DNA from: Deltaproteobacteria bacterium
GTDB lineage: Bacteria; Myxococcota_A; UBA9042; DTJE01
Direction: 5' to 3'
Length of the DNA: 47,773 nucleotides
Assembly (NCBI GenBank): GCA_029555025.1
Contig: JAKPTZ010000061.1
Location: forward strand, 1 to 47,773
Positions 1 to 47,773 of this stretch are shown here, one piece after another; the stretch's first letter is position 1, and every line of letters begins with the position of its first letter. The notes below the pieces were generated by a model, which worked only from the letters and a program-made list of their open reading frames with translations, was not told where the DNA came from and ran no database searches. The position numbers and the translations under genes were made by a program.

Positions 1-3000
1 TGGCATTCGCCGCCGATGGTGTAATCCTGGGCAAGGCAGTCGGCCTTGCAGTCGAACTTGTTCCAGAACTTCGTGTTCTGGTCGCAGTAACAGATGTTGT
101 CCGTATCGGCGCATTCCACCGCGGCCGTGGCCGGGTCGCACGGACCGGCGCATTCGCCCACGTCCATGATCGACAGTTCCATCGAGAACGCACCACCGGG
201 GTGTCCGTTCGGTTCGACGACGATATACACGTCGTGGTCAACGGCAACCGGCGGCATCGTGATCCATTCCGGCATGTAATACAGCGGGCCGGGGCCGAAC
301 GCCACGCAGTTGTTGGTATCCTGGGCGTCCAGGATATACATGTTCGCGGCGGTGAACCTTTCCTTCATCTCGACCTTCAGGAACTTGCCGTCCGGAACCT
401 TGACCGAATACACGATATCCTTGCCGGACATGTCCTTGTCGGCGCACAGGCCACCGGTTGGCGCGACGTCGTTCGTCCAGGGGTACGCCAGGTTCATGAA
501 CTGCATGACCGGGGTATCCTCGATTTCGACGAACAGCGTCGAATCCAGGCTTTCACCCTGGTAATTGAACGGCGTGTCGCCCATCGTCATCAGTGTTGTC
601 AGGTTGACGGGGCCGGCGCCGAACCTGGAAACGTTCATCGCGATGAAGTAACGAACCGGGTCGGCCGTCGTGTTGACCAGGGTAAGACCCTCGGTTCCTT
701 CCTTGCCGACGTTGAAGTTCGACCAGGTAACCGCGGTGCCGGCTGGATCGTCGCAATCGGTGAACGCCCACATGGAAAGGTTGTCGGCAGGCTCGTTCGG
801 CTCTGCCTGAACCAGATAGACGCTGAAATTGCCGGGATCGGTCACGCCGGGGACATCGACCCAGCGCACAAGGTCGGGTCCGGCCGTGTCGCCGACGACG
901 GTCGGTGAAGCCGTCGAGTCGGTTACGTTGTTCATCGCCAGGGCCGACAGGGCGATCGGCATCGCCACGTCGTCCGAACAGTTGTCGCCAGTGACCGGCA
1001 GGAAACTGGAGACTTCCAGGACGTACGGCTGGCGAAGGAATCCGTCAACCCACGGATCCTGGACGATTTCCACATAGACGAAGCCGTTCTCGGCCGGCAC
1101 GTATCCGAAGATCGCCGGGAAGTAGCTGGTGGCCGAATCCGCGATTGCGTAACCGTCGATGTATTCGCCGTCGCCGTCACGCAGAAGCATGGCCGGGTCG
1201 GTCTCGACCCCGCAGGACGGGCCGGTGATGAATGAGTACGCCATGCCGCCGGTTACGGCGAACTTGAAGATGTCGTTGTCGTACTGGGTCATGCCGACAG
1301 GATTGAACGCGGCCATCACCAGCATCGGAATGGACTGAATGACCTGGGCCGTATCGACGTCGTTGTTCGGCTCGACTTCCATGACGCGACCCTCGGCCGC
1401 ATAGTATTCGCAGTATCCGCCATTGCAGGCCAGAAGTTCGCAATCGCATTCAAGGTCGCCGTCGCATGTTTCGGATCGGCAGATGCCGTTTGCGCACTTG
1501 CCGCCGATGCATTCTTCGTCAAAGCGGCACGCGTCGCCGTCGTTGATGTAAGGACGCACGCACAGTCCGGCCGTTTCCTGGCATCCGACGCCGCCGGCCT
1601 GGCAGGTGAACGACACGGGGGCGCAAACTTTCGTGAAGCCGTCCAGCGAATAGCAGCGGGTTCCGACCGGGCAGCTTCCTTCGTCAAAGGTGCACTGCGG
1701 GGTGCAGAACATTTCGGTTTCCGAAACCTGGACGCAGTAAGCTTCGTTGAAGAAATCTTCCGTGCCGTCGTTACAGTCCGCGTTGGTCGCGCAGGACGCG
1801 CAAAGATCCATCGGTCCTTCCGGAACGATGGCCTCGGCGCCCTCGCAGTCCTCGTCGGCGGCGCACGTTTCGGTGCACATGCCGTCGGTGCAGACGTACG
1901 ATTCGCAGTCGGCGTTCATGCGGCAGTACCCGTACGGGAAGTTGGGCGTCGGGAAGCCCTTGTTGCAGACCTTGTCAACGCATCCCATGCCGTGCGGGCA
2001 GTCGAGCTCGGTCGTGCACGCCTTGCTGCAGTAGTATTCGCCAAGGTATCCGTCGGCCAGGCACATCTCGTCGCATTCCCAGGCGTATTCGCAGGTGTCC
2101 TGGATGTCCTTGCCACCGACCAGTTCGGCCGGCACGCAGCGCTTGTCCGTGTCGCTGTACGCGAAGCAGATGCCGTTCGGGCAGTCCGAATCGATCTCGC
2201 AAACCTTGTTGCAGACGCCGTTCAGGCAGTCGAATCCGTCCGCGCACTGCCATTCCCAGACGCACGCCTCGCCGTAACCGGCGCCGCCGTCAACCGTCTT
2301 CGGCACGCAGGCAAGATCCTCGAACTGGACGGCCTCGGCAAGGACGCGCACCGAGGTGGCTGCTTCCGGGAAGGCGACCTCGAACTTGAACCAGTCCTGG
2401 CCGGCCGCTTCCATCGTCGCCTTGACCCTGAACGGGGCCGTCTTCGCTTCCGCGCCGGCCTTGTCGTCGTTTGCCTCGACCTCATCGACGGTCGTCTCGG
2501 CCATGGCCTGTTCGCCAAGTCGAACGTCAAGGTAGTACGGGCCCGTGATAACGTCATTGACGCCCTTGACGCCGATGAAATATGTGCCGGCTTCCTGGAC
2601 GTAGTATGAAATCCTGGACAGGTTGCCTTCGCCGGCGTTGTCGTCGGTCGCCACGGCAGCCTCCGCGCCGTCCTTCCACAATTCCATCATGGTGTCGATC
2701 CGGATCCAGCCTACCTGGCGGCATTCGCCGTCGGTGCAGTCATCGCAGCCGGTGATGCACCTGGTGGTGCCGGCCACGTCGCGGCAGGTTCCGACCGAGC
2801 ATTCATAATCGTGCATGCATTCGGCGCCGAACGGCTTGTTCAAAGACGTGTCGGCGACACAGATCGCAACGTCGCCGTTGTATGCGTTCAGGACGCACTC
2901 GAAGCCGTCCGGGCAGGAATCCAGGTCTTCTCCGAAAATGAAGCACTGGTTGCTGCAGTAACCTTCGTAACAGAAGTGGTTGTTGCAATCCAGGGGGCTC

Positions 3001-3971
3001 TGGCACGGGGCACCCTCGCGGCCTTCCGCCTCGGGCACGCAGTAAAACTCGAACTGGAATCCGTTATCGGTTCCACCGTCTTCGCACGCGCCGCATTCGC
3101 CGCACTTGGCCGAGTCCTTGGTGCCGCCGGCCTCGCTTTCGCAGTTCATGGTGCAGAAGCGGGTGGTGTCAAATCCAAGACACAGGCCGCCCGCGCAGTC
3201 TTCGTCGCGGTTGCACGGCTTGAACAGTTCGATCGTTCCGTCGCCCGGGTAGTTGTCGGTTCCGATGCGCATGCAGAAGTACTCGTTGTCCGCGTTTTTC
3301 GTGCAGCGCAGGCCGTCCGGACAGGCCGCCGTCTCGCAGCGCTGGGTGCAGAAGTGATCCCAGCCCCAGCCGTCGGCCATGCACAGGCCGGAAGCACATT
3401 CCGAATCGAAGTTGCAGGGCATGCCGGCCACCTGGTCGTACGCCCTGAAGTCACACTCGCCGAACGGCTGGCAAACGCCAAGGATGCACGCGCCGCTGCC
3501 GTCGATTCCAGGCTGCGCCTCGCATGAGGTGCCGTTGGGAAGCGCGCCGGAAAGGTCGAATTCGCAGGCGCCAGTCTCGAGGTTGCACGTGCCGTTGTCG
3601 AACAGGCACTTGCCGTCGGGGGCGCAAACCACGTCAACGGCGACGCAGGCGCCGGACTGGCATACGGGGGTCTTGCAGTTGCCGGCGCCTTCCATCGCGC
3701 AGGCCCCGCCTTCGTTGATTACGTTGCAGCCGTCGCAGCAGTCGTCGGCGACCGTGCAGGTACAGACAACGTCGGTGCCTTCATCCGGGCGAACGTCCGG
3801 TGGGGTCGTATCCGGTGGGACGTCCTGCATCGAGTCCATTTGTGAATCCGGCAACGTCACGTCGTAGATGACGTCCGGCTCCCCGTCGCCGCCGCCGCCG
3901 CAGGCGACAAGCGTTGTCGCCATGAAGGCGACCATGATGGAAACTGACAGAACCCTGAAGGCACGATTCAT
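1..3971 (-). CDS. Giant cysteine-rich lipoprotein, C-terminus beyond window
   Basis: The frame is open from ATG 3971 to the left edge (1,322 complete codons), so the stop lies outside the window. The N-terminus is a lipoprotein signal with lipobox LVAC (Cys24). An acidic linker rich in Asp, Pro, Thr and Val follows (about residues 25-65). Next come about nine disulfide-type modules of the form C-x4-[DE]-C-x3-G-x-C, interrupted near residues 440-550 and 860-1270 by beta-rich stretches. These contain EANDD and EPNND motifs and resemble PPC (bacterial pre-peptidase C-terminal) domains. From about residue 1274 an eight-Cys module begins that also occurs twice in the lipoprotein at 30567-31718. 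The protein is probably anchored in the outer membrane and exposed at the surface or in the periplasm. No catalytic motif is visible, so a structural, adhesive or ligand-binding role is only inference. A promoter at 3999-4027 supports the start. Confidence 0.9.
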   Translation of the reverse strand, partial: MNRAFRVLSVSIMVAFMATTLVACGGGGDGEPDVIYDVTLPDSQMDSMQDVPPDTTPPDVRPDEGTDVVCTCTVADDCCDGCNVINEGGACAMEGAGNCKTPVCQSGACVAVDVVCAPDGKCLFDNGTCNLETGACEFDLSGALPNGTSCEAQPGIDGSGACILGVCQPFGECDFRAYDQVAGMPCNFDSECASGLCMADGWGWDHFCTQRCETAACPDGLRCTKNADNEYFCMRIGTDNYPGDGTIELFKPCNRDEDCAGGLCLGFDTTRFCTMNCESEAGGTKDSAKCGECGACEDGGTDNGFQFEFYCVPEAEGREGAPCQSPLDCNNHFCYEGYCSNQCFIFGEDLDSCPDGFECVLNAYNGDVAICVADTSLNKPFGAECMHDYECSVGTCRDVAGTTRCITGCDDCTDGECRQVGWIRIDTMMELWKDGAEAAVATDDNAGEGNLSRISYYVQEAGTYFIGVKGVNDVITGPYYLDVRLGEQAMAETTVDEVEANDDKAGAEAKTAPFRVKATMEAAGQDWFKFEVAFPEAATSVRVLAEAVQFEDLACVPKTVDGGAGYGEACVWEWQCADGFDCLNGVCNKVCEIDSDCPNGICFAYSDTDKRCVPAELVGGKDIQDTCEYAWECDEMCLADGYLGEYYCSKACTTELDCPHGMGCVDKVCNKGFPTPNFPYGYCRMNADCESYVCTDGMCTETCAADEDCEGAEAIVPEGPMDLCASCATNADCNDGTEDFFNEAYCVQVSETEMFCTPQCTFDEGSCPVGTRCYSLDGFTKVCAPVSFTCQAGGVGCQETAGLCVRPYINDGDACRFDEECIGGKCANGICRSETCDGDLECDCELLACNGGYCEYYAAEGRVMEVEPNNDVDTAQVIQSIPMLVMAAFNPVGMTQYDNDIFKFAVTGGMAYSFITGPSCGVETDPAMLLRDGDGEYIDGYAIADSATSYFPAIFGYVPAENGFVYVEIVQDPWVDGFLRQPYVLEVSSFLPVTGDNCSDDVAMPIALSALAMNNVTDSTASPTVVGDTAGPDLVRWVDVPGVTDPGNFSVYLVQAEPNEPADNLSMWAFTDCDDPAGTAVTWSNFNVGKEGTEGLTLVNTTADPVRYFIAMNVSRFGAGPVNLTTLMTMGDTPFNYQGESLDSTLFVEIEDTPVMQFMNLAYPWTNDVAPTGGLCADKDMSGKDIVYSVKVPDGKFLKVEMKERFTAANMYILDAQDTNNCVAFGPGPLYYMPEWITMPPVAVDHDVYIVVEPNGHPGGAFSMELSIMDVGECAGPCDPATAAVECADTDNICYCDQNTKFWNKFDCKADCLAQDYTIGGEC

Positions 3972-3998
3972 ATTCGATACCTGGTCAAAGATTGGACG

Positions 3999-4027
3999 AT
4001 TCTACACCCGGCGGGGCGGACTCTCAA
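3999..4027 (-). promoter_or_regulatory. Sigma70-type promoter of the giant lipoprotein gene
   Basis: Read on the minus strand, TTGAGA (4027-4022) and TAGAAT (4004-3999) are separated by exactly 17 bases. Each hexamer matches five of six consensus positions. The predicted transcript start is near 3992, about 20 bases before ATG 3971. It is one of the two best promoter matches in the window, which suggests strong expression. Confidence 0.65.
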
Positions 4028-4101
4028 CACAGGATTTGACTTTATGAACGGCGAAAAACCCGGTCTTCGGGGCGGTTGCCGGTACCTGTCCAGAAAGAAA
4101 A

Positions 4102-4136
4102 GGCCCGAACTGCCAACAATCTGGCAGATTCGGGCC
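4102..4136 (-). terminator. Terminator-like inverted repeat
   Basis: Arms GGCCCGAACTGCC (4102-4114) and GGCAGATTCGGGCC (4123-4136) pair over 13 bases with one bulged A and an 8-base loop. On the minus strand the hairpin is followed by TTTTCTTTCT, the layout of an intrinsic terminator. No minus-strand gene lies immediately upstream, so it may stop antisense transcription leaving the pgs region or end an unrecognised small RNA. Confidence 0.5.
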
Positions 4137-4164
4137 AATTCCGATCGAACATATGGCGCTGAAG

Positions 4165-4222
4165 CCCCCCGACGTCCCCGCTTGCGGTTAACAACTGCAA
4201 TAATGGTGCCAGTCGGCGGGGG
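4165..4222. repeat. Long-loop inverted repeat
   Basis: CCCCCCGAC (4165-4173) can pair with GTCGG-C-GGGGG (4212-4222) with one bulged C, around a 38-base loop that contains a smaller CCGC-TT-GCGG hairpin. A run of six T follows on the plus strand at 4238-4243, too far downstream for a standard terminator. Its function is unknown. Confidence 0.35.
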
Positions 4223-4437
4223 ATGACCGGAGCGTTCTTTTTTCGGGTTGCATGCCTTCGTTATTAAAGGGAATTTTGATTCGTGCCAGGGCGCGGGCGT
4301 CCGGATTCACTGGCGGGCCGGATCTCCAATCCGCCGCTGTTCAGGTCGATTTTGGAGCCTTCGGACGTGTTGTGTCGATGGGTGGTGACAATTTTTGGCA
4401 CCCGCTGCCGCTTCGACCGCCAGGGGGCGCGATTCGA

Positions 4438-4467
4438 TTGACATCCAAGGCCCGAAAGGCGTAATGA
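4438..4467 (+). promoter_or_regulatory. Candidate promoter of the pgs operon
   Basis: A perfect TTGACA (4438-4443) is followed after 18 bases by TAATGA (4462-4467), which is a weak -10 match. Transcription would start near 4474. This excludes the upstream in-frame starts TTG 4395 and ATG 4464, and fits ATG 4500 with GGGGA at 4486-4490 as ribosome-binding site. Confidence 0.4.
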
Positions 4468-4499
4468 TTAACGGGTTCGAAGCCTGGGGAAATCCCGAC

Positions 4500-5699
4500 A
4501 TGGATGGCCTGCTGCTTCTGTCAATCATGGCCGGTGGACTCGTGCTGATCGGCATGGTCGAAAACTATTTTCACCGACGTGCCCTGTTTTCCATCAAGAC
4601 TCGAATTCATGTGGCTGGAACCAGGGGTAAGTCCAGCGTCACAAGGATACTTGCGGCGGCGATGAATCACGCGGGTATCAGGACCGCCGCGAAGACGACC
4701 GGAACGACCGCCCGCATGATCACACCGGAAGGTCGCGAGATCCCGATGTTCCGTCCAACCGGCGCCAACCTGATTGAGCAGAAGCGCGTGGTGGCGGCAG
4801 CGGTCGGGATGGGTGCCGACGCGATTGTGCTTGAATGCATGGCCCTTCAGCCGGCGCTGCACTGGGTGGCGGAACACATGCTCACACGCGCCACGCACGC
4901 GGTCATCACGAATGCCAGGCCGGATCACCTGGACGTGATGGGCCCGGACGACACCGATGTCGCAAGGACGCTTGCGGCAATAATCCCCCCTGGCAGAAGC
5001 GTGTTCACGGCGGAGCGGCGAAATCTTGACATCATTCGTGACGCCGCGGCCGATCGGAAGGCGACTCTGTTCGACGTGACCCCGGAAGAGGTCGCGGCAG
5101 TGACGCCCCAGGACATGGCCGGCTTTTCGTACAAGGAACACCCCGAAAACGTGGCGCTTGCGCTGAAGGTGCTTGCGTCGCTGGGAATTGACCGTCAGGT
5201 TGCCATTGAAGGGATGTGGCGGGCCCAGCCGGATCCTGGCGCCTTGAATGATTTCATCCTGGATTACTTCGGGCGAAGGATCATTTTCGTCAACGGATTC
5301 GCGGCAAACGACCCTGAATCCAGCCAGACCATCTGGAACGCGGCAGTCGCCAGGCACCCTGGCGTCGATCGCGTGATGGCGGTTTTCAACCTTCGGGAGG
5401 ATCGTCCGGCCAGAACCCTTCAAATGGTCAACGACACCGATTTCTGGAAGGACGCGGACAAGGTAGTCGTAATTGGTACGGGCGCCTATCAGTTCATTCG
5501 GGCCGCCGCGAAGAAGGGCATGGACCCGTCGCTTTTCGTCGATGCCGCTGACGAGCGGGTTGAAGGCATTTTCGAAAAGATCCTGGAAAACTGTTCCGGG
5601 TCGAACCTGGTGATCGGCATGGGCAATATCGGCGGTTTCGGGCTGCCGCTGGTTTCGTATTTCCGTAATCGCAGCGAAGTCAGGGGGTTGGTGCAATGA
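4500..5699 (+). CDS. pgsB: Poly-gamma-glutamate synthase subunit PgsB/CapB
   Basis: PgsB/CapB is the ATP-dependent amide ligase (Mur-ligase-like) that forms gamma-glutamyl links at the membrane, together with PgsC. From ATG 4500 the product is 399 residues, close to the roughly 393 of Bacillus PgsB. It has an N-terminal membrane segment (about 2-20), the P-loop GTRGKSS (40-46), and the family motifs KTTGTTARM, DHLDVMGPDD, PPDPGA-like QPDPGALND and NGFAANDPESS. In-frame starts further upstream (TTG 4395, ATG 4464) are less likely because of the promoter position and the family's usual N-terminus. The stop overlaps the pgsC start as ATGA, so translation is probably coupled. The actual polymer (poly-gamma-glutamate or another gamma-linked amino acid chain) cannot be read from sequence. 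Confidence 0.93.
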   Translation: MDGLLLLSIMAGGLVLIGMVENYFHRRALFSIKTRIHVAGTRGKSSVTRILAAAMNHAGIRTAAKTTGTTARMITPEGREIPMFRPTGANLIEQKRVVAAAVGMGADAIVLECMALQPALHWVAEHMLTRATHAVITNARPDHLDVMGPDDTDVARTLAAIIPPGRSVFTAERRNLDIIRDAAADRKATLFDVTPEEVAAVTPQDMAGFSYKEHPENVALALKVLASLGIDRQVAIEGMWRAQPDPGALNDFILDYFGRRIIFVNGFAANDPESSQTIWNAAVARHPGVDRVMAVFNLREDRPARTLQMVNDTDFWKDADKVVVIGTGAYQFIRAAAKKGMDPSLFVDAADERVEGIFEKILENCSGSNLVIGMGNIGGFGLPLVSYFRNRSEVRGLVQ

Positions 5700-6151
5700 T
5701 TTCCGAAATCCTGCCAGTGTCGATCGGTGTCGGCATCGTCACCGGCGTCCTGTTTTCCGAGGCGTTTGGAATCGCCACGGGCGGCATCGTTGTTCCGGGA
5801 TACCTGGCCCTGTTCGTGAACCAGCCGCTGGTCATCGCGCTGACCGTGGCCGCCGGGTTCCTGACGTATGTCGTCGTGAAGGCGCTTTCGATGTACCTGA
5901 TCATTTTCGGGCGGCGGCGAACCGCCGTCATGATCCTTTTCGGGTATGTGGTCGGGGTGCTTCTGAACCGTTTCATCGGCAACCAGGTCGGTGAGTTCGC
6001 CGTGATCGGCTACATCATTCCCGGATTGATCGCGCTGTGGATGGATCGTCAGGGGACTGTCCAGACGCTGGCGTCGCTGACGATTGTCACCGTGATCGTC
6101 AGGATGGTCCTGATCGTCACCGGCTTCATCGACAAGGGGGCGTCGCTGTGA
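5696..6151 (+). CDS. pgsC: Poly-gamma-glutamate biosynthesis protein PgsC/CapC
   Basis: A 151-residue integral membrane protein with about four to five hydrophobic helices, the usual size and layout of PgsC/CapC. It contains the characteristic glycine-rich N-terminal segment (FSEAFGIATGGIVVPGYLAL). PgsC forms the membrane core that activates PgsB. The start ATG overlaps the pgsB stop and the stop overlaps the next gene's GTG, so the three genes form one tightly coupled unit. Confidence 0.93.
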   Translation: MISEILPVSIGVGIVTGVLFSEAFGIATGGIVVPGYLALFVNQPLVIALTVAAGFLTYVVVKALSMYLIIFGRRRTAVMILFGYVVGVLLNRFIGNQVGEFAVIGYIIPGLIALWMDRQGTVQTLASLTIVTVIVRMVLIVTGFIDKGASL

Positions 6152-7305
6152 AAAAGCTGTACTGGCGTCCCAGGAAGGTATCGACATTCGTTCTGGTCAT
6201 GGTCGCCCTGGTTGCCGTCGCGGGCGTGCTGCTTGTTGAAAACGTGACCATCCAGGAAAGGCAGAAGAATTACAAGTTGAAGCTTGACGCGGCAAGGCTG
6301 GCAGCCCAGGCGTACGACGTTGTCAAGGCCGAGCGCGTGCGCCTGAAGCACCCGGTCAACCTTGAGTACGATCCTGCCGGCACCGGAATGCTCGGTGACG
6401 CGGTGACCTCCGTGACGACCAATCCGGGTTACATCACGTCGAAAAGGACTTCGGCCAACCCGAACTTCGCCGCCGTCGTGGTGCAGTTGTTCAAGCGGGC
6501 CGGGCTGAACCGGGGCGACGTCGTGGCAATCGGCATGACGGGGTCTTTTCCGGCCATGAACATCAACGTGCTTGCGGCCGTTCATGTGCTGGGACTGAAG
6601 CCGATCATCATCACCAGCGTCGGTTCGTCGCAGTGGGGCGCCAATTTTCCGGACTTCATGTGGCCCGACATCGAAAGGATACTGGTTGCCCGCAACATCC
6701 TGCCGTATCCGTCCGAGGTTATGACCCGCGGCGGAATCGACGACAACGCACTTGGTCTCGAGGCGGAAGCCGTCACGCTGATTGACGATTCCATCGTGCG
6801 CAGCGGCCGGCCGGCCCTGGTGGTTTCGAATTACAAGGACAGCTTCGAAAAGCGGATGGAGATCTACGATCGGGTGGCCGGCGGTGAAGACAACATCCGC
6901 GCCTATATCAACATTGGCGGCGGTACCGTTTCCCTGGGGCGCTCGGTCGGCAAGAAGATCTTCACGACCGGCCTGAACACCGAAGTTACTACCAGCATTG
7001 AGTCTTCCGACGATTCCGTCATGATGCGTTTCGCACAGAAAAGCATCCCGGTTTTTCACTTCTCCCAGTTCAATGCGTTTGCCGAGCGATGGGGGCTTCC
7101 GGTGAATCCGACCTCGCCCCAGAAGGCCGGCACCGGCCCGATTTTCGTCACCCAGAACTACAACCCCTGGCTTGCCGGCGGTCTTCTTGCGGTGCTGGTG
7201 CTTCTGATGATCGCCTTTGTCCGGATGGACTGGGGATACCGACTTTTCAAGTCAAGCCATGCCCAGCCCAGTGTCAATGATTCGGTTCCCGAACGCATGG
7301 TCTGA
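6148..7305 (+). CDS. pgsW: Poly-gamma-glutamate system protein (PgsW type)
   Basis: A 385-residue protein starting at GTG 6148, which overlaps the pgsC stop (GTGA). It has one N-terminal membrane segment (about 13-32), a long extracytoplasmic domain and a second membrane segment near the C-terminus (about 337-355). The domain carries conserved-looking stretches GDVVAIGMTGSFPAMN and YINIGGGTVSLG. The match is to the family named 'poly-gamma-glutamate system protein', which occurs beside pgsB and pgsC in bacteria lacking the Bacillus pgsA/capA. Its biochemical role is not established; the topology suggests handling or export of the polymer outside the cytoplasm. Confidence 0.85.
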   Translation: MKKLYWRPRKVSTFVLVMVALVAVAGVLLVENVTIQERQKNYKLKLDAARLAAQAYDVVKAERVRLKHPVNLEYDPAGTGMLGDAVTSVTTNPGYITSKRTSANPNFAAVVVQLFKRAGLNRGDVVAIGMTGSFPAMNINVLAAVHVLGLKPIIITSVGSSQWGANFPDFMWPDIERILVARNILPYPSEVMTRGGIDDNALGLEAEAVTLIDDSIVRSGRPALVVSNYKDSFEKRMEIYDRVAGGEDNIRAYINIGGGTVSLGRSVGKKIFTTGLNTEVTTSIESSDDSVMMRFAQKSIPVFHFSQFNAFAERWGLPVNPTSPQKAGTGPIFVTQNYNPWLAGGLLAVLVLLMIAFVRMDWGYRLFKSSHAQPSVNDSVPERMV

Positions 7306-7330
7306 TTGACCGCCCCCCCGGGAGGATGCC

Positions 7331-8896
7331 ATGAAGGTTTATGAAGGTACGGTCGCCACCTGCGACGCTTCGGATTCAGTGTGCCGCTTCCTGGTCGAGG
7401 ATGGCGGCCGCATCGTCTGGACGGGCAACGAACTGCCGGAACGTTTCGTCGGGGCGGCGCGGGAAGTGCTGCCGGATGGCCACGCGCTGATTCCGTCATT
7501 TGCCGACAGCCATATTCATTTTGCGTCATTCGCGTTGTTTCATTCCGGGCTGGATGTCAGATCCGCCCGCAGCATCCCGGAAATCCAGGCAAGGCTGAAG
7601 GAATTCGCAACCACGAACCGCCAGGACATCATCGTCGGGTTCGGGGCGTCGATCCACAGCGTCGCCGAGCGGCGGCTGGTTTCACGGGCTGAACTGGACG
7701 CCGCCTGCGGCGACAGGCCGGTCTTCATCGTCAAGTACGACGGCCACGCATGTATCCTGAATTCCAGGCTGATTGCGATGCTTCCATCGCATATCCGGGG
7801 GCTGCGCGGTTTTCATCCCGACACCGGCGAAATGAACCAGGAAGCATATTTCGCTTGCACCGACTTCGTTACCGGTCGAATTCCGCCGATGCAGGTCGTC
7901 CGGAACATGATCTCGGCGGCCGACTCGCTTGTGTCTTCGGGGATCTGCAAGATTGACGACGTGTCCGGCGTCGGTTTCCCGAAGGATCTCGACGTCGATC
8001 TGGAAAGGTGGGTGGCAAGGGGCACATCCTCCGGCCTCCAGATGAGGATTTTCTTCCAGACGATGGACATCGGAAAGGTGCTTCGCCGTCGTCTGCCACG
8101 GATCGGCGGGTGTTTCGCGACCGCGCTGGACGGGTGTTTCGGAAGCATGGACGCGGCGCTTCTTCAGCCTTACAGGAACACCGACAACCGCGGCGTGCTT
8201 TTTTATGAACCGGCGAAGGTGCGGGATTTCTGCGTCCGGGCGAACAGGGCAGGTTTGCAGATCCAGGTTCACGCAATCGGGGATGCCGCGTTTGAACAGG
8301 CCGTCGATGGAATTGAAGCGGCGCTTCGCGACACGCCAAGGCCGGATCACCGGCACGGAATCATCCATGCATGCCTGCCGACCATGGAAGGCCTTCGCAG
8401 GTGTGCCGATCTGGGCATCCACCTTCCGTTGCAGCCCGCCTTCCTGGAGTGGGAGCTTGAGCCGCTTGAATACATAACCGACATACTCGGCGACCGCGCG
8501 ATGTTGATTTCGCCGCTCAAGACGATGGTTGAAATGGGAATCCACGTCAGTGGCGGGTCGGATGCGCCGTGCACCCTGCCCGACGCGATCGCCGGGATGC
8601 ACGCGGCGTGCAACCACTATGTTCCCGAACAGTCGCTGTCCGTGCGGCAGGCGCTGCGGCTTTTCACGATTGAAGGCTACAGGAGCACTTTTGACGATGT
8701 TTCCAGGGGGTCGCTGGAACCCGGGAAATTCGCCGACATGGTCGTGCTGGATCGGAACCCGCTTGACACGCCGCCGGCCGAAGTGAAGTTCATGAAGGTT
8801 CGGAAGGTGATCCTGGGCGGCCTGGAATACCGGAATCGTGATTCCGGACCTTTGCTTACGCTGTTGAAGGGCATCCTTTCACGCAGGCCAACTTGA
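7331..8896 (+). CDS. YtcJ-like metal-dependent amidohydrolase
   Basis: A 521-residue member of the amidohydrolase superfamily (Amidohydro_3, YtcJ-like). The metal-binding HxH lies in DSHIHF (His61, His63). Downstream are VHAIGDAA (about residue 313) and the late metal-binding Asp in SGGSDAP (about 410). The typical C-terminal LEPGKFADMVVLDRNP completes the beta-sandwich. There is no signal peptide, so it is cytoplasmic. GGGAGG precedes ATG 7331. It starts 25 bases after pgsW and is very likely in the same transcript, so its substrate may be a building block or breakdown product of the pgs polymer. That link is inference. YtcJ-family substrates are diverse and poorly known. Confidence 0.88.
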   Translation: MKVYEGTVATCDASDSVCRFLVEDGGRIVWTGNELPERFVGAAREVLPDGHALIPSFADSHIHFASFALFHSGLDVRSARSIPEIQARLKEFATTNRQDIIVGFGASIHSVAERRLVSRAELDAACGDRPVFIVKYDGHACILNSRLIAMLPSHIRGLRGFHPDTGEMNQEAYFACTDFVTGRIPPMQVVRNMISAADSLVSSGICKIDDVSGVGFPKDLDVDLERWVARGTSSGLQMRIFFQTMDIGKVLRRRLPRIGGCFATALDGCFGSMDAALLQPYRNTDNRGVLFYEPAKVRDFCVRANRAGLQIQVHAIGDAAFEQAVDGIEAALRDTPRPDHRHGIIHACLPTMEGLRRCADLGIHLPLQPAFLEWELEPLEYITDILGDRAMLISPLKTMVEMGIHVSGGSDAPCTLPDAIAGMHAACNHYVPEQSLSVRQALRLFTIEGYRSTFDDVSRGSLEPGKFADMVVLDRNPLDTPPAEVKFMKVRKVILGGLEYRNRDSGPLLTLLKGILSRRPT

Positions 8897-9096
8897 GTCC
8901 CCGTGGCCGGACTTCCCTGGTACGCGGCGAAAATCAAATCTTCTTCAGTCCGTTCAAGCGTGTTCACGATTTGTGTTGCCGAAAGGGCCTCCGGGTAATA
9001 ATCTATGTCTGAACACTACGCGTCAGGTCGCGGTTTCCCGGCGGAAGTTGAATTGGACTGCTGTTTCGGGGATCTGGCATTGGCCGTCACACTCGA

Positions 9097-11112
9097 GTGG
9101 CCAGGTTCCCGGGGGCTTTTGAAGACATGGGCGAAAGGCTAACACGACAGGCTGAAAGGGCAAAAAGGGCCATCAAGTCCATCGGAAGGGATGACAGGGC
9201 ATCGACCTCGGCAGCCACGGCAGATTCGGCCGGCTCGCCAGAGCATGACATTGCCTGCTGGCGTACCCGCGCCCTTGACTGCGAGCGGATGCTTCGATCG
9301 ATCAACGGCCTGATCTTCCGCCTTGTCAGGGACGGCGCCGGCGGATACGAATTCACGTTCATCGAGGGCGGGGCCATTGGAAGCGCAGTCTATTCTTCCG
9401 AAACCTGGCGTGGCCGCAAGCTTTCCGAAGCCGCTCCAACCGACCTTTATCCGACTGTCGCCGCGGCGATTGAGGTCGCTTTTGCCGGCGGCCGCGGACT
9501 TTACGAGGACAGGGGATTCCCGGCAGGCGGATGCAGCGAGGGCGTGGTTCTTCCGTTTTCCCGCGATGCCGAAGGCAACGTGACCGAGGTGGTATGTACC
9601 CTGCTCGATGTTTCGGCCAGGAAGATGGCCGAAATGGAGTCCAGGGAAAAGCAGGAACGTCTTGAAGCCCTTGTGTCGGCCCTTCCCGACCTGGTCTTCA
9701 TCTTTGACCGTGAAGGCACCTTCGTCGGATACAACATCGCGAACGAGGAAAAGCTGCTGGCTTCGCCCGGGAACTTTCTGGGCGCCAGGCTGGAGGACAT
9801 TCTTCCCGCGGAAGTCGCCGATGTTTCCAGGCGTACCCTGAACAACGTGGTTCTGACCGGTCAGAAGGGGGAATTCCATTACCGGCTTGATCTTGATGGC
9901 GTGGAACACTATTTCCATGCCCGTATGGTGCCGTTTGCCGGCGACAAGGTAATGGCGGTCGTCCGGAACGTCAGCGAGATTGTCGAAACGATTCGCCAGG
10001 ATCGGATGAAGGGTGTCCAGCTTGACATCATGGCCCGTGTTTCCCGCCTGGGGTACTGGTCAACCAATGTCCGGCAGAGAAAGATTTACTGGAGTCCCGA
10101 GGCATTCGATCTGGTCGGCCTTGATGCCGTTGACGAGGTAACGCCCGAATGGATCGGCCAGGTTCTGGGGTCGAATACCCTGGAAGTAATCAAGTCGGCC
10201 ATCCTTGACGCGGTGACGATGCGCAGGTTCCGGCAGATCGAAATCAGGCGCGAGCTTGGCGGCGGTCGGATCAGATACCTTGTGATGAGCATGGAACCGG
10301 TCATCATGGAAGACGGCGTGGTCGAGGAGCTGCATGGAACCGTCCAGGACATCACCGCGCTTCGCGAGCTTGAATTCCAGATGCACCACTTGCAGAAGAT
10401 TGATTCCCTGGGGCGGGTGGCCGGTGCCATGGCCCACGATTTCAACAATATGCTCCAGATAATCAACGGCTATGGCGAGTGCCTGCGGAAGTTCGTCGCG
10501 ACCGATCCGACCGCGTCGTCCTATCTGAACGCGATGCTGGACGCGTCCGACAGAACCAAGGATCTGGTCGCCAGTATCTTGAGTTTTTCCAGGCGAACCG
10601 AGCCGGTGATGCACGAAATGCCCCTTGATCAGTTCGTGGCCGATACCATGAACATGGTCAAGCCGCTGATGGGTGCGTCGGTGCGAATCGAATTGCAGTC
10701 AAGCGGGTGTGAGTGCGGCGTTCGGCTGGAAAAGTCGGCGTTCACCCAGGTGCTTGTGAACCTTGCGGTAAATGCGCGGGACGCGATGGCCGACGGAGGC
10801 GTGTTGACTTTCAGAACATCGTGCATCGATGACGAACCGGAGCGGACGCGGATCAAGGCAAGGTGGCCGTGGCTGGAATCCGGCCAGATCGCGTCGATCG
10901 AGATCCGCGACACCGGTTGTGGAATCCCGGAAGAGAATCTGGAAAGGATATTTGCCCCGTTCTTTTCGACCAAGGCCGAGGGCGCGGGAACCGGCCTGGG
11001 CCTTTCGACCGCCAGCCAGATCGTTTCCAGGCACGGCGGCGCCCTGTTCGTGAAGGAAACCGGATCCGGCGGCACCACTTTCCAGGTGCTTCTGCCCGCA
11101 TTCAGCCTGTGA
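9097..11112 (+). CDS. PAS-domain sensor histidine kinase, cytoplasmic, orphan
   Basis: 671 residues from GTG 9097; ATG 9127 is an equally possible start. There are no membrane segments. Order: a divergent PAS-like region (about 65-180), a PAS domain (about 185-300), a second PAS/PAC unit (about 305-430), then the HisKA-type dimerisation helix with phospho-accepting His447 in MAHDFNNML. The ATPase domain shows the N box NLAVNARDAM, G1 DTGCGIP, the F box FAPFFSTK and G2 GTGLGLS. No receiver domain is attached and no response regulator gene is adjacent, so its partner lies elsewhere. It sits 200 bases after the pgs/amidohydrolase operon in the same direction and could sense a related signal, but nothing proves this. 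Its last 11 bases overlap the convergent FAD oxidoreductase gene. Confidence 0.93.
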   Translation: MARFPGAFEDMGERLTRQAERAKRAIKSIGRDDRASTSAATADSAGSPEHDIACWRTRALDCERMLRSINGLIFRLVRDGAGGYEFTFIEGGAIGSAVYSSETWRGRKLSEAAPTDLYPTVAAAIEVAFAGGRGLYEDRGFPAGGCSEGVVLPFSRDAEGNVTEVVCTLLDVSARKMAEMESREKQERLEALVSALPDLVFIFDREGTFVGYNIANEEKLLASPGNFLGARLEDILPAEVADVSRRTLNNVVLTGQKGEFHYRLDLDGVEHYFHARMVPFAGDKVMAVVRNVSEIVETIRQDRMKGVQLDIMARVSRLGYWSTNVRQRKIYWSPEAFDLVGLDAVDEVTPEWIGQVLGSNTLEVIKSAILDAVTMRRFRQIEIRRELGGGRIRYLVMSMEPVIMEDGVVEELHGTVQDITALRELEFQMHHLQKIDSLGRVAGAMAHDFNNMLQIINGYGECLRKFVATDPTASSYLNAMLDASDRTKDLVASILSFSRRTEPVMHEMPLDQFVADTMNMVKPLMGASVRIELQSSGCECGVRLEKSAFTQVLVNLAVNARDAMADGGVLTFRTSCIDDEPERTRIKARWPWLESGQIASIEIRDTGCGIPEENLERIFAPFFSTKAEGAGTGLGLSTASQIVSRHGGALFVKETGSGGTTFQVLLPAFSL

Positions 11113-12418
11113 TTCTGCGGCGTATCGCCTTCCATTGATTGAAGCCGGATGGACTTGACGGGTAAAGCGCCATGTGACGCTCGGCAATCGCGGCGCGCGT
11201 TAGTGTTCCCGCCATCGGGGGCAGAAGGGCCGCCGCCCCTTTTGTCCGCGCGAACGCGCCGGCCTTGGCGGCGAATCCGGCCGGGCCGAATTCAGGGCGC
11301 ATCTTCCAGAAGGCCGGCCCTCGAAGGCCGCCTTGTCGGAAGAAGTCCAGCATCGGATCGCGCGGCGCCGAAAACACGAAGGACTTCAAGGCGTCCAGGA
11401 AGGCCAGTTCCGCATTGGCCCTGAAGAAATCTCTTGGGTATGACCACAGATCCGATGCTTCGAAGCGACCCTTCATCATGGCGTCGTGGGCGGTGTCGGC
11501 CGCGATGATGGCTGCGTCGATCGCAACCGTCATCCCGGAACCGTTGATCGGGTTCGCCATGCACGCCGAATCGCCAAGCAGCATGAATCCGGGCGCGACG
11601 ATGCCGTCAAACGGGCGCCGAAGCGGGATGACCGCACTGGTTCCCGGCCTGACCCAGTCACCGATGCCGCCCTGGCGCGCAATCATGTCCATCGCGACCG
11701 TTTCCGGGTCTTCCGCGCCCCGGGATCCGCCAAGCGATCCGGCAAAGATATCGACGAGCCCGTCCGGTTCGCGGCTGATCCAGGATGTGCTGTTGCCTTG
11801 TCCCATGCAGATGACCGAGTCGCCGCCGACGCTGGTGTCTGTGGCGATCCCCCGCCATGTGTGCATGAAGGATTCGGGCGGGATCTCGGTTTCGAAGCCC
11901 CACCTTGCGGCGACTGCGGGATCGAAGCGGCGCCGCAGGACCGCGGCGGCACCGCTTGCGTCGATGGTCAGCGGTGCCTTCACCCTGGCGGCATGGTCGC
12001 CGGCCGTGGCCAGTGTTACCCCTTTGCAGCGTCCGTTTTCCAGGATCGGTCCCGTGACGTGGCACCCGAACCGGATCTCGACATCGGCCTGGGTCGCCCA
12101 TCGAACCATGCGCGTGGCAAGCAGCCTTCGCTCGACATTGACCATGTCGTCCGGCATGCGGGCGACCACGGGGTAAGTCCGCCCAAGAACGTTCATTTTG
12201 AATGTGAATGGCGTTCTGGCTTCGGGCGGTTCGGGCCTTGCCAGACCCAGGACGTCAAAGGATCGCAGTTCGATCGTGTCCCACCAGTCGTGGCCAAGGT
12301 GTTCCGGATTCGCGGATTCCAGTACTACCACCCGATACCCGTAACCAGCCATCCTGGTCGCGAAGGAAAGACCGGCCACGCCGGCCCCGACAACAACTGC
12401 GTCATATTTTACTGCCAT
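11102..12418 (-). CDS. FAD-dependent oxidoreductase, geranylgeranyl-reductase-like
   Basis: 438 residues. An N-terminal dinucleotide-binding fold with GAGVAG (11-16), and the second FAD motif GDSACMANPINGSGM (about 280-295), which is typical of group A flavoprotein monooxygenases, halogenases and geranylgeranyl reductases. The substrate cannot be deduced. The protein has no signal peptide. It lies 79 bases downstream of the fused spmAB gene on the same strand and may be co-transcribed. Its 3' end overlaps the 3' end of the histidine kinase gene by 11 bases (convergent). Confidence 0.85.
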   Translation of the reverse strand: MAVKYDAVVVGAGVAGLSFATRMAGYGYRVVVLESANPEHLGHDWWDTIELRSFDVLGLARPEPPEARTPFTFKMNVLGRTYPVVARMPDDMVNVERRLLATRMVRWATQADVEIRFGCHVTGPILENGRCKGVTLATAGDHAARVKAPLTIDASGAAAVLRRRFDPAVAARWGFETEIPPESFMHTWRGIATDTSVGGDSVICMGQGNSTSWISREPDGLVDIFAGSLGGSRGAEDPETVAMDMIARQGGIGDWVRPGTSAVIPLRRPFDGIVAPGFMLLGDSACMANPINGSGMTVAIDAAIIAADTAHDAMMKGRFEASDLWSYPRDFFRANAELAFLDALKSFVFSAPRDPMLDFFRQGGLRGPAFWKMRPEFGPAGFAAKAGAFARTKGAAALLPPMAGTLTRAAIAERHMALYPSSPSGFNQWKAIRRRITG

Positions 12419-12497
12419 GAATCACCGGCCTGGAGTCGTGTGGATGATACCGGCTTTTGTGCGGTGCGTCACGAAATCGGACGCCCTGTGGCCGTGG

Positions 12498-13859
12498 TCA
12501 GCCGAAGAAGACGCGGGCAAAGATGATTGCGGCGGCGATTCCGGTAAGGTCGGCCAGCAGGGCGGGGAACAGCGCGTGCCTGATCTTCGTTATGCCGACC
12601 GATCCGAAGTACACGGCGAGCACATAAAACGTCGTTTCGGTGCTGCCCTGCATGATGCCAGCAAGGTACGCCGGGAATCCGTTCGGGGCGTTCGCGGTGA
12701 TTTCGGACATCAGCGCGAACGATCCGGAGCCGGTCAGGGGGCGCAGGATGGCGATGGGAAGAACCTCGGATGGAAGACCGACAAGGCTGGTCAGCGGATC
12801 AAGAGCCGACGTGACCATTTCGAACGCTCCGGACGCCCTGAAGATGCCGATCGCGACCAGGATCATTACCAGATATGGAATGATTCGAACGGCGGTCTGG
12901 AATCCTTCACGCCCGCCGTCGCAGGCGGCCTCATAAACGTTGACGCCGCGCCTGTAGCCGAAAAGAAGGATCGCGACCATGATCAGGGGAATCATCCACC
13001 ATTTCACGATTTCGCCTGGCATGCCCGACATGTCGCCGTTGACGAGGCGCCAGACGATGGCGGCAAGCGCAAGGAGTACGACCAGGATCGGAACCAGTCT
13101 GTTAATCAGGGAATCGGGCACCGTCGTGGTCGCCGACGCTTCGTTCGGGGCGGTGACGGTGGTCGGATCGTCAGCCGCCGGAATCGTCGCCCCGCCGCCA
13201 CCTGCCGACGCGGTTGCCGGCGCGTCCGCCGAACCGTCGTGCCCGGTCTTGTCGGCAGCCGGATCCGGGCGAAGGCGGTTGATCAGAAGGCCGACAGCAA
13301 TGGCAACGGTCGTGGAACAGATGGTCGCAAGCAGGCCCGGCACCAGTATGTCTGCCGGGTTGGATGCTCCGGCGGCAGCCCGAACCCCGATCACCCCAAG
13401 CGGGAGGATGGCGATGCTGCTGGTATTGATGGCCAGGAAAAGTATCATCGCGTTTGTCGCCTGACCCGGTGTGCGATTCAGGCGGTTCAGTTCCATCATC
13501 GCCTTGATCCCCAGTGGAGTCGCCGCGTTACCCAGGCCGAGCATGTTGGCCGAGAAGTTCATCACCATGGCGCCAAGCGCGGGGTGTCCTTCGGGAATCG
13601 AGGGGAAAATCCGTCGCATCACGGGCTTCAGACCATTGGCGATCATCGTCATCAACCCGCCGGCTTCGGCAATCTTCGTCAGCCCGAGCCACAGCGTCAT
13701 GACGCCGATAAGCTTCAGGGCAAGTTCGACGGCCAGGGCCGCGGATTCGAAGCCGGCCTTGGTCACGTCTTCCATGCGTCCGGTCGCGATCGCGGCAAGA
13801 ATCGGGATGACAATCAGCCAGAACCAGATGTGATTGATGACAGGAGCCTTTTTCTGCAT
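12498..13859 (-). CDS. Fused SpmA-SpmB membrane protein (nucleoside-recognition domains)
   Basis: A 453-residue polytopic membrane protein joining both spore-maturation proteins. The N-terminal half is SpmA-like (SANMLGLGNAATPLGIKAM, about residues 100-118). A hydrophilic Ala/Pro/Thr/Gly-rich linker spans about 200-245. The C-terminal half is SpmB-like (RPLTGSGSFALMSEI and MQGSTETTFYVLAVYFGSVG). ATG 13859 is preceded by GAGG at a suitable distance. The frame stays open far upstream antisense to the nucleotidase gene, but that part has no family resemblance. In spore formers SpmA and SpmB affect spore core dehydration. Fused versions occur in many non-sporulating Gram-negatives, where the role is unknown; transport of a small molecule is inference. 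Confidence 0.9.
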   Translation of the reverse strand: MQKKAPVINHIWFWLIVIPILAAIATGRMEDVTKAGFESAALAVELALKLIGVMTLWLGLTKIAEAGGLMTMIANGLKPVMRRIFPSIPEGHPALGAMVMNFSANMLGLGNAATPLGIKAMMELNRLNRTPGQATNAMILFLAINTSSIAILPLGVIGVRAAAGASNPADILVPGLLATICSTTVAIAVGLLINRLRPDPAADKTGHDGSADAPATASAGGGGATIPAADDPTTVTAPNEASATTTVPDSLINRLVPILVVLLALAAIVWRLVNGDMSGMPGEIVKWWMIPLIMVAILLFGYRRGVNVYEAACDGGREGFQTAVRIIPYLVMILVAIGIFRASGAFEMVTSALDPLTSLVGLPSEVLPIAILRPLTGSGSFALMSEITANAPNGFPAYLAGIMQGSTETTFYVLAVYFGSVGITKIRHALFPALLADLTGIAAAIIFARVFFG

Positions 13860-13991
13860 CCCGGCGCCTCGCAAGCGATCGTCCAAAGATAACCGATGAA
13901 GACGATTTCCGATAAGCCGGTGCAGGAAGCGGTGCCGTTTGTCGAAGCGTTGTGATATCATTCCGCCATTCTGGTTGAAGGAATCCCTGCC

Positions 13992-15989
13992 ATGAAAATG
14001 AAGTTTGCCGGGTGCTGCATTCTTGGTTGCCTGTTCCTTGCCGTGGGTTGCGGCGACGGTTCGTCGAGCGGAAATGATCTCGGGCCTGACGTTGTCGGCG
14101 ATACGGTCGTGGGCGATACGGTTGCAGGCGATACGGTCACGCCCGATGTCCCTGTCGATACTGCCGTCGAGACGACCGAACCGATTCCGATCGACTGGGA
14201 AGCCTTCCTTCATCCCGAAGGCGCCGGGTTCCCGCAGGACGGCAAGAAAAGGGTAATGATCCTGCACACCAACGATATCCATTCGCATGTGAACGGTACC
14301 GGCCCGGTTCTGGACTACACGCCGGAAACGATCATGGACGACGACACGATCGGCGGGTTCGCCAGGATCGCCTCGCTGATCGAGCGCCAGAAGGCGTGGA
14401 TTGATGAAAACGTCGGCATGGCCATCATGGACGCCGGCGATTTCAGTTTCGGAACCGCTTTCACGGCGCTTGCCCCTTCGACCGGGCTGGAACTGCGAAT
14501 GATGGACGAAATGGGATACGTCGGAACGACGATTGGAAACCACGAATTGGACTGGACCCCGGCAGGGCTGGTGGAAGTCCTGAATCAGGGCCTTGAAGGC
14601 GCCACGAACATTTCTGTTCTTGCTTCGAACCTGGTCTATTCGGACGAATCGGCCGATGACGACGCCATGGCTGCCCTTGTCGGGGACAAGATCAAGCCGT
14701 ACAAGGTCGTGACGCTGGAAAACGGCGTGAAGATTGGGATGTTCGGGCTGCTGGGCGTCAACGCCATCAAGCTGTCGCCCAACGCGGAACCGGTAACGGC
14801 GCGCGCCCTGAAGGAAACCGCGCTCGAGATGGTCGATACGCTTCGGAATGTCGAGGGTGTCGATCTGGTCATCGCGTTGTCGCACAGCGGTGTATCGGAA
14901 GGAACCGCCAAGGGCGAGGACGAGGCCCTTGCCGAGCAGGTTGACGGCATCGACATCATAGTCAGCGGCCACACCCACACCTACATGGAAGATCCGATAA
15001 TCGTTAAGGATACGGTCATCGTCCAGTCCGCCTGTTACGGAAAGTTCCTGGGCAGGCTTGTGATGGTTCAGGACGGCCAGGGCGGGTGGGATCTTGAATC
15101 ATGGGAGCCAATCCCCGTGACCGATGAAACTCCGGGTTGGCCCGCCATGATTGAAACCGTCCAGGATTACATGGACATGCTTGGCGACACCGCTTTTGCT
15201 TCCCTTGGCCTCGGTTATGCGGATCCGATTGCCACGACCGATTTCGACCTGGTTCCGGTCGAGTTCAAGGAATACAGCCTTGGAAACCTGATTGCCGACG
15301 GCGTGCGTTATTCGGCGAAGAAGTTTTCCGGACGCGATTTCGACGTGGCGTTCGAGGCGAACGGCGTCATCCGCGACAGCCTGTTGAAGGGCAAATCCGG
15401 CCGGATCACGCTTGGCGACATCGTCCAGGTCGTTCCGCTTGGAATCGGGCCGGACGGCGACATGGGATACCCGATCATCGAGATCTACCTGACCGCCGGT
15501 GAACTGAAGACCGCGCTGGAAATCATCGTCGGCGTCGCCGTTTCAATCGCCGATTCGTTCTTCCTGCAGATAAGCGGGCTGAAGTTCGAATACAAGCCGT
15601 CGGCCGACTGGTTCTTCATGGTCACCAAGGTTTATATGGCCGATGGAAACGGTGGCTGGATGGCCGAGCCGCTGGACACGTCCGAGGCGAACACGAAGCT
15701 GTACCGCGTCGCGACGAACCTTTACATCGGCGAGATGCTTGGCGTCGTCAAGGAGTACCTTGGCGGCATGGTCAGTCTGGAACCGAAGAACGCGGAAGGC
15801 GTCCCATACGAACACATCAGCGACGCCATCATGGACATCGATCCGGACACGGATGGAATCCAGGAACTGAAGCTGTGGCGCGCGTTCTACCAGTACCTGG
15901 CCGACATGGCCGTTCCGGACGGTGCCACTCTTCCCGCCGTTCCCGCGGAATACGGCACCGAGATGGGGCGCATGAAGGCCGTTCCGTGA
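13992..15989 (+). CDS. UshA/5'-nucleotidase-family metallophosphatase lipoprotein
   Basis: 665 residues. Lipobox LAVGC places the lipidated residue at Cys20. An acidic Asp/Thr/Val/Pro linker follows, including three GDTVx repeats. The N-terminal calcineurin-like phosphoesterase domain shows the dimetal motifs HTNDIHSH (92-99), DAGDFSFG, GNHELDW and SGHTHTY. The C-terminal 5'-nucleotidase domain (about 410-600) has EYSLGNLIADGVRY and FEANGVIRD, which match the family's substrate-binding region. It should hydrolyse nucleotides or related phosphate esters outside the inner membrane to recover phosphate and nucleosides. GAAGGAA precedes ATG 13992. It is the first gene of a co-directional block that runs through recD; the next gene starts 13 bases after its stop. 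Confidence 0.92.
   Translation: MKMKFAGCCILGCLFLAVGCGDGSSSGNDLGPDVVGDTVVGDTVAGDTVTPDVPVDTAVETTEPIPIDWEAFLHPEGAGFPQDGKKRVMILHTNDIHSHVNGTGPVLDYTPETIMDDDTIGGFARIASLIERQKAWIDENVGMAIMDAGDFSFGTAFTALAPSTGLELRMMDEMGYVGTTIGNHELDWTPAGLVEVLNQGLEGATNISVLASNLVYSDESADDDAMAALVGDKIKPYKVVTLENGVKIGMFGLLGVNAIKLSPNAEPVTARALKETALEMVDTLRNVEGVDLVIALSHSGVSEGTAKGEDEALAEQVDGIDIIVSGHTHTYMEDPIIVKDTVIVQSACYGKFLGRLVMVQDGQGGWDLESWEPIPVTDETPGWPAMIETVQDYMDMLGDTAFASLGLGYADPIATTDFDLVPVEFKEYSLGNLIADGVRYSAKKFSGRDFDVAFEANGVIRDSLLKGKSGRITLGDIVQVVPLGIGPDGDMGYPIIEIYLTAGELKTALEIIVGVAVSIADSFFLQISGLKFEYKPSADWFFMVTKVYMADGNGGWMAEPLDTSEANTKLYRVATNLYIGEMLGVVKEYLGGMVSLEPKNAEGVPYEHISDAIMDIDPDTDGIQELKLWRAFYQYLADMAVPDGATLPAVPAEYGTEMGRMKAVP
14097..14141 (+). 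repeat. Three 15-bp units encoding GDTVx
   Basis: Three consecutive 15-base units starting GGCGATACGGT encode GDTVV, GDTVA and GDTVT in the linker just after the lipidated cysteine of the nucleotidase lipoprotein. They extend an acidic, flexible tether. Confidence 0.85.
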
Positions 15990-16002
15990 TAATCTTCCGT
16001 CG

Positions 16003-18180
16003 ATGGAAGACCTGCTTTTCACACTTCAGTCGGTGATATCGGCGACCGTGCTTAACGGACTGGTCGCGGGCGGTGCATGGCGCCTTGCCGCGGCGGTCGC
16101 TCCGGCAAGGGCGGGGCGTCCCGGGTTGTCCGCCCTGGATCGCGCCATCGTGGCCCTGGCCGTCATGACGGCGGCGGTGCTTGCCGCCACGCTCTCGCTT
16201 GGCGCCCTCGGCGTTCTTTCCCGCTGGTCGGTCACTGTCTTCGCGGCCGTCTTCGCCGCCGCGGCGTTCCTGTCAACCCGAAGGGCTCCGCGCGAGCCGT
16301 TCGTCGGGAAGCTTGTTCTTGCGGCCCTGTCCGGTCTGCGCCAGGACAGGCTGCTTGTCATTGCCGTGCTTCCCGGAGTCGTGGCCCTGACGCTGCTGAT
16401 GGCCTGGGCCGCCGTCCGTCCGGCATACGGCTTTGATCCGTTGAATTACCATCTGCCCCTTATGGCATCGGTGTTGCGGTCCGGGTCGCTGGACCCGGTT
16501 CACTTCCCGCCGTATTTCGAGACGTTTCCATACTTCACCATGAACGGCGACCTTTCCGCGTTGTGGGCGATGCTTTCAACCGGCGACGCCTCGATGTTGC
16601 CGTTTTCCAACGTCGTCCACTTCCTTCTGCTTGGACTGGTTCTGTACGCGTTCGTGCGTGAATCCCTTTCGTCCAGGGCCCCGGCCGCGGCACTTGTCAT
16701 GGCGTTGCTTACGGTGCCGGCATTCTTCGTCCTGCTTGCCGACGCATACGTTGAAATCCAGTTGTGGGCGTTCATGTTCGCGGCCCTGCGGCTGATTGTC
16801 CTGTCCGGACGGAATCGGGCCCATGCAGGGCTTTTTGTGCTGGCCGGCATCATGTGCGGCGCCATGGTCGGCACGAAGCTGACCGGGATTCCGATGGCCG
16901 CCGTGCTTCTGGCCGCCTGGCTTTTCTGTACCGAGTCGGCTGGCGCGCGCGCATCGGCCTGGCGCGTCGCCGCCTTCCTTGGCATGACGGTCGTCTTCGG
17001 CGGGTATTTCTACGTCCGGAACATGGTGACGGTGGGATCGCCGGTCTATCCGTTCCCGATGTCGATCGGCGGCCTGCAACTGTTTGACGGCGACGCGGAG
17101 CATGCGGCCAGGGTCGGGGGAACCACGATCAGGCGCTTCCTGGTGCCCCTTGTCTTTTCGGGCGAGCTTTTCAAGGCCATTGTCGGCACAAGAACGCCGC
17201 CGAGTTCGTCGTGGGGGCTCGGTGTCACCGGTCCGTTCTTCATCCTGGCCGCATTCGCGTCCTTCATTCACGTCTTCCGGGCGGCCCGCAGCCGGGCCAG
17301 GGAAAGTCGATCCGCGTGGCTTGGGCCGGTCTTCCTGGGCGCGTCGCTGCTTGCAATCGTCGTCTATCTGCACCTTCCCTGGTGTGCGCCGTATCTGTAC
17401 GGGAACGTTCGCTTCGTCTATCCCGCGGTGCCTTTCGCGGCGCTGGCGTTTGTTTCAATTCCGGGGGTGGCCGCGGTCAGGCGATGGTTTGTCGTTGGCG
17501 TCTGCCTGGTTCTTCAGTTGCTATCCTTCCTTTTCGCGACCGTTCCGACAACGACCGGTGCCGTTGTCACGGCACTCGTCGTGGTTGTCGCGGTCGGCAT
17601 CGTTTCATGGAAGTCGAACAGGCCATGGTTCGTCCGAATGGCGCCCTGGCTGCCGGCGGTGGTCGCATTCGTGGCGGTTCTTGCGGCATTGATGCTTCGG
17701 ATTCCTTCCGTGCATGCTTACGGGCAGCCCGGCATTGTATCGGGGCCGGCCCTGTGGGCGTCCGAACGTGCCGAATGCGTTGCCGAACTTGACCGGGTGC
17801 TCGACCGCGGACCTTTTGCCGTTACTATGGCCCGGGGCGCCCCGCACGCATGGTTCCTGTTTCCCCTGCTTGGCGAAAGGTTCCAGCGGCAGCCCGTATA
17901 TGTCGATATCAGCCGTCAGGGCGCCGCGGGGGCCTTGAAGTCCGCCGACTCGCTGCCCGGGTTTCCCGGCGCCGATCGTGATTTCTGGATTTCGGGGATG
18001 CGGGCTTCCGGCGCGCGTGTCCTGGTCGTTCTGAATGATCCGGAGGACGTCGAGATCGGGCGCACGCCGGTTGAACTGGAATGGGTCGGGCAGATGCCTG
18101 AAACGTTTTTCACCGTCTTCAGTGGAAAGTACTGCAGCATCTTTTCCTTTGAACGGGAAGATGCGGCCGCGGGGGAATGA
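16003..18180 (+). CDS. GT39-like polytopic membrane glycosyltransferase
   Basis: 725 residues with roughly a dozen hydrophobic helices and a C-terminal soluble domain (about 590-725), the layout of ArnT/PMT-type (GT-C fold) enzymes that use lipid-linked sugars. The first large external loop has FDPLNYHLPLMASVLRSGS (about residue 145), matching the acidic catalytic-loop region of this fold, followed by a Pro/Tyr/Phe-rich stretch. The acceptor is unknown. Position directly after a surface lipoprotein gene (13-base gap, no clear ribosome-binding site) suggests coupled translation. The stop overlaps the next start as ATGA. The identification rests on topology and the loop motif, not on a named subfamily. 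Confidence 0.75.
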   Translation: MEDLLFTLQSVISATVLNGLVAGGAWRLAAAVAPARAGRPGLSALDRAIVALAVMTAAVLAATLSLGALGVLSRWSVTVFAAVFAAAAFLSTRRAPREPFVGKLVLAALSGLRQDRLLVIAVLPGVVALTLLMAWAAVRPAYGFDPLNYHLPLMASVLRSGSLDPVHFPPYFETFPYFTMNGDLSALWAMLSTGDASMLPFSNVVHFLLLGLVLYAFVRESLSSRAPAAALVMALLTVPAFFVLLADAYVEIQLWAFMFAALRLIVLSGRNRAHAGLFVLAGIMCGAMVGTKLTGIPMAAVLLAAWLFCTESAGARASAWRVAAFLGMTVVFGGYFYVRNMVTVGSPVYPFPMSIGGLQLFDGDAEHAARVGGTTIRRFLVPLVFSGELFKAIVGTRTPPSSSWGLGVTGPFFILAAFASFIHVFRAARSRARESRSAWLGPVFLGASLLAIVVYLHLPWCAPYLYGNVRFVYPAVPFAALAFVSIPGVAAVRRWFVVGVCLVLQLLSFLFATVPTTTGAVVTALVVVVAVGIVSWKSNRPWFVRMAPWLPAVVAFVAVLAALMLRIPSVHAYGQPGIVSGPALWASERAECVAELDRVLDRGPFAVTMARGAPHAWFLFPLLGERFQRQPVYVDISRQGAAGALKSADSLPGFPGADRDFWISGMRASGARVLVVLNDPEDVEIGRTPVELEWVGQMPETFFTVFSGKYCSIFSFEREDAAAGE

Positions 18181-18947
18181 CCGTCATGAACGTATTCGCC
18201 GTCGGGGTGCTTGCCAGCCTGCTCGCCGGACTTGCCACCGCGGTGGGGGCGCTTCCGGCCATCTTTTTCAGGAATGTCGGCAAGGCCACCCAGAATATCC
18301 TGCTTGGGTTCGGCGCTGGCGTCATGCTGGCGGCCACTTCGTTTTCCCTGATCATCCCGGCGCTTGACCATGCCGGGGACGGGGTCGGCGCGGCTTTGAA
18401 GGTGGCCGCGGGAATCGTATTTGGCGGGTTCTTCCTGTGGCTCGCTGACCGCATCCTTCCGCACGAGCATTTCACCAACGGCCCGGAAGGTTCCGATTCA
18501 AAAAGGCTTCGCCGCATCTGGCTGTTCGTGATCGCGATCGTCATCCACAATTTCCCCGAGGGCCTTGCCGTCGGGGTCGGTTTCGGGGCGGGCAGCTTCA
18601 GCGACGGTCTTTCGCTGGCAATCGGAATCGGCTTGCAGAACATGCCGGAAGGCCTGGTCGTCGCGCTGGCCCTTCTGGGCGAGAAGTACGGCCTTGGAAA
18701 GGCGCTCGGGGTGGCCCTGCTTTCCGGGCTGGTCGAGCCGATTGGCGGGGCGTTCGGTGCCGGGCTTGTGTCGGTGTTCGGCCAGGTGCTTCCGCTGGCG
18801 CTCGCCTTTGCTGCGGGCGCCATGCTTTACGTGGTCAGCGATGAAATCATCCCGGAAATTCACAGCGAGCAGAAGACGGCCGGGGCGACCTGGGGACTGG
18901 TTATCGGCTTCATAATAATGATGATTCTTGATGTAAGCCTTGGATGA
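18177..18947 (+). CDS. ZIP-family divalent metal transporter
   Basis: 256 residues with about eight helices. The two ZIP signature helices are evident: HNFPEGLAVGVGFG (helix IV) and GLQNMPEGLVVALAL (helix V), carrying the His/Asn/Pro-Glu metal ligands that bind zinc or related divalent cations. A hydrophilic loop between helices III and IV contains PHEH. ATG 18177 overlaps the glycosyltransferase stop; ATG 18186 is an alternative start. ZupT-like importers usually bring zinc, iron or manganese into the cytoplasm; direction and ion here are inferred from the family. Confidence 0.92.
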   Translation: MTVMNVFAVGVLASLLAGLATAVGALPAIFFRNVGKATQNILLGFGAGVMLAATSFSLIIPALDHAGDGVGAALKVAAGIVFGGFFLWLADRILPHEHFTNGPEGSDSKRLRRIWLFVIAIVIHNFPEGLAVGVGFGAGSFSDGLSLAIGIGLQNMPEGLVVALALLGEKYGLGKALGVALLSGLVEPIGGAFGAGLVSVFGQVLPLALAFAAGAMLYVVSDEIIPEIHSEQKTAGATWGLVIGFIIMMILDVSLG

Positions 18948-19001
18948 TTGCCGAATTGGGCTAGAATCAATCGGTCTTATCACCTTCGGGAAGAGGTTCG
19001 T

Positions 19002-21320
19002 ATGAAAAAGGTTCCGTTCGTTCCGGCGTTTTCCGGCGGTCATCGGTGGGCCTTCGCCAGGATTGGCGGGTTTAACCAGGTCATGCTGACCACTGGCGAC
19101 GACCTGCGTCACCTGGGGGAACTGGACGAGAAGCTTTTTTCCGCGCTTTCCTGCCCGACGAAGGGTCTTGAGTACGATGGGGCTACCCTTTCCCTGCTGG
19201 ATACCGATGCCGACGGCAGGATCCGCGTGGTCGAAATCAAGGCTGCCGTCGCCTGGGTATGTGCGCGTTTGAAGGATCCCGCCGTCATCATGTCCGGAAG
19301 CGACACGTTGGAACTGGCGTCGATTGACGATTCCAGACCGGAAGGGGCCGCTTTGCTTGCATCCGCGAAGCACATCCTTTCGTGCATCGGAAAGGGCGAT
19401 GCGGATCGGATCTGCCTTGCGGACGTGACCAATCGCGCCGCGATCTTCGCCGAGTCCGAATTCAACGGCGACGGCGTCCTGCCCCCCGCGGCGGTCAAGG
19501 ATGCCGAACTGCGGGCGGTGGTGTCGGACATCCTCAAGGCTGTCGGTGGCTCGTCCGATCGCAGCGGTGCTGCCGGTATCGATGCCGACCGTCTTCAGGA
19601 CTTCATGGCCCAGGCCGGCGCGTGGGTTGCATGGAAGACGGCACCGGATGCCGACAAGGCGATCCTGCCGCTGGGGGATGCGACCGGCGCGGCGTTTGAT
19701 GCCTTCGTGGCTGTTCGGGACAAGGTCGAGGATTACTTCGCCAGGTGCCGTCTGGCGGCTTTCGACAAGCGTTCGGTGGCCGCCTTGAACCGCGAGGAAA
19801 AGGATTATCTCGCGCTTGCGGCGCGCGACATGAAGATTACCGATGCCGAGATCCAGGCGTTGCCCCTGGCGGCAGTCGATGCCGGGCGTCCGCTTCAGCT
19901 TGTCAACGGCGTCAACCCGGCCTGGATTGACCGCATTGCCGCGTTCCGCGAGAAGGTTGCGTCGGCCCTTAATGGCGCACAGCTTTCCTCGATTTCCTGG
20001 GAGCAGTGGCAGGCGATTGTCGCGAAGATGGCCCCCTTCCAGGCGTGGGTCGAGGCAAAGCCGGCCGGGGCGGCTGTCGCGGCGCTGGAGGAAATCGGGG
20101 TCGAACGTGTCCGTGCGATCACTGGCGGCGAGTATGGCCAGAAGATCACCGACCTTATGGCGGCCGACAAGGCGGTCGAAGGTGAAGCCGCGGCCATCGA
20201 CGACCTTCAGAAGTTGCTGTATTTCCACAAGAATCTTTTCAAGTTGTTGAAGAACTTCGTGTCGTTCGCCGAGTTTTATCAGCGAAGCGACAAATCCGTT
20301 TTCCAGGTCGGAACGCTCTTCATCGACAACCGCAGTTGCGATTTGTGCATACGTGTCAACGACATGGGCAAGCATGCGATGATGGCCGGTTCAAGCCGGA
20401 TGTTCCTGCTGTATTGCGACTGCGTCAGGCCGTCGGGTGAAAAGATCCAGATTGCGGCGGCAGTCACCGATGGCGACAGCGACGATCTGATCGTCGGAAG
20501 GAACGGGATATTCTATGACCGCCAGGGGCGCGACTGGGATGCGACGATAACGAAGATAATCGAAAACCCGATTGGCGTCAGGCAGGCATTCTGGTCGCCG
20601 TACAAGCGTCTGATGCGCTTTGTCGAGGAACAGGTCGCGAAAAGGGCCGCGGCTGGCGATGCGGCATCCGAAGACAAACTGAAGGGCGCCGCGCTCGCGG
20701 CCCCCGGCGCCGCGAAGGATGCGGCCGACGGTAAGGCCGTTCCACCCGCCAAGTCGAAGTTCGATGTCGGCGTGGTCGCCGCCCTGGGCGTCGCCGTCGG
20801 CGGCATCACGGCGGCCTTCGGGGCGTTGATGCAGGCGTTCTTTGGACTTGGCGTCTGGCTGCCGCTTGGCCTGATCGGGATTATCCTGCTGATTTCGGGA
20901 CCTTCCATGGCAATTGCCGCGCTGAAGCTGCGCCAGAGAAACCTTGGGCCGCTGCTTGATGCGAACGGATGGGCGATTAACGCCAAGGCGCGCGTCAACA
21001 TCGCATTTGGAAACGGCCTTACAAGGGTCGCGGAACTGCCGGCCGGGGCGACCTGCTCGCTGGTTGATCCTTACGCGAAGAAGAAACGTCCGAAGTGGCC
21101 CTGGATCGTTCTGCTGATTGTCGTCCTTCTGGTCGGCGGCGGTCTGTTTGCCTGGAACAAGGGCTGGCTGAACGACTGGCTGCCCGACTCGCTGGATCGC
21201 AACCTGCCGAAGGCGGTCGAGACGGTTCCGGCCCCCGCGGCCCCGGCCGCGCAGCCCGCGCCAGCGGCCCCCGCGGCACAGCCGGCACCGACATCTGCAC
21301 CTGCGGCCACGGCCGGGTAA
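19002..21320 (+). CDS. Unknown protein with an EF-hand and C-terminal membrane region
   Basis: 772 residues; I do not recognise a named family. A perfect canonical EF-hand loop DTDADGRIRVVE lies at residues 67-78, and a degenerate second one (FNGDGVLPP) near residue 160, so calcium binding is likely. The long middle is mostly helical and soluble. Near residues 585-640 two hydrophobic segments occur, then a third at about 700-715, ending in an Ala/Pro-rich tail. There is no N-terminal signal peptide, so the large N-terminal part is probably cytoplasmic. GAAGAGG precedes ATG 19002. recC begins only 14 bases after its TAA stop, so the two are likely co-transcribed; the functional link is open. 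It is one of only two complete genes here that end in TAA. Confidence 0.8.
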   Translation: MKKVPFVPAFSGGHRWAFARIGGFNQVMLTTGDDLRHLGELDEKLFSALSCPTKGLEYDGATLSLLDTDADGRIRVVEIKAAVAWVCARLKDPAVIMSGSDTLELASIDDSRPEGAALLASAKHILSCIGKGDADRICLADVTNRAAIFAESEFNGDGVLPPAAVKDAELRAVVSDILKAVGGSSDRSGAAGIDADRLQDFMAQAGAWVAWKTAPDADKAILPLGDATGAAFDAFVAVRDKVEDYFARCRLAAFDKRSVAALNREEKDYLALAARDMKITDAEIQALPLAAVDAGRPLQLVNGVNPAWIDRIAAFREKVASALNGAQLSSISWEQWQAIVAKMAPFQAWVEAKPAGAAVAALEEIGVERVRAITGGEYGQKITDLMAADKAVEGEAAAIDDLQKLLYFHKNLFKLLKNFVSFAEFYQRSDKSVFQVGTLFIDNRSCDLCIRVNDMGKHAMMAGSSRMFLLYCDCVRPSGEKIQIAAAVTDGDSDDLIVGRNGIFYDRQGRDWDATITKIIENPIGVRQAFWSPYKRLMRFVEEQVAKRAAAGDAASEDKLKGAALAAPGAAKDAADGKAVPPAKSKFDVGVVAALGVAVGGITAAFGALMQAFFGLGVWLPLGLIGIILLISGPSMAIAALKLRQRNLGPLLDANGWAINAKARVNIAFGNGLTRVAELPAGATCSLVDPYAKKKRPKWPWIVLLIVVLLVGGGLFAWNKGWLNDWLPDSLDRNLPKAVETVPAPAAPAAQPAPAAPAAQPAPTSAPAATAG

Positions 21321-21334
21321 CCCGGGGGTTCCCG

Positions 21335-24300
21335 ATGTCCCTGCACATAGTTTTCGGAAGCGACACCGCCAGGCTGGCGCACCGTCTTGCCAGCGACATC
21401 GCCCAGTCCACGTCCGGCGCCGGGCTGGCCGGCCTGTTGATGCCGACAAGCGTGCTGGTGCCGAACCGCAACATGGAAAAGTGGCTGCGCTTCGAAATTG
21501 CAAGGCACAACGGCATCGCGGCGAACCTGTCGTTTCCATACCTGGAAAACGGCCTGTGGGAACTGGTCGGACGAATCGGCGTCGCGTCGGGGCGCGTTGC
21601 GGCCGATCGGTCGGGGCGTCCGATACTGGAAAGGCTGGATCTGGAAACCCTGACCGCCAGGCTTGCGGCGATTCTTCTGCAGGACACCGCGGACCCTTCC
21701 CGGATCGATTCGTCGTTTGTCAGTTACTGCATGGCTGGGGGCGGCCCGGGCGACCCCGGGTTTTCCATACGCCTGTGGCAACTTGCCGGGCGGCTGGCCC
21801 ACCTTTTTCGCGAGTACGAATTCAATCGTTCCGGGATGGTCAGGGAATGGCTGGCGGGAAAAATCGATCCTTCGGCCGGGGAGCTTCACGCAAGACAGGC
21901 CGGACTTTACCGCCAGGCTTGCAGTCTGCTGTATTACGACTGGGACGCCCACGCGGCCCGTCCGGCACGGTCGCTGTTCCAGCTTGGCGAGGAAGTGTTC
22001 CAGGATCCGGGCCACCGGCATGGTATCAGGAACGATGAACCGGATTGGGGCGAAACCGCAGGGGAAGTTGCGCCCCCCGCGGGAACGCTTCCCGGAACCG
22101 TTTTCATATTCGGTCTTTCGACGCTTTCGCGTTATCACTGCCGCCTGCTGTGGAAAATTTCCAGGCGGTGCGACATCAGGCTTTATCACGTCAACGGCTG
22201 TCACGAGTTCTGGCAGGACGTTTCGACGCCGTTCGAGGAACGCTGGCACAGGATCCGAGCCGCGCGTGTCGTTTCGGTGCCGGATGGCCAGGGCCAGGAA
22301 CTGGCACTCGACAACGACCTGGACGACAACCTTCTGTTGAAGGCATGGGGAAAGGCCGGTCGCGAGACGGTACGCCTTCTTTCGGAACTGGAGGATCAGC
22401 CCTCCGGCGTGACGACCGAATGGGTTGACGAACCGGAAATCGATTTTGACCGCGCGACGGTGCTTGATCGCGTACGGCACGGCATCCGGACAAGGTCGTC
22501 GCAGGTCGGCAGGACGGTCGCCGACGACAGCCTTGTCGTCTTGAAGTGTCCCGGCAGGCTGCGCGAGGTCGAGGCCGTCGCCGAACGGATCACCGCCTTG
22601 CTGCAGGCCGATCCTGACCTGAAACTTTCCGACATCGTCGTGCTTGTAACCGACATGGCCTCCTACAAGCCGCTGATATCCCAGGTTTTTGATCGCGATC
22701 GAAGCCGGCCTGACAACGTCTGGGATCCCATTCCGTACAACCTTGCGGACTCGACCGCCGGCACCGACAGCGTCTATGCGGCGGCGGTCGAGGCGATGCT
22801 GAACCTGGCCGGCGGCGATTTTTCAAGGGGTGCCGTATTCAGGCTTCTTTTCAATCCGTGCTTCATGGCGGCGGCCGGTGTGGGGCCGGCAACCGTCGAG
22901 GGCTGGGCCGGGCTGGCCGACAGGCTGGGGATCTTCCACGATTTTCATCCACAGGCGTCCGGGGAGGGCGCGTTCACCTGGTCGGACGCATTCGCCAGGT
23001 TGCGCCTTGGCAAGGTGATGATTCCGGACGATGAACGTCCGGCCCCGGAACCGGACGATCCGAATCCCTTTGCTGCTGTATGGCCATTCATGCCGGCGGA
23101 CGCGGACGGGCTTGACGCCGAATCGTTCTGCACCGTCGTCGAGTCCCTGGCCGCAAGGCTGGAGGTTTTGAGAACTCCTTTGATGCCGGTTGCCGATTGG
23201 GGAATGGCGCTGACGTCGCTCTTCGACGACTTCCTGTCCGTTCCCGCCGATCGCAAGCCCGAGGAACTTGTTCGCCAGTCGTTGGTGTCTGGATTGCAGT
23301 TCTATTTCGGCGGCCGGTCGATACTGGATTCCAGCCTGAAGACCGTCGGCGCCAGCGAAGAAAACCGGTTGATTCCGGCGCACCTGGCCTTCGAGATTGT
23401 TCGCGGTCTTGCCGGAAGCATCCCGACCGGGCGCGGCGCATATCTGTCCGAGGGCGTGACTGTCGCGACACTGAAGCCGATGCGCCCGATTCCGTTCAAG
23501 GTGACATTCATCCTTGGCCTGGAGGAGGGCGGTTTCCCGGGGGCCGCGCGGGAATCGTCGCTTGACCTTCGAGGCGGCGACAGACGGATTGGCGACGTGA
23601 CTACGCCGGACTCGGGTCGTCACATGTTCATGGAGACGCTGCTTTCGACCACGCAGAGCCTGGTGTTGAGCTATGACGCATGGGACACGATGAAGGACGA
23701 GCGTCACCAGCCGTGTTCGGTGGTTCGCCAGCTTATCGATTTCGTCGAGGCGAACGTGCTGCCGGGGCAGGGCGACGACGGTGGTTTCAAGGAACTGGAA
23801 ATTCCCCTTTCGCCATGGGGTGAAAGATACCTTGGCGCCGACGCGCCGGTTCCGCAGGGTGCGACACGAATCGCCGACAGGCTTGTGGCCGGGCTGCTTG
23901 GGGCCGCAGGTTCCGCGCGCGCGCCCGGGCTGGCCGCGGCGATTGAAGGGGCTGTCGGGAATGTCGCCGTTTCCGGACGTGACAGGCAGCTTCTCCGGGC
24001 GGCGCTTGATCTGGTTTCCGACCATCGCGATTGCCCGCGCGCAGATGGACCCGCGATGGCTGAACCTGGTGATTCGTCCACGCCCGAATATGATTCCGGG
24101 CCGATCACCGTAACCATCCAGGAACTGAACCGCTTCCTGCGCGATCCGTTGAAGGCCCGGCTGGCCCGGTTCTTCGGGCGCCAGGACGACCTGGATAAGC
24201 CCGATCCGTCCGGCCTGGAAGATGAAGGATTCGAATTCGAGACGTTTACCGGTCGAACACTGAAGGAAAACTGGCTGAAGGACATCCTGGGCGGCATGGA

Positions 24301-25129
24301 TCCGGATCGGGCGTGGGCGCGGCTTGAAAATTCGGGTCGAGCCCTTTCCATGAGATCCAGCGCGCCTTCACCGTATTTCCGTCAGCTTTCCGAACTGGGC
24401 GTCAGGAAGGCACTTTCCAACACACCCGAAGCGATCATGGATTCGATTGGGGGCATGAAACCCCTTTCCGAGGCCGTGATGGGGCAGGTTTCCTTCTCAA
24501 GGGGGGCTCCGGGATTGCGGCTTGCGCCCGCATCGTTCTCGGCCAGGATATCGAAACCGGACGGAAGCAGTATCGACATGGCCGTCGAAGTGACCGGGCG
24601 GGTCGATTTCGTGGTTCCGGATCTGGATGGATTGCCCTTGATTATCGGAAATGTCAGTGCTTCCGGGGCCAGCGAAACCGGGCCGTTCCCCCGGGCATTG
24701 ATCATGCCGACCCTGTTTGGAATCGTGGCCGGAATCGGCGCCGGGCGGCGTGAAATCGACTTCGGCGCCGTTGTGGTGTGTGCCGACAAGAACGTCGCCA
24801 GGCGGATCAAGGTGCCGGTTTCAACCGCCGCGGGATGGATTGAAGGCCTGATTTCCGATTACCTTGACTGTCGCAGGATCCTGGAAAACCTGCCGTATGA
24901 CGTGGCGGTCAAATATGCAGGCTTAAGCCCCGACGAACCGGAGGACGAGGACTTCCGGCGCGCGATGCGGGCCAGGATTGAAAAGGGCAGCCAGGGTGGC
25001 TGGGCAACCCAGCCGATCAACGCTTTGCAGAAACTGGTCTGGGATCGGACCGTGCTGCCGGAACGGATCCGGGAAACGATTGAATCGCGGTACGGCCTGC
25101 TGTGGCGTTGCGGCGGGGGTGGCGCATGA
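21335..25129 (+). CDS. recC: Exodeoxyribonuclease V subunit gamma RecC
   Basis: RecC holds the RecBCD machine together and reads Chi during double-strand break processing. The product is 1,264 residues, longer than the 1,122 of E. coli RecC. Family-type stretches include PTSVLVPNRNMEKWLRFEIA near the N-terminus, CPGRLREVEAVAERI with the following LSDIVVLVTDMASYKPLI (about residues 405-445), and FILGLEEGGFPG in the inactive helicase-like half. As in other RecC proteins there is no Walker A motif or active nuclease triad. The frame remains open upstream to 21095, but ATG 21335 after the preceding stop fits the family start. Its stop overlaps recB as ATGA. Confidence 0.93.
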   Translation: MSLHIVFGSDTARLAHRLASDIAQSTSGAGLAGLLMPTSVLVPNRNMEKWLRFEIARHNGIAANLSFPYLENGLWELVGRIGVASGRVAADRSGRPILERLDLETLTARLAAILLQDTADPSRIDSSFVSYCMAGGGPGDPGFSIRLWQLAGRLAHLFREYEFNRSGMVREWLAGKIDPSAGELHARQAGLYRQACSLLYYDWDAHAARPARSLFQLGEEVFQDPGHRHGIRNDEPDWGETAGEVAPPAGTLPGTVFIFGLSTLSRYHCRLLWKISRRCDIRLYHVNGCHEFWQDVSTPFEERWHRIRAARVVSVPDGQGQELALDNDLDDNLLLKAWGKAGRETVRLLSELEDQPSGVTTEWVDEPEIDFDRATVLDRVRHGIRTRSSQVGRTVADDSLVVLKCPGRLREVEAVAERITALLQADPDLKLSDIVVLVTDMASYKPLISQVFDRDRSRPDNVWDPIPYNLADSTAGTDSVYAAAVEAMLNLAGGDFSRGAVFRLLFNPCFMAAAGVGPATVEGWAGLADRLGIFHDFHPQASGEGAFTWSDAFARLRLGKVMIPDDERPAPEPDDPNPFAAVWPFMPADADGLDAESFCTVVESLAARLEVLRTPLMPVADWGMALTSLFDDFLSVPADRKPEELVRQSLVSGLQFYFGGRSILDSSLKTVGASEENRLIPAHLAFEIVRGLAGSIPTGRGAYLSEGVTVATLKPMRPIPFKVTFILGLEEGGFPGAARESSLDLRGGDRRIGDVTTPDSGRHMFMETLLSTTQSLVLSYDAWDTMKDERHQPCSVVRQLIDFVEANVLPGQGDDGGFKELEIPLSPWGERYLGADAPVPQGATRIADRLVAGLLGAAGSARAPGLAAAIEGAVGNVAVSGRDRQLLRAALDLVSDHRDCPRADGPAMAEPGDSSTPEYDSGPITVTIQELNRFLRDPLKARLARFFGRQDDLDKPDPSGLEDEGFEFETFTGRTLKENWLKDILGGMDPDRAWARLENSGRALSMRSSAPSPYFRQLSELGVRKALSNTPEAIMDSIGGMKPLSEAVMGQVSFSRGAPGLRLAPASFSARISKPDGSSIDMAVEVTGRVDFVVPDLDGLPLIIGNVSASGASETGPFPRALIMPTLFGIVAGIGAGRREIDFGAVVVCADKNVARRIKVPVSTAAGWIEGLISDYLDCRRILENLPYDVAVKYAGLSPDEPEDEDFRRAMRARIEKGSQGGWATQPINALQKLVWDRTVLPERIRETIESRYGLLWRCGGGGA

Positions 25130-28100
25130 TCACGCTGACCAGTTCGACCGGCGTCACGATGGACCTTTCCGGCGTCATTGATCGGCACGCCGTCATCCAG
25201 GCATCCGCTGGAACCGGAAAGACTTATACCCTTGAACACATCGTCCTTCAGATTCTTCTGGATTTTCCGGATGTTTCGCTTCGCAACATACTCCTGGTCA
25301 CCTACACTGAAAAGGCGGCCGGCGAACTGAAGCAGAGGATTCGCAAGCGGTTGATGGACACGGCCGGCGGGAAGGACGTTTCGCCCGCCACGGCCGCCAG
25401 GCTGCGCATCGAACTGGACGATTTCGAGTCGGCGTCGATATCGACAATCCACGCATTCTGTAATCGTGTACTGATGGAGTTTGCCTTCGAGAATTCCCGT
25501 CCGCTTGAGCTTCAGCAGGGCGGAGATTCCGACATGCGGTCGCGCCTGTTAAACCGGATTGTCAGGGATGAATGGCCGCGGATTGACCCCCGGAGGATGA
25601 ACGCCAAAGGTACTCTGCCGATTGCTTCGGAAGCGTTGGGCAGGTTGCGCGAAGTCTTGAATGTCGCGGGGGAAAAGCGGTCCCTGGACGGCCTGCTGCC
25701 GGAATTTGACGGTGACCTGGCGGATGCGGTCAGCACAGCCCAGATTCTTGCGTGGACCACTTCCGCCCTTTGCGCCGCCGTGGCGCGGGAAAAGATGGCA
25801 TCGTCGCTGGTGACTTTCGGCGACATGATTTCCGACGTGAGATCCGCTCTGACCATGCCGGGGCCGGCGGGGCGCGCCCTGCTCGAACGCCTGCGGAAGC
25901 GGTTCCTGTTCGGCATAGTCGATGAATTCCAGGATACCGACCCGGACCAGTGGGACATATTCAGGACGGTTTTTGTTGAAGGGGGCGGACCGAACCGGCT
26001 GATTGTGGTCGGCGACCCGAAGCAGGCCATTTACGGCTTCCGTGGCGCCGACTTGCGAACGTACCTTTCAGCCTGTTCGGAAATTGAGCGGCGCGGCGGC
26101 AACATCTTGAGCCTTCAGACGAACTACCGTTCTTCCGTACCGATGATTGAAGGTTTTAACGGAATTTTCCGGGACACCGGCTGGTTCGGGACCGACATCG
26201 AGTGTCCGGAATTGCTGGCCCCGGCGGATGGAAGGCCGCAGGATTTGGTGGCCGACGCGTCCGGGCGGGCCGCGGTGGTTCCGGTTCACATCATGAGGCC
26301 TGGTGAAAAGGGCAAGCTGGAGGTCGATGAGGCCCGTTACAGAACCGCGCGATTCATCGCGAAGGAGATCTCCCGGCTGACCGGATCCGGCGGGATCATT
26401 CTGCCCGGGCGCGCCGGTCAGGGGCCGCGGCCGCTTGGCCTGGACGACATTTGCATCCTTATCCAGAAGAACGATGACTTCCGGCTGATTTCAAGGCTGC
26501 TGCGCGCCGAGGGCATCCCGCACGCCCAGTACAAGCAGAAGAAGCTTTACGAATCGGCCGAGGCGGAAAACGTGCTTGTCCTGCTGAAGGCGATTTCACG
26601 GCTTGGTGCGGGTCCAGGTTCCCAGTCAATCGATTCCGTGCTTCTTACCAGATTCTTCCTTGATCGCCCGGATCCGGCCGACATGCTTGAACCCGAACGG
26701 CGGAACCACGCGGCCCGTACTCTTGAAGCCTGGCGGGCCCTGGCGATTGATCGGAACTGGGCGATGTTCTTCGAGGCAATTTCGCGCGATACAGCCCTTT
26801 TCGTGCGGGAAGCGGCCGAATTCGACGGTGAAAGACGGCTCGCGAATTTCAGGCAGATATTCGGGGAACTTGCTTCGTTCGCCGATTCCGGTTCGCTGGA
26901 TCTTCATGGGCTGATCGGTCGCATGGAGCAGTTGAAGGCCGGTTCAGGTGACGAGGAAGAATCGACAATGGCCCGTCTGGAATCGGAACAGCCCAGGGTC
27001 AGGGTATTGACGATTCACGCGGCAAAGGGGCTCGAGTTCCCGATCGTGTTCGTCGCGGCGGGCTTTTCCGGCCCCAGGTCGGGGAAGTCGTGCAGGGGCT
27101 ATATCGGCCGTGACAGGTATTTCAGTTTTGAACGACCTTATCCCGGACTTGTCGAGGACAACGACCTTCCAAGGCTGTTTTACGTGGCTCTGACGCGGGC
27201 CATGTACAAGCTGTACGTGCCAACGGACTGGACGCCATCGAAGAACGACGGCGCCCCGATATGCACCTTCATCAAGGCCGGGCTGGCCAGGCTGGCGCAG
27301 TTGACCGAATCCGGCGGGCGGGTTCGAAGCGATGTGGATTGTGGCGGCATTCCGATCGGGTCGGTAGCCCCCGAAATCGTCTGCGTGGATGATTCCGGAA
27401 AGCGTCAGGAAGGATCCGCTTCACCCCATCCAATGCTGCCCGACCTGACCCCTGGCGCGCAGATTCGCTGGCCGCTGCGCCGTCTGTGGGTTGATTCGTA
27501 TTCGTCGCTGACCGGGCTTGCGGGACGAGCCCAGTTCGATGTCGAGGGGATGGCGGGCTCAAGGGCGGATGATGCCACCGACGACGAGGCGATTGAACCC
27601 ATGATCGGCGCGCCCACCACCGCCGATGCGGCCGGGATCCAGGCTACGCCCCTGCTGATGGCCGGACGGCACACCGGAGACGCGTTTCACCAGTTGATGC
27701 AGGATATCGCCTGCGGGCGCGCCGGCGATGACGGAAATCCCCTGGATTTCAGTGATTTTGCCCGGCTTGATTCCCCGGCCGCCATAATGGCGTCAAACGT
27801 CGGTTCCCTGATCATCCAGAAGATGAAAAGCAACGGCGTTCCGCTGAAATTCGGGCAGCCAGGACCTGACGGTTCCGTCGATTCGTCCGAACTGCAGTTC
27901 GCCTCGCTGGTCTGGTCGGCATTGCGTGGACATCTGGGGGATTCGGCCCCGCTCGATTTCAGCATTTCGGATCTGTCGTCATCCGACACGCTCGCGGAAG
28001 TGGAATTCCATCTTGACGAGTCTCGGTTCGGTTCGGGCCCGCTGGCGCCCGGCAACATGGCCGATGGAATTCCACCGTGGCGAAGCGGGCTGCTGAACGG

Positions 28101-28485
28101 CGTCATCGACCTTGTTTTCCAGAAGGACGGTCGATTCTGGTTTCTTGACTGGAAGACGACCTCGGTCAGGGACGAAGGCGGGCGGAATCCGGACTGGTCC
28201 GCCGGGGCGATATCAAGGGCCATGCGTGACAACGGCTATATCGTCCAGGCCCACGTTTATCGAATCGCGATGCTTCAGTGGCTTGAATCGGTGTTCGGGC
28301 CGGGTTCCGGACACCTGCTTGCCGGCGGGCTGTTCCTGTTCGTCCGCGGCATGGGCCCGCCAGGTCGCGGGGTCTGGAACAGCCGGGAAATCTTTACGGA
28401 TACGGACGGTTCCGAGTCAAGGCTGTTCGTCCGGAAGCTGCTGGCCCGCAGCGCGGCGCACGCCGCCGGAAGGGGGCGCGAATGA
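25126..28485 (+). CDS. recB: Exodeoxyribonuclease V subunit beta RecB (helicase-nuclease)
   Basis: RecB is the 3'-5' helicase and the only nuclease of RecBCD. The 1,119-residue product has all SF1 motifs: Walker A ASAGTGKT (26-33), TYTEKAAGEL, STIHAFCNR, Walker B DEFQDTD (from 266), VGDPKQAIYGFRGAD, TNYRSS, TIHAAKGLEFPIVF and YVALTRAM. The C-terminal nuclease domain retains Asp995, Asp1008 and Lys1010, with the same 13 and 2 residue spacing as the catalytic residues of E. coli RecB, plus an upstream GDAFHQLMQ helix. Both activities should therefore be intact. It overlaps recC and recD by four bases each. Confidence 0.96.
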   Translation: MITLTSSTGVTMDLSGVIDRHAVIQASAGTGKTYTLEHIVLQILLDFPDVSLRNILLVTYTEKAAGELKQRIRKRLMDTAGGKDVSPATAARLRIELDDFESASISTIHAFCNRVLMEFAFENSRPLELQQGGDSDMRSRLLNRIVRDEWPRIDPRRMNAKGTLPIASEALGRLREVLNVAGEKRSLDGLLPEFDGDLADAVSTAQILAWTTSALCAAVAREKMASSLVTFGDMISDVRSALTMPGPAGRALLERLRKRFLFGIVDEFQDTDPDQWDIFRTVFVEGGGPNRLIVVGDPKQAIYGFRGADLRTYLSACSEIERRGGNILSLQTNYRSSVPMIEGFNGIFRDTGWFGTDIECPELLAPADGRPQDLVADASGRAAVVPVHIMRPGEKGKLEVDEARYRTARFIAKEISRLTGSGGIILPGRAGQGPRPLGLDDICILIQKNDDFRLISRLLRAEGIPHAQYKQKKLYESAEAENVLVLLKAISRLGAGPGSQSIDSVLLTRFFLDRPDPADMLEPERRNHAARTLEAWRALAIDRNWAMFFEAISRDTALFVREAAEFDGERRLANFRQIFGELASFADSGSLDLHGLIGRMEQLKAGSGDEEESTMARLESEQPRVRVLTIHAAKGLEFPIVFVAAGFSGPRSGKSCRGYIGRDRYFSFERPYPGLVEDNDLPRLFYVALTRAMYKLYVPTDWTPSKNDGAPICTFIKAGLARLAQLTESGGRVRSDVDCGGIPIGSVAPEIVCVDDSGKRQEGSASPHPMLPDLTPGAQIRWPLRRLWVDSYSSLTGLAGRAQFDVEGMAGSRADDATDDEAIEPMIGAPTTADAAGIQATPLLMAGRHTGDAFHQLMQDIACGRAGDDGNPLDFSDFARLDSPAAIMASNVGSLIIQKMKSNGVPLKFGQPGPDGSVDSSELQFASLVWSALRGHLGDSAPLDFSISDLSSSDTLAEVEFHLDESRFGSGPLAPGNMADGIPPWRSGLLNGVIDLVFQKDGRFWFLDWKTTSVRDEGGRNPDWSAGAISRAMRDNGYIVQAHVYRIAMLQWLESVFGPGSGHLLAGGLFLFVRGMGPPGRGVWNSREIFTDTDGSESRLFVRKLLARSAAHAAGRGRE

Positions 28486-30536
28486 CGAAAGGCCTTTCGT
28501 GGCTGGACGCGCTGGGCTGGCGGCCCGGGTTCATGATTGATGCGCGCGTGGCCGAGATGTATCGGCGTGCCGTCGAAAACGACCTGATCTCGCCCGATGA
28601 TGCGCTGGCCTGTCGCGATATTCTTGCGATTGCCGGATGGCGCGTTGCGGACGCCGAGGCCGATTTTGCCGTGAACTGCCTGATGGCCGGTCTTTTTTCC
28701 GTGTGCAACCAGGGAAGTCTGTGTCTTCCGCTTGACGTGGGCACGCTTGAAACCGAGTTCGGCCGCCTGCTTGCGACAACCGGTGACGTTGTCGATTCGC
28801 TGCCGTCCGCCGGCCACGTGGCGGCGCGCGCGGCGTCCCTGATTGACGATGGATTGCCGCTTTTTGCGAATCCGGATGGGTGGGATCCGTATCCGCTGGT
28901 CACCGATGGACGATTTCTGTGGTTTTCCCGGCACCACGTCCATGAAACCGGGCTGAATGCCGCACTGCAAAGGCTTGCCCTGACGCCTGGCGGCCAGTTC
29001 GTGTCCAGCCCGCTGTCGGGAATGGATCTGGAAAGCGTTGTCAGCCAGGTCGGGGCCGGAAGGGAAGGGCGGGATCTTAACGAACGGCAGAAGTCCGCGG
29101 TTATGAAGGCCCTTGTGAAGAGGTTCGTCGTGGTGTCGGGCGGTCCCGGTACCGGCAAGACCAGGATCCTGGCCGCATTGTTGCGCGCCTGGTGTCTGTG
29201 CGGGGCGGTTCCCGGCGAGATGTTGCTGGTGGCGCCGACCGGTCGTGCCGGAAGGCGCATGGGTGAGTCGATCAGCGCCGCCATTGACGACGCAATAATC
29301 GGTCCTGACGAGTTCCAGGTCGAGGACATCCGTGGCCTGACCGGAAGCACGATACACAGGGCGCTTGGTTTCAGGCCGTCCTGGAACGATTTCAGGTTTG
29401 GTTCCGACAACCCGCTGCCGCATCGGTATGTGGTCTGCGACGAGGTGTCGATGGTTGACGCCGCGTTGATGAACCGTCTTCTGCAGGCAGTCCGTCCGGA
29501 CGCGCGCGTCGTCTTTCTTGGCGATCGCGACCAGCTTCCATCAGTCGATTCCGGCACGGTTCTGGCCGATATCATCCCGCGTGGCGACGTGTCCGGGCCG
29601 ATGAAGGATTCGATCGTAATGTTGTCGCAGTCGTATCGAGCCGGGGGCCAGGTACTTTCGCTTGCCGGTGTCGCCAATGCCGGTGACGGCCAGCGATTTC
29701 TTGATCGGGCCGGTCGCCTTGCCGACCGCGTTCCGGATCGCGACGAATGGGGGCTTCCTGGTGCCGCATGCGTGATCCTGCGACCGGATTACCCCAGACA
29801 GGGCGGGATTGGCCCGATGCTGGAATCCTGGGTTTCGTGGATTTACGGTTGTCGGCCGGAAGCCGGCTCTATTGGCCGTGCGTTTGAGGCCCTGGCAGCC
29901 CGCCGGCTCGATACGCGGTTCGCGCCGGGTTCGGAAGACGCTGTGGTGATGAACGGACTTTTCAGGGCACTGCAAATGGGCCGTATTCTGTGCGTGCTTC
30001 GCGACGGGCCGGAAGGTGTGGTCGGCATCAACCGCGCAATCGCAAGGCTTGCCGGGGGCCGCGACGGGTTGTTTGCCGGGGGCCGCGACGGGTTGTTTGC
30101 CGGGTGCCCGGTGCTGGTTACCCGCAATATCGCGGCCCAGGGGCTCTTTAACGGCGATGTCGGCATGGTCATGAATGATCTGGACGGCCAGCCGGTCGCC
30201 ATCTTTGATGACGGCGTCGTCTTCAGGTCATTCCCGGTGCAGTCGATTCCGGGTCTGGAACCGGCGTTCGCAACCACGGTGCACAAAAGCCAGGGCTCCG
30301 AATACGGTAATGTGCTGCTTTTCCTGCCATCCAGGGCGGATCATCCACTGCTTGTCCGCGAGATTCTTTACACGGCCATGACCCGGGCAAAGAACAATGT
30401 CTGGATACACGGAACCGACGAAAGCATCCGTGGCGCCATATCCAGAAAGGTATCCAGGTACTCCGGAATATCCCCCTGGAACCGCCCCAATCCGCCCCAC
30501 GATCCGATCCACACCATGCCCCGTACTGGCGAATGA
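28482..30536 (+). CDS. recD: Exodeoxyribonuclease V subunit alpha RecD (5'-3' helicase)
   Basis: 684 residues, somewhat longer than the 608 of E. coli RecD. Walker A is GGPGTGKT (220-227). Other motifs are CDEVSMVDAAL, LGDRDQLPSVDSGTVLADI, a late TVHKSQGSEY and YTAMTRAKN. RecD is the fast 5'-3' motor of the complex. The start overlaps the recB stop as ATGA. An exact 24-base tandem duplication at 30051-30104 adds GGRDGLFA twice in a loop just before the conserved PVLVTRN...GLFNGDVG segment. The gene ends 30 bases from a convergent lipoprotein gene. Confidence 0.95.
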   Translation: MTKGLSWLDALGWRPGFMIDARVAEMYRRAVENDLISPDDALACRDILAIAGWRVADAEADFAVNCLMAGLFSVCNQGSLCLPLDVGTLETEFGRLLATTGDVVDSLPSAGHVAARAASLIDDGLPLFANPDGWDPYPLVTDGRFLWFSRHHVHETGLNAALQRLALTPGGQFVSSPLSGMDLESVVSQVGAGREGRDLNERQKSAVMKALVKRFVVVSGGPGTGKTRILAALLRAWCLCGAVPGEMLLVAPTGRAGRRMGESISAAIDDAIIGPDEFQVEDIRGLTGSTIHRALGFRPSWNDFRFGSDNPLPHRYVVCDEVSMVDAALMNRLLQAVRPDARVVFLGDRDQLPSVDSGTVLADIIPRGDVSGPMKDSIVMLSQSYRAGGQVLSLAGVANAGDGQRFLDRAGRLADRVPDRDEWGLPGAACVILRPDYPRQGGIGPMLESWVSWIYGCRPEAGSIGRAFEALAARRLDTRFAPGSEDAVVMNGLFRALQMGRILCVLRDGPEGVVGINRAIARLAGGRDGLFAGGRDGLFAGCPVLVTRNIAAQGLFNGDVGMVMNDLDGQPVAIFDDGVVFRSFPVQSIPGLEPAFATTVHKSQGSEYGNVLLFLPSRADHPLLVREILYTAMTRAKNNVWIHGTDESIRGAISRKVSRYSGISPWNRPNPPHDPIHTMPRTGE
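30051..30104 (+). repeat. Exact 24-bp tandem duplication inside recD
   Basis: Two identical 24-base units (30051-30074 and 30075-30098) plus six bases of a third. They encode two copies of AGGRDGLF in frame. Identity extends to third codon positions, pointing to a recent duplication by slippage. Confidence 0.95.
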
Positions 30537-30566
30537 AAATGTTGATGAAGATTGCGCCGGGAAGTT

Positions 30567-31718
30567 TCAGGTGCCGCAGGCTGCCGAGCCGGTGTCGTCA
30601 AATACCGACAACTCCGGGTACAGGTACTGGCAGGTCGGGGTATCGCAGTACTGGTCATTGGCCCATCCGCACGGATCGGCAGCCGCGCACGTGCATTCCG
30701 AATACACGCCGAAGTCACACTGGTTCTGGACCGCGTCGCTGTCAACGCAACTGTAATTGACGCATGAACACTGGTACTGTTCGCTCATATCCACAAAGCA
30801 CCACTGTTCCGGGTCGAGCTCGGCACCAAGATAATCGCAGAAGTCGGTGCAAGGCAGCGATTCGAAGTATCCCTCATAGCACCAGCACAGCCCCTGATCG
30901 TTGTCGCAGTACGCGATTCCTTCATCCGGGTCGCATTCGCCGCCGCAGTCGCAGTCGTTCGGTTCGGTGAAGGAATCCTCGGGGAATTCCAGTTCGCATA
31001 TCTTGTCGCACCAGCCGTCATTGTCCCAGTTGCACGGGTCGGCAGCCGCGCATGTGCACGGCGTGTATGAATAAGCGTTGCACTGGGACGTCGTCAGATC
31101 CGTTCTGGTGCAGTCGAATTCGCAACTGCAGTATTCGGCCCCGTCGTCATTGATGCACTGTGAGCCGACCATGTTGCTGTTGGCGCATGCGTCGGCGCAG
31201 TTGAATGCCATCCATTCCCCGTCCTCGCCGCAGAAACACACGGAAAGCCCATCTTCGGAACACCACATGGCGTCGGTTCCGTAAGTGCATGAACCGGTGC
31301 ATCCCTCGACATCGACGGTGTCGGTCTGGTTTCCGGTATCCGTTGGCACGTTGGTATCCGTTGGCACGTTGGTGTCGGTCGGCACGTTGGTGTCCGTTGG
31401 CACGTTGGTGTCCGTCGGCACGTTGGTGTCGGTCGGCACGTTGGTGTCCGTCGGCACGTTGGTGTCGGTCGGCACGTTGGTGTCCGTCGGCACGTTGGTG
31501 TCCGTCGGCACGTTGGTGTCCGTGCCGGTACCGTGATCGACCGGAACGTTCTGATCCCGATCGTCCGCATCAGGGTTGACGACGAGGTCGGGCTGGTTAG
31601 TGTCGAAAGGAATGAAGATGTCTTGAAGCACGTCGTTGGTTGAGATGTTATCCCCGCCACAGCCGGCCACAAGAAGGAACATTCCAGCCAGCACCAGAAT
31701 CGTGATCTTTGCCTTCAT
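30567..31718 (-). CDS. Cys-rich lipoprotein with ten NVPTDT repeats
   Basis: 383 residues. Lipobox LVAGC gives the lipidated Cys20. After a short acidic segment come ten perfect NVPTDT hexapeptides (about residues 69-128), forming a 60-residue low-complexity stalk. The rest (about 139-383) is cysteine-rich and built from two tandem units of about 115 residues. Each starts with the pattern C-x3-C-x8-C-x(6,7)-C-aromatic-C and ends with CTCAAADPC followed by W-x-N-D-x2-C-D. The same eight-Cys opening is found at the end of the giant lipoprotein at the left edge. A surface lipoprotein on a stalk is the best reading; ligand or partner is unknown. The start overlaps the stop of the upstream membrane-protein gene (ATGA), so the two are co-transcribed. 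Confidence 0.92.
   Translation of the reverse strand: MKAKITILVLAGMFLLVAGCGGDNISTNDVLQDIFIPFDTNQPDLVVNPDADDRDQNVPVDHGTGTDTNVPTDTNVPTDTNVPTDTNVPTDTNVPTDTNVPTDTNVPTDTNVPTDTNVPTDTNVPTDTGNQTDTVDVEGCTGSCTYGTDAMWCSEDGLSVCFCGEDGEWMAFNCADACANSNMVGSQCINDDGAEYCSCEFDCTRTDLTTSQCNAYSYTPCTCAAADPCNWDNDGWCDKICELEFPEDSFTEPNDCDCGGECDPDEGIAYCDNDQGLCWCYEGYFESLPCTDFCDYLGAELDPEQWCFVDMSEQYQCSCVNYSCVDSDAVQNQCDFGVYSECTCAAADPCGWANDQYCDTPTCQYLYPELSVFDDTGSAACGT
31335..31514 (-). repeat. Ten 18-bp tandem repeats encoding NVPTDT
   Basis: Exactly ten 18-base units fill 31335-31514. They vary only at three positions (CCA/CCG, ACG/ACC and GAT/GAC codons), all synonymous, so each copy encodes the identical hexapeptide. A partial unit follows on the N-terminal side. 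Confidence 0.97.
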
Positions 31719-32044
31719 TCGATTTCCCCCCGAGTGTTTTCAGTCCGTCCATGAACCTGCGATGAGTCCACCGAGGCCCGCCTTTCGACGATACGGTTTC
31801 TAAGGTACAGCAGGATGTCGATCAGCACAAGGGAACCGTTGAAAATGTAAAGGGATATCACCGGGTCACGGTTGCAGTTGGCCTTGTGGACGATTCCGGC
31901 GGCATATCCGGCAAGGATAACCAGCAGGAACACCAGGCTCTTGCCACTTGTGCTTCGTGAACGGAACGACCTTGCGATGCTGAAGGGCCATGCCGCCGAA
32001 AAGCACAGCAGCATGATGATCTCGAAAATGCCGGTTGAACACAT
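31715..32044 (-). CDS. Small conserved membrane protein, possibly SemiSWEET-like
   Basis: 109 residues from ATG 32044, with three hydrophobic segments. A motif of the type EIIMLLCFSAAWPFSIARS, then GKSLVFLLVILAGYAAGI, is one I have seen in short conserved bacterial membrane proteins. The arrangement (three helices, Trp-Pro in the first) is reminiscent of SemiSWEET sugar transporters, but I am not sure of the family. The frame is open to TTG 32086, yet the family N-terminus begins near the chosen ATG. The stop overlaps the start of the NVPTDT lipoprotein gene. Confidence 0.7.
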   Translation of the reverse strand: MCSTGIFEIIMLLCFSAAWPFSIARSFRSRSTSGKSLVFLLVILAGYAAGIVHKANCNRDPVISLYIFNGSLVLIDILLYLRNRIVERRASVDSSQVHGRTENTRGEIE

Positions 32045-32195
32045 TGGATTGTTCCACGTCGTTTCCCAGCCGAATGATACCGCCAATCGGCCCTTTGGCT
32101 GAAATGCGCAAAAGATTACTTCGTTCCCTGTTATGGCGGGGGGTGCAACCGTCTGCTAGACTTCCACACGACTGATAATCCGGAGGCGGATTCCG

Positions 32196-33599
32196 ATGAA
32201 GACCGCTGATGTTGCAACAAGGTTGTCCGTGGCGACTCTGTTCGTCGTTCTTTGCGGCTGTGGCGATTCGACAGCCGGATCCCCCGATTCCGGAAATGAT
32301 GCGGGCGGGGAACAGTGGAAGCTGGAATGGGTTGGCGACGGCATGCCCGGAACAGTGGCGGCTTCCGGCCAGCTTGAGCTTTCGACACAGGTCACGCTTG
32401 GCGATGTCGCCCAGTCCGGGGTGACGGTGTCCTTTGAAATCGTGTTCGGTGGCGGGATGATCAGTCAGGCAGCCGTCGTCACCGACGCCTCGGGAATTGC
32501 TTCAACGACCTGGACGGCGGGACCGATTTCAGGCCGGGCCGTTCTGCGGGCATCAATCGACCAGGCGGCAGTCTTCATCGACCATCATGTTGACGTGGCC
32601 GCGGTTCAACCGCTGGTTCCACAGCCGTTCGGGGATGTCGGGGCCTTGCTTGAAGGTGCCGGCATCGATGGATCGACAGAAGGGCTGGTTTTTGACGATG
32701 CCGGTCGCCTGTTCCTGGCGGTTCCCGGCAATCTTGTGGCGATGCGGCCGGATGGCACGGCCCAGCTTGTGCCGGTCGACGGGGATGGCCTGACCAGTCC
32801 GCTTGGAATGGCCTGGGATTATCTTCGCAAGGTGATTTGGGTCGCCGATGCCGGTTCGGTGCGAAAGGTAAGCATTTCCGAGGTTGGGGGCACAATCACG
32901 GCAACCGCCACGACGATGGCTGGTTTTGACGGTCTTGTGACGCCCAATTCGGTGGCGATTGCCGACAATCGATATGTGTATTTCACGGATTCATGCACCG
33001 GCGGGGTATATCGCTTCCAGCCCGATGCCGACACCGTTGTGCTTGAAACTGTCGCGATGTTCGATGTGACGGTTCGTGGCGGTCCAAACGGGCTTGCATT
33101 TGACGGCAGCGGCCTGCTGTGGGTAACGACCGAGAATGTAGGCCTTCTGTGTCCCGATTCGGGCGCGGACGTGACCCTTAACCATGGCGGGCTCTATTCG
33201 ATTGATTTGAGTGGCGGCCTTGCAGGTGGCCCCGTCCAGCCGACCCCCCGCCTGGAAGGCTTCGCGATGTTCGGCGACGGCCTTGCCTTCGATGCGGACG
33301 GCACGATGTATGTGATCTTCGACATGTTCGATGGATTCACGTTGACGGACAGCAGCGTCTGGGTCGTCCCGGCTTCGGCGGACGAACCCCCGTACAAGGT
33401 CATTTCGGCCCCGGTTCCCGACGGCGCGACATCTCCGGACCGGCTTATCGCAAATATCGCGTGGGGTTATGACGAGTTTGGTTCGTCCAGGCTTTACATG
33501 TCCCTGCTTGCTGTGGTGCTTGTTGTGTCGGAGCGAGGGGCCATGGTCGTCGATGTCGGGATCGGTGGACAGTCCCTTCTTCCCGCGGATCTGCCTTGA
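32196..33599 (+). CDS. Beta-propeller (SMP-30/NHL-like) lipoprotein
   Basis: 467 residues with lipobox LCGC (Cys22) and a short acidic linker. Residues about 45-125 look like a bacterial Ig-type (Big_1-like) domain, ending in TDASGIASTTWTAG. Residues about 140-460 contain repeated blades of the type GLVFDDAGRLFLAV, GLAFDGSGLLWVTT and GLAFDADGTMYVIF, which resemble SMP-30/gluconolactonase or NHL propellers. Enzyme activity is not evident; a binding or scaffold role is equally possible. GGAGG precedes ATG 32196. TGCTAGACT at about 32153-32161 could serve as an extended -10. It converges with the RHS gene, only four bases separating the stops. Confidence 0.85.
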   Translation: MKTADVATRLSVATLFVVLCGCGDSTAGSPDSGNDAGGEQWKLEWVGDGMPGTVAASGQLELSTQVTLGDVAQSGVTVSFEIVFGGGMISQAAVVTDASGIASTTWTAGPISGRAVLRASIDQAAVFIDHHVDVAAVQPLVPQPFGDVGALLEGAGIDGSTEGLVFDDAGRLFLAVPGNLVAMRPDGTAQLVPVDGDGLTSPLGMAWDYLRKVIWVADAGSVRKVSISEVGGTITATATTMAGFDGLVTPNSVAIADNRYVYFTDSCTGGVYRFQPDADTVVLETVAMFDVTVRGGPNGLAFDGSGLLWVTTENVGLLCPDSGADVTLNHGGLYSIDLSGGLAGGPVQPTPRLEGFAMFGDGLAFDADGTMYVIFDMFDGFTLTDSSVWVVPASADEPPYKVISAPVPDGATSPDRLIANIAWGYDEFGSSRLYMSLLAVVLVVSERGAMVVDVGIGGQSLLPADLP

Positions 33600-33603
33600 T
33601 CGG

Positions 33604-36600
33604 TCAGTTCCCCGTATTCATCAGATTCCCGAAATTGTTGAATTTATCGACCATCGGTCGCAGCCATTTGTCGCCTGCTGGCATGATATCGACCAGCACG
33701 TCGCCGCCGACCGCGGCCCTGGCGCAGGGATCCTTGGCCTTGTAGGCCTTGTATGCCCAGACGGCGGCGTCCGTGACGCTCGGACCGGGTGACTGGTAAG
33801 GGGACGGAAGAAGTATCTTCACCCCGCTGTCAAGCATTCCAGCCCCCGCCGTCTTCCAGGCGAATGACGAAGCGGCGCCGGCATCCCTGCCGGCAACGGA
33901 TGACACCCTTGAATCGATGCTTTGCTCAATGTGCTGCTTGGTCTTGTTGTAATAACTGTAAACCTCGCCCGCGGCCCGAACCGCCCTGGGGCCGGCACCA
34001 GTCGGGTCGTGTCGGTTCACCGGATCATTCCCTGGAAAGGCATAAGTGCCCGCGAACGATGTGAATTTTTCGGGATCCGTCGAAACGAAGCGACCGACTG
34101 CCGGGTCGAATTCACGTGCCCTGAAGTGAATCAGGCCTGTCAGCGGGTCATGCTCCCGTCCATGGAAGCCGTACCTGAACGGGATTGTTCCGGTCTGATC
34201 CAGGATGTCCCCGAAGACCCCGTATTCCCGCGTCCAGACAAGAGATCTGTCTGAAAGCCTTACCAGGCCGCGAATCGATCCGAATCCGTCCTGAATGCAG
34301 GCATATACTTCGCCGTCCCGATACATCGCAATCGGCCTGTCCATGGCCGGTTCGTGCAGATAGAACGCGTCCGCGCCGCCGGTTTCGTTTATTTCAAGCA
34401 CCACGTCCGTGAAGTCGTGTATGAAGAACGTCCGGACGCCATCGACATCCCGGAAGATGCGTTTGCCAAGCGGATCATAGCCGTAAGTGACCACATGTTC
34501 GGGCGTCATGGAACCGCCGGAATAGACGCTGGCGCGCACCAGGTTGTCGTCGCCATCGTACAGGAATTCGACCGCGTTTCCGGTCGCCGTCTCAACCCGC
34601 CTTGTCACGCGGCCGGCCTCGTCGAATTCGAAGGTGAATCCCGCGCCGGCGATCGCCCTGCCGAAGTCGTCGTATTCGAATCCGGCACCCACACGATCCC
34701 CGCGGGCGTTGTAATCAAAGGTTTCGTCCCTGCCGGCTGCCTGGTTGGTCGCACCGGTGACGCGTCTTAACTGGTCGTAGCCAAAGGCCGTTGTTCCGCT
34801 GGGTCCGGTTTCCGACATGATGGCTCCGTCATCGTCGGTCACATACTCGAAGTTCATGTGGACGTCTTCCCGGTATGAATCAAGGTAAGCGGTGATCGAC
34901 GCCAGGTAACCGGTTTCGTCGTATGCGGCCTCCAGCAGGAACGGATCACCCCAGTCGATTTCAAACGTCTCGAGACGTCCGGCATCGTCGCGGTATAGAT
35001 CGAAGTACATTCCGTCCGGCGCGGTGATTTCCTCAACCCGTTGTGACGGTTCATGATAGTAGTAATCGAACCTGCCCCCATCAAATCCGTCAAGGGCCGG
35101 GTACTCGACGGCGTTTATCCACCCGTCCTCGTCCTGGTCGTAGCCGATCGTAATCGGTTCCGCCATACCCTGGTAAAACTGGGTGACCGAAAGCAGGTTG
35201 CCGTAACGCGGTTCGTACTCCCAGGTTATTTCGCTGTCGTCATCGACTGCTCTGACCAGGTGGCCGTCGGCGTCGTATTCAAAGATGGCGGTCGTGTCCG
35301 GAACGGCCTGGTTCGTCGTTACGATGGTTCTTGAAACGACGCGTCCCATTCCGTCATAGGTGACTGCAACCGAACCCCCGGGGCTCGCAATCGACATCAC
35401 CCGATCCTCGCCATCGGAATTGATAGTCCATTCAGGTGCCCCCAGAAGGGAAACGGATTGGATGCGCCCCTTCCCGTCACGAGACCATGTCGTCATCTTT
35501 TCATCATCAAGTCCCTGGCCCGCGCTCTTAAGTGAAATGACCTGTCCCATGGCGTCCAGTCCGATGGAGTGGAACGCGCCGGCCCTGTCCTTGACGCTTA
35601 CCACCCGTCCCATCGGGTCTAGTCCGAATTCGGTACGTCCGCCGATTGCGTCGGTTATTGCCGTGATTTCACCGATTTCGTTGCGTTCAAAGGTCGCAAC
35701 CGGGATGCTGGACTGAATCACCTTGAAAAGATTGCCTTTGTCGTCATACCGGTATTCGGTGGTGCGACCGATCGCATCCTCGATGCTCTTAAGACGAAGG
35801 CCGCTTTCATAGGCGTATGAGTGGATCCTGATCCCATCGACGGTGATCGCTGTCATCCGGGCGTCGTCATCGTATTCGAAGCTGACGCCGCGACCCGCCG
35901 GGGTCGTGATGGATTCCAGTTCACCGGATTCTTCGTCCCAGCGGTATGAAGTTTCACCCTGGGGCCCGTTCTGCACAAGAATGCGCCCCTGTTCATCGTA
36001 GAAGGCCGTCCACGCATAATCGCCGGGAATGCTGAACATCGACGGCATCCCGCAGGAATGGTTGCCCATCTGGACCACCAGCCCGTCGGGGTTTTCGATT
36101 TCAACAGCTTCCCCGAGCGCGTCGTACTTGTATTTCCAGGTCTTTCCCGATCCATCGGTATATTCGGCCGCCGGCATCACAATCGCCGGGGCCGGGTCTT
36201 CGGGGGATACACCGGCGCCCTCGCGGATCAGGTCGTTAATCAACGCCGTCGTTTCAACTGGCCGGTACGTCCTGACCGAACCGTCAGCCGCTTTGACCGA
36301 GGCGACCCGGCCGTAAGTGTCCAGTCCGTACTCGGCCGTCCGGCCTTCGGCGTCAGTCCATCCGTTCAGTCGGCCGTCGTCGTCGTACGACAATGCGGTC
36401 TTCGCCCCATCCGGCATCGTCAATCCGGTGATATTGCCGTCCGCGTCGGATTCGACCGTCAGTGTCCGGGAGCCGGGAGCATGGATGGCCCGAAGTCCGT
36501 CGGCTGACCATTCGAAAGTCAGTTTCGAACCGGACTGCCACGAAACATCGGTTATCCTGCCCGCCTCATCCCGCGTGAATGTCGCCTTGTCGGAGTCGGG

Positions 36601-39156
36601 GCCGACCATCGAAGTCAGTTGTCCGGCGGCATCAAAGGTGAAGTCGGTGTCGTCGTGTCGAAGAACGAAGTCACCGTCCGCATCAACCCGGGAAAGGACA
36701 TCCGACTGGCTTGGCGGCCTGGAATAGACCATCGTGGAAAGGTCGTACTTCCATATCCAGCCGTTCATGTGGTCAAGCAGCAGGACGTTTCCGTCCGCAT
36801 CGATCGCCAGTGAGTCCGGTTCGGTCAGCAACGTATCGGTGGCGGGGCCGCCGTCGCCCCATCCGGCTCCCGAAACGCTTCCCTTTCCCGCGAATGTCCG
36901 GATAATCCCGTCCGGCGTCACGGCCCGGATGCGGTCGTTCCCTTCATCCGTTATGTAAATGGTGCCCTGTGGGCCCTGAACAACGGCCGAAGGCGTGTCA
37001 AGCCTTGCCTTGACCGCAAGGTAGCCGTCGCCCCGGAAATCCTGTTCCCCGTCGATTCCCGCAACCGGCTCGATCCTGCCGTCGGCTGTAAGGCGTCGAA
37101 CTCGATGCCTCATTGGTTCTGCAAGCAGTATGGACCCGTCGTCGGTCACGTCGATCGCAACCGGTGCCGGCCAGTCCGGGTTATCGCCTTCATAAACGTT
37201 CGAAAGGACGCCGTTCGGATCGAGTTTGCGAAGTCCCAGCGGCCAGTCGGCGATGAACAGGTTTCCTTCGGCGTCGAAATCCAGGTCGGTTGGCGACGAT
37301 ACCGATGGGGCGCTGCCGAAGATATCCGGGAAATCACCACCGACCACGAATTCGGGACCGCCGTTTGACAGCCTGAAAACCTTTCCACTGTATCCGTCCG
37401 CGAAGTACGTCGTGCCGGAAGGGGACACGGCAATGGACACGATGTCGTATTCATTTCCCGAATCGGCAAAAACAGTCTCGGTAGTGCCGTCTGTCTTGAT
37501 TCGTACGATTCGACGTTGCCAGTCGTCCGTCGTCAGGACGCTTCCGTCAGGGGCGACAACCATGTCCTCCGGGTACTCAAGGCAACTGTTCTGTCTGGGC
37601 GCGCCGTCGCCGCAATCGTTTTCCTGACCGGCGCCCGCCCAGCGAACCGCCTTTACGTCCGGCAGGAAGATTCCGCCAGATTCGCCGTTCATGACGACCA
37701 TGACGGCACCGTCCGGGTGCAGGAAGAGTTCCGGGATGTCCTTAAGGTACCATCCGTTTCCAACCGATGAGTCACGGCCGTTGATCAATTGATACCGGGT
37801 TGTGATGACGGTATCGGCCTCAACCATTTCGTCCGCCTCGATCCCCAGGCTGTACGTGGGCTGGCCACCAAAAACGTCCGCCTGGGCGAAGATGCCCTTT
37901 CGTCCGTTGAAGACCTTGATCCAGCCGTCGTAAAGCCCGGTCGGCAATACTTCACCGCGGGCGTTGCGCCCGTCCCAGACGTGAGCCGCCCAGTTGTCCT
38001 TTTCGGCCACCTGGACATATACCTTTTCCAGAAGACCTTCGACCTGGACTTCGATGGCGGCGTACTCGGTATCTTCCGGATTTGTGCCGCCGTCCTCCCA
38101 TGCCCCGCCCGTCCACAGGGCAGGGGTGGCCGCACCGGACTGGAATACCAGCCCGACAGTGCGTTCAAGGCCGGCGTAACGTTCGACAGGCATGTCGAAG
38201 TCAAGCCGAAGGTGGCCGGATCTGATGTCAACGATACTGTTGCCGGAAGTCGAGTTCCTGTTGCACGGATCCCGCTCGCGGCGTGGATCCTTTCCGTTCA
38301 GGCCCGGGTCGGCTTTCGTCTCGACGGGGTAGTTGCAGTCGAACGCGCTGAAGTGCCTGGCTTCGTACACCACCTGGGTTCCGTCTTCGCTGATAACGCC
38401 CATGCCGTCCGGCACCCATTCGCCGGTTGCTTCGTCGAACACGCCGACCGGGACGTTTGTCCCCGGGGGGAATCCGTAATCATTTGGAATTGTTATCGTG
38501 ACAGGGGCGTTCAGGTCGCCTTCGCCGGCGACGGCCTCCAGTGCCATTGTGAAGTGCGATGTTTCCGGCAGCCGCCCGGGAAGCTCCCGTCCGGCCCCGA
38601 ACCTGGTCGCGCTTACTTCGCGAACCTGATCCAGGGCGCCTGCGGGGAACCTGAGTTCCAGGCCTCCGCCCGCCGATTTGTGCACGCCGCCGTCGGGTCC
38701 GATTCTTGATATCGCCGCGTCGCGTCTTGGCAGGAACATCATGCCGACGTTCATGTCGTGGCCCGCGGTCACCGCCATCACCCGGCGGGCATGCGTGCGT
38801 CCGGCCGCCGTGGCGGTAAGTCCGAACTTGCCGCCATCCTTCAACGGAAATGTGAAAGTCCCGTCCGATTCTGTTGAAACGCAGCCTTCAACGCCGTCGA
38901 TCCTGATGGCGGCTCCACCCAGCGGTTCATCGTTTTCAGCGGCCAGGACCTTTCCATGAATGAATCCGGCGTTGCTTGAAGATGGTGCCGGTCCTTCGCA
39001 AGGAACGAATCTGGCGTCCTTGATCCCGCCATCGCCGCCGCAACCGGCGCCAAGGAAGATCGGAGACAAAGCCAGGATGAAGAAAGTCGCGGCAGGAGCC
39101 AGGCGAATGGCACATGCCGGACAGATTATCCGGAAAGCGAATGAAGTCTTTCTCAT
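33604..39156 (-). CDS. RHS/YD-repeat lipoprotein with NHL propeller
   Basis: 1,850 residues. A long signal ends in lipobox LGAGC (Cys39). Domains in order: a carboxypeptidase-regulatory-like fold (about 70-150, GKVLAAENDEPLGGAAIRIDG), a ZU5-like region (HKSAGGGLELRFPAGAL), an NHL-type propeller (about 500-800, with TDEGNDRIRAVTPDGIIRTF), then many YD repeats (about 830-1600; Y/F-D-x2-G-R patterns). The RHS core ends with AREFDPAVGRFVSTDPEKF near residue 1690. About 150 residues of unique sequence follow, where RHS toxins carry their effector domain. I do not recognise the tail and no small immunity gene follows, since the next gene is convergent. This order resembles teneurin-like shells. CAGGAA precedes ATG 39156. 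Confidence 0.93.
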   Translation of the reverse strand: MRKTSFAFRIICPACAIRLAPAATFFILALSPIFLGAGCGGDGGIKDARFVPCEGPAPSSSNAGFIHGKVLAAENDEPLGGAAIRIDGVEGCVSTESDGTFTFPLKDGGKFGLTATAAGRTHARRVMAVTAGHDMNVGMMFLPRRDAAISRIGPDGGVHKSAGGGLELRFPAGALDQVREVSATRFGAGRELPGRLPETSHFTMALEAVAGEGDLNAPVTITIPNDYGFPPGTNVPVGVFDEATGEWVPDGMGVISEDGTQVVYEARHFSAFDCNYPVETKADPGLNGKDPRRERDPCNRNSTSGNSIVDIRSGHLRLDFDMPVERYAGLERTVGLVFQSGAATPALWTGGAWEDGGTNPEDTEYAAIEVQVEGLLEKVYVQVAEKDNWAAHVWDGRNARGEVLPTGLYDGWIKVFNGRKGIFAQADVFGGQPTYSLGIEADEMVEADTVITTRYQLINGRDSSVGNGWYLKDIPELFLHPDGAVMVVMNGESGGIFLPDVKAVRWAGAGQENDCGDGAPRQNSCLEYPEDMVVAPDGSVLTTDDWQRRIVRIKTDGTTETVFADSGNEYDIVSIAVSPSGTTYFADGYSGKVFRLSNGGPEFVVGGDFPDIFGSAPSVSSPTDLDFDAEGNLFIADWPLGLRKLDPNGVLSNVYEGDNPDWPAPVAIDVTDDGSILLAEPMRHRVRRLTADGRIEPVAGIDGEQDFRGDGYLAVKARLDTPSAVVQGPQGTIYITDEGNDRIRAVTPDGIIRTFAGKGSVSGAGWGDGGPATDTLLTEPDSLAIDADGNVLLLDHMNGWIWKYDLSTMVYSRPPSQSDVLSRVDADGDFVLRHDDTDFTFDAAGQLTSMVGPDSDKATFTRDEAGRITDVSWQSGSKLTFEWSADGLRAIHAPGSRTLTVESDADGNITGLTMPDGAKTALSYDDDGRLNGWTDAEGRTAEYGLDTYGRVASVKAADGSVRTYRPVETTALINDLIREGAGVSPEDPAPAIVMPAAEYTDGSGKTWKYKYDALGEAVEIENPDGLVVQMGNHSCGMPSMFSIPGDYAWTAFYDEQGRILVQNGPQGETSYRWDEESGELESITTPAGRGVSFEYDDDARMTAITVDGIRIHSYAYESGLRLKSIEDAIGRTTEYRYDDKGNLFKVIQSSIPVATFERNEIGEITAITDAIGGRTEFGLDPMGRVVSVKDRAGAFHSIGLDAMGQVISLKSAGQGLDDEKMTTWSRDGKGRIQSVSLLGAPEWTINSDGEDRVMSIASPGGSVAVTYDGMGRVVSRTIVTTNQAVPDTTAIFEYDADGHLVRAVDDDSEITWEYEPRYGNLLSVTQFYQGMAEPITIGYDQDEDGWINAVEYPALDGFDGGRFDYYYHEPSQRVEEITAPDGMYFDLYRDDAGRLETFEIDWGDPFLLEAAYDETGYLASITAYLDSYREDVHMNFEYVTDDDGAIMSETGPSGTTAFGYDQLRRVTGATNQAAGRDETFDYNARGDRVGAGFEYDDFGRAIAGAGFTFEFDEAGRVTRRVETATGNAVEFLYDGDDNLVRASVYSGGSMTPEHVVTYGYDPLGKRIFRDVDGVRTFFIHDFTDVVLEINETGGADAFYLHEPAMDRPIAMYRDGEVYACIQDGFGSIRGLVRLSDRSLVWTREYGVFGDILDQTGTIPFRYGFHGREHDPLTGLIHFRAREFDPAVGRFVSTDPEKFTSFAGTYAFPGNDPVNRHDPTGAGPRAVRAAGEVYSYYNKTKQHIEQSIDSRVSSVAGRDAGAASSFAWKTAGAGMLDSGVKILLPSPYQSPGPSVTDAAVWAYKAYKAKDPCARAAVGGDVLVDIMPAGDKWLRPMVDKFNNFGNLMNTGN

Positions 39157-39185
39157 CGCGATTCCTGTGGTGAATTCCGTCGTCG

Positions 39186-39214
39186 ATTATGCGACATCGA
39201 CTGTCTTGACACAA
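39186..39214 (-). promoter_or_regulatory. Candidate promoter of the RHS lipoprotein gene
   Basis: On the minus strand TTGTGT (39214-39209) and CATAAT (39191-39186) are 17 bases apart; the -10 matches five of six positions and the -35 three. Transcription would begin near 39179, about 23 bases before ATG 39156. Confidence 0.45.
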
Positions 39215-39268
39215 TCACCAGGGGCACCGCGGCTCAGTATCCGGGGAATGCGCGCCGGGGGCACTCTG

Positions 39269-39297
39269 TTGACAGTCCCGTCCTGGGCATGTCTAAT
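39269..39297 (+). promoter_or_regulatory. Near-consensus promoter overlapping the radical SAM start
   Basis: TTGACA (39269-39274, perfect) and TCTAAT (39292-39297, five of six) with a 17-base spacer. Transcription would begin near 39304, downstream of ATG 39289. This favours TTG 39328 or ATG 39355 as the real start of the radical SAM gene. Confidence 0.6.
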
Positions 39298-40452
39298 CGG
39301 GGCGGGGCTTCGGGGGGCGAGCAGATTTTGAGCCGCATCAGCCAAATCGCCGGAATGGCCGCTCAGGTCGGCCTGCTTGGAATCGAGTTCATCGATCTGC
39401 ACCTTGCCAGGCTTGCGCGACGTTCTCCGATGACAATGCCCCTGCTGATGTTCGAAATCACCAGGCGGTGCAACCTTTCCTGCCAGTACTGCGGATATCC
39501 GCGATTCTATCCGGACTATGGCCGCGAGCTTTCGACGGAAGAGGTCAGGGCGATTCTGCGCGATTGTGTTGATTTGAAGACCAGGATCGTGTCATTCGGC
39601 GGTGGCGAGCCGTTCATGCGCCCCGATTTCATTGAAATTGTCGCGTTTGCGCGGTCGCTTGGGCTGAATGTCCATATCGACAGCAACGGAACCATGATCG
39701 ACGAGGAAGTCGTGGGGGCGATCCCGGATGGGGCCGATGTCACAATCATTTTCAGCCTGGATCACCCCGACGCCGACGTCAACGACCGCGTGCGCGGGCC
39801 GGGAAGCCACGCCGGAGTCACGCGGGCCGCGCGGCTTCTGCGGGAACTGCGTCCATCGATAAGTGTCGGAATCAATTGTGTCGTCGGAAGCCACAACGTC
39901 GATTGCCTGGAACGGATGGTTGAACTGGCGGACGGCCTCGGCGTCGGTGGCATCAGCTTTCTTCCTTTGCATGCCAATCTTCAGCACCAGTGGCGCTTCG
40001 GGGATGATTCATGCGTGCCCCTGGTGCCGGCAGACCCGGAAACCGTTCATCGCGCCATGCTGGCGGCGACGGCCCTGGCCCGGTCACGCGGCCTGCACAC
40101 GAACTCGCGCCGCTTCAACAGCATGGCCGCCGGTGGCCCGAAGTCACGCAGGGCCTTTCAGTGCTGGGCCGGATACCTGTTCGGCAATATAGATCCTTAC
40201 GGAAACCTCTTTCCGTGCTACGACATCATGGACAAGGCGTCCGGGGTGCGTGAAGTCGGATTGAAGGCTGCCTGGCGCGGGCCCGGGATGGAAAGGCTGC
40301 GATCACGGGTACGAAGGTGCGAAGCGGATTGTGTTTCCTCCGGTGCAATCGAGGCGTCGCTGAGAATGAACCCGACAATCGTTGCAAGCGACCCGGTTCA
40401 GCTCATTGAAGATCTGCGATTCTTCCTGGGAAGTGGTCGATCAAGGCGATGA
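39289..40452 (+). CDS. Radical SAM protein with C-terminal SPASM-like cysteines
   Basis: 387 residues from ATG 39289. The cluster-binding CNLSCQYC (Cys61, Cys65, Cys68) ligates the 4Fe-4S cluster that cleaves S-adenosylmethionine. FGGGEPFMRPD is the SAM-contacting GGEP motif. The C-terminal part has CWAGYLFGNIDPYGNLFPC followed by RRCEADC, typical of SPASM or twitch domains that hold auxiliary Fe-S clusters. Such enzymes often modify peptides or small molecules; the substrate is not evident and no precursor peptide gene is seen nearby. The promoter at 39269-39297 suggests a shorter protein starting at TTG 39328 (374 residues) or ATG 39355. Its last 12 bases overlap the convergent CstA-type gene. 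Confidence 0.9.
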   Translation: MSNRGGASGGEQILSRISQIAGMAAQVGLLGIEFIDLHLARLARRSPMTMPLLMFEITRRCNLSCQYCGYPRFYPDYGRELSTEEVRAILRDCVDLKTRIVSFGGGEPFMRPDFIEIVAFARSLGLNVHIDSNGTMIDEEVVGAIPDGADVTIIFSLDHPDADVNDRVRGPGSHAGVTRAARLLRELRPSISVGINCVVGSHNVDCLERMVELADGLGVGGISFLPLHANLQHQWRFGDDSCVPLVPADPETVHRAMLAATALARSRGLHTNSRRFNSMAAGGPKSRRAFQCWAGYLFGNIDPYGNLFPCYDIMDKASGVREVGLKAAWRGPGMERLRSRVRRCEADCVSSGAIEASLRMNPTIVASDPVQLIEDLRFFLGSGRSRR

Positions 40453-41946
40453 ATGCTTGTGACAACTCCGCCCCATCGGTTTCATCAGCCATATGAATGC
40501 GACAATCGACGTCAAGCCGAAGCCCAGTCCCACAATGGTTCCGGGAACAATATCCATCCCGATGTGGCTCAGGTTTTTTGACACGACGAAGAAGGTTACC
40601 GTCATCACGGTCATGAATGTCGCCGGGATGGCGGCCATAAGCCACCAGAATCCGCCGCGTCGTACCAGATATGCCGCGGCGGCCCACAGCGTGACGGCTG
40701 CCAGCGTCTGGTTGGCCCACCCAAAATAGCGCCAGACGACCCCAAACGGAACGAAGTTCAGCATTGCCGATATCACGAACATCGGTATTGCGATGATGTA
40801 ACGGTTCAGGATCTTTTTCTGGGGCAGGCGCAGGTAGTCGGCAGCGATGAGCCTGGCAGCCCTGAAAGCCGTGTCGCCCGAGGTGATCGGCAGGACAACG
40901 ACGCCCAGAACGGCCAGGATGCCACCGATCGTACCCATCGTTCCCTTGCAGACCTGCATGACTATCGGCGCCGGGTTGTTGCCGGGGCCGATGGCGGCGG
41001 CAAGACCGGCCGAACCGCCATAATAGCCGGCGGCTGCCGCGGCCCAGATCAACGCTATGACCGCTTCGACAATCATCGAACCGTAGAAGACGGCTCGCAT
41101 CCTTGTTTCCGATTTCAGGCACCGCGCCATCAGGGGGCTTTGCGTGGCGTGAAAGCCAGACACCGCGCCGCAACTGACGGTGATGAAGATGGTTGGCCAT
41201 GCCGGGGTCTGCTTTGGATGCAGGTTTTCGAGCGTGAACGGCACCACGTCGATACGTCCGGTGACCATGGCGACAAGCAGGCCCAGAACCATGATCAGCA
41301 GTATGGCGCCGAATATCGGGTATATGCGGCCGATGATTTTATCGACGGGAAGAAGCGTGGCGAGAATGTAGTACGCGAAGATGACCGCCATTACGCACCA
41401 CAGCCAGACGCTGCTTCCGCGCCAGTCGGCCGCCAGCAGTTCCCCGGTGTTTCCGCCGATCAGATCGCCGATGCGCTGGGCCGGAATCAACTGGACAATC
41501 AGTTCGGCTGGGCCTTTGACGAAGACCGCGCCGACAAGGATCATCAGGATCAGGATGAACAGCGTGGTGATGTGTCTTGGAACTTTGCCAAGGTACCGGC
41601 CGATAAGCTCCGGCAGGCTTGCCCCATTGTTACGGACCGACATCACGCCCGACATCATGTCGTGGACGGCGCCGCCAAGGATCGATCCGAAGACGACCCA
41701 CAGGAATACCTGGGGCCCCCAGAGTGCGCCCATGATGGCCCCGAAAACAGGGCCCAGACCGGCGATGTTCAACAACTGGATCAGGAAAACGCGCCACGTC
41801 GGCATGGCTACGAAGTCGATGCCGTCGGCACAACTATTTGCAGGTACCGGACTGTCCGGATTCGGCTTGACCGCGCGTTCGACAAGTCGTCCGTAAAGAA
41901 GGTATCCCGCGGCCAGCAAGGCCAGCGCCACCATGAAAGCGGTCAT
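40441..41946 (-). CDS. cstA: CstA-family (carbon starvation/pyruvate) transporter
   Basis: 501 residues with about 13-14 hydrophobic helices. Family features include NIAGLGPVFGAIMGALWGP, GSILGGAVHDMMSG and SGFHATQSPLMARC. CstA/BtsT proteins take up pyruvate or peptides during carbon limitation. This is a short version compared with the roughly 700 residues of E. coli CstA, as in many other phyla. GGGGGA precedes ATG 41946, and that ribosome-binding site may be masked by a hairpin with the spacer after the methyltransferase gene. It lies 50 bases downstream of that gene on the same strand, so co-transcription is likely. Confidence 0.92.
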   Translation of the reverse strand: MTAFMVALALLAAGYLLYGRLVERAVKPNPDSPVPANSCADGIDFVAMPTWRVFLIQLLNIAGLGPVFGAIMGALWGPQVFLWVVFGSILGGAVHDMMSGVMSVRNNGASLPELIGRYLGKVPRHITTLFILILMILVGAVFVKGPAELIVQLIPAQRIGDLIGGNTGELLAADWRGSSVWLWCVMAVIFAYYILATLLPVDKIIGRIYPIFGAILLIMVLGLLVAMVTGRIDVVPFTLENLHPKQTPAWPTIFITVSCGAVSGFHATQSPLMARCLKSETRMRAVFYGSMIVEAVIALIWAAAAAGYYGGSAGLAAAIGPGNNPAPIVMQVCKGTMGTIGGILAVLGVVVLPITSGDTAFRAARLIAADYLRLPQKKILNRYIIAIPMFVISAMLNFVPFGVVWRYFGWANQTLAAVTLWAAAAYLVRRGGFWWLMAAIPATFMTVMTVTFFVVSKNLSHIGMDIVPGTIVGLGFGLTSIVAFIWLMKPMGRSCHKHSSP

Positions 41947-41952
41947 GGCATT

Positions 41953-41996
41953 CCCCCGTTACGCTGGTCGGAGTCTAGATCCGCCAATACCGGGGG
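41953..41996 (-). promoter_or_regulatory. cstA: Nested inverted repeat covering the cstA ribosome-binding site
   Basis: CCCCCG (41953-41958) and CGGGGG (41991-41996) can pair, with an inner CGGA/TCCG stem around TCTAGA. On the minus-strand RNA the 3' arm is the GGGGG ribosome-binding site of cstA, and the 5' arm follows the methyltransferase stop directly. Folding would hide the site unless opened. Confidence 0.4.
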
Positions 41997-42734
41997 TCAA
42001 CCTTCAGATTCAGCCGTTTTCGCATGAGATGCGGGCTTGATCGGCGCGAGCCTGGCAACATACCTTATGGGAAGGACGGGTGACGGAATCGCGGCAAGGC
42101 GGTCAATCCGGAATACGCCCTCGCAGATGCATTTCAGCATCTTCAAGTCGAAGGAATGAAGGTGCCATTCATCGTCCATCTTTTTCGAGGAATGGTATGT
42201 TCCCGGCTTTTCATTCAGCAGGACTCTGCCAATCGGGTTGTCAAGAAAGTGACCCTTGATTCCGTTAATCACGGATTCGTTCGGGATGGACACGACGGCA
42301 ACCCCATCCGGGCGAAGCACGCGGCGCATTTCCCTGATGACGGCACGCGGATCCAGGACGTGTTCCAGAACCTCGGTGCAATAGACGACGCCGAACCATC
42401 CGTCTTCGAAGGGCAGGGCCGCGGCGTCGGCCTTCAGCAGGCGGGCACGCTGGCGCAACCTCTCACGGGCCTTTTCAAGCAGATGGTCTGAAAGGTCGAT
42501 TCCAGTAAGGTCGGCGCCGACAATTTGTTCCAGCACGTTGCCGGCCCCGCAGCCGACTTCCAGGACACGCTGGCCCTCGGTCGGCTTGATGAACTTCAGC
42601 ACCGTCCGGACCCGCTTCCTTTCAATGTTCCGTATCAGCGGATTAGGGTGGTTGTGATAGGCATCGGGGTCGAATTTTCGGCCCATCTCATCATTCCACG
42701 CCTCGAAGTTATCCGGTGTGATGTTTCTGTCCAT
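41997..42734 (-). CDS. Class I SAM-dependent methyltransferase
   Basis: 245 residues. The SAM-binding motif I is VLEVGCGAG (57-65), followed by GIDLSDHLLEKAR, the acidic DAAALPFEDGWFGVVYC and EVLEHVLDP, and post-motif RVLRPDGVAVVSIPN: the UbiE/Methyltransf_11 pattern. The C-terminal part (DEWHLHSFDLKMLK) resembles enzymes acting on lipids or sugars, but the substrate is unknown. It is upstream of cstA on the same strand. An inverted repeat, GTGAT-N5-ATCAC, lies 20-34 bases before the start and may be an operator. Confidence 0.9.
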   Translation of the reverse strand: MDRNITPDNFEAWNDEMGRKFDPDAYHNHPNPLIRNIERKRVRTVLKFIKPTEGQRVLEVGCGAGNVLEQIVGADLTGIDLSDHLLEKARERLRQRARLLKADAAALPFEDGWFGVVYCTEVLEHVLDPRAVIREMRRVLRPDGVAVVSIPNESVINGIKGHFLDNPIGRVLLNEKPGTYHSSKKMDDEWHLHSFDLKMLKCICEGVFRIDRLAAIPSPVLPIRYVARLAPIKPASHAKTAESEG

Positions 42735-42753
42735 GGTCAGAACTCCGTCATGG

Positions 42754-42768
42754 GTGATTATTTATCAC
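42754..42768. promoter_or_regulatory. Short palindrome upstream of the methyltransferase gene
   Basis: GTGAT (42754-42758) and ATCAC (42764-42768) form a perfect inverted repeat with a 5-base AT-only centre, 20 bases before the start codon. It overlaps a possible -10 region (TAAATAAT on the minus strand). The shape fits a repressor or CRP/FNR-type half-site pair, but the spacing is not the classic one of either. Confidence 0.35.
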
Positions 42769-42847
42769 AACATTGTCGGGTGATGGCGAACAAACATTGG
42801 AACGTCTGGCTGAAGATGGCGGGATTGATCAGCCGGGCAGGTGAGGG

Positions 42848-44494
42848 TCAGTTGCCCAGGGCCGCCGCCAGGTCGGCTTCCACGGTGGTGACCGGCCCGA
42901 TGTTGAACGTCTTGACCAGGACGTCCAGGACGGCCGGGGTCACGAAAGCCGGCAGTGACGGTCCCAGTTTGATGTTCCTGATTCCCAGGTGCAGCAGGGT
43001 CAGCAGGATGCAGACGGCCTTCTGTTCATACCACGACAGGATGAACGACAGCGGCAGGCTGTTGACGTCCGTTCCGAAAGCGTTGGCCAGGGCGACAGCA
43101 ATCTGGATTGCCGAGTAGGCGTCGTTGCACTGTCCGACGTCAAGCAAACGCGGGATCCCGCCGATATCGCCGAATTCCAGCTTGTTGAAGCGGAACTTTC
43201 CGCAAGCCAGGGTCAGGATTACCGTGTCCTTCGGGGCCTTTTCGGCAAAGTCGGTGTAATAGTTGCGTCCCGGCTTCGCGCCGTCGCAGCCGCCGATAAG
43301 GAAGAAGTGCTTGATCGCGCCCGACTTGACGCCTTCGATAACCTTGTCGGCGACACCAAGAACGGCATTGTGGCCGAAACCGACAAGGATTGTGCGATCG
43401 GGACCGTCCGCTTCAAAACCAGGGGCCTCAAGCGCGGCCTCGATGACCGGGCCGAAGTCCTCGCGGGTGACGTGAACCAGGCCGGGGAACTCGACCAGGC
43501 CGGTCGTGAAGATCCTGTTGGCATATGTCTCGCGGGGCTTCTGGATGCAGTTGGTGGTCATCAGGATGGCGCCCGGGAATTCATCGAACTCCTTGCGCTG
43601 ATCCTGCCATGCGCCGCCGTAATTTCCGACCAGGTGCGCGTACTTCTTCAATCCCGGGTACCCGTGGCACGGAAGCATCTCGCCGTGGGTGTAAATGTTG
43701 ATTCCCTTGCCTTCCGTCTGCTTCAGCAGGGCTTCCAGATCCAGCAGGTCGTGGCCCGAAACAAGGATGGCCTTGCCCTTGACCGGCTCGATGCGAACCT
43801 TCGTCGGAACCGGATGGCCGTAAGTGCCGGTGTTCGCTTCGGAAAGCAGACCCATGACCTCGAGGTTGACTTCCCCGACCTTCAGCGCCAGGGCGGTAAG
43901 ATCCCCGACCGACTGTGGATTCAGCAGGCTGGCCAGCGCATCCATCAGGAAGCCGACCGCGTTGTTGCTGAAACGGCCAAGCACCATGGCGTGATCAAGA
44001 TATGCGCACATGCCCTTCAGTCCGTACGTAATCAGTTCTTCCAGGCCGGTCGCATCGGGACCGCGTTGTTCGGACCTTTCGCGGATGCCAATCTTCAGCG
44101 CCAGGGCAAGAAGCTCTTCCTTGCTTCCTCGGAAGTCCGGAACCGGCCTGTTAATTGGTTCGGGTTCCACACCGTTCGCCATCGCGGCGTCATTGACCAT
44201 TTCGATCGCCAGATCAAGAAGGTCCGCGCCGCGGTGAACGATTTCGACGATCTTGTCGGCGTCGAAATTCACGTTCGTCACGGTCGTGAAAAGCCCCTCG
44301 ACGACGAAGCGGTCGATGGCGGGCGATGACAGCTTCATCTGGCGGGCCTTGCTGCCGTAGAAGGCGATTTCCTTGCACTGGTAAAGCAGCAGATCCTGCA
44401 TCGCCGATGTCACCGCGTCCTTGCCGCACACGCCGGCAACCGTGCATCCGATACCCTTCGCGGTCTGCTCGCACTGGTAACAGAACATGTCCAT
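42848..44494 (-). CDS. hcp: Hydroxylamine reductase (hybrid-cluster protein)
   Basis: Hcp contains a 4Fe-4S cluster and the 4Fe-2S-2O hybrid cluster, and reduces hydroxylamine or nitric oxide in nitrosative stress. The product is 548 residues, the usual length. The N-terminal cluster motif is C-x2-C-x8-C-x5-C (CYQCEQTAKGIGC...), the spacing found in strict anaerobes rather than the enterobacterial version. Hybrid-cluster ligands are seen in the C-terminal half (for example ILTLACGKFR, DVGQCNDAYSA). ATG 44494 is preceded by an excellent GGAGG; the open frame upstream to 44554 lacks one. No hcr reductase or recognisable regulator gene is adjacent. Confidence 0.95.
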   Translation of the reverse strand: MDMFCYQCEQTAKGIGCTVAGVCGKDAVTSAMQDLLLYQCKEIAFYGSKARQMKLSSPAIDRFVVEGLFTTVTNVNFDADKIVEIVHRGADLLDLAIEMVNDAAMANGVEPEPINRPVPDFRGSKEELLALALKIGIRERSEQRGPDATGLEELITYGLKGMCAYLDHAMVLGRFSNNAVGFLMDALASLLNPQSVGDLTALALKVGEVNLEVMGLLSEANTGTYGHPVPTKVRIEPVKGKAILVSGHDLLDLEALLKQTEGKGINIYTHGEMLPCHGYPGLKKYAHLVGNYGGAWQDQRKEFDEFPGAILMTTNCIQKPRETYANRIFTTGLVEFPGLVHVTREDFGPVIEAALEAPGFEADGPDRTILVGFGHNAVLGVADKVIEGVKSGAIKHFFLIGGCDGAKPGRNYYTDFAEKAPKDTVILTLACGKFRFNKLEFGDIGGIPRLLDVGQCNDAYSAIQIAVALANAFGTDVNSLPLSFILSWYEQKAVCILLTLLHLGIRNIKLGPSLPAFVTPAVLDVLVKTFNIGPVTTVEADLAAALGN

Positions 44495-44804
44495 TTTTTC
44501 CTCCAGGGGAATTTTCAAAGCCACGAAATGGTGTTTATCAGAAAAATCGGACAAAGTTAATCTGATTTACAAAAGTTACGATTATTGCAGTGAAAGTTTT
44601 AACAGTTGTCGCAAAGAAAGGATTGTATTGAATGCAGTGCCGTGAATAACCGGCCTTCGCTGAAGCTTCGGCGTTTCAGGAAATTAGTGCGTCCGGGATT
44701 TGTACTGTTTCTGGTAGTCATAATGGAATGACTGGATCCAAATGCACCGCCGTACGGGCGAATGACAATTCGCCCGTCCTGTCGCGAAGGCGGGCCGCCT
44801 GCAA
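44495..44804. other. AT-rich leader of hcp and downstream end of the permease gene
   Basis: 310 bases without a gene. The part from about 44515 to 44640 is clearly richer in A and T than the rest of the window and is the probable control region of hcp, where FNR, HcpR or NsrR-type regulators bind in other bacteria. I could not find an exact known site. Near 44719-44736 a small inverted repeat occurs (AGTCAT/ATGACT). At 44754-44777 is a strong hairpin just after the permease stop. Confidence 0.5.
44754..44777 (-). terminator. Hairpin downstream of the APC permease gene
   Basis: ACGGGCGAAT (44754-44763) and ATTCGCCCGT (44768-44777) are perfect 10-base arms around GACA, 28 bases past the permease stop. 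No U-tract follows on the minus strand. It is either a factor-assisted terminator or a 3' end stabiliser. Confidence 0.55.
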
Positions 44805-46835
44805 TTATTTGTCCGGCTGCTTCCCGGTGTCAACGCCGCCAAGCTGGACAAGCCTGGGCAGGATGACAAGTGTCTGGCCGAATACCAGCAGCCGGTTCTG
44901 CAGGTCGAACGCGGTGTTGTTATGAAGCCACTGGTGGTACCACCTCGGGCGGTCAAACACCAGCTGGCCGGCGAAGAAGGTCACATCGTCGTAATCCGCC
45001 GCCACGCGCCGGCATATCCCCTCCAGTTCGTCGTTGACGCTGGTGGCGACCGCGGCCCGGTATGAAGCCGGCATTTTGTAACGCGACGCAAGCTCGACAT
45101 ACTGGCGGCACGCCGCCTTCGTCCGGTCGAGAACCTGTTCCGCCTCGACCCCGTATTGCAGCGACGAAGCGTCCACCACGCCAACCGAAACGAAAACGAA
45201 TCGTTTGAATACGTCCCGGAACTCCCGCACGACCTCCCGGGTGGTGTTTATGCCAAGGCCGCCGTACCCGCCGACAAGAATTGCGGCCGTTCGTCCGTTG
45301 TGGCCGGCGTCGTGCGGCGGTTCCTCCGGAATCTCTGGAAGGCGTGGAATCTGGCGATCCAGGCTGGCGATAAGTCGGCCGATACTGCGATAGTGACGCT
45401 TGACCAGGTAACACGCGACGGTGATTGCACCGGTCACCCCAAGGGTCAGCCAGCCGGCCTGATAGAATTTTTCCCAGGTGGTGATTATCAGGATTGACAG
45501 GCAAATAAGGAGCCCGGTCAGGAACAGGGCCGCATCGCCGAAGTTTCGTTTGTCACCCTTGCCCGGGAACAGAGCCCCCTTCAGCATTCCAGCCATCGAC
45601 AATGAAAATGTAAGAAAGACGTTGATGGCGTACATGACGACAAGCGTCGAAACGTTGCCGCCCGTATAGGCAAGAGCCGCAAGCGCGGCGACTCCCATCA
45701 CGAGGATGCCGTGGCCCGAAGTCAGTCGCGATGAAAGAGCGCCAAAGCGGCGTGGAACCCATCCATCCATGGCCATGTTGGCAAGGATCCTTGGGCCGCC
45801 GATAAAGCCGGCCTGTGCGCCAACGACAAGCATCGCGCCTTCGCTGACCAGTGTGGCGATAACCAGGGCTCTGCCGCATGTCCCCGTGCCGAAAACGGCT
45901 TCAGACAGGACGGCGTTGAGGGTCTTGCCCTCTTCGAAGCGCACGCCAAGAAGCAGGTACCCAATCAGCAGCCCGCCAGCCGTCAATGCAAGTGAAACCG
46001 CCATGTACAGCATCGTGCGGTGCGCCGTCCTGACGCGTGGTTCGCGAAGCAGCGGAAGTCCGTTGGACACTGCCTCGATTCCGGTATAGGAACCGCCGCC
46101 GAGTGACCAGGCCCGCGCGAAGATGGCGAGCATTCCCATGATCCCGAGCGTCGAGTATCCGTTCCGAAAGCCTTCGACAACACCTTCTTCAACCTTCGGG
46201 ATGTCGGCCAGATGAAGAAGTATCGAGCCACCAATCAGCGCCGCATGGGTAACAAGGAAGATCAGGAAGATCGGAATCAGGGGGGTGATGGCCTCCCGAA
46301 GCCCCCGAAGGTTAAGCGTGATCAGAACAAGAATGAGCAAGGCCTCGAACGGCAGTTTTCCGGCTGCCATTCCGGGCGGGAGGAAGGAAAACAACGCGTC
46401 GCCGGCTGCCGCGATCGACACGGTTACCGTCAGGACGTAATCGACTGTAAGCGCCGAGCCGGCAAGAACGGCAGCGTGCTTTCCAAGCAGGGCGTTTGCG
46501 ACCACGTATCCGCCGCCGCCGCCCGGAAACTTCGTTATGATGCGGCCATAGGCGAAGCTGATGACGGCAATCGTCAGGACTGTTGCAACGGCCAGCAGGG
46601 TAGCCAGGTACCAGTGTTCGCCAAGGGCAAGGAAGGACTCCATCGGGCCGTATGAGGATGACGACAGTCCGTCAGCGCCCAGCCCGACCCAGGCCAGGAA
46701 TGGGATCAGTGCCAGTTTCTGGAAAAGCCCCTTTTCCCGAAGGTTCTTCGGTTTGCCCATCAGGCGGCCGATCAACTGCTTGTGCAGCGAAGGCTTGAAA
46801 TGTATGCCCGACAGTTCCTGCTGGCCTTTCTTCAC
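44805..46835 (-). CDS. APC-superfamily permease with C-terminal cytoplasmic domain
   Basis: 676 residues. About 12 helices occupy residues 45-500, with the family motif GLGADGLSSSSYGP (51-64) in the first helix, FPGGGGGYVVA, and GGSYTGIEAVSNG in the substrate region. Residues about 530-676 form a soluble alpha/beta domain (AAILVGGYGGLGINT) like the universal-stress-like tails of KimA-type transporters. The substrate may be an amino acid, polyamine or potassium; I cannot choose. It is transcribed towards hcp but separated from it by 310 bases including a hairpin, so it is probably independent. Confidence 0.88.
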   Translation of the reverse strand: MKKGQQELSGIHFKPSLHKQLIGRLMGKPKNLREKGLFQKLALIPFLAWVGLGADGLSSSSYGPMESFLALGEHWYLATLLAVATVLTIAVISFAYGRIITKFPGGGGGYVVANALLGKHAAVLAGSALTVDYVLTVTVSIAAAGDALFSFLPPGMAAGKLPFEALLILVLITLNLRGLREAITPLIPIFLIFLVTHAALIGGSILLHLADIPKVEEGVVEGFRNGYSTLGIMGMLAIFARAWSLGGGSYTGIEAVSNGLPLLREPRVRTAHRTMLYMAVSLALTAGGLLIGYLLLGVRFEEGKTLNAVLSEAVFGTGTCGRALVIATLVSEGAMLVVGAQAGFIGGPRILANMAMDGWVPRRFGALSSRLTSGHGILVMGVAALAALAYTGGNVSTLVVMYAINVFLTFSLSMAGMLKGALFPGKGDKRNFGDAALFLTGLLICLSILIITTWEKFYQAGWLTLGVTGAITVACYLVKRHYRSIGRLIASLDRQIPRLPEIPEEPPHDAGHNGRTAAILVGGYGGLGINTTREVVREFRDVFKRFVFVSVGVVDASSLQYGVEAEQVLDRTKAACRQYVELASRYKMPASYRAAVATSVNDELEGICRRVAADYDDVTFFAGQLVFDRPRWYHQWLHNNTAFDLQNRLLVFGQTLVILPRLVQLGGVDTGKQPDK

Positions 46836-46852
46836 CAGTGTATCCCCTTGCC

Positions 46853-46880
46853 AATCGACCCGTTGCTAATCGAACCGTTG
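46853..46880. repeat. 13-bp direct repeat with 15-base period
   Basis: AATCGACCCGTTG (46853-46865) and AATCGAACCGTTG (46868-46880) differ at one base. They lie in the 125-base divergent region between the permease and the DUF898 pseudogene, and could be paired binding sites for a regulator of either gene. Confidence 0.35.
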
Positions 46881-46903
46881 ACGACCGGTTCCTGTTGCCG
46901 GTG

Positions 46904-46931
46904 TTGCCGAATGGAAATCATCTGATAACAT
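46904..46931 (+). promoter_or_regulatory. Candidate promoter for the DUF898 pseudogene
   Basis: TTGCCG (46904-46909) and TAACAT (46926-46931) with a 16-base spacer; each matches four of six consensus positions. GGAGG at 46954-46958 follows just before ATG 46961. Confidence 0.3.
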
Positions 46932-46960
46932 AAAGCGTCACGATTTTACATTTGGAGGCC

Positions 46961-47197
46961 ATGTTGGAAAAGCGTTTTGATTACTAGGGTACCGGTGCGG
47001 GGCTGTTCGGGAATCTGTTCGTCGGTGTGCTTCTTACGATAATAACTCTCGGAATCTATCTGCCCTGGTTTGTCGTGAAGCTGTACAAGTATGTCCTGGA
47101 AAACACGATCATGAAGGTCGGCGGCAGCGAGGTCAGGTTCGATTTCCGCGGTAGCGGGGCCGAGCTTTTCGGCACATGGATAATCGGAGTTATCCTT
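46961..47197 (+). pseudogene. DUF898 (YjgN-like) membrane protein, broken twice
   Basis: Reading from ATG 46961 (with GGAGG two bases upstream) gives MLEKRFDY, an in-frame TAG at codon 9 (46985-46987), then GTGAGLFGNLFVGVLLTIIT, LGIYLPWFVVKLYKYV and FDFRGSGAELFGTWIIGVIL. This is the DUF898/YjgN pattern, in which the stop takes the place of a basic residue in Y-[KR]-G-T-G. Homology stops at about 47197, exactly where the IS3-like left end begins; the frame then runs 12 codons into the element. GTG 47027 could restart translation but would miss the first helix. The gene is therefore dead unless the TAG is read through, and even then it is truncated. Confidence 0.8.
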
Positions 47198-47263
47198 AAA
47201 CCGCGCCCGGTTTTCTTGGACACGAACTTGGGATAAAGATCCCAGGGGAGGAGGACCAGAAAG

Positions 47264-47692
47264 ATGGGGAAGAACAAGGGGACCGAGCGAAGCGAGGGCC
47301 GGGGTAATGGTTCGGGGGTAACGGAAGAAGGGCGTAGCCCGACTGGAGTTACCCCCGGCGGCGGGGGCGGGATTTCAGGACCGCTGGAGAACGGTCAGCG
47401 ATGGACGATCGCCCGGAAGCGAGAAGTGGCGATACGGGTGATGCGCGGGGAATCGATCGAGATGCTGTCGCGGGAACTTGGCGTTGAAAGCTATCGCATC
47501 CAAGAGTGGTTCGAGCGTGCGATGGCGGGGCTTGACGCTGGACTGCGTGAACGAGGCGGGGACCCGCTGGAAGACCAGCTCAAGCGGGCACAAGCACTGG
47601 TAGGCGAGCTGACGATGATGAACGAGCTTTACCAGGAGCGGCTTCGGCGGATAGAACACCGCCCTTTCGACCCGAAGAGGTCGCGGAAATGA
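47264..47692 (+). CDS. IS3-type transposase OrfA (helix-turn-helix)
   Basis: 142 residues. The first ~45 are low complexity (Gly, Ser, Arg, Glu) and are encoded by a nested palindrome. The rest is the DNA-binding OrfA module: RKREVAIRVMRGESIEMLSRELGV forms the helix-turn-helix, and a coiled segment (DQLKRAQALVGELTMMNELYQERL) follows. GGGGAGGAGG lies upstream. The stop TGA overlaps the orfB ATG, so OrfB is probably made by coupled re-initiation, because no A-rich frameshift site is seen at the junction. Confidence 0.85.
   Translation: MGKNKGTERSEGRGNGSGVTEEGRSPTGVTPGGGGGISGPLENGQRWTIARKREVAIRVMRGESIEMLSRELGVESYRIQEWFERAMAGLDAGLRERGGDPLEDQLKRAQALVGELTMMNELYQERLRRIEHRPFDPKRSRK
47313..47357. repeat. 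Nested palindrome inside the transposase orfA
   Basis: CGGGGGTAAC (47313-47322) and GTTACCCCCG (47348-47357) are perfect 10-base arms. Between them sits a second stem, GGGC (47330-47333) and GCCC (47337-47340). It falls in the low-complexity N-terminal part of OrfA and resembles an inserted REP-like unit that stays in frame. Confidence 0.75.
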
Positions 47693-47773
47693 CGCACGCG
47701 ACCTCGGCGGGGACGAGTCTTGGATATGGCGTCCAGCGGGTCTGCAAGGCCTTTGATATAGCCCGGTCGTCTT
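47689..47773 (+). CDS. IS3-type transposase OrfB, N-terminal fragment
   Basis: The first 28 codons are visible before the window ends. YGVQRVCKAFDIARSS is the usual N-terminal helix-turn-helix of IS3 OrfB. The catalytic DDE integrase core is beyond the edge. ATG 47689 overlaps the orfA stop. Confidence 0.8.
   Translation, partial: MTHATSAGTSLGYGVQRVCKAFDIARSS

What the first reader, a model, noticed from the sequence alone, without database searches (positions are those of the whole stretch)
1..152. Eight-cysteine module shared by two unlinked lipoproteins
The end of the giant lipoprotein visible at the left edge (first Cys codon at 150-152) and two places in the lipoprotein at 30567-31718 follow one pattern: C-x3-C-x8-C-x(6,7)-C-[FYW]-C-x(9,11)-C-x3-C-x(9,12)-C. 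The aromatic residue between two cysteines and the fixed first spacings are kept, while other residues differ widely. This looks like a small disulfide domain reused by this organism's surface proteins, and I do not recognise it as a named domain.
Basis: seen in the sequence. Interest (0 to 1): 0.65.

Follow-up and report, generated by a model that had tools for sequence, protein, structure and literature searches.

The report
Defensin-like module in bacterial surface proteins
Two surface lipoproteins in this Myxococcota genome share a small cysteine-clamped building block that has no database name, recurs across the phylum on lipoproteins and proteases, and appears to contain the fold of antimicrobial defensins used as an attachment part rather than as a free peptide.

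Summary
In detail: the three stretches are copies of one domain. Chance is excluded by shuffles and by profiles built only from other species. AlphaFold models of a copy from the small lipoprotein and one from a giant orthologue give the same beta-beta-alpha-beta-beta topology. Three corrections. (1) The unit has ten cysteines; the last C-x-C was missed, and the giant protein is cut by the contig start. (2) In these proteins it is half of a ~120-aa cassette; the other half (B) is a separate module. (3) The aromatic in C-x-C is not conserved. No Pfam or NCBIfam family claims it. An 8-cysteine form lacking C1 and C4 is scattered over Myxococcota (28 of 379 genomes), on lipoproteins, trypsin-like and neprosin proteases and beside LDLa repeats. 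C1 and C4 were lost together at least twice, implying a C1-C4 disulfide. The C-terminal half meets the published cis-defensin spacing in 44/44 copies; the broad profile's PDB matches are 33/34 defensin/scorpion-toxin folds, against 0/2 for a cysteine-fixed shuffled control. No single match is significant and Foldseek finds nothing. Copies are acidic, so an accessory binding role is likelier than killing.

The parts
3..3971 (-). Giant Cys-rich lipoprotein (1323 aa, 107 Cys), 3' end missing at the contig edge; PPC-like domain around residues 436-470
   Evidence: orthologues of 1225-1485-aa frames in the same GTDB family end in an A+B cassette
3900..3971 (-). Signal peptide with lipobox (LVAC, C24) of the giant lipoprotein
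   Evidence: read in the translation; inference, no signal-peptide program was run
3..152 (-). Module A of the giant protein, C1 to C8 (residues 1274-1323); C9 and C10 lie beyond the contig start
30567..31718 (-). Small lipoprotein (383 aa) with architecture A-B-A-B
31659..31718 (-). Signal peptide with lipobox (LVAGC, C20)
   Evidence: read in the translation; inference
31329..31532 (-). TDTNVP-repeat spacer between the lipid anchor and the first module
31122..31301 (-). Module A, copy 1: ten cysteines at residues 140, 144, 153, 161, 163, 174, 178, 188, 197, 199
   Evidence: modelled
30951..31130 (-). Module B, copy 1 (begins at the C-x-C that ends A)
   Evidence: modelled
30762..30947 (-). 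Module A, copy 2
30588..30770 (-). Module B, copy 2

Best explanation
Module A is an undescribed extracellular domain of Myxococcota. It is a CS-alpha-beta (cis-defensin-type) core, beta-alpha-beta-beta, held by C5-C8, C6-C9 and C7-C10, with an N-terminal extension of about 25 residues pinned by C2-C3 and, in the 10-cysteine form seen here, by C1-C4. It is used as an accessory part of larger secreted proteins: here behind a lipid anchor and a Thr/Asp/Pro spacer, paired with an acidic Cys-rich module B; elsewhere between a protease domain and a MYXO-CTERM-like anchor. Most likely it is a protease-resistant binding or stalk module that presents the protein at the cell surface and holds a partner, substrate or matrix, not a released antimicrobial peptide. 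Shown: the family, its spread, its contexts, the agreement of two predicted structures, and the coupled loss of C1 and C4. Inferred: the CS-alpha-beta kinship (about 0.6), the other disulfides, and the binding role (about 0.45).
For: Same family. Fold: two AF2 models of different proteins with the same order of elements, E-E-H-E-E (pLDDT 93.6; 83.2), with C6-x3-C7 in the helix and C9-x-C10 in the last strand. Cysteine pattern: 44 of 44 copies match the cis-defensin expression of PMC11561630, CX(2,18)CX(3)CX(2,12)CX(4,17)CXC, against 1.3% of shuffles with the six cysteines consecutive and 7.9% with looser matching. Sequence: the profile of 66 copies matches 34 PDB sequences at E<=10, of which 33 are defensins or scorpion toxins aligned on the same columns, the best being the bacterial defensin actinomycesin 2RU0 (identity of 2RU0 from PMC8819291). 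With cysteines kept in place and other residues shuffled the list has 2 entries, neither of this fold. Pfam: about 20 family matches to defensin or toxin families (best E 0.0026-0.013) against 4 in the control (best 0.25); an 86-aa stand-alone relative reaches Toxin_3 E 0.0024. C1-C4 pair: about 42 copies with both, about 21 with neither, 3 with a Cys at C1 only (2 of these belong to a neighbouring module), 0 with C4 only; in giant orthologues the two were lost together at least twice on well-supported branches. Contexts: trypsin-like and neprosin proteases, LDLa repeats, lipoproteins. Net charge -1 to -17 in all 44 copies.
Against: No single match to a defensin is significant (best PDB E 0.05) and none reaches a Pfam cut-off. 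Foldseek found no significant structure, and no defensin among the hits shown, for either model (best E 0.64, antifungal protein PAFC). Some distant 6-Cys modules keep C6 and C7 but lack C9 and C10, which does not fit C6-C9 and C7-C10 if they are true homologues. No coordinates were available to measure S-S distances. There is no direct evidence of binding.
Confidence: 0.5

Rival explanations
1. An independent disulfide-rich fold of Myxococcota that reached the C-x3-C / C-x-C arrangement by convergence. It is one of the many Cys-rich repeats of this phylum's surface proteins and acts as a rigid, protease-resistant spacer.
For: No significant sequence or Foldseek match; this phylum has many unrelated Cys-rich modules in the same proteins; the 6-Cys relatives lack C9 and C10.
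Against: Cysteine-fixed shuffles lose the defensin/toxin matches, so more than cysteine spacing is shared; predicted order of elements and regular-expression fit.
Confidence: 0.33
2. Protease-linked regulatory or inhibitor module: module A folds back on, or inhibits and directs, the proteases it is fused to, in the manner of pacifastin-type small inhibitors.
For: A sits on trypsin-like and neprosin proteases in two genomes; pacifastin inhibitors recur among the weak Foldseek hits of both models (2f91, 2xtt, 7sgq, 1gl1).
Against: All those hits have E of 2.9 or more; most copies, including all in this genome, are not on proteases; the Cys spacing differs from the pacifastin signature as I recall it.
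Confidence: 0.08
3. Antimicrobial defensin domain carried on lipoproteins for contact-dependent killing of neighbours.
For: CS-alpha-beta-like core; related free defensins are known from myxobacteria (PMC8819291, PMC11561630); a short stand-alone relative exists (L162).
Against: All 44 copies are net acidic; covalently embedded in large proteins, on proteases and with long spacers. An insect precedent with tandem defensin motifs (X-tox) has lost antimicrobial function (PMC2728511, title and abstract).
Confidence: 0.05
4. Chance pattern in Cys-rich proteins.
For: Both proteins are rich in cysteine (107 of 1323; 37 of 383).
Against: 1 in 20,000 shuffles each; leave-out profiles; conserved in orthologues of both proteins across genera.
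Confidence: 0.01

Closest known systems
CS-alpha-beta / cis-defensin superfamily (bacterial actinomycesin 2RU0, myxobacterial defensin classes of PMC11561630, insect and plant defensins, Pfam Gamma-thionin, Toxin_3, Defensin)
   Same: C-x(n)-C-x3-C-x(n)-C-x(n)-C-x-C spacing in every copy; predicted beta-alpha-beta-beta order; class-specific weak sequence similarity beyond cysteine positions
   Different: Domain of large lipoproteins and proteases instead of a free peptide; N-terminal extension with two extra disulfides; acidic; no significant pairwise match; Foldseek negative
Lepidopteran X-tox proteins (defensin rosary, PMC2728511)
   Same: Several defensin-like motifs strung in one larger secreted protein; antimicrobial function lost there
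   Different: Animal immune protein; no lipid anchor, no B module; no kinship tested
Lin-12/Notch repeat (for module B)
   Same: By eye: C-W-x-x-DG-x-CD-x2-C ... DD-x-x-D-C; a weak hit to GNPTAB Notch repeats (E 2.3)
   Different: No Pfam Notch match and no PDB match with the broad B profile
MYXO-CTERM surface proteins of Myxococcota (PMC11980579)
   Same: Some A-bearing proteases end in a MYXO-CTERM-like tail (read by eye, L129, L132)
   Different: The window proteins are lipoproteins

Membership tests
CS-alpha-beta (cis-defensin) superfamily | Six-cysteine spacing CX(2,18)CX(3)CX(2,12)CX(4,17)CXC | tested here: met
   44 of 44 copies; 1.3-7.9% of shuffles
CS-alpha-beta (cis-defensin) superfamily | beta-alpha-beta-beta order with C-x3-C in the helix and C-x-C in the last strand | tested here: met
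   AF2 models of two proteins, with one extra strand before it
CS-alpha-beta (cis-defensin) superfamily | Significant sequence match to a defensin/toxin family | tested here: not met
   Pfam best E 0.0024-0.013, all under cut-off; class enrichment against the shuffled control is strong
CS-alpha-beta (cis-defensin) superfamily | Structural match to solved defensins | tested here: not met
CS-alpha-beta (cis-defensin) superfamily | Disulfides C5-C8, C6-C9, C7-C10 (module numbering) | not testable with these tools
   No coordinates; co-loss data speak only to C1-C4
Antimicrobial defensin (function) | Small free, usually cationic peptide that kills microbes | tested here: not met
   Embedded in 300-1450-aa proteins; net charge -1 to -17; activity itself not testable here
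Pacifastin inhibitor | C-x-C ... C-T-x3-C signature and inhibitor fold | tested here: inconclusive
   Only Foldseek hits with E of 2.9 or more; the signature is recalled, not searched
Lin-12/Notch repeat (module B) | Pfam Notch match or PDB profile match | tested here: not met
   a weak E 2.3 hit only
A and B are diverged copies of one domain | Profile-profile match | tested here: inconclusive
   hhalign probability 4.6%; a few giant B modules score about 10 bits with the A profile

The most novel reading that the evidence does not exclude
Module A is true kin of cis-defensins. The defensin fold is then widespread in Myxococcota as an acidic, non-killing domain of surface lipoproteins and proteases, and free bacterial (and perhaps eukaryotic) defensins arose from, or alongside, this reservoir. 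The published survey used here excluded proteins over 130 residues (PMC11561630) and could not have seen it.
Probability: 0.2. Interest if true: 0.85.

Novelty: new variant of a known kind. Interest (0 to 1): 0.56.

Why it matters
An unnamed, phylum-wide domain is defined, with its cysteine code, contexts and predicted fold. If the CS-alpha-beta kinship holds, it puts the defensin scaffold inside large bacterial surface proteins. That bears on the proposal of a myxobacterial origin of eukaryotic defensins (Zhu 2007, cited in PMC11561630) and makes it testable: look for the scaffold in long proteins, not only in short peptides.

Tried and rejected
Chance pattern (rejected). A first DNA-pattern scan of GTDB with the window protein found nothing; the scan with the B profile found 15 loci, all in Myxococcota, 'Deltaproteobacteria' or unnamed MAGs. 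LNR identity of module B: looked convincing by eye, but the broad profile gave no Notch hit. A-B homology by profile comparison: unproven. PF00304 across 379 genomes of the phylum: nothing over cut-off. Pfam TSP1_TSH7A-B_C matched 5 of 66 copies (best E 0.00093); set aside because no TSP1 structure appears in the PDB profile search and the predicted fold has a helix. Plasmids: no match. NCBIfam hits at E of about 0.07 to unrelated families are noise.

Full report
WHAT IS IN THE WINDOW. The frame 3-3971(-) is a lipoprotein (lipobox LVAC) of 1323 residues with 107 cysteines; 30567-31718(-) is a 383-residue lipoprotein (LVAGC) with a TDTNVP spacer. The window starts at base 1 of its contig, so the giant protein is cut just after the eighth cysteine. 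In the same-genus genome G001 the same protein runs on for 78 residues, with a C-x-C pair and a further Cys-rich module.

NOT CHANCE. A profile made only from small lipoproteins of other species finds the giant's copy (E 2.5e-4), one made only from other giants finds it at 5e-11, and 2,000 shuffled proteins stay at or below 1.4 bits. Orthologues of both proteins in the same GTDB family carry the copies at the same place.

THE TRUE UNITS. Module A is C1-x3-C2-x8-C3-x6,7-C4-x-C5-x9..11-C6-x3-C7-x7..12-C8-x6..16-C9-x-C10. In these lipoproteins it is followed by module B, C-x9-C-x7-C-T-C-x5-C-W..DG-x-C-D-x2-C..FDDxADC, making a cassette of about 120 residues. The small protein is A-B-A-B, the giants end in A-B, some relatives are A-B-B, and a third protein of this genome on contig C148 is A-B-A. 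A and B also occur apart. A stands alone, up to three times per protein, in the MAG behind G059, on lipoproteins and on trypsin-like proteases with a MYXO-CTERM-like tail; in G054 it sits on a trypsin-like and a neprosin protease. B stands alone in tandem on other lipoproteins and in front of other domains. Stand-alone copies show that A is a 10-Cys unit and B an 8-Cys unit, both even numbers.

FAMILY SPREAD. With the profile of 44 copies, 28 of 379 Myxococcota genomes have matches at E<=0.01. The distant members have eight cysteines, lacking exactly C1 and C4. Over the copies collected, about 42 have both, 21 neither, 3 a Cys at C1 only (in two of these that Cys belongs to the preceding domain), and none C4 only. 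Among giant orthologues C1 and C4 were lost together in G002 and in the G005/G011/G012 clade; well-supported branches force at least two changes. This is good evidence for a C1-C4 disulfide. The counts are not independent across copies; the tree result is.

FOLD. AlphaFold2 on the window's A1-B1 cassette (24 sequences) gives pLDDT 93.6 with A as E23-27, E32-37, H38-44, E48-55, E58-64. The A module of the G001 giant (44 sequences) gives pLDDT 83 with E25-29, E35-40, H41-47, E53-59, E67-73. The last four elements, with C6-x3-C7 in the helix and C9-x-C10 in the last strand, have the order of the CS-alpha-beta fold.

DEFENSIN-TYPE CORE. The published cis-defensin expression (PMC11561630) matches 44 of 44 copies. 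The profile of 66 copies of both forms retrieves 34 PDB sequences at E<=10, 33 of them defensins or scorpion toxins, all on the C6-to-C10 half; the best is 2RU0, a bacterial defensin (PMC8819291). Keeping every cysteine in place and shuffling the rest leaves 2 unrelated hits. Pfam behaves alike: about 20 matches to defensin or toxin families against 4 weaker ones. No single match passes a threshold, and Foldseek returns nothing significant. I therefore treat CS-alpha-beta kinship as likely (about 0.6) but unproven, and do not file the module as a defensin.

HOW IT PROBABLY WORKS. The copies are acidic, tethered, multiplied and attached to proteases, LDLa repeats or long spacers. This suits an accessory binding or stalk module at the cell surface whose disulfide ladder resists the predator's own proteases. 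The insect X-tox proteins, strings of defensin motifs that lost antimicrobial function (PMC2728511), are a precedent for re-use of this scaffold. The ligand is unknown. Module B has conserved Asp residues that suggest metal binding; its likeness to Lin-12/Notch repeats was not supported by search.

NOVELTY. No Pfam or NCBIfam model covers A or B. The published survey of bacterial defensins consulted here was limited to 30-130 residues (PMC11561630), which would have excluded these proteins. I found no paper describing the module, but only open-licence papers were searchable.

Noticed in passing
window 33604-39156 (-): 1850-aa RHS/YD-repeat lipoprotein with NHL repeats and a Teneurin YD-shell match.
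   Followed up: no
window 21095-30536 (+): Apparent recCBD cluster (Exonuc_V_gamma, UvrD-type and RecD-type helicases) directly upstream of the small lipoprotein gene on the other strand.
   Followed up: no
L162 (G029:C112:2951-3133): 86-aa stand-alone secreted relative of the 8-Cys form with a sub-threshold match to Pfam Toxin_3 (E 0.0024): a candidate free bacterial CS-alpha-beta peptide.
   Followed up: partly
L160, L164 (G024:C119, G028:C159): Lipoproteins that mix 8-Cys modules with LDL-receptor class A repeats, an animal-like domain pairing in bacteria.
   Followed up: partly
L122, L140: Three tandem B modules in front of a large domain with no Pfam match, shared between two Myxococcota genomes.
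   Followed up: no
L037 (G001:C253): Module A followed by repeats of the type EPGxCGCGxxDxDxDGxxDC (thrombospondin-3-like by eye) instead of module B.
   Followed up: no
L045-L047 (G048, G042, G044): 6-Cys relatives that keep C6 and C7 but lack C9 and C10, in front of a conserved GHEFGHW (zinc-protease-like) domain; their pairing does not fit the CS-alpha-beta scheme.
   Followed up: no
L003 (G000:C122:10054-10449): Another lipoprotein of this genome shares only the TDTNVP spacer with the window protein, so the spacer and the modules are shuffled separately.
   Followed up: no
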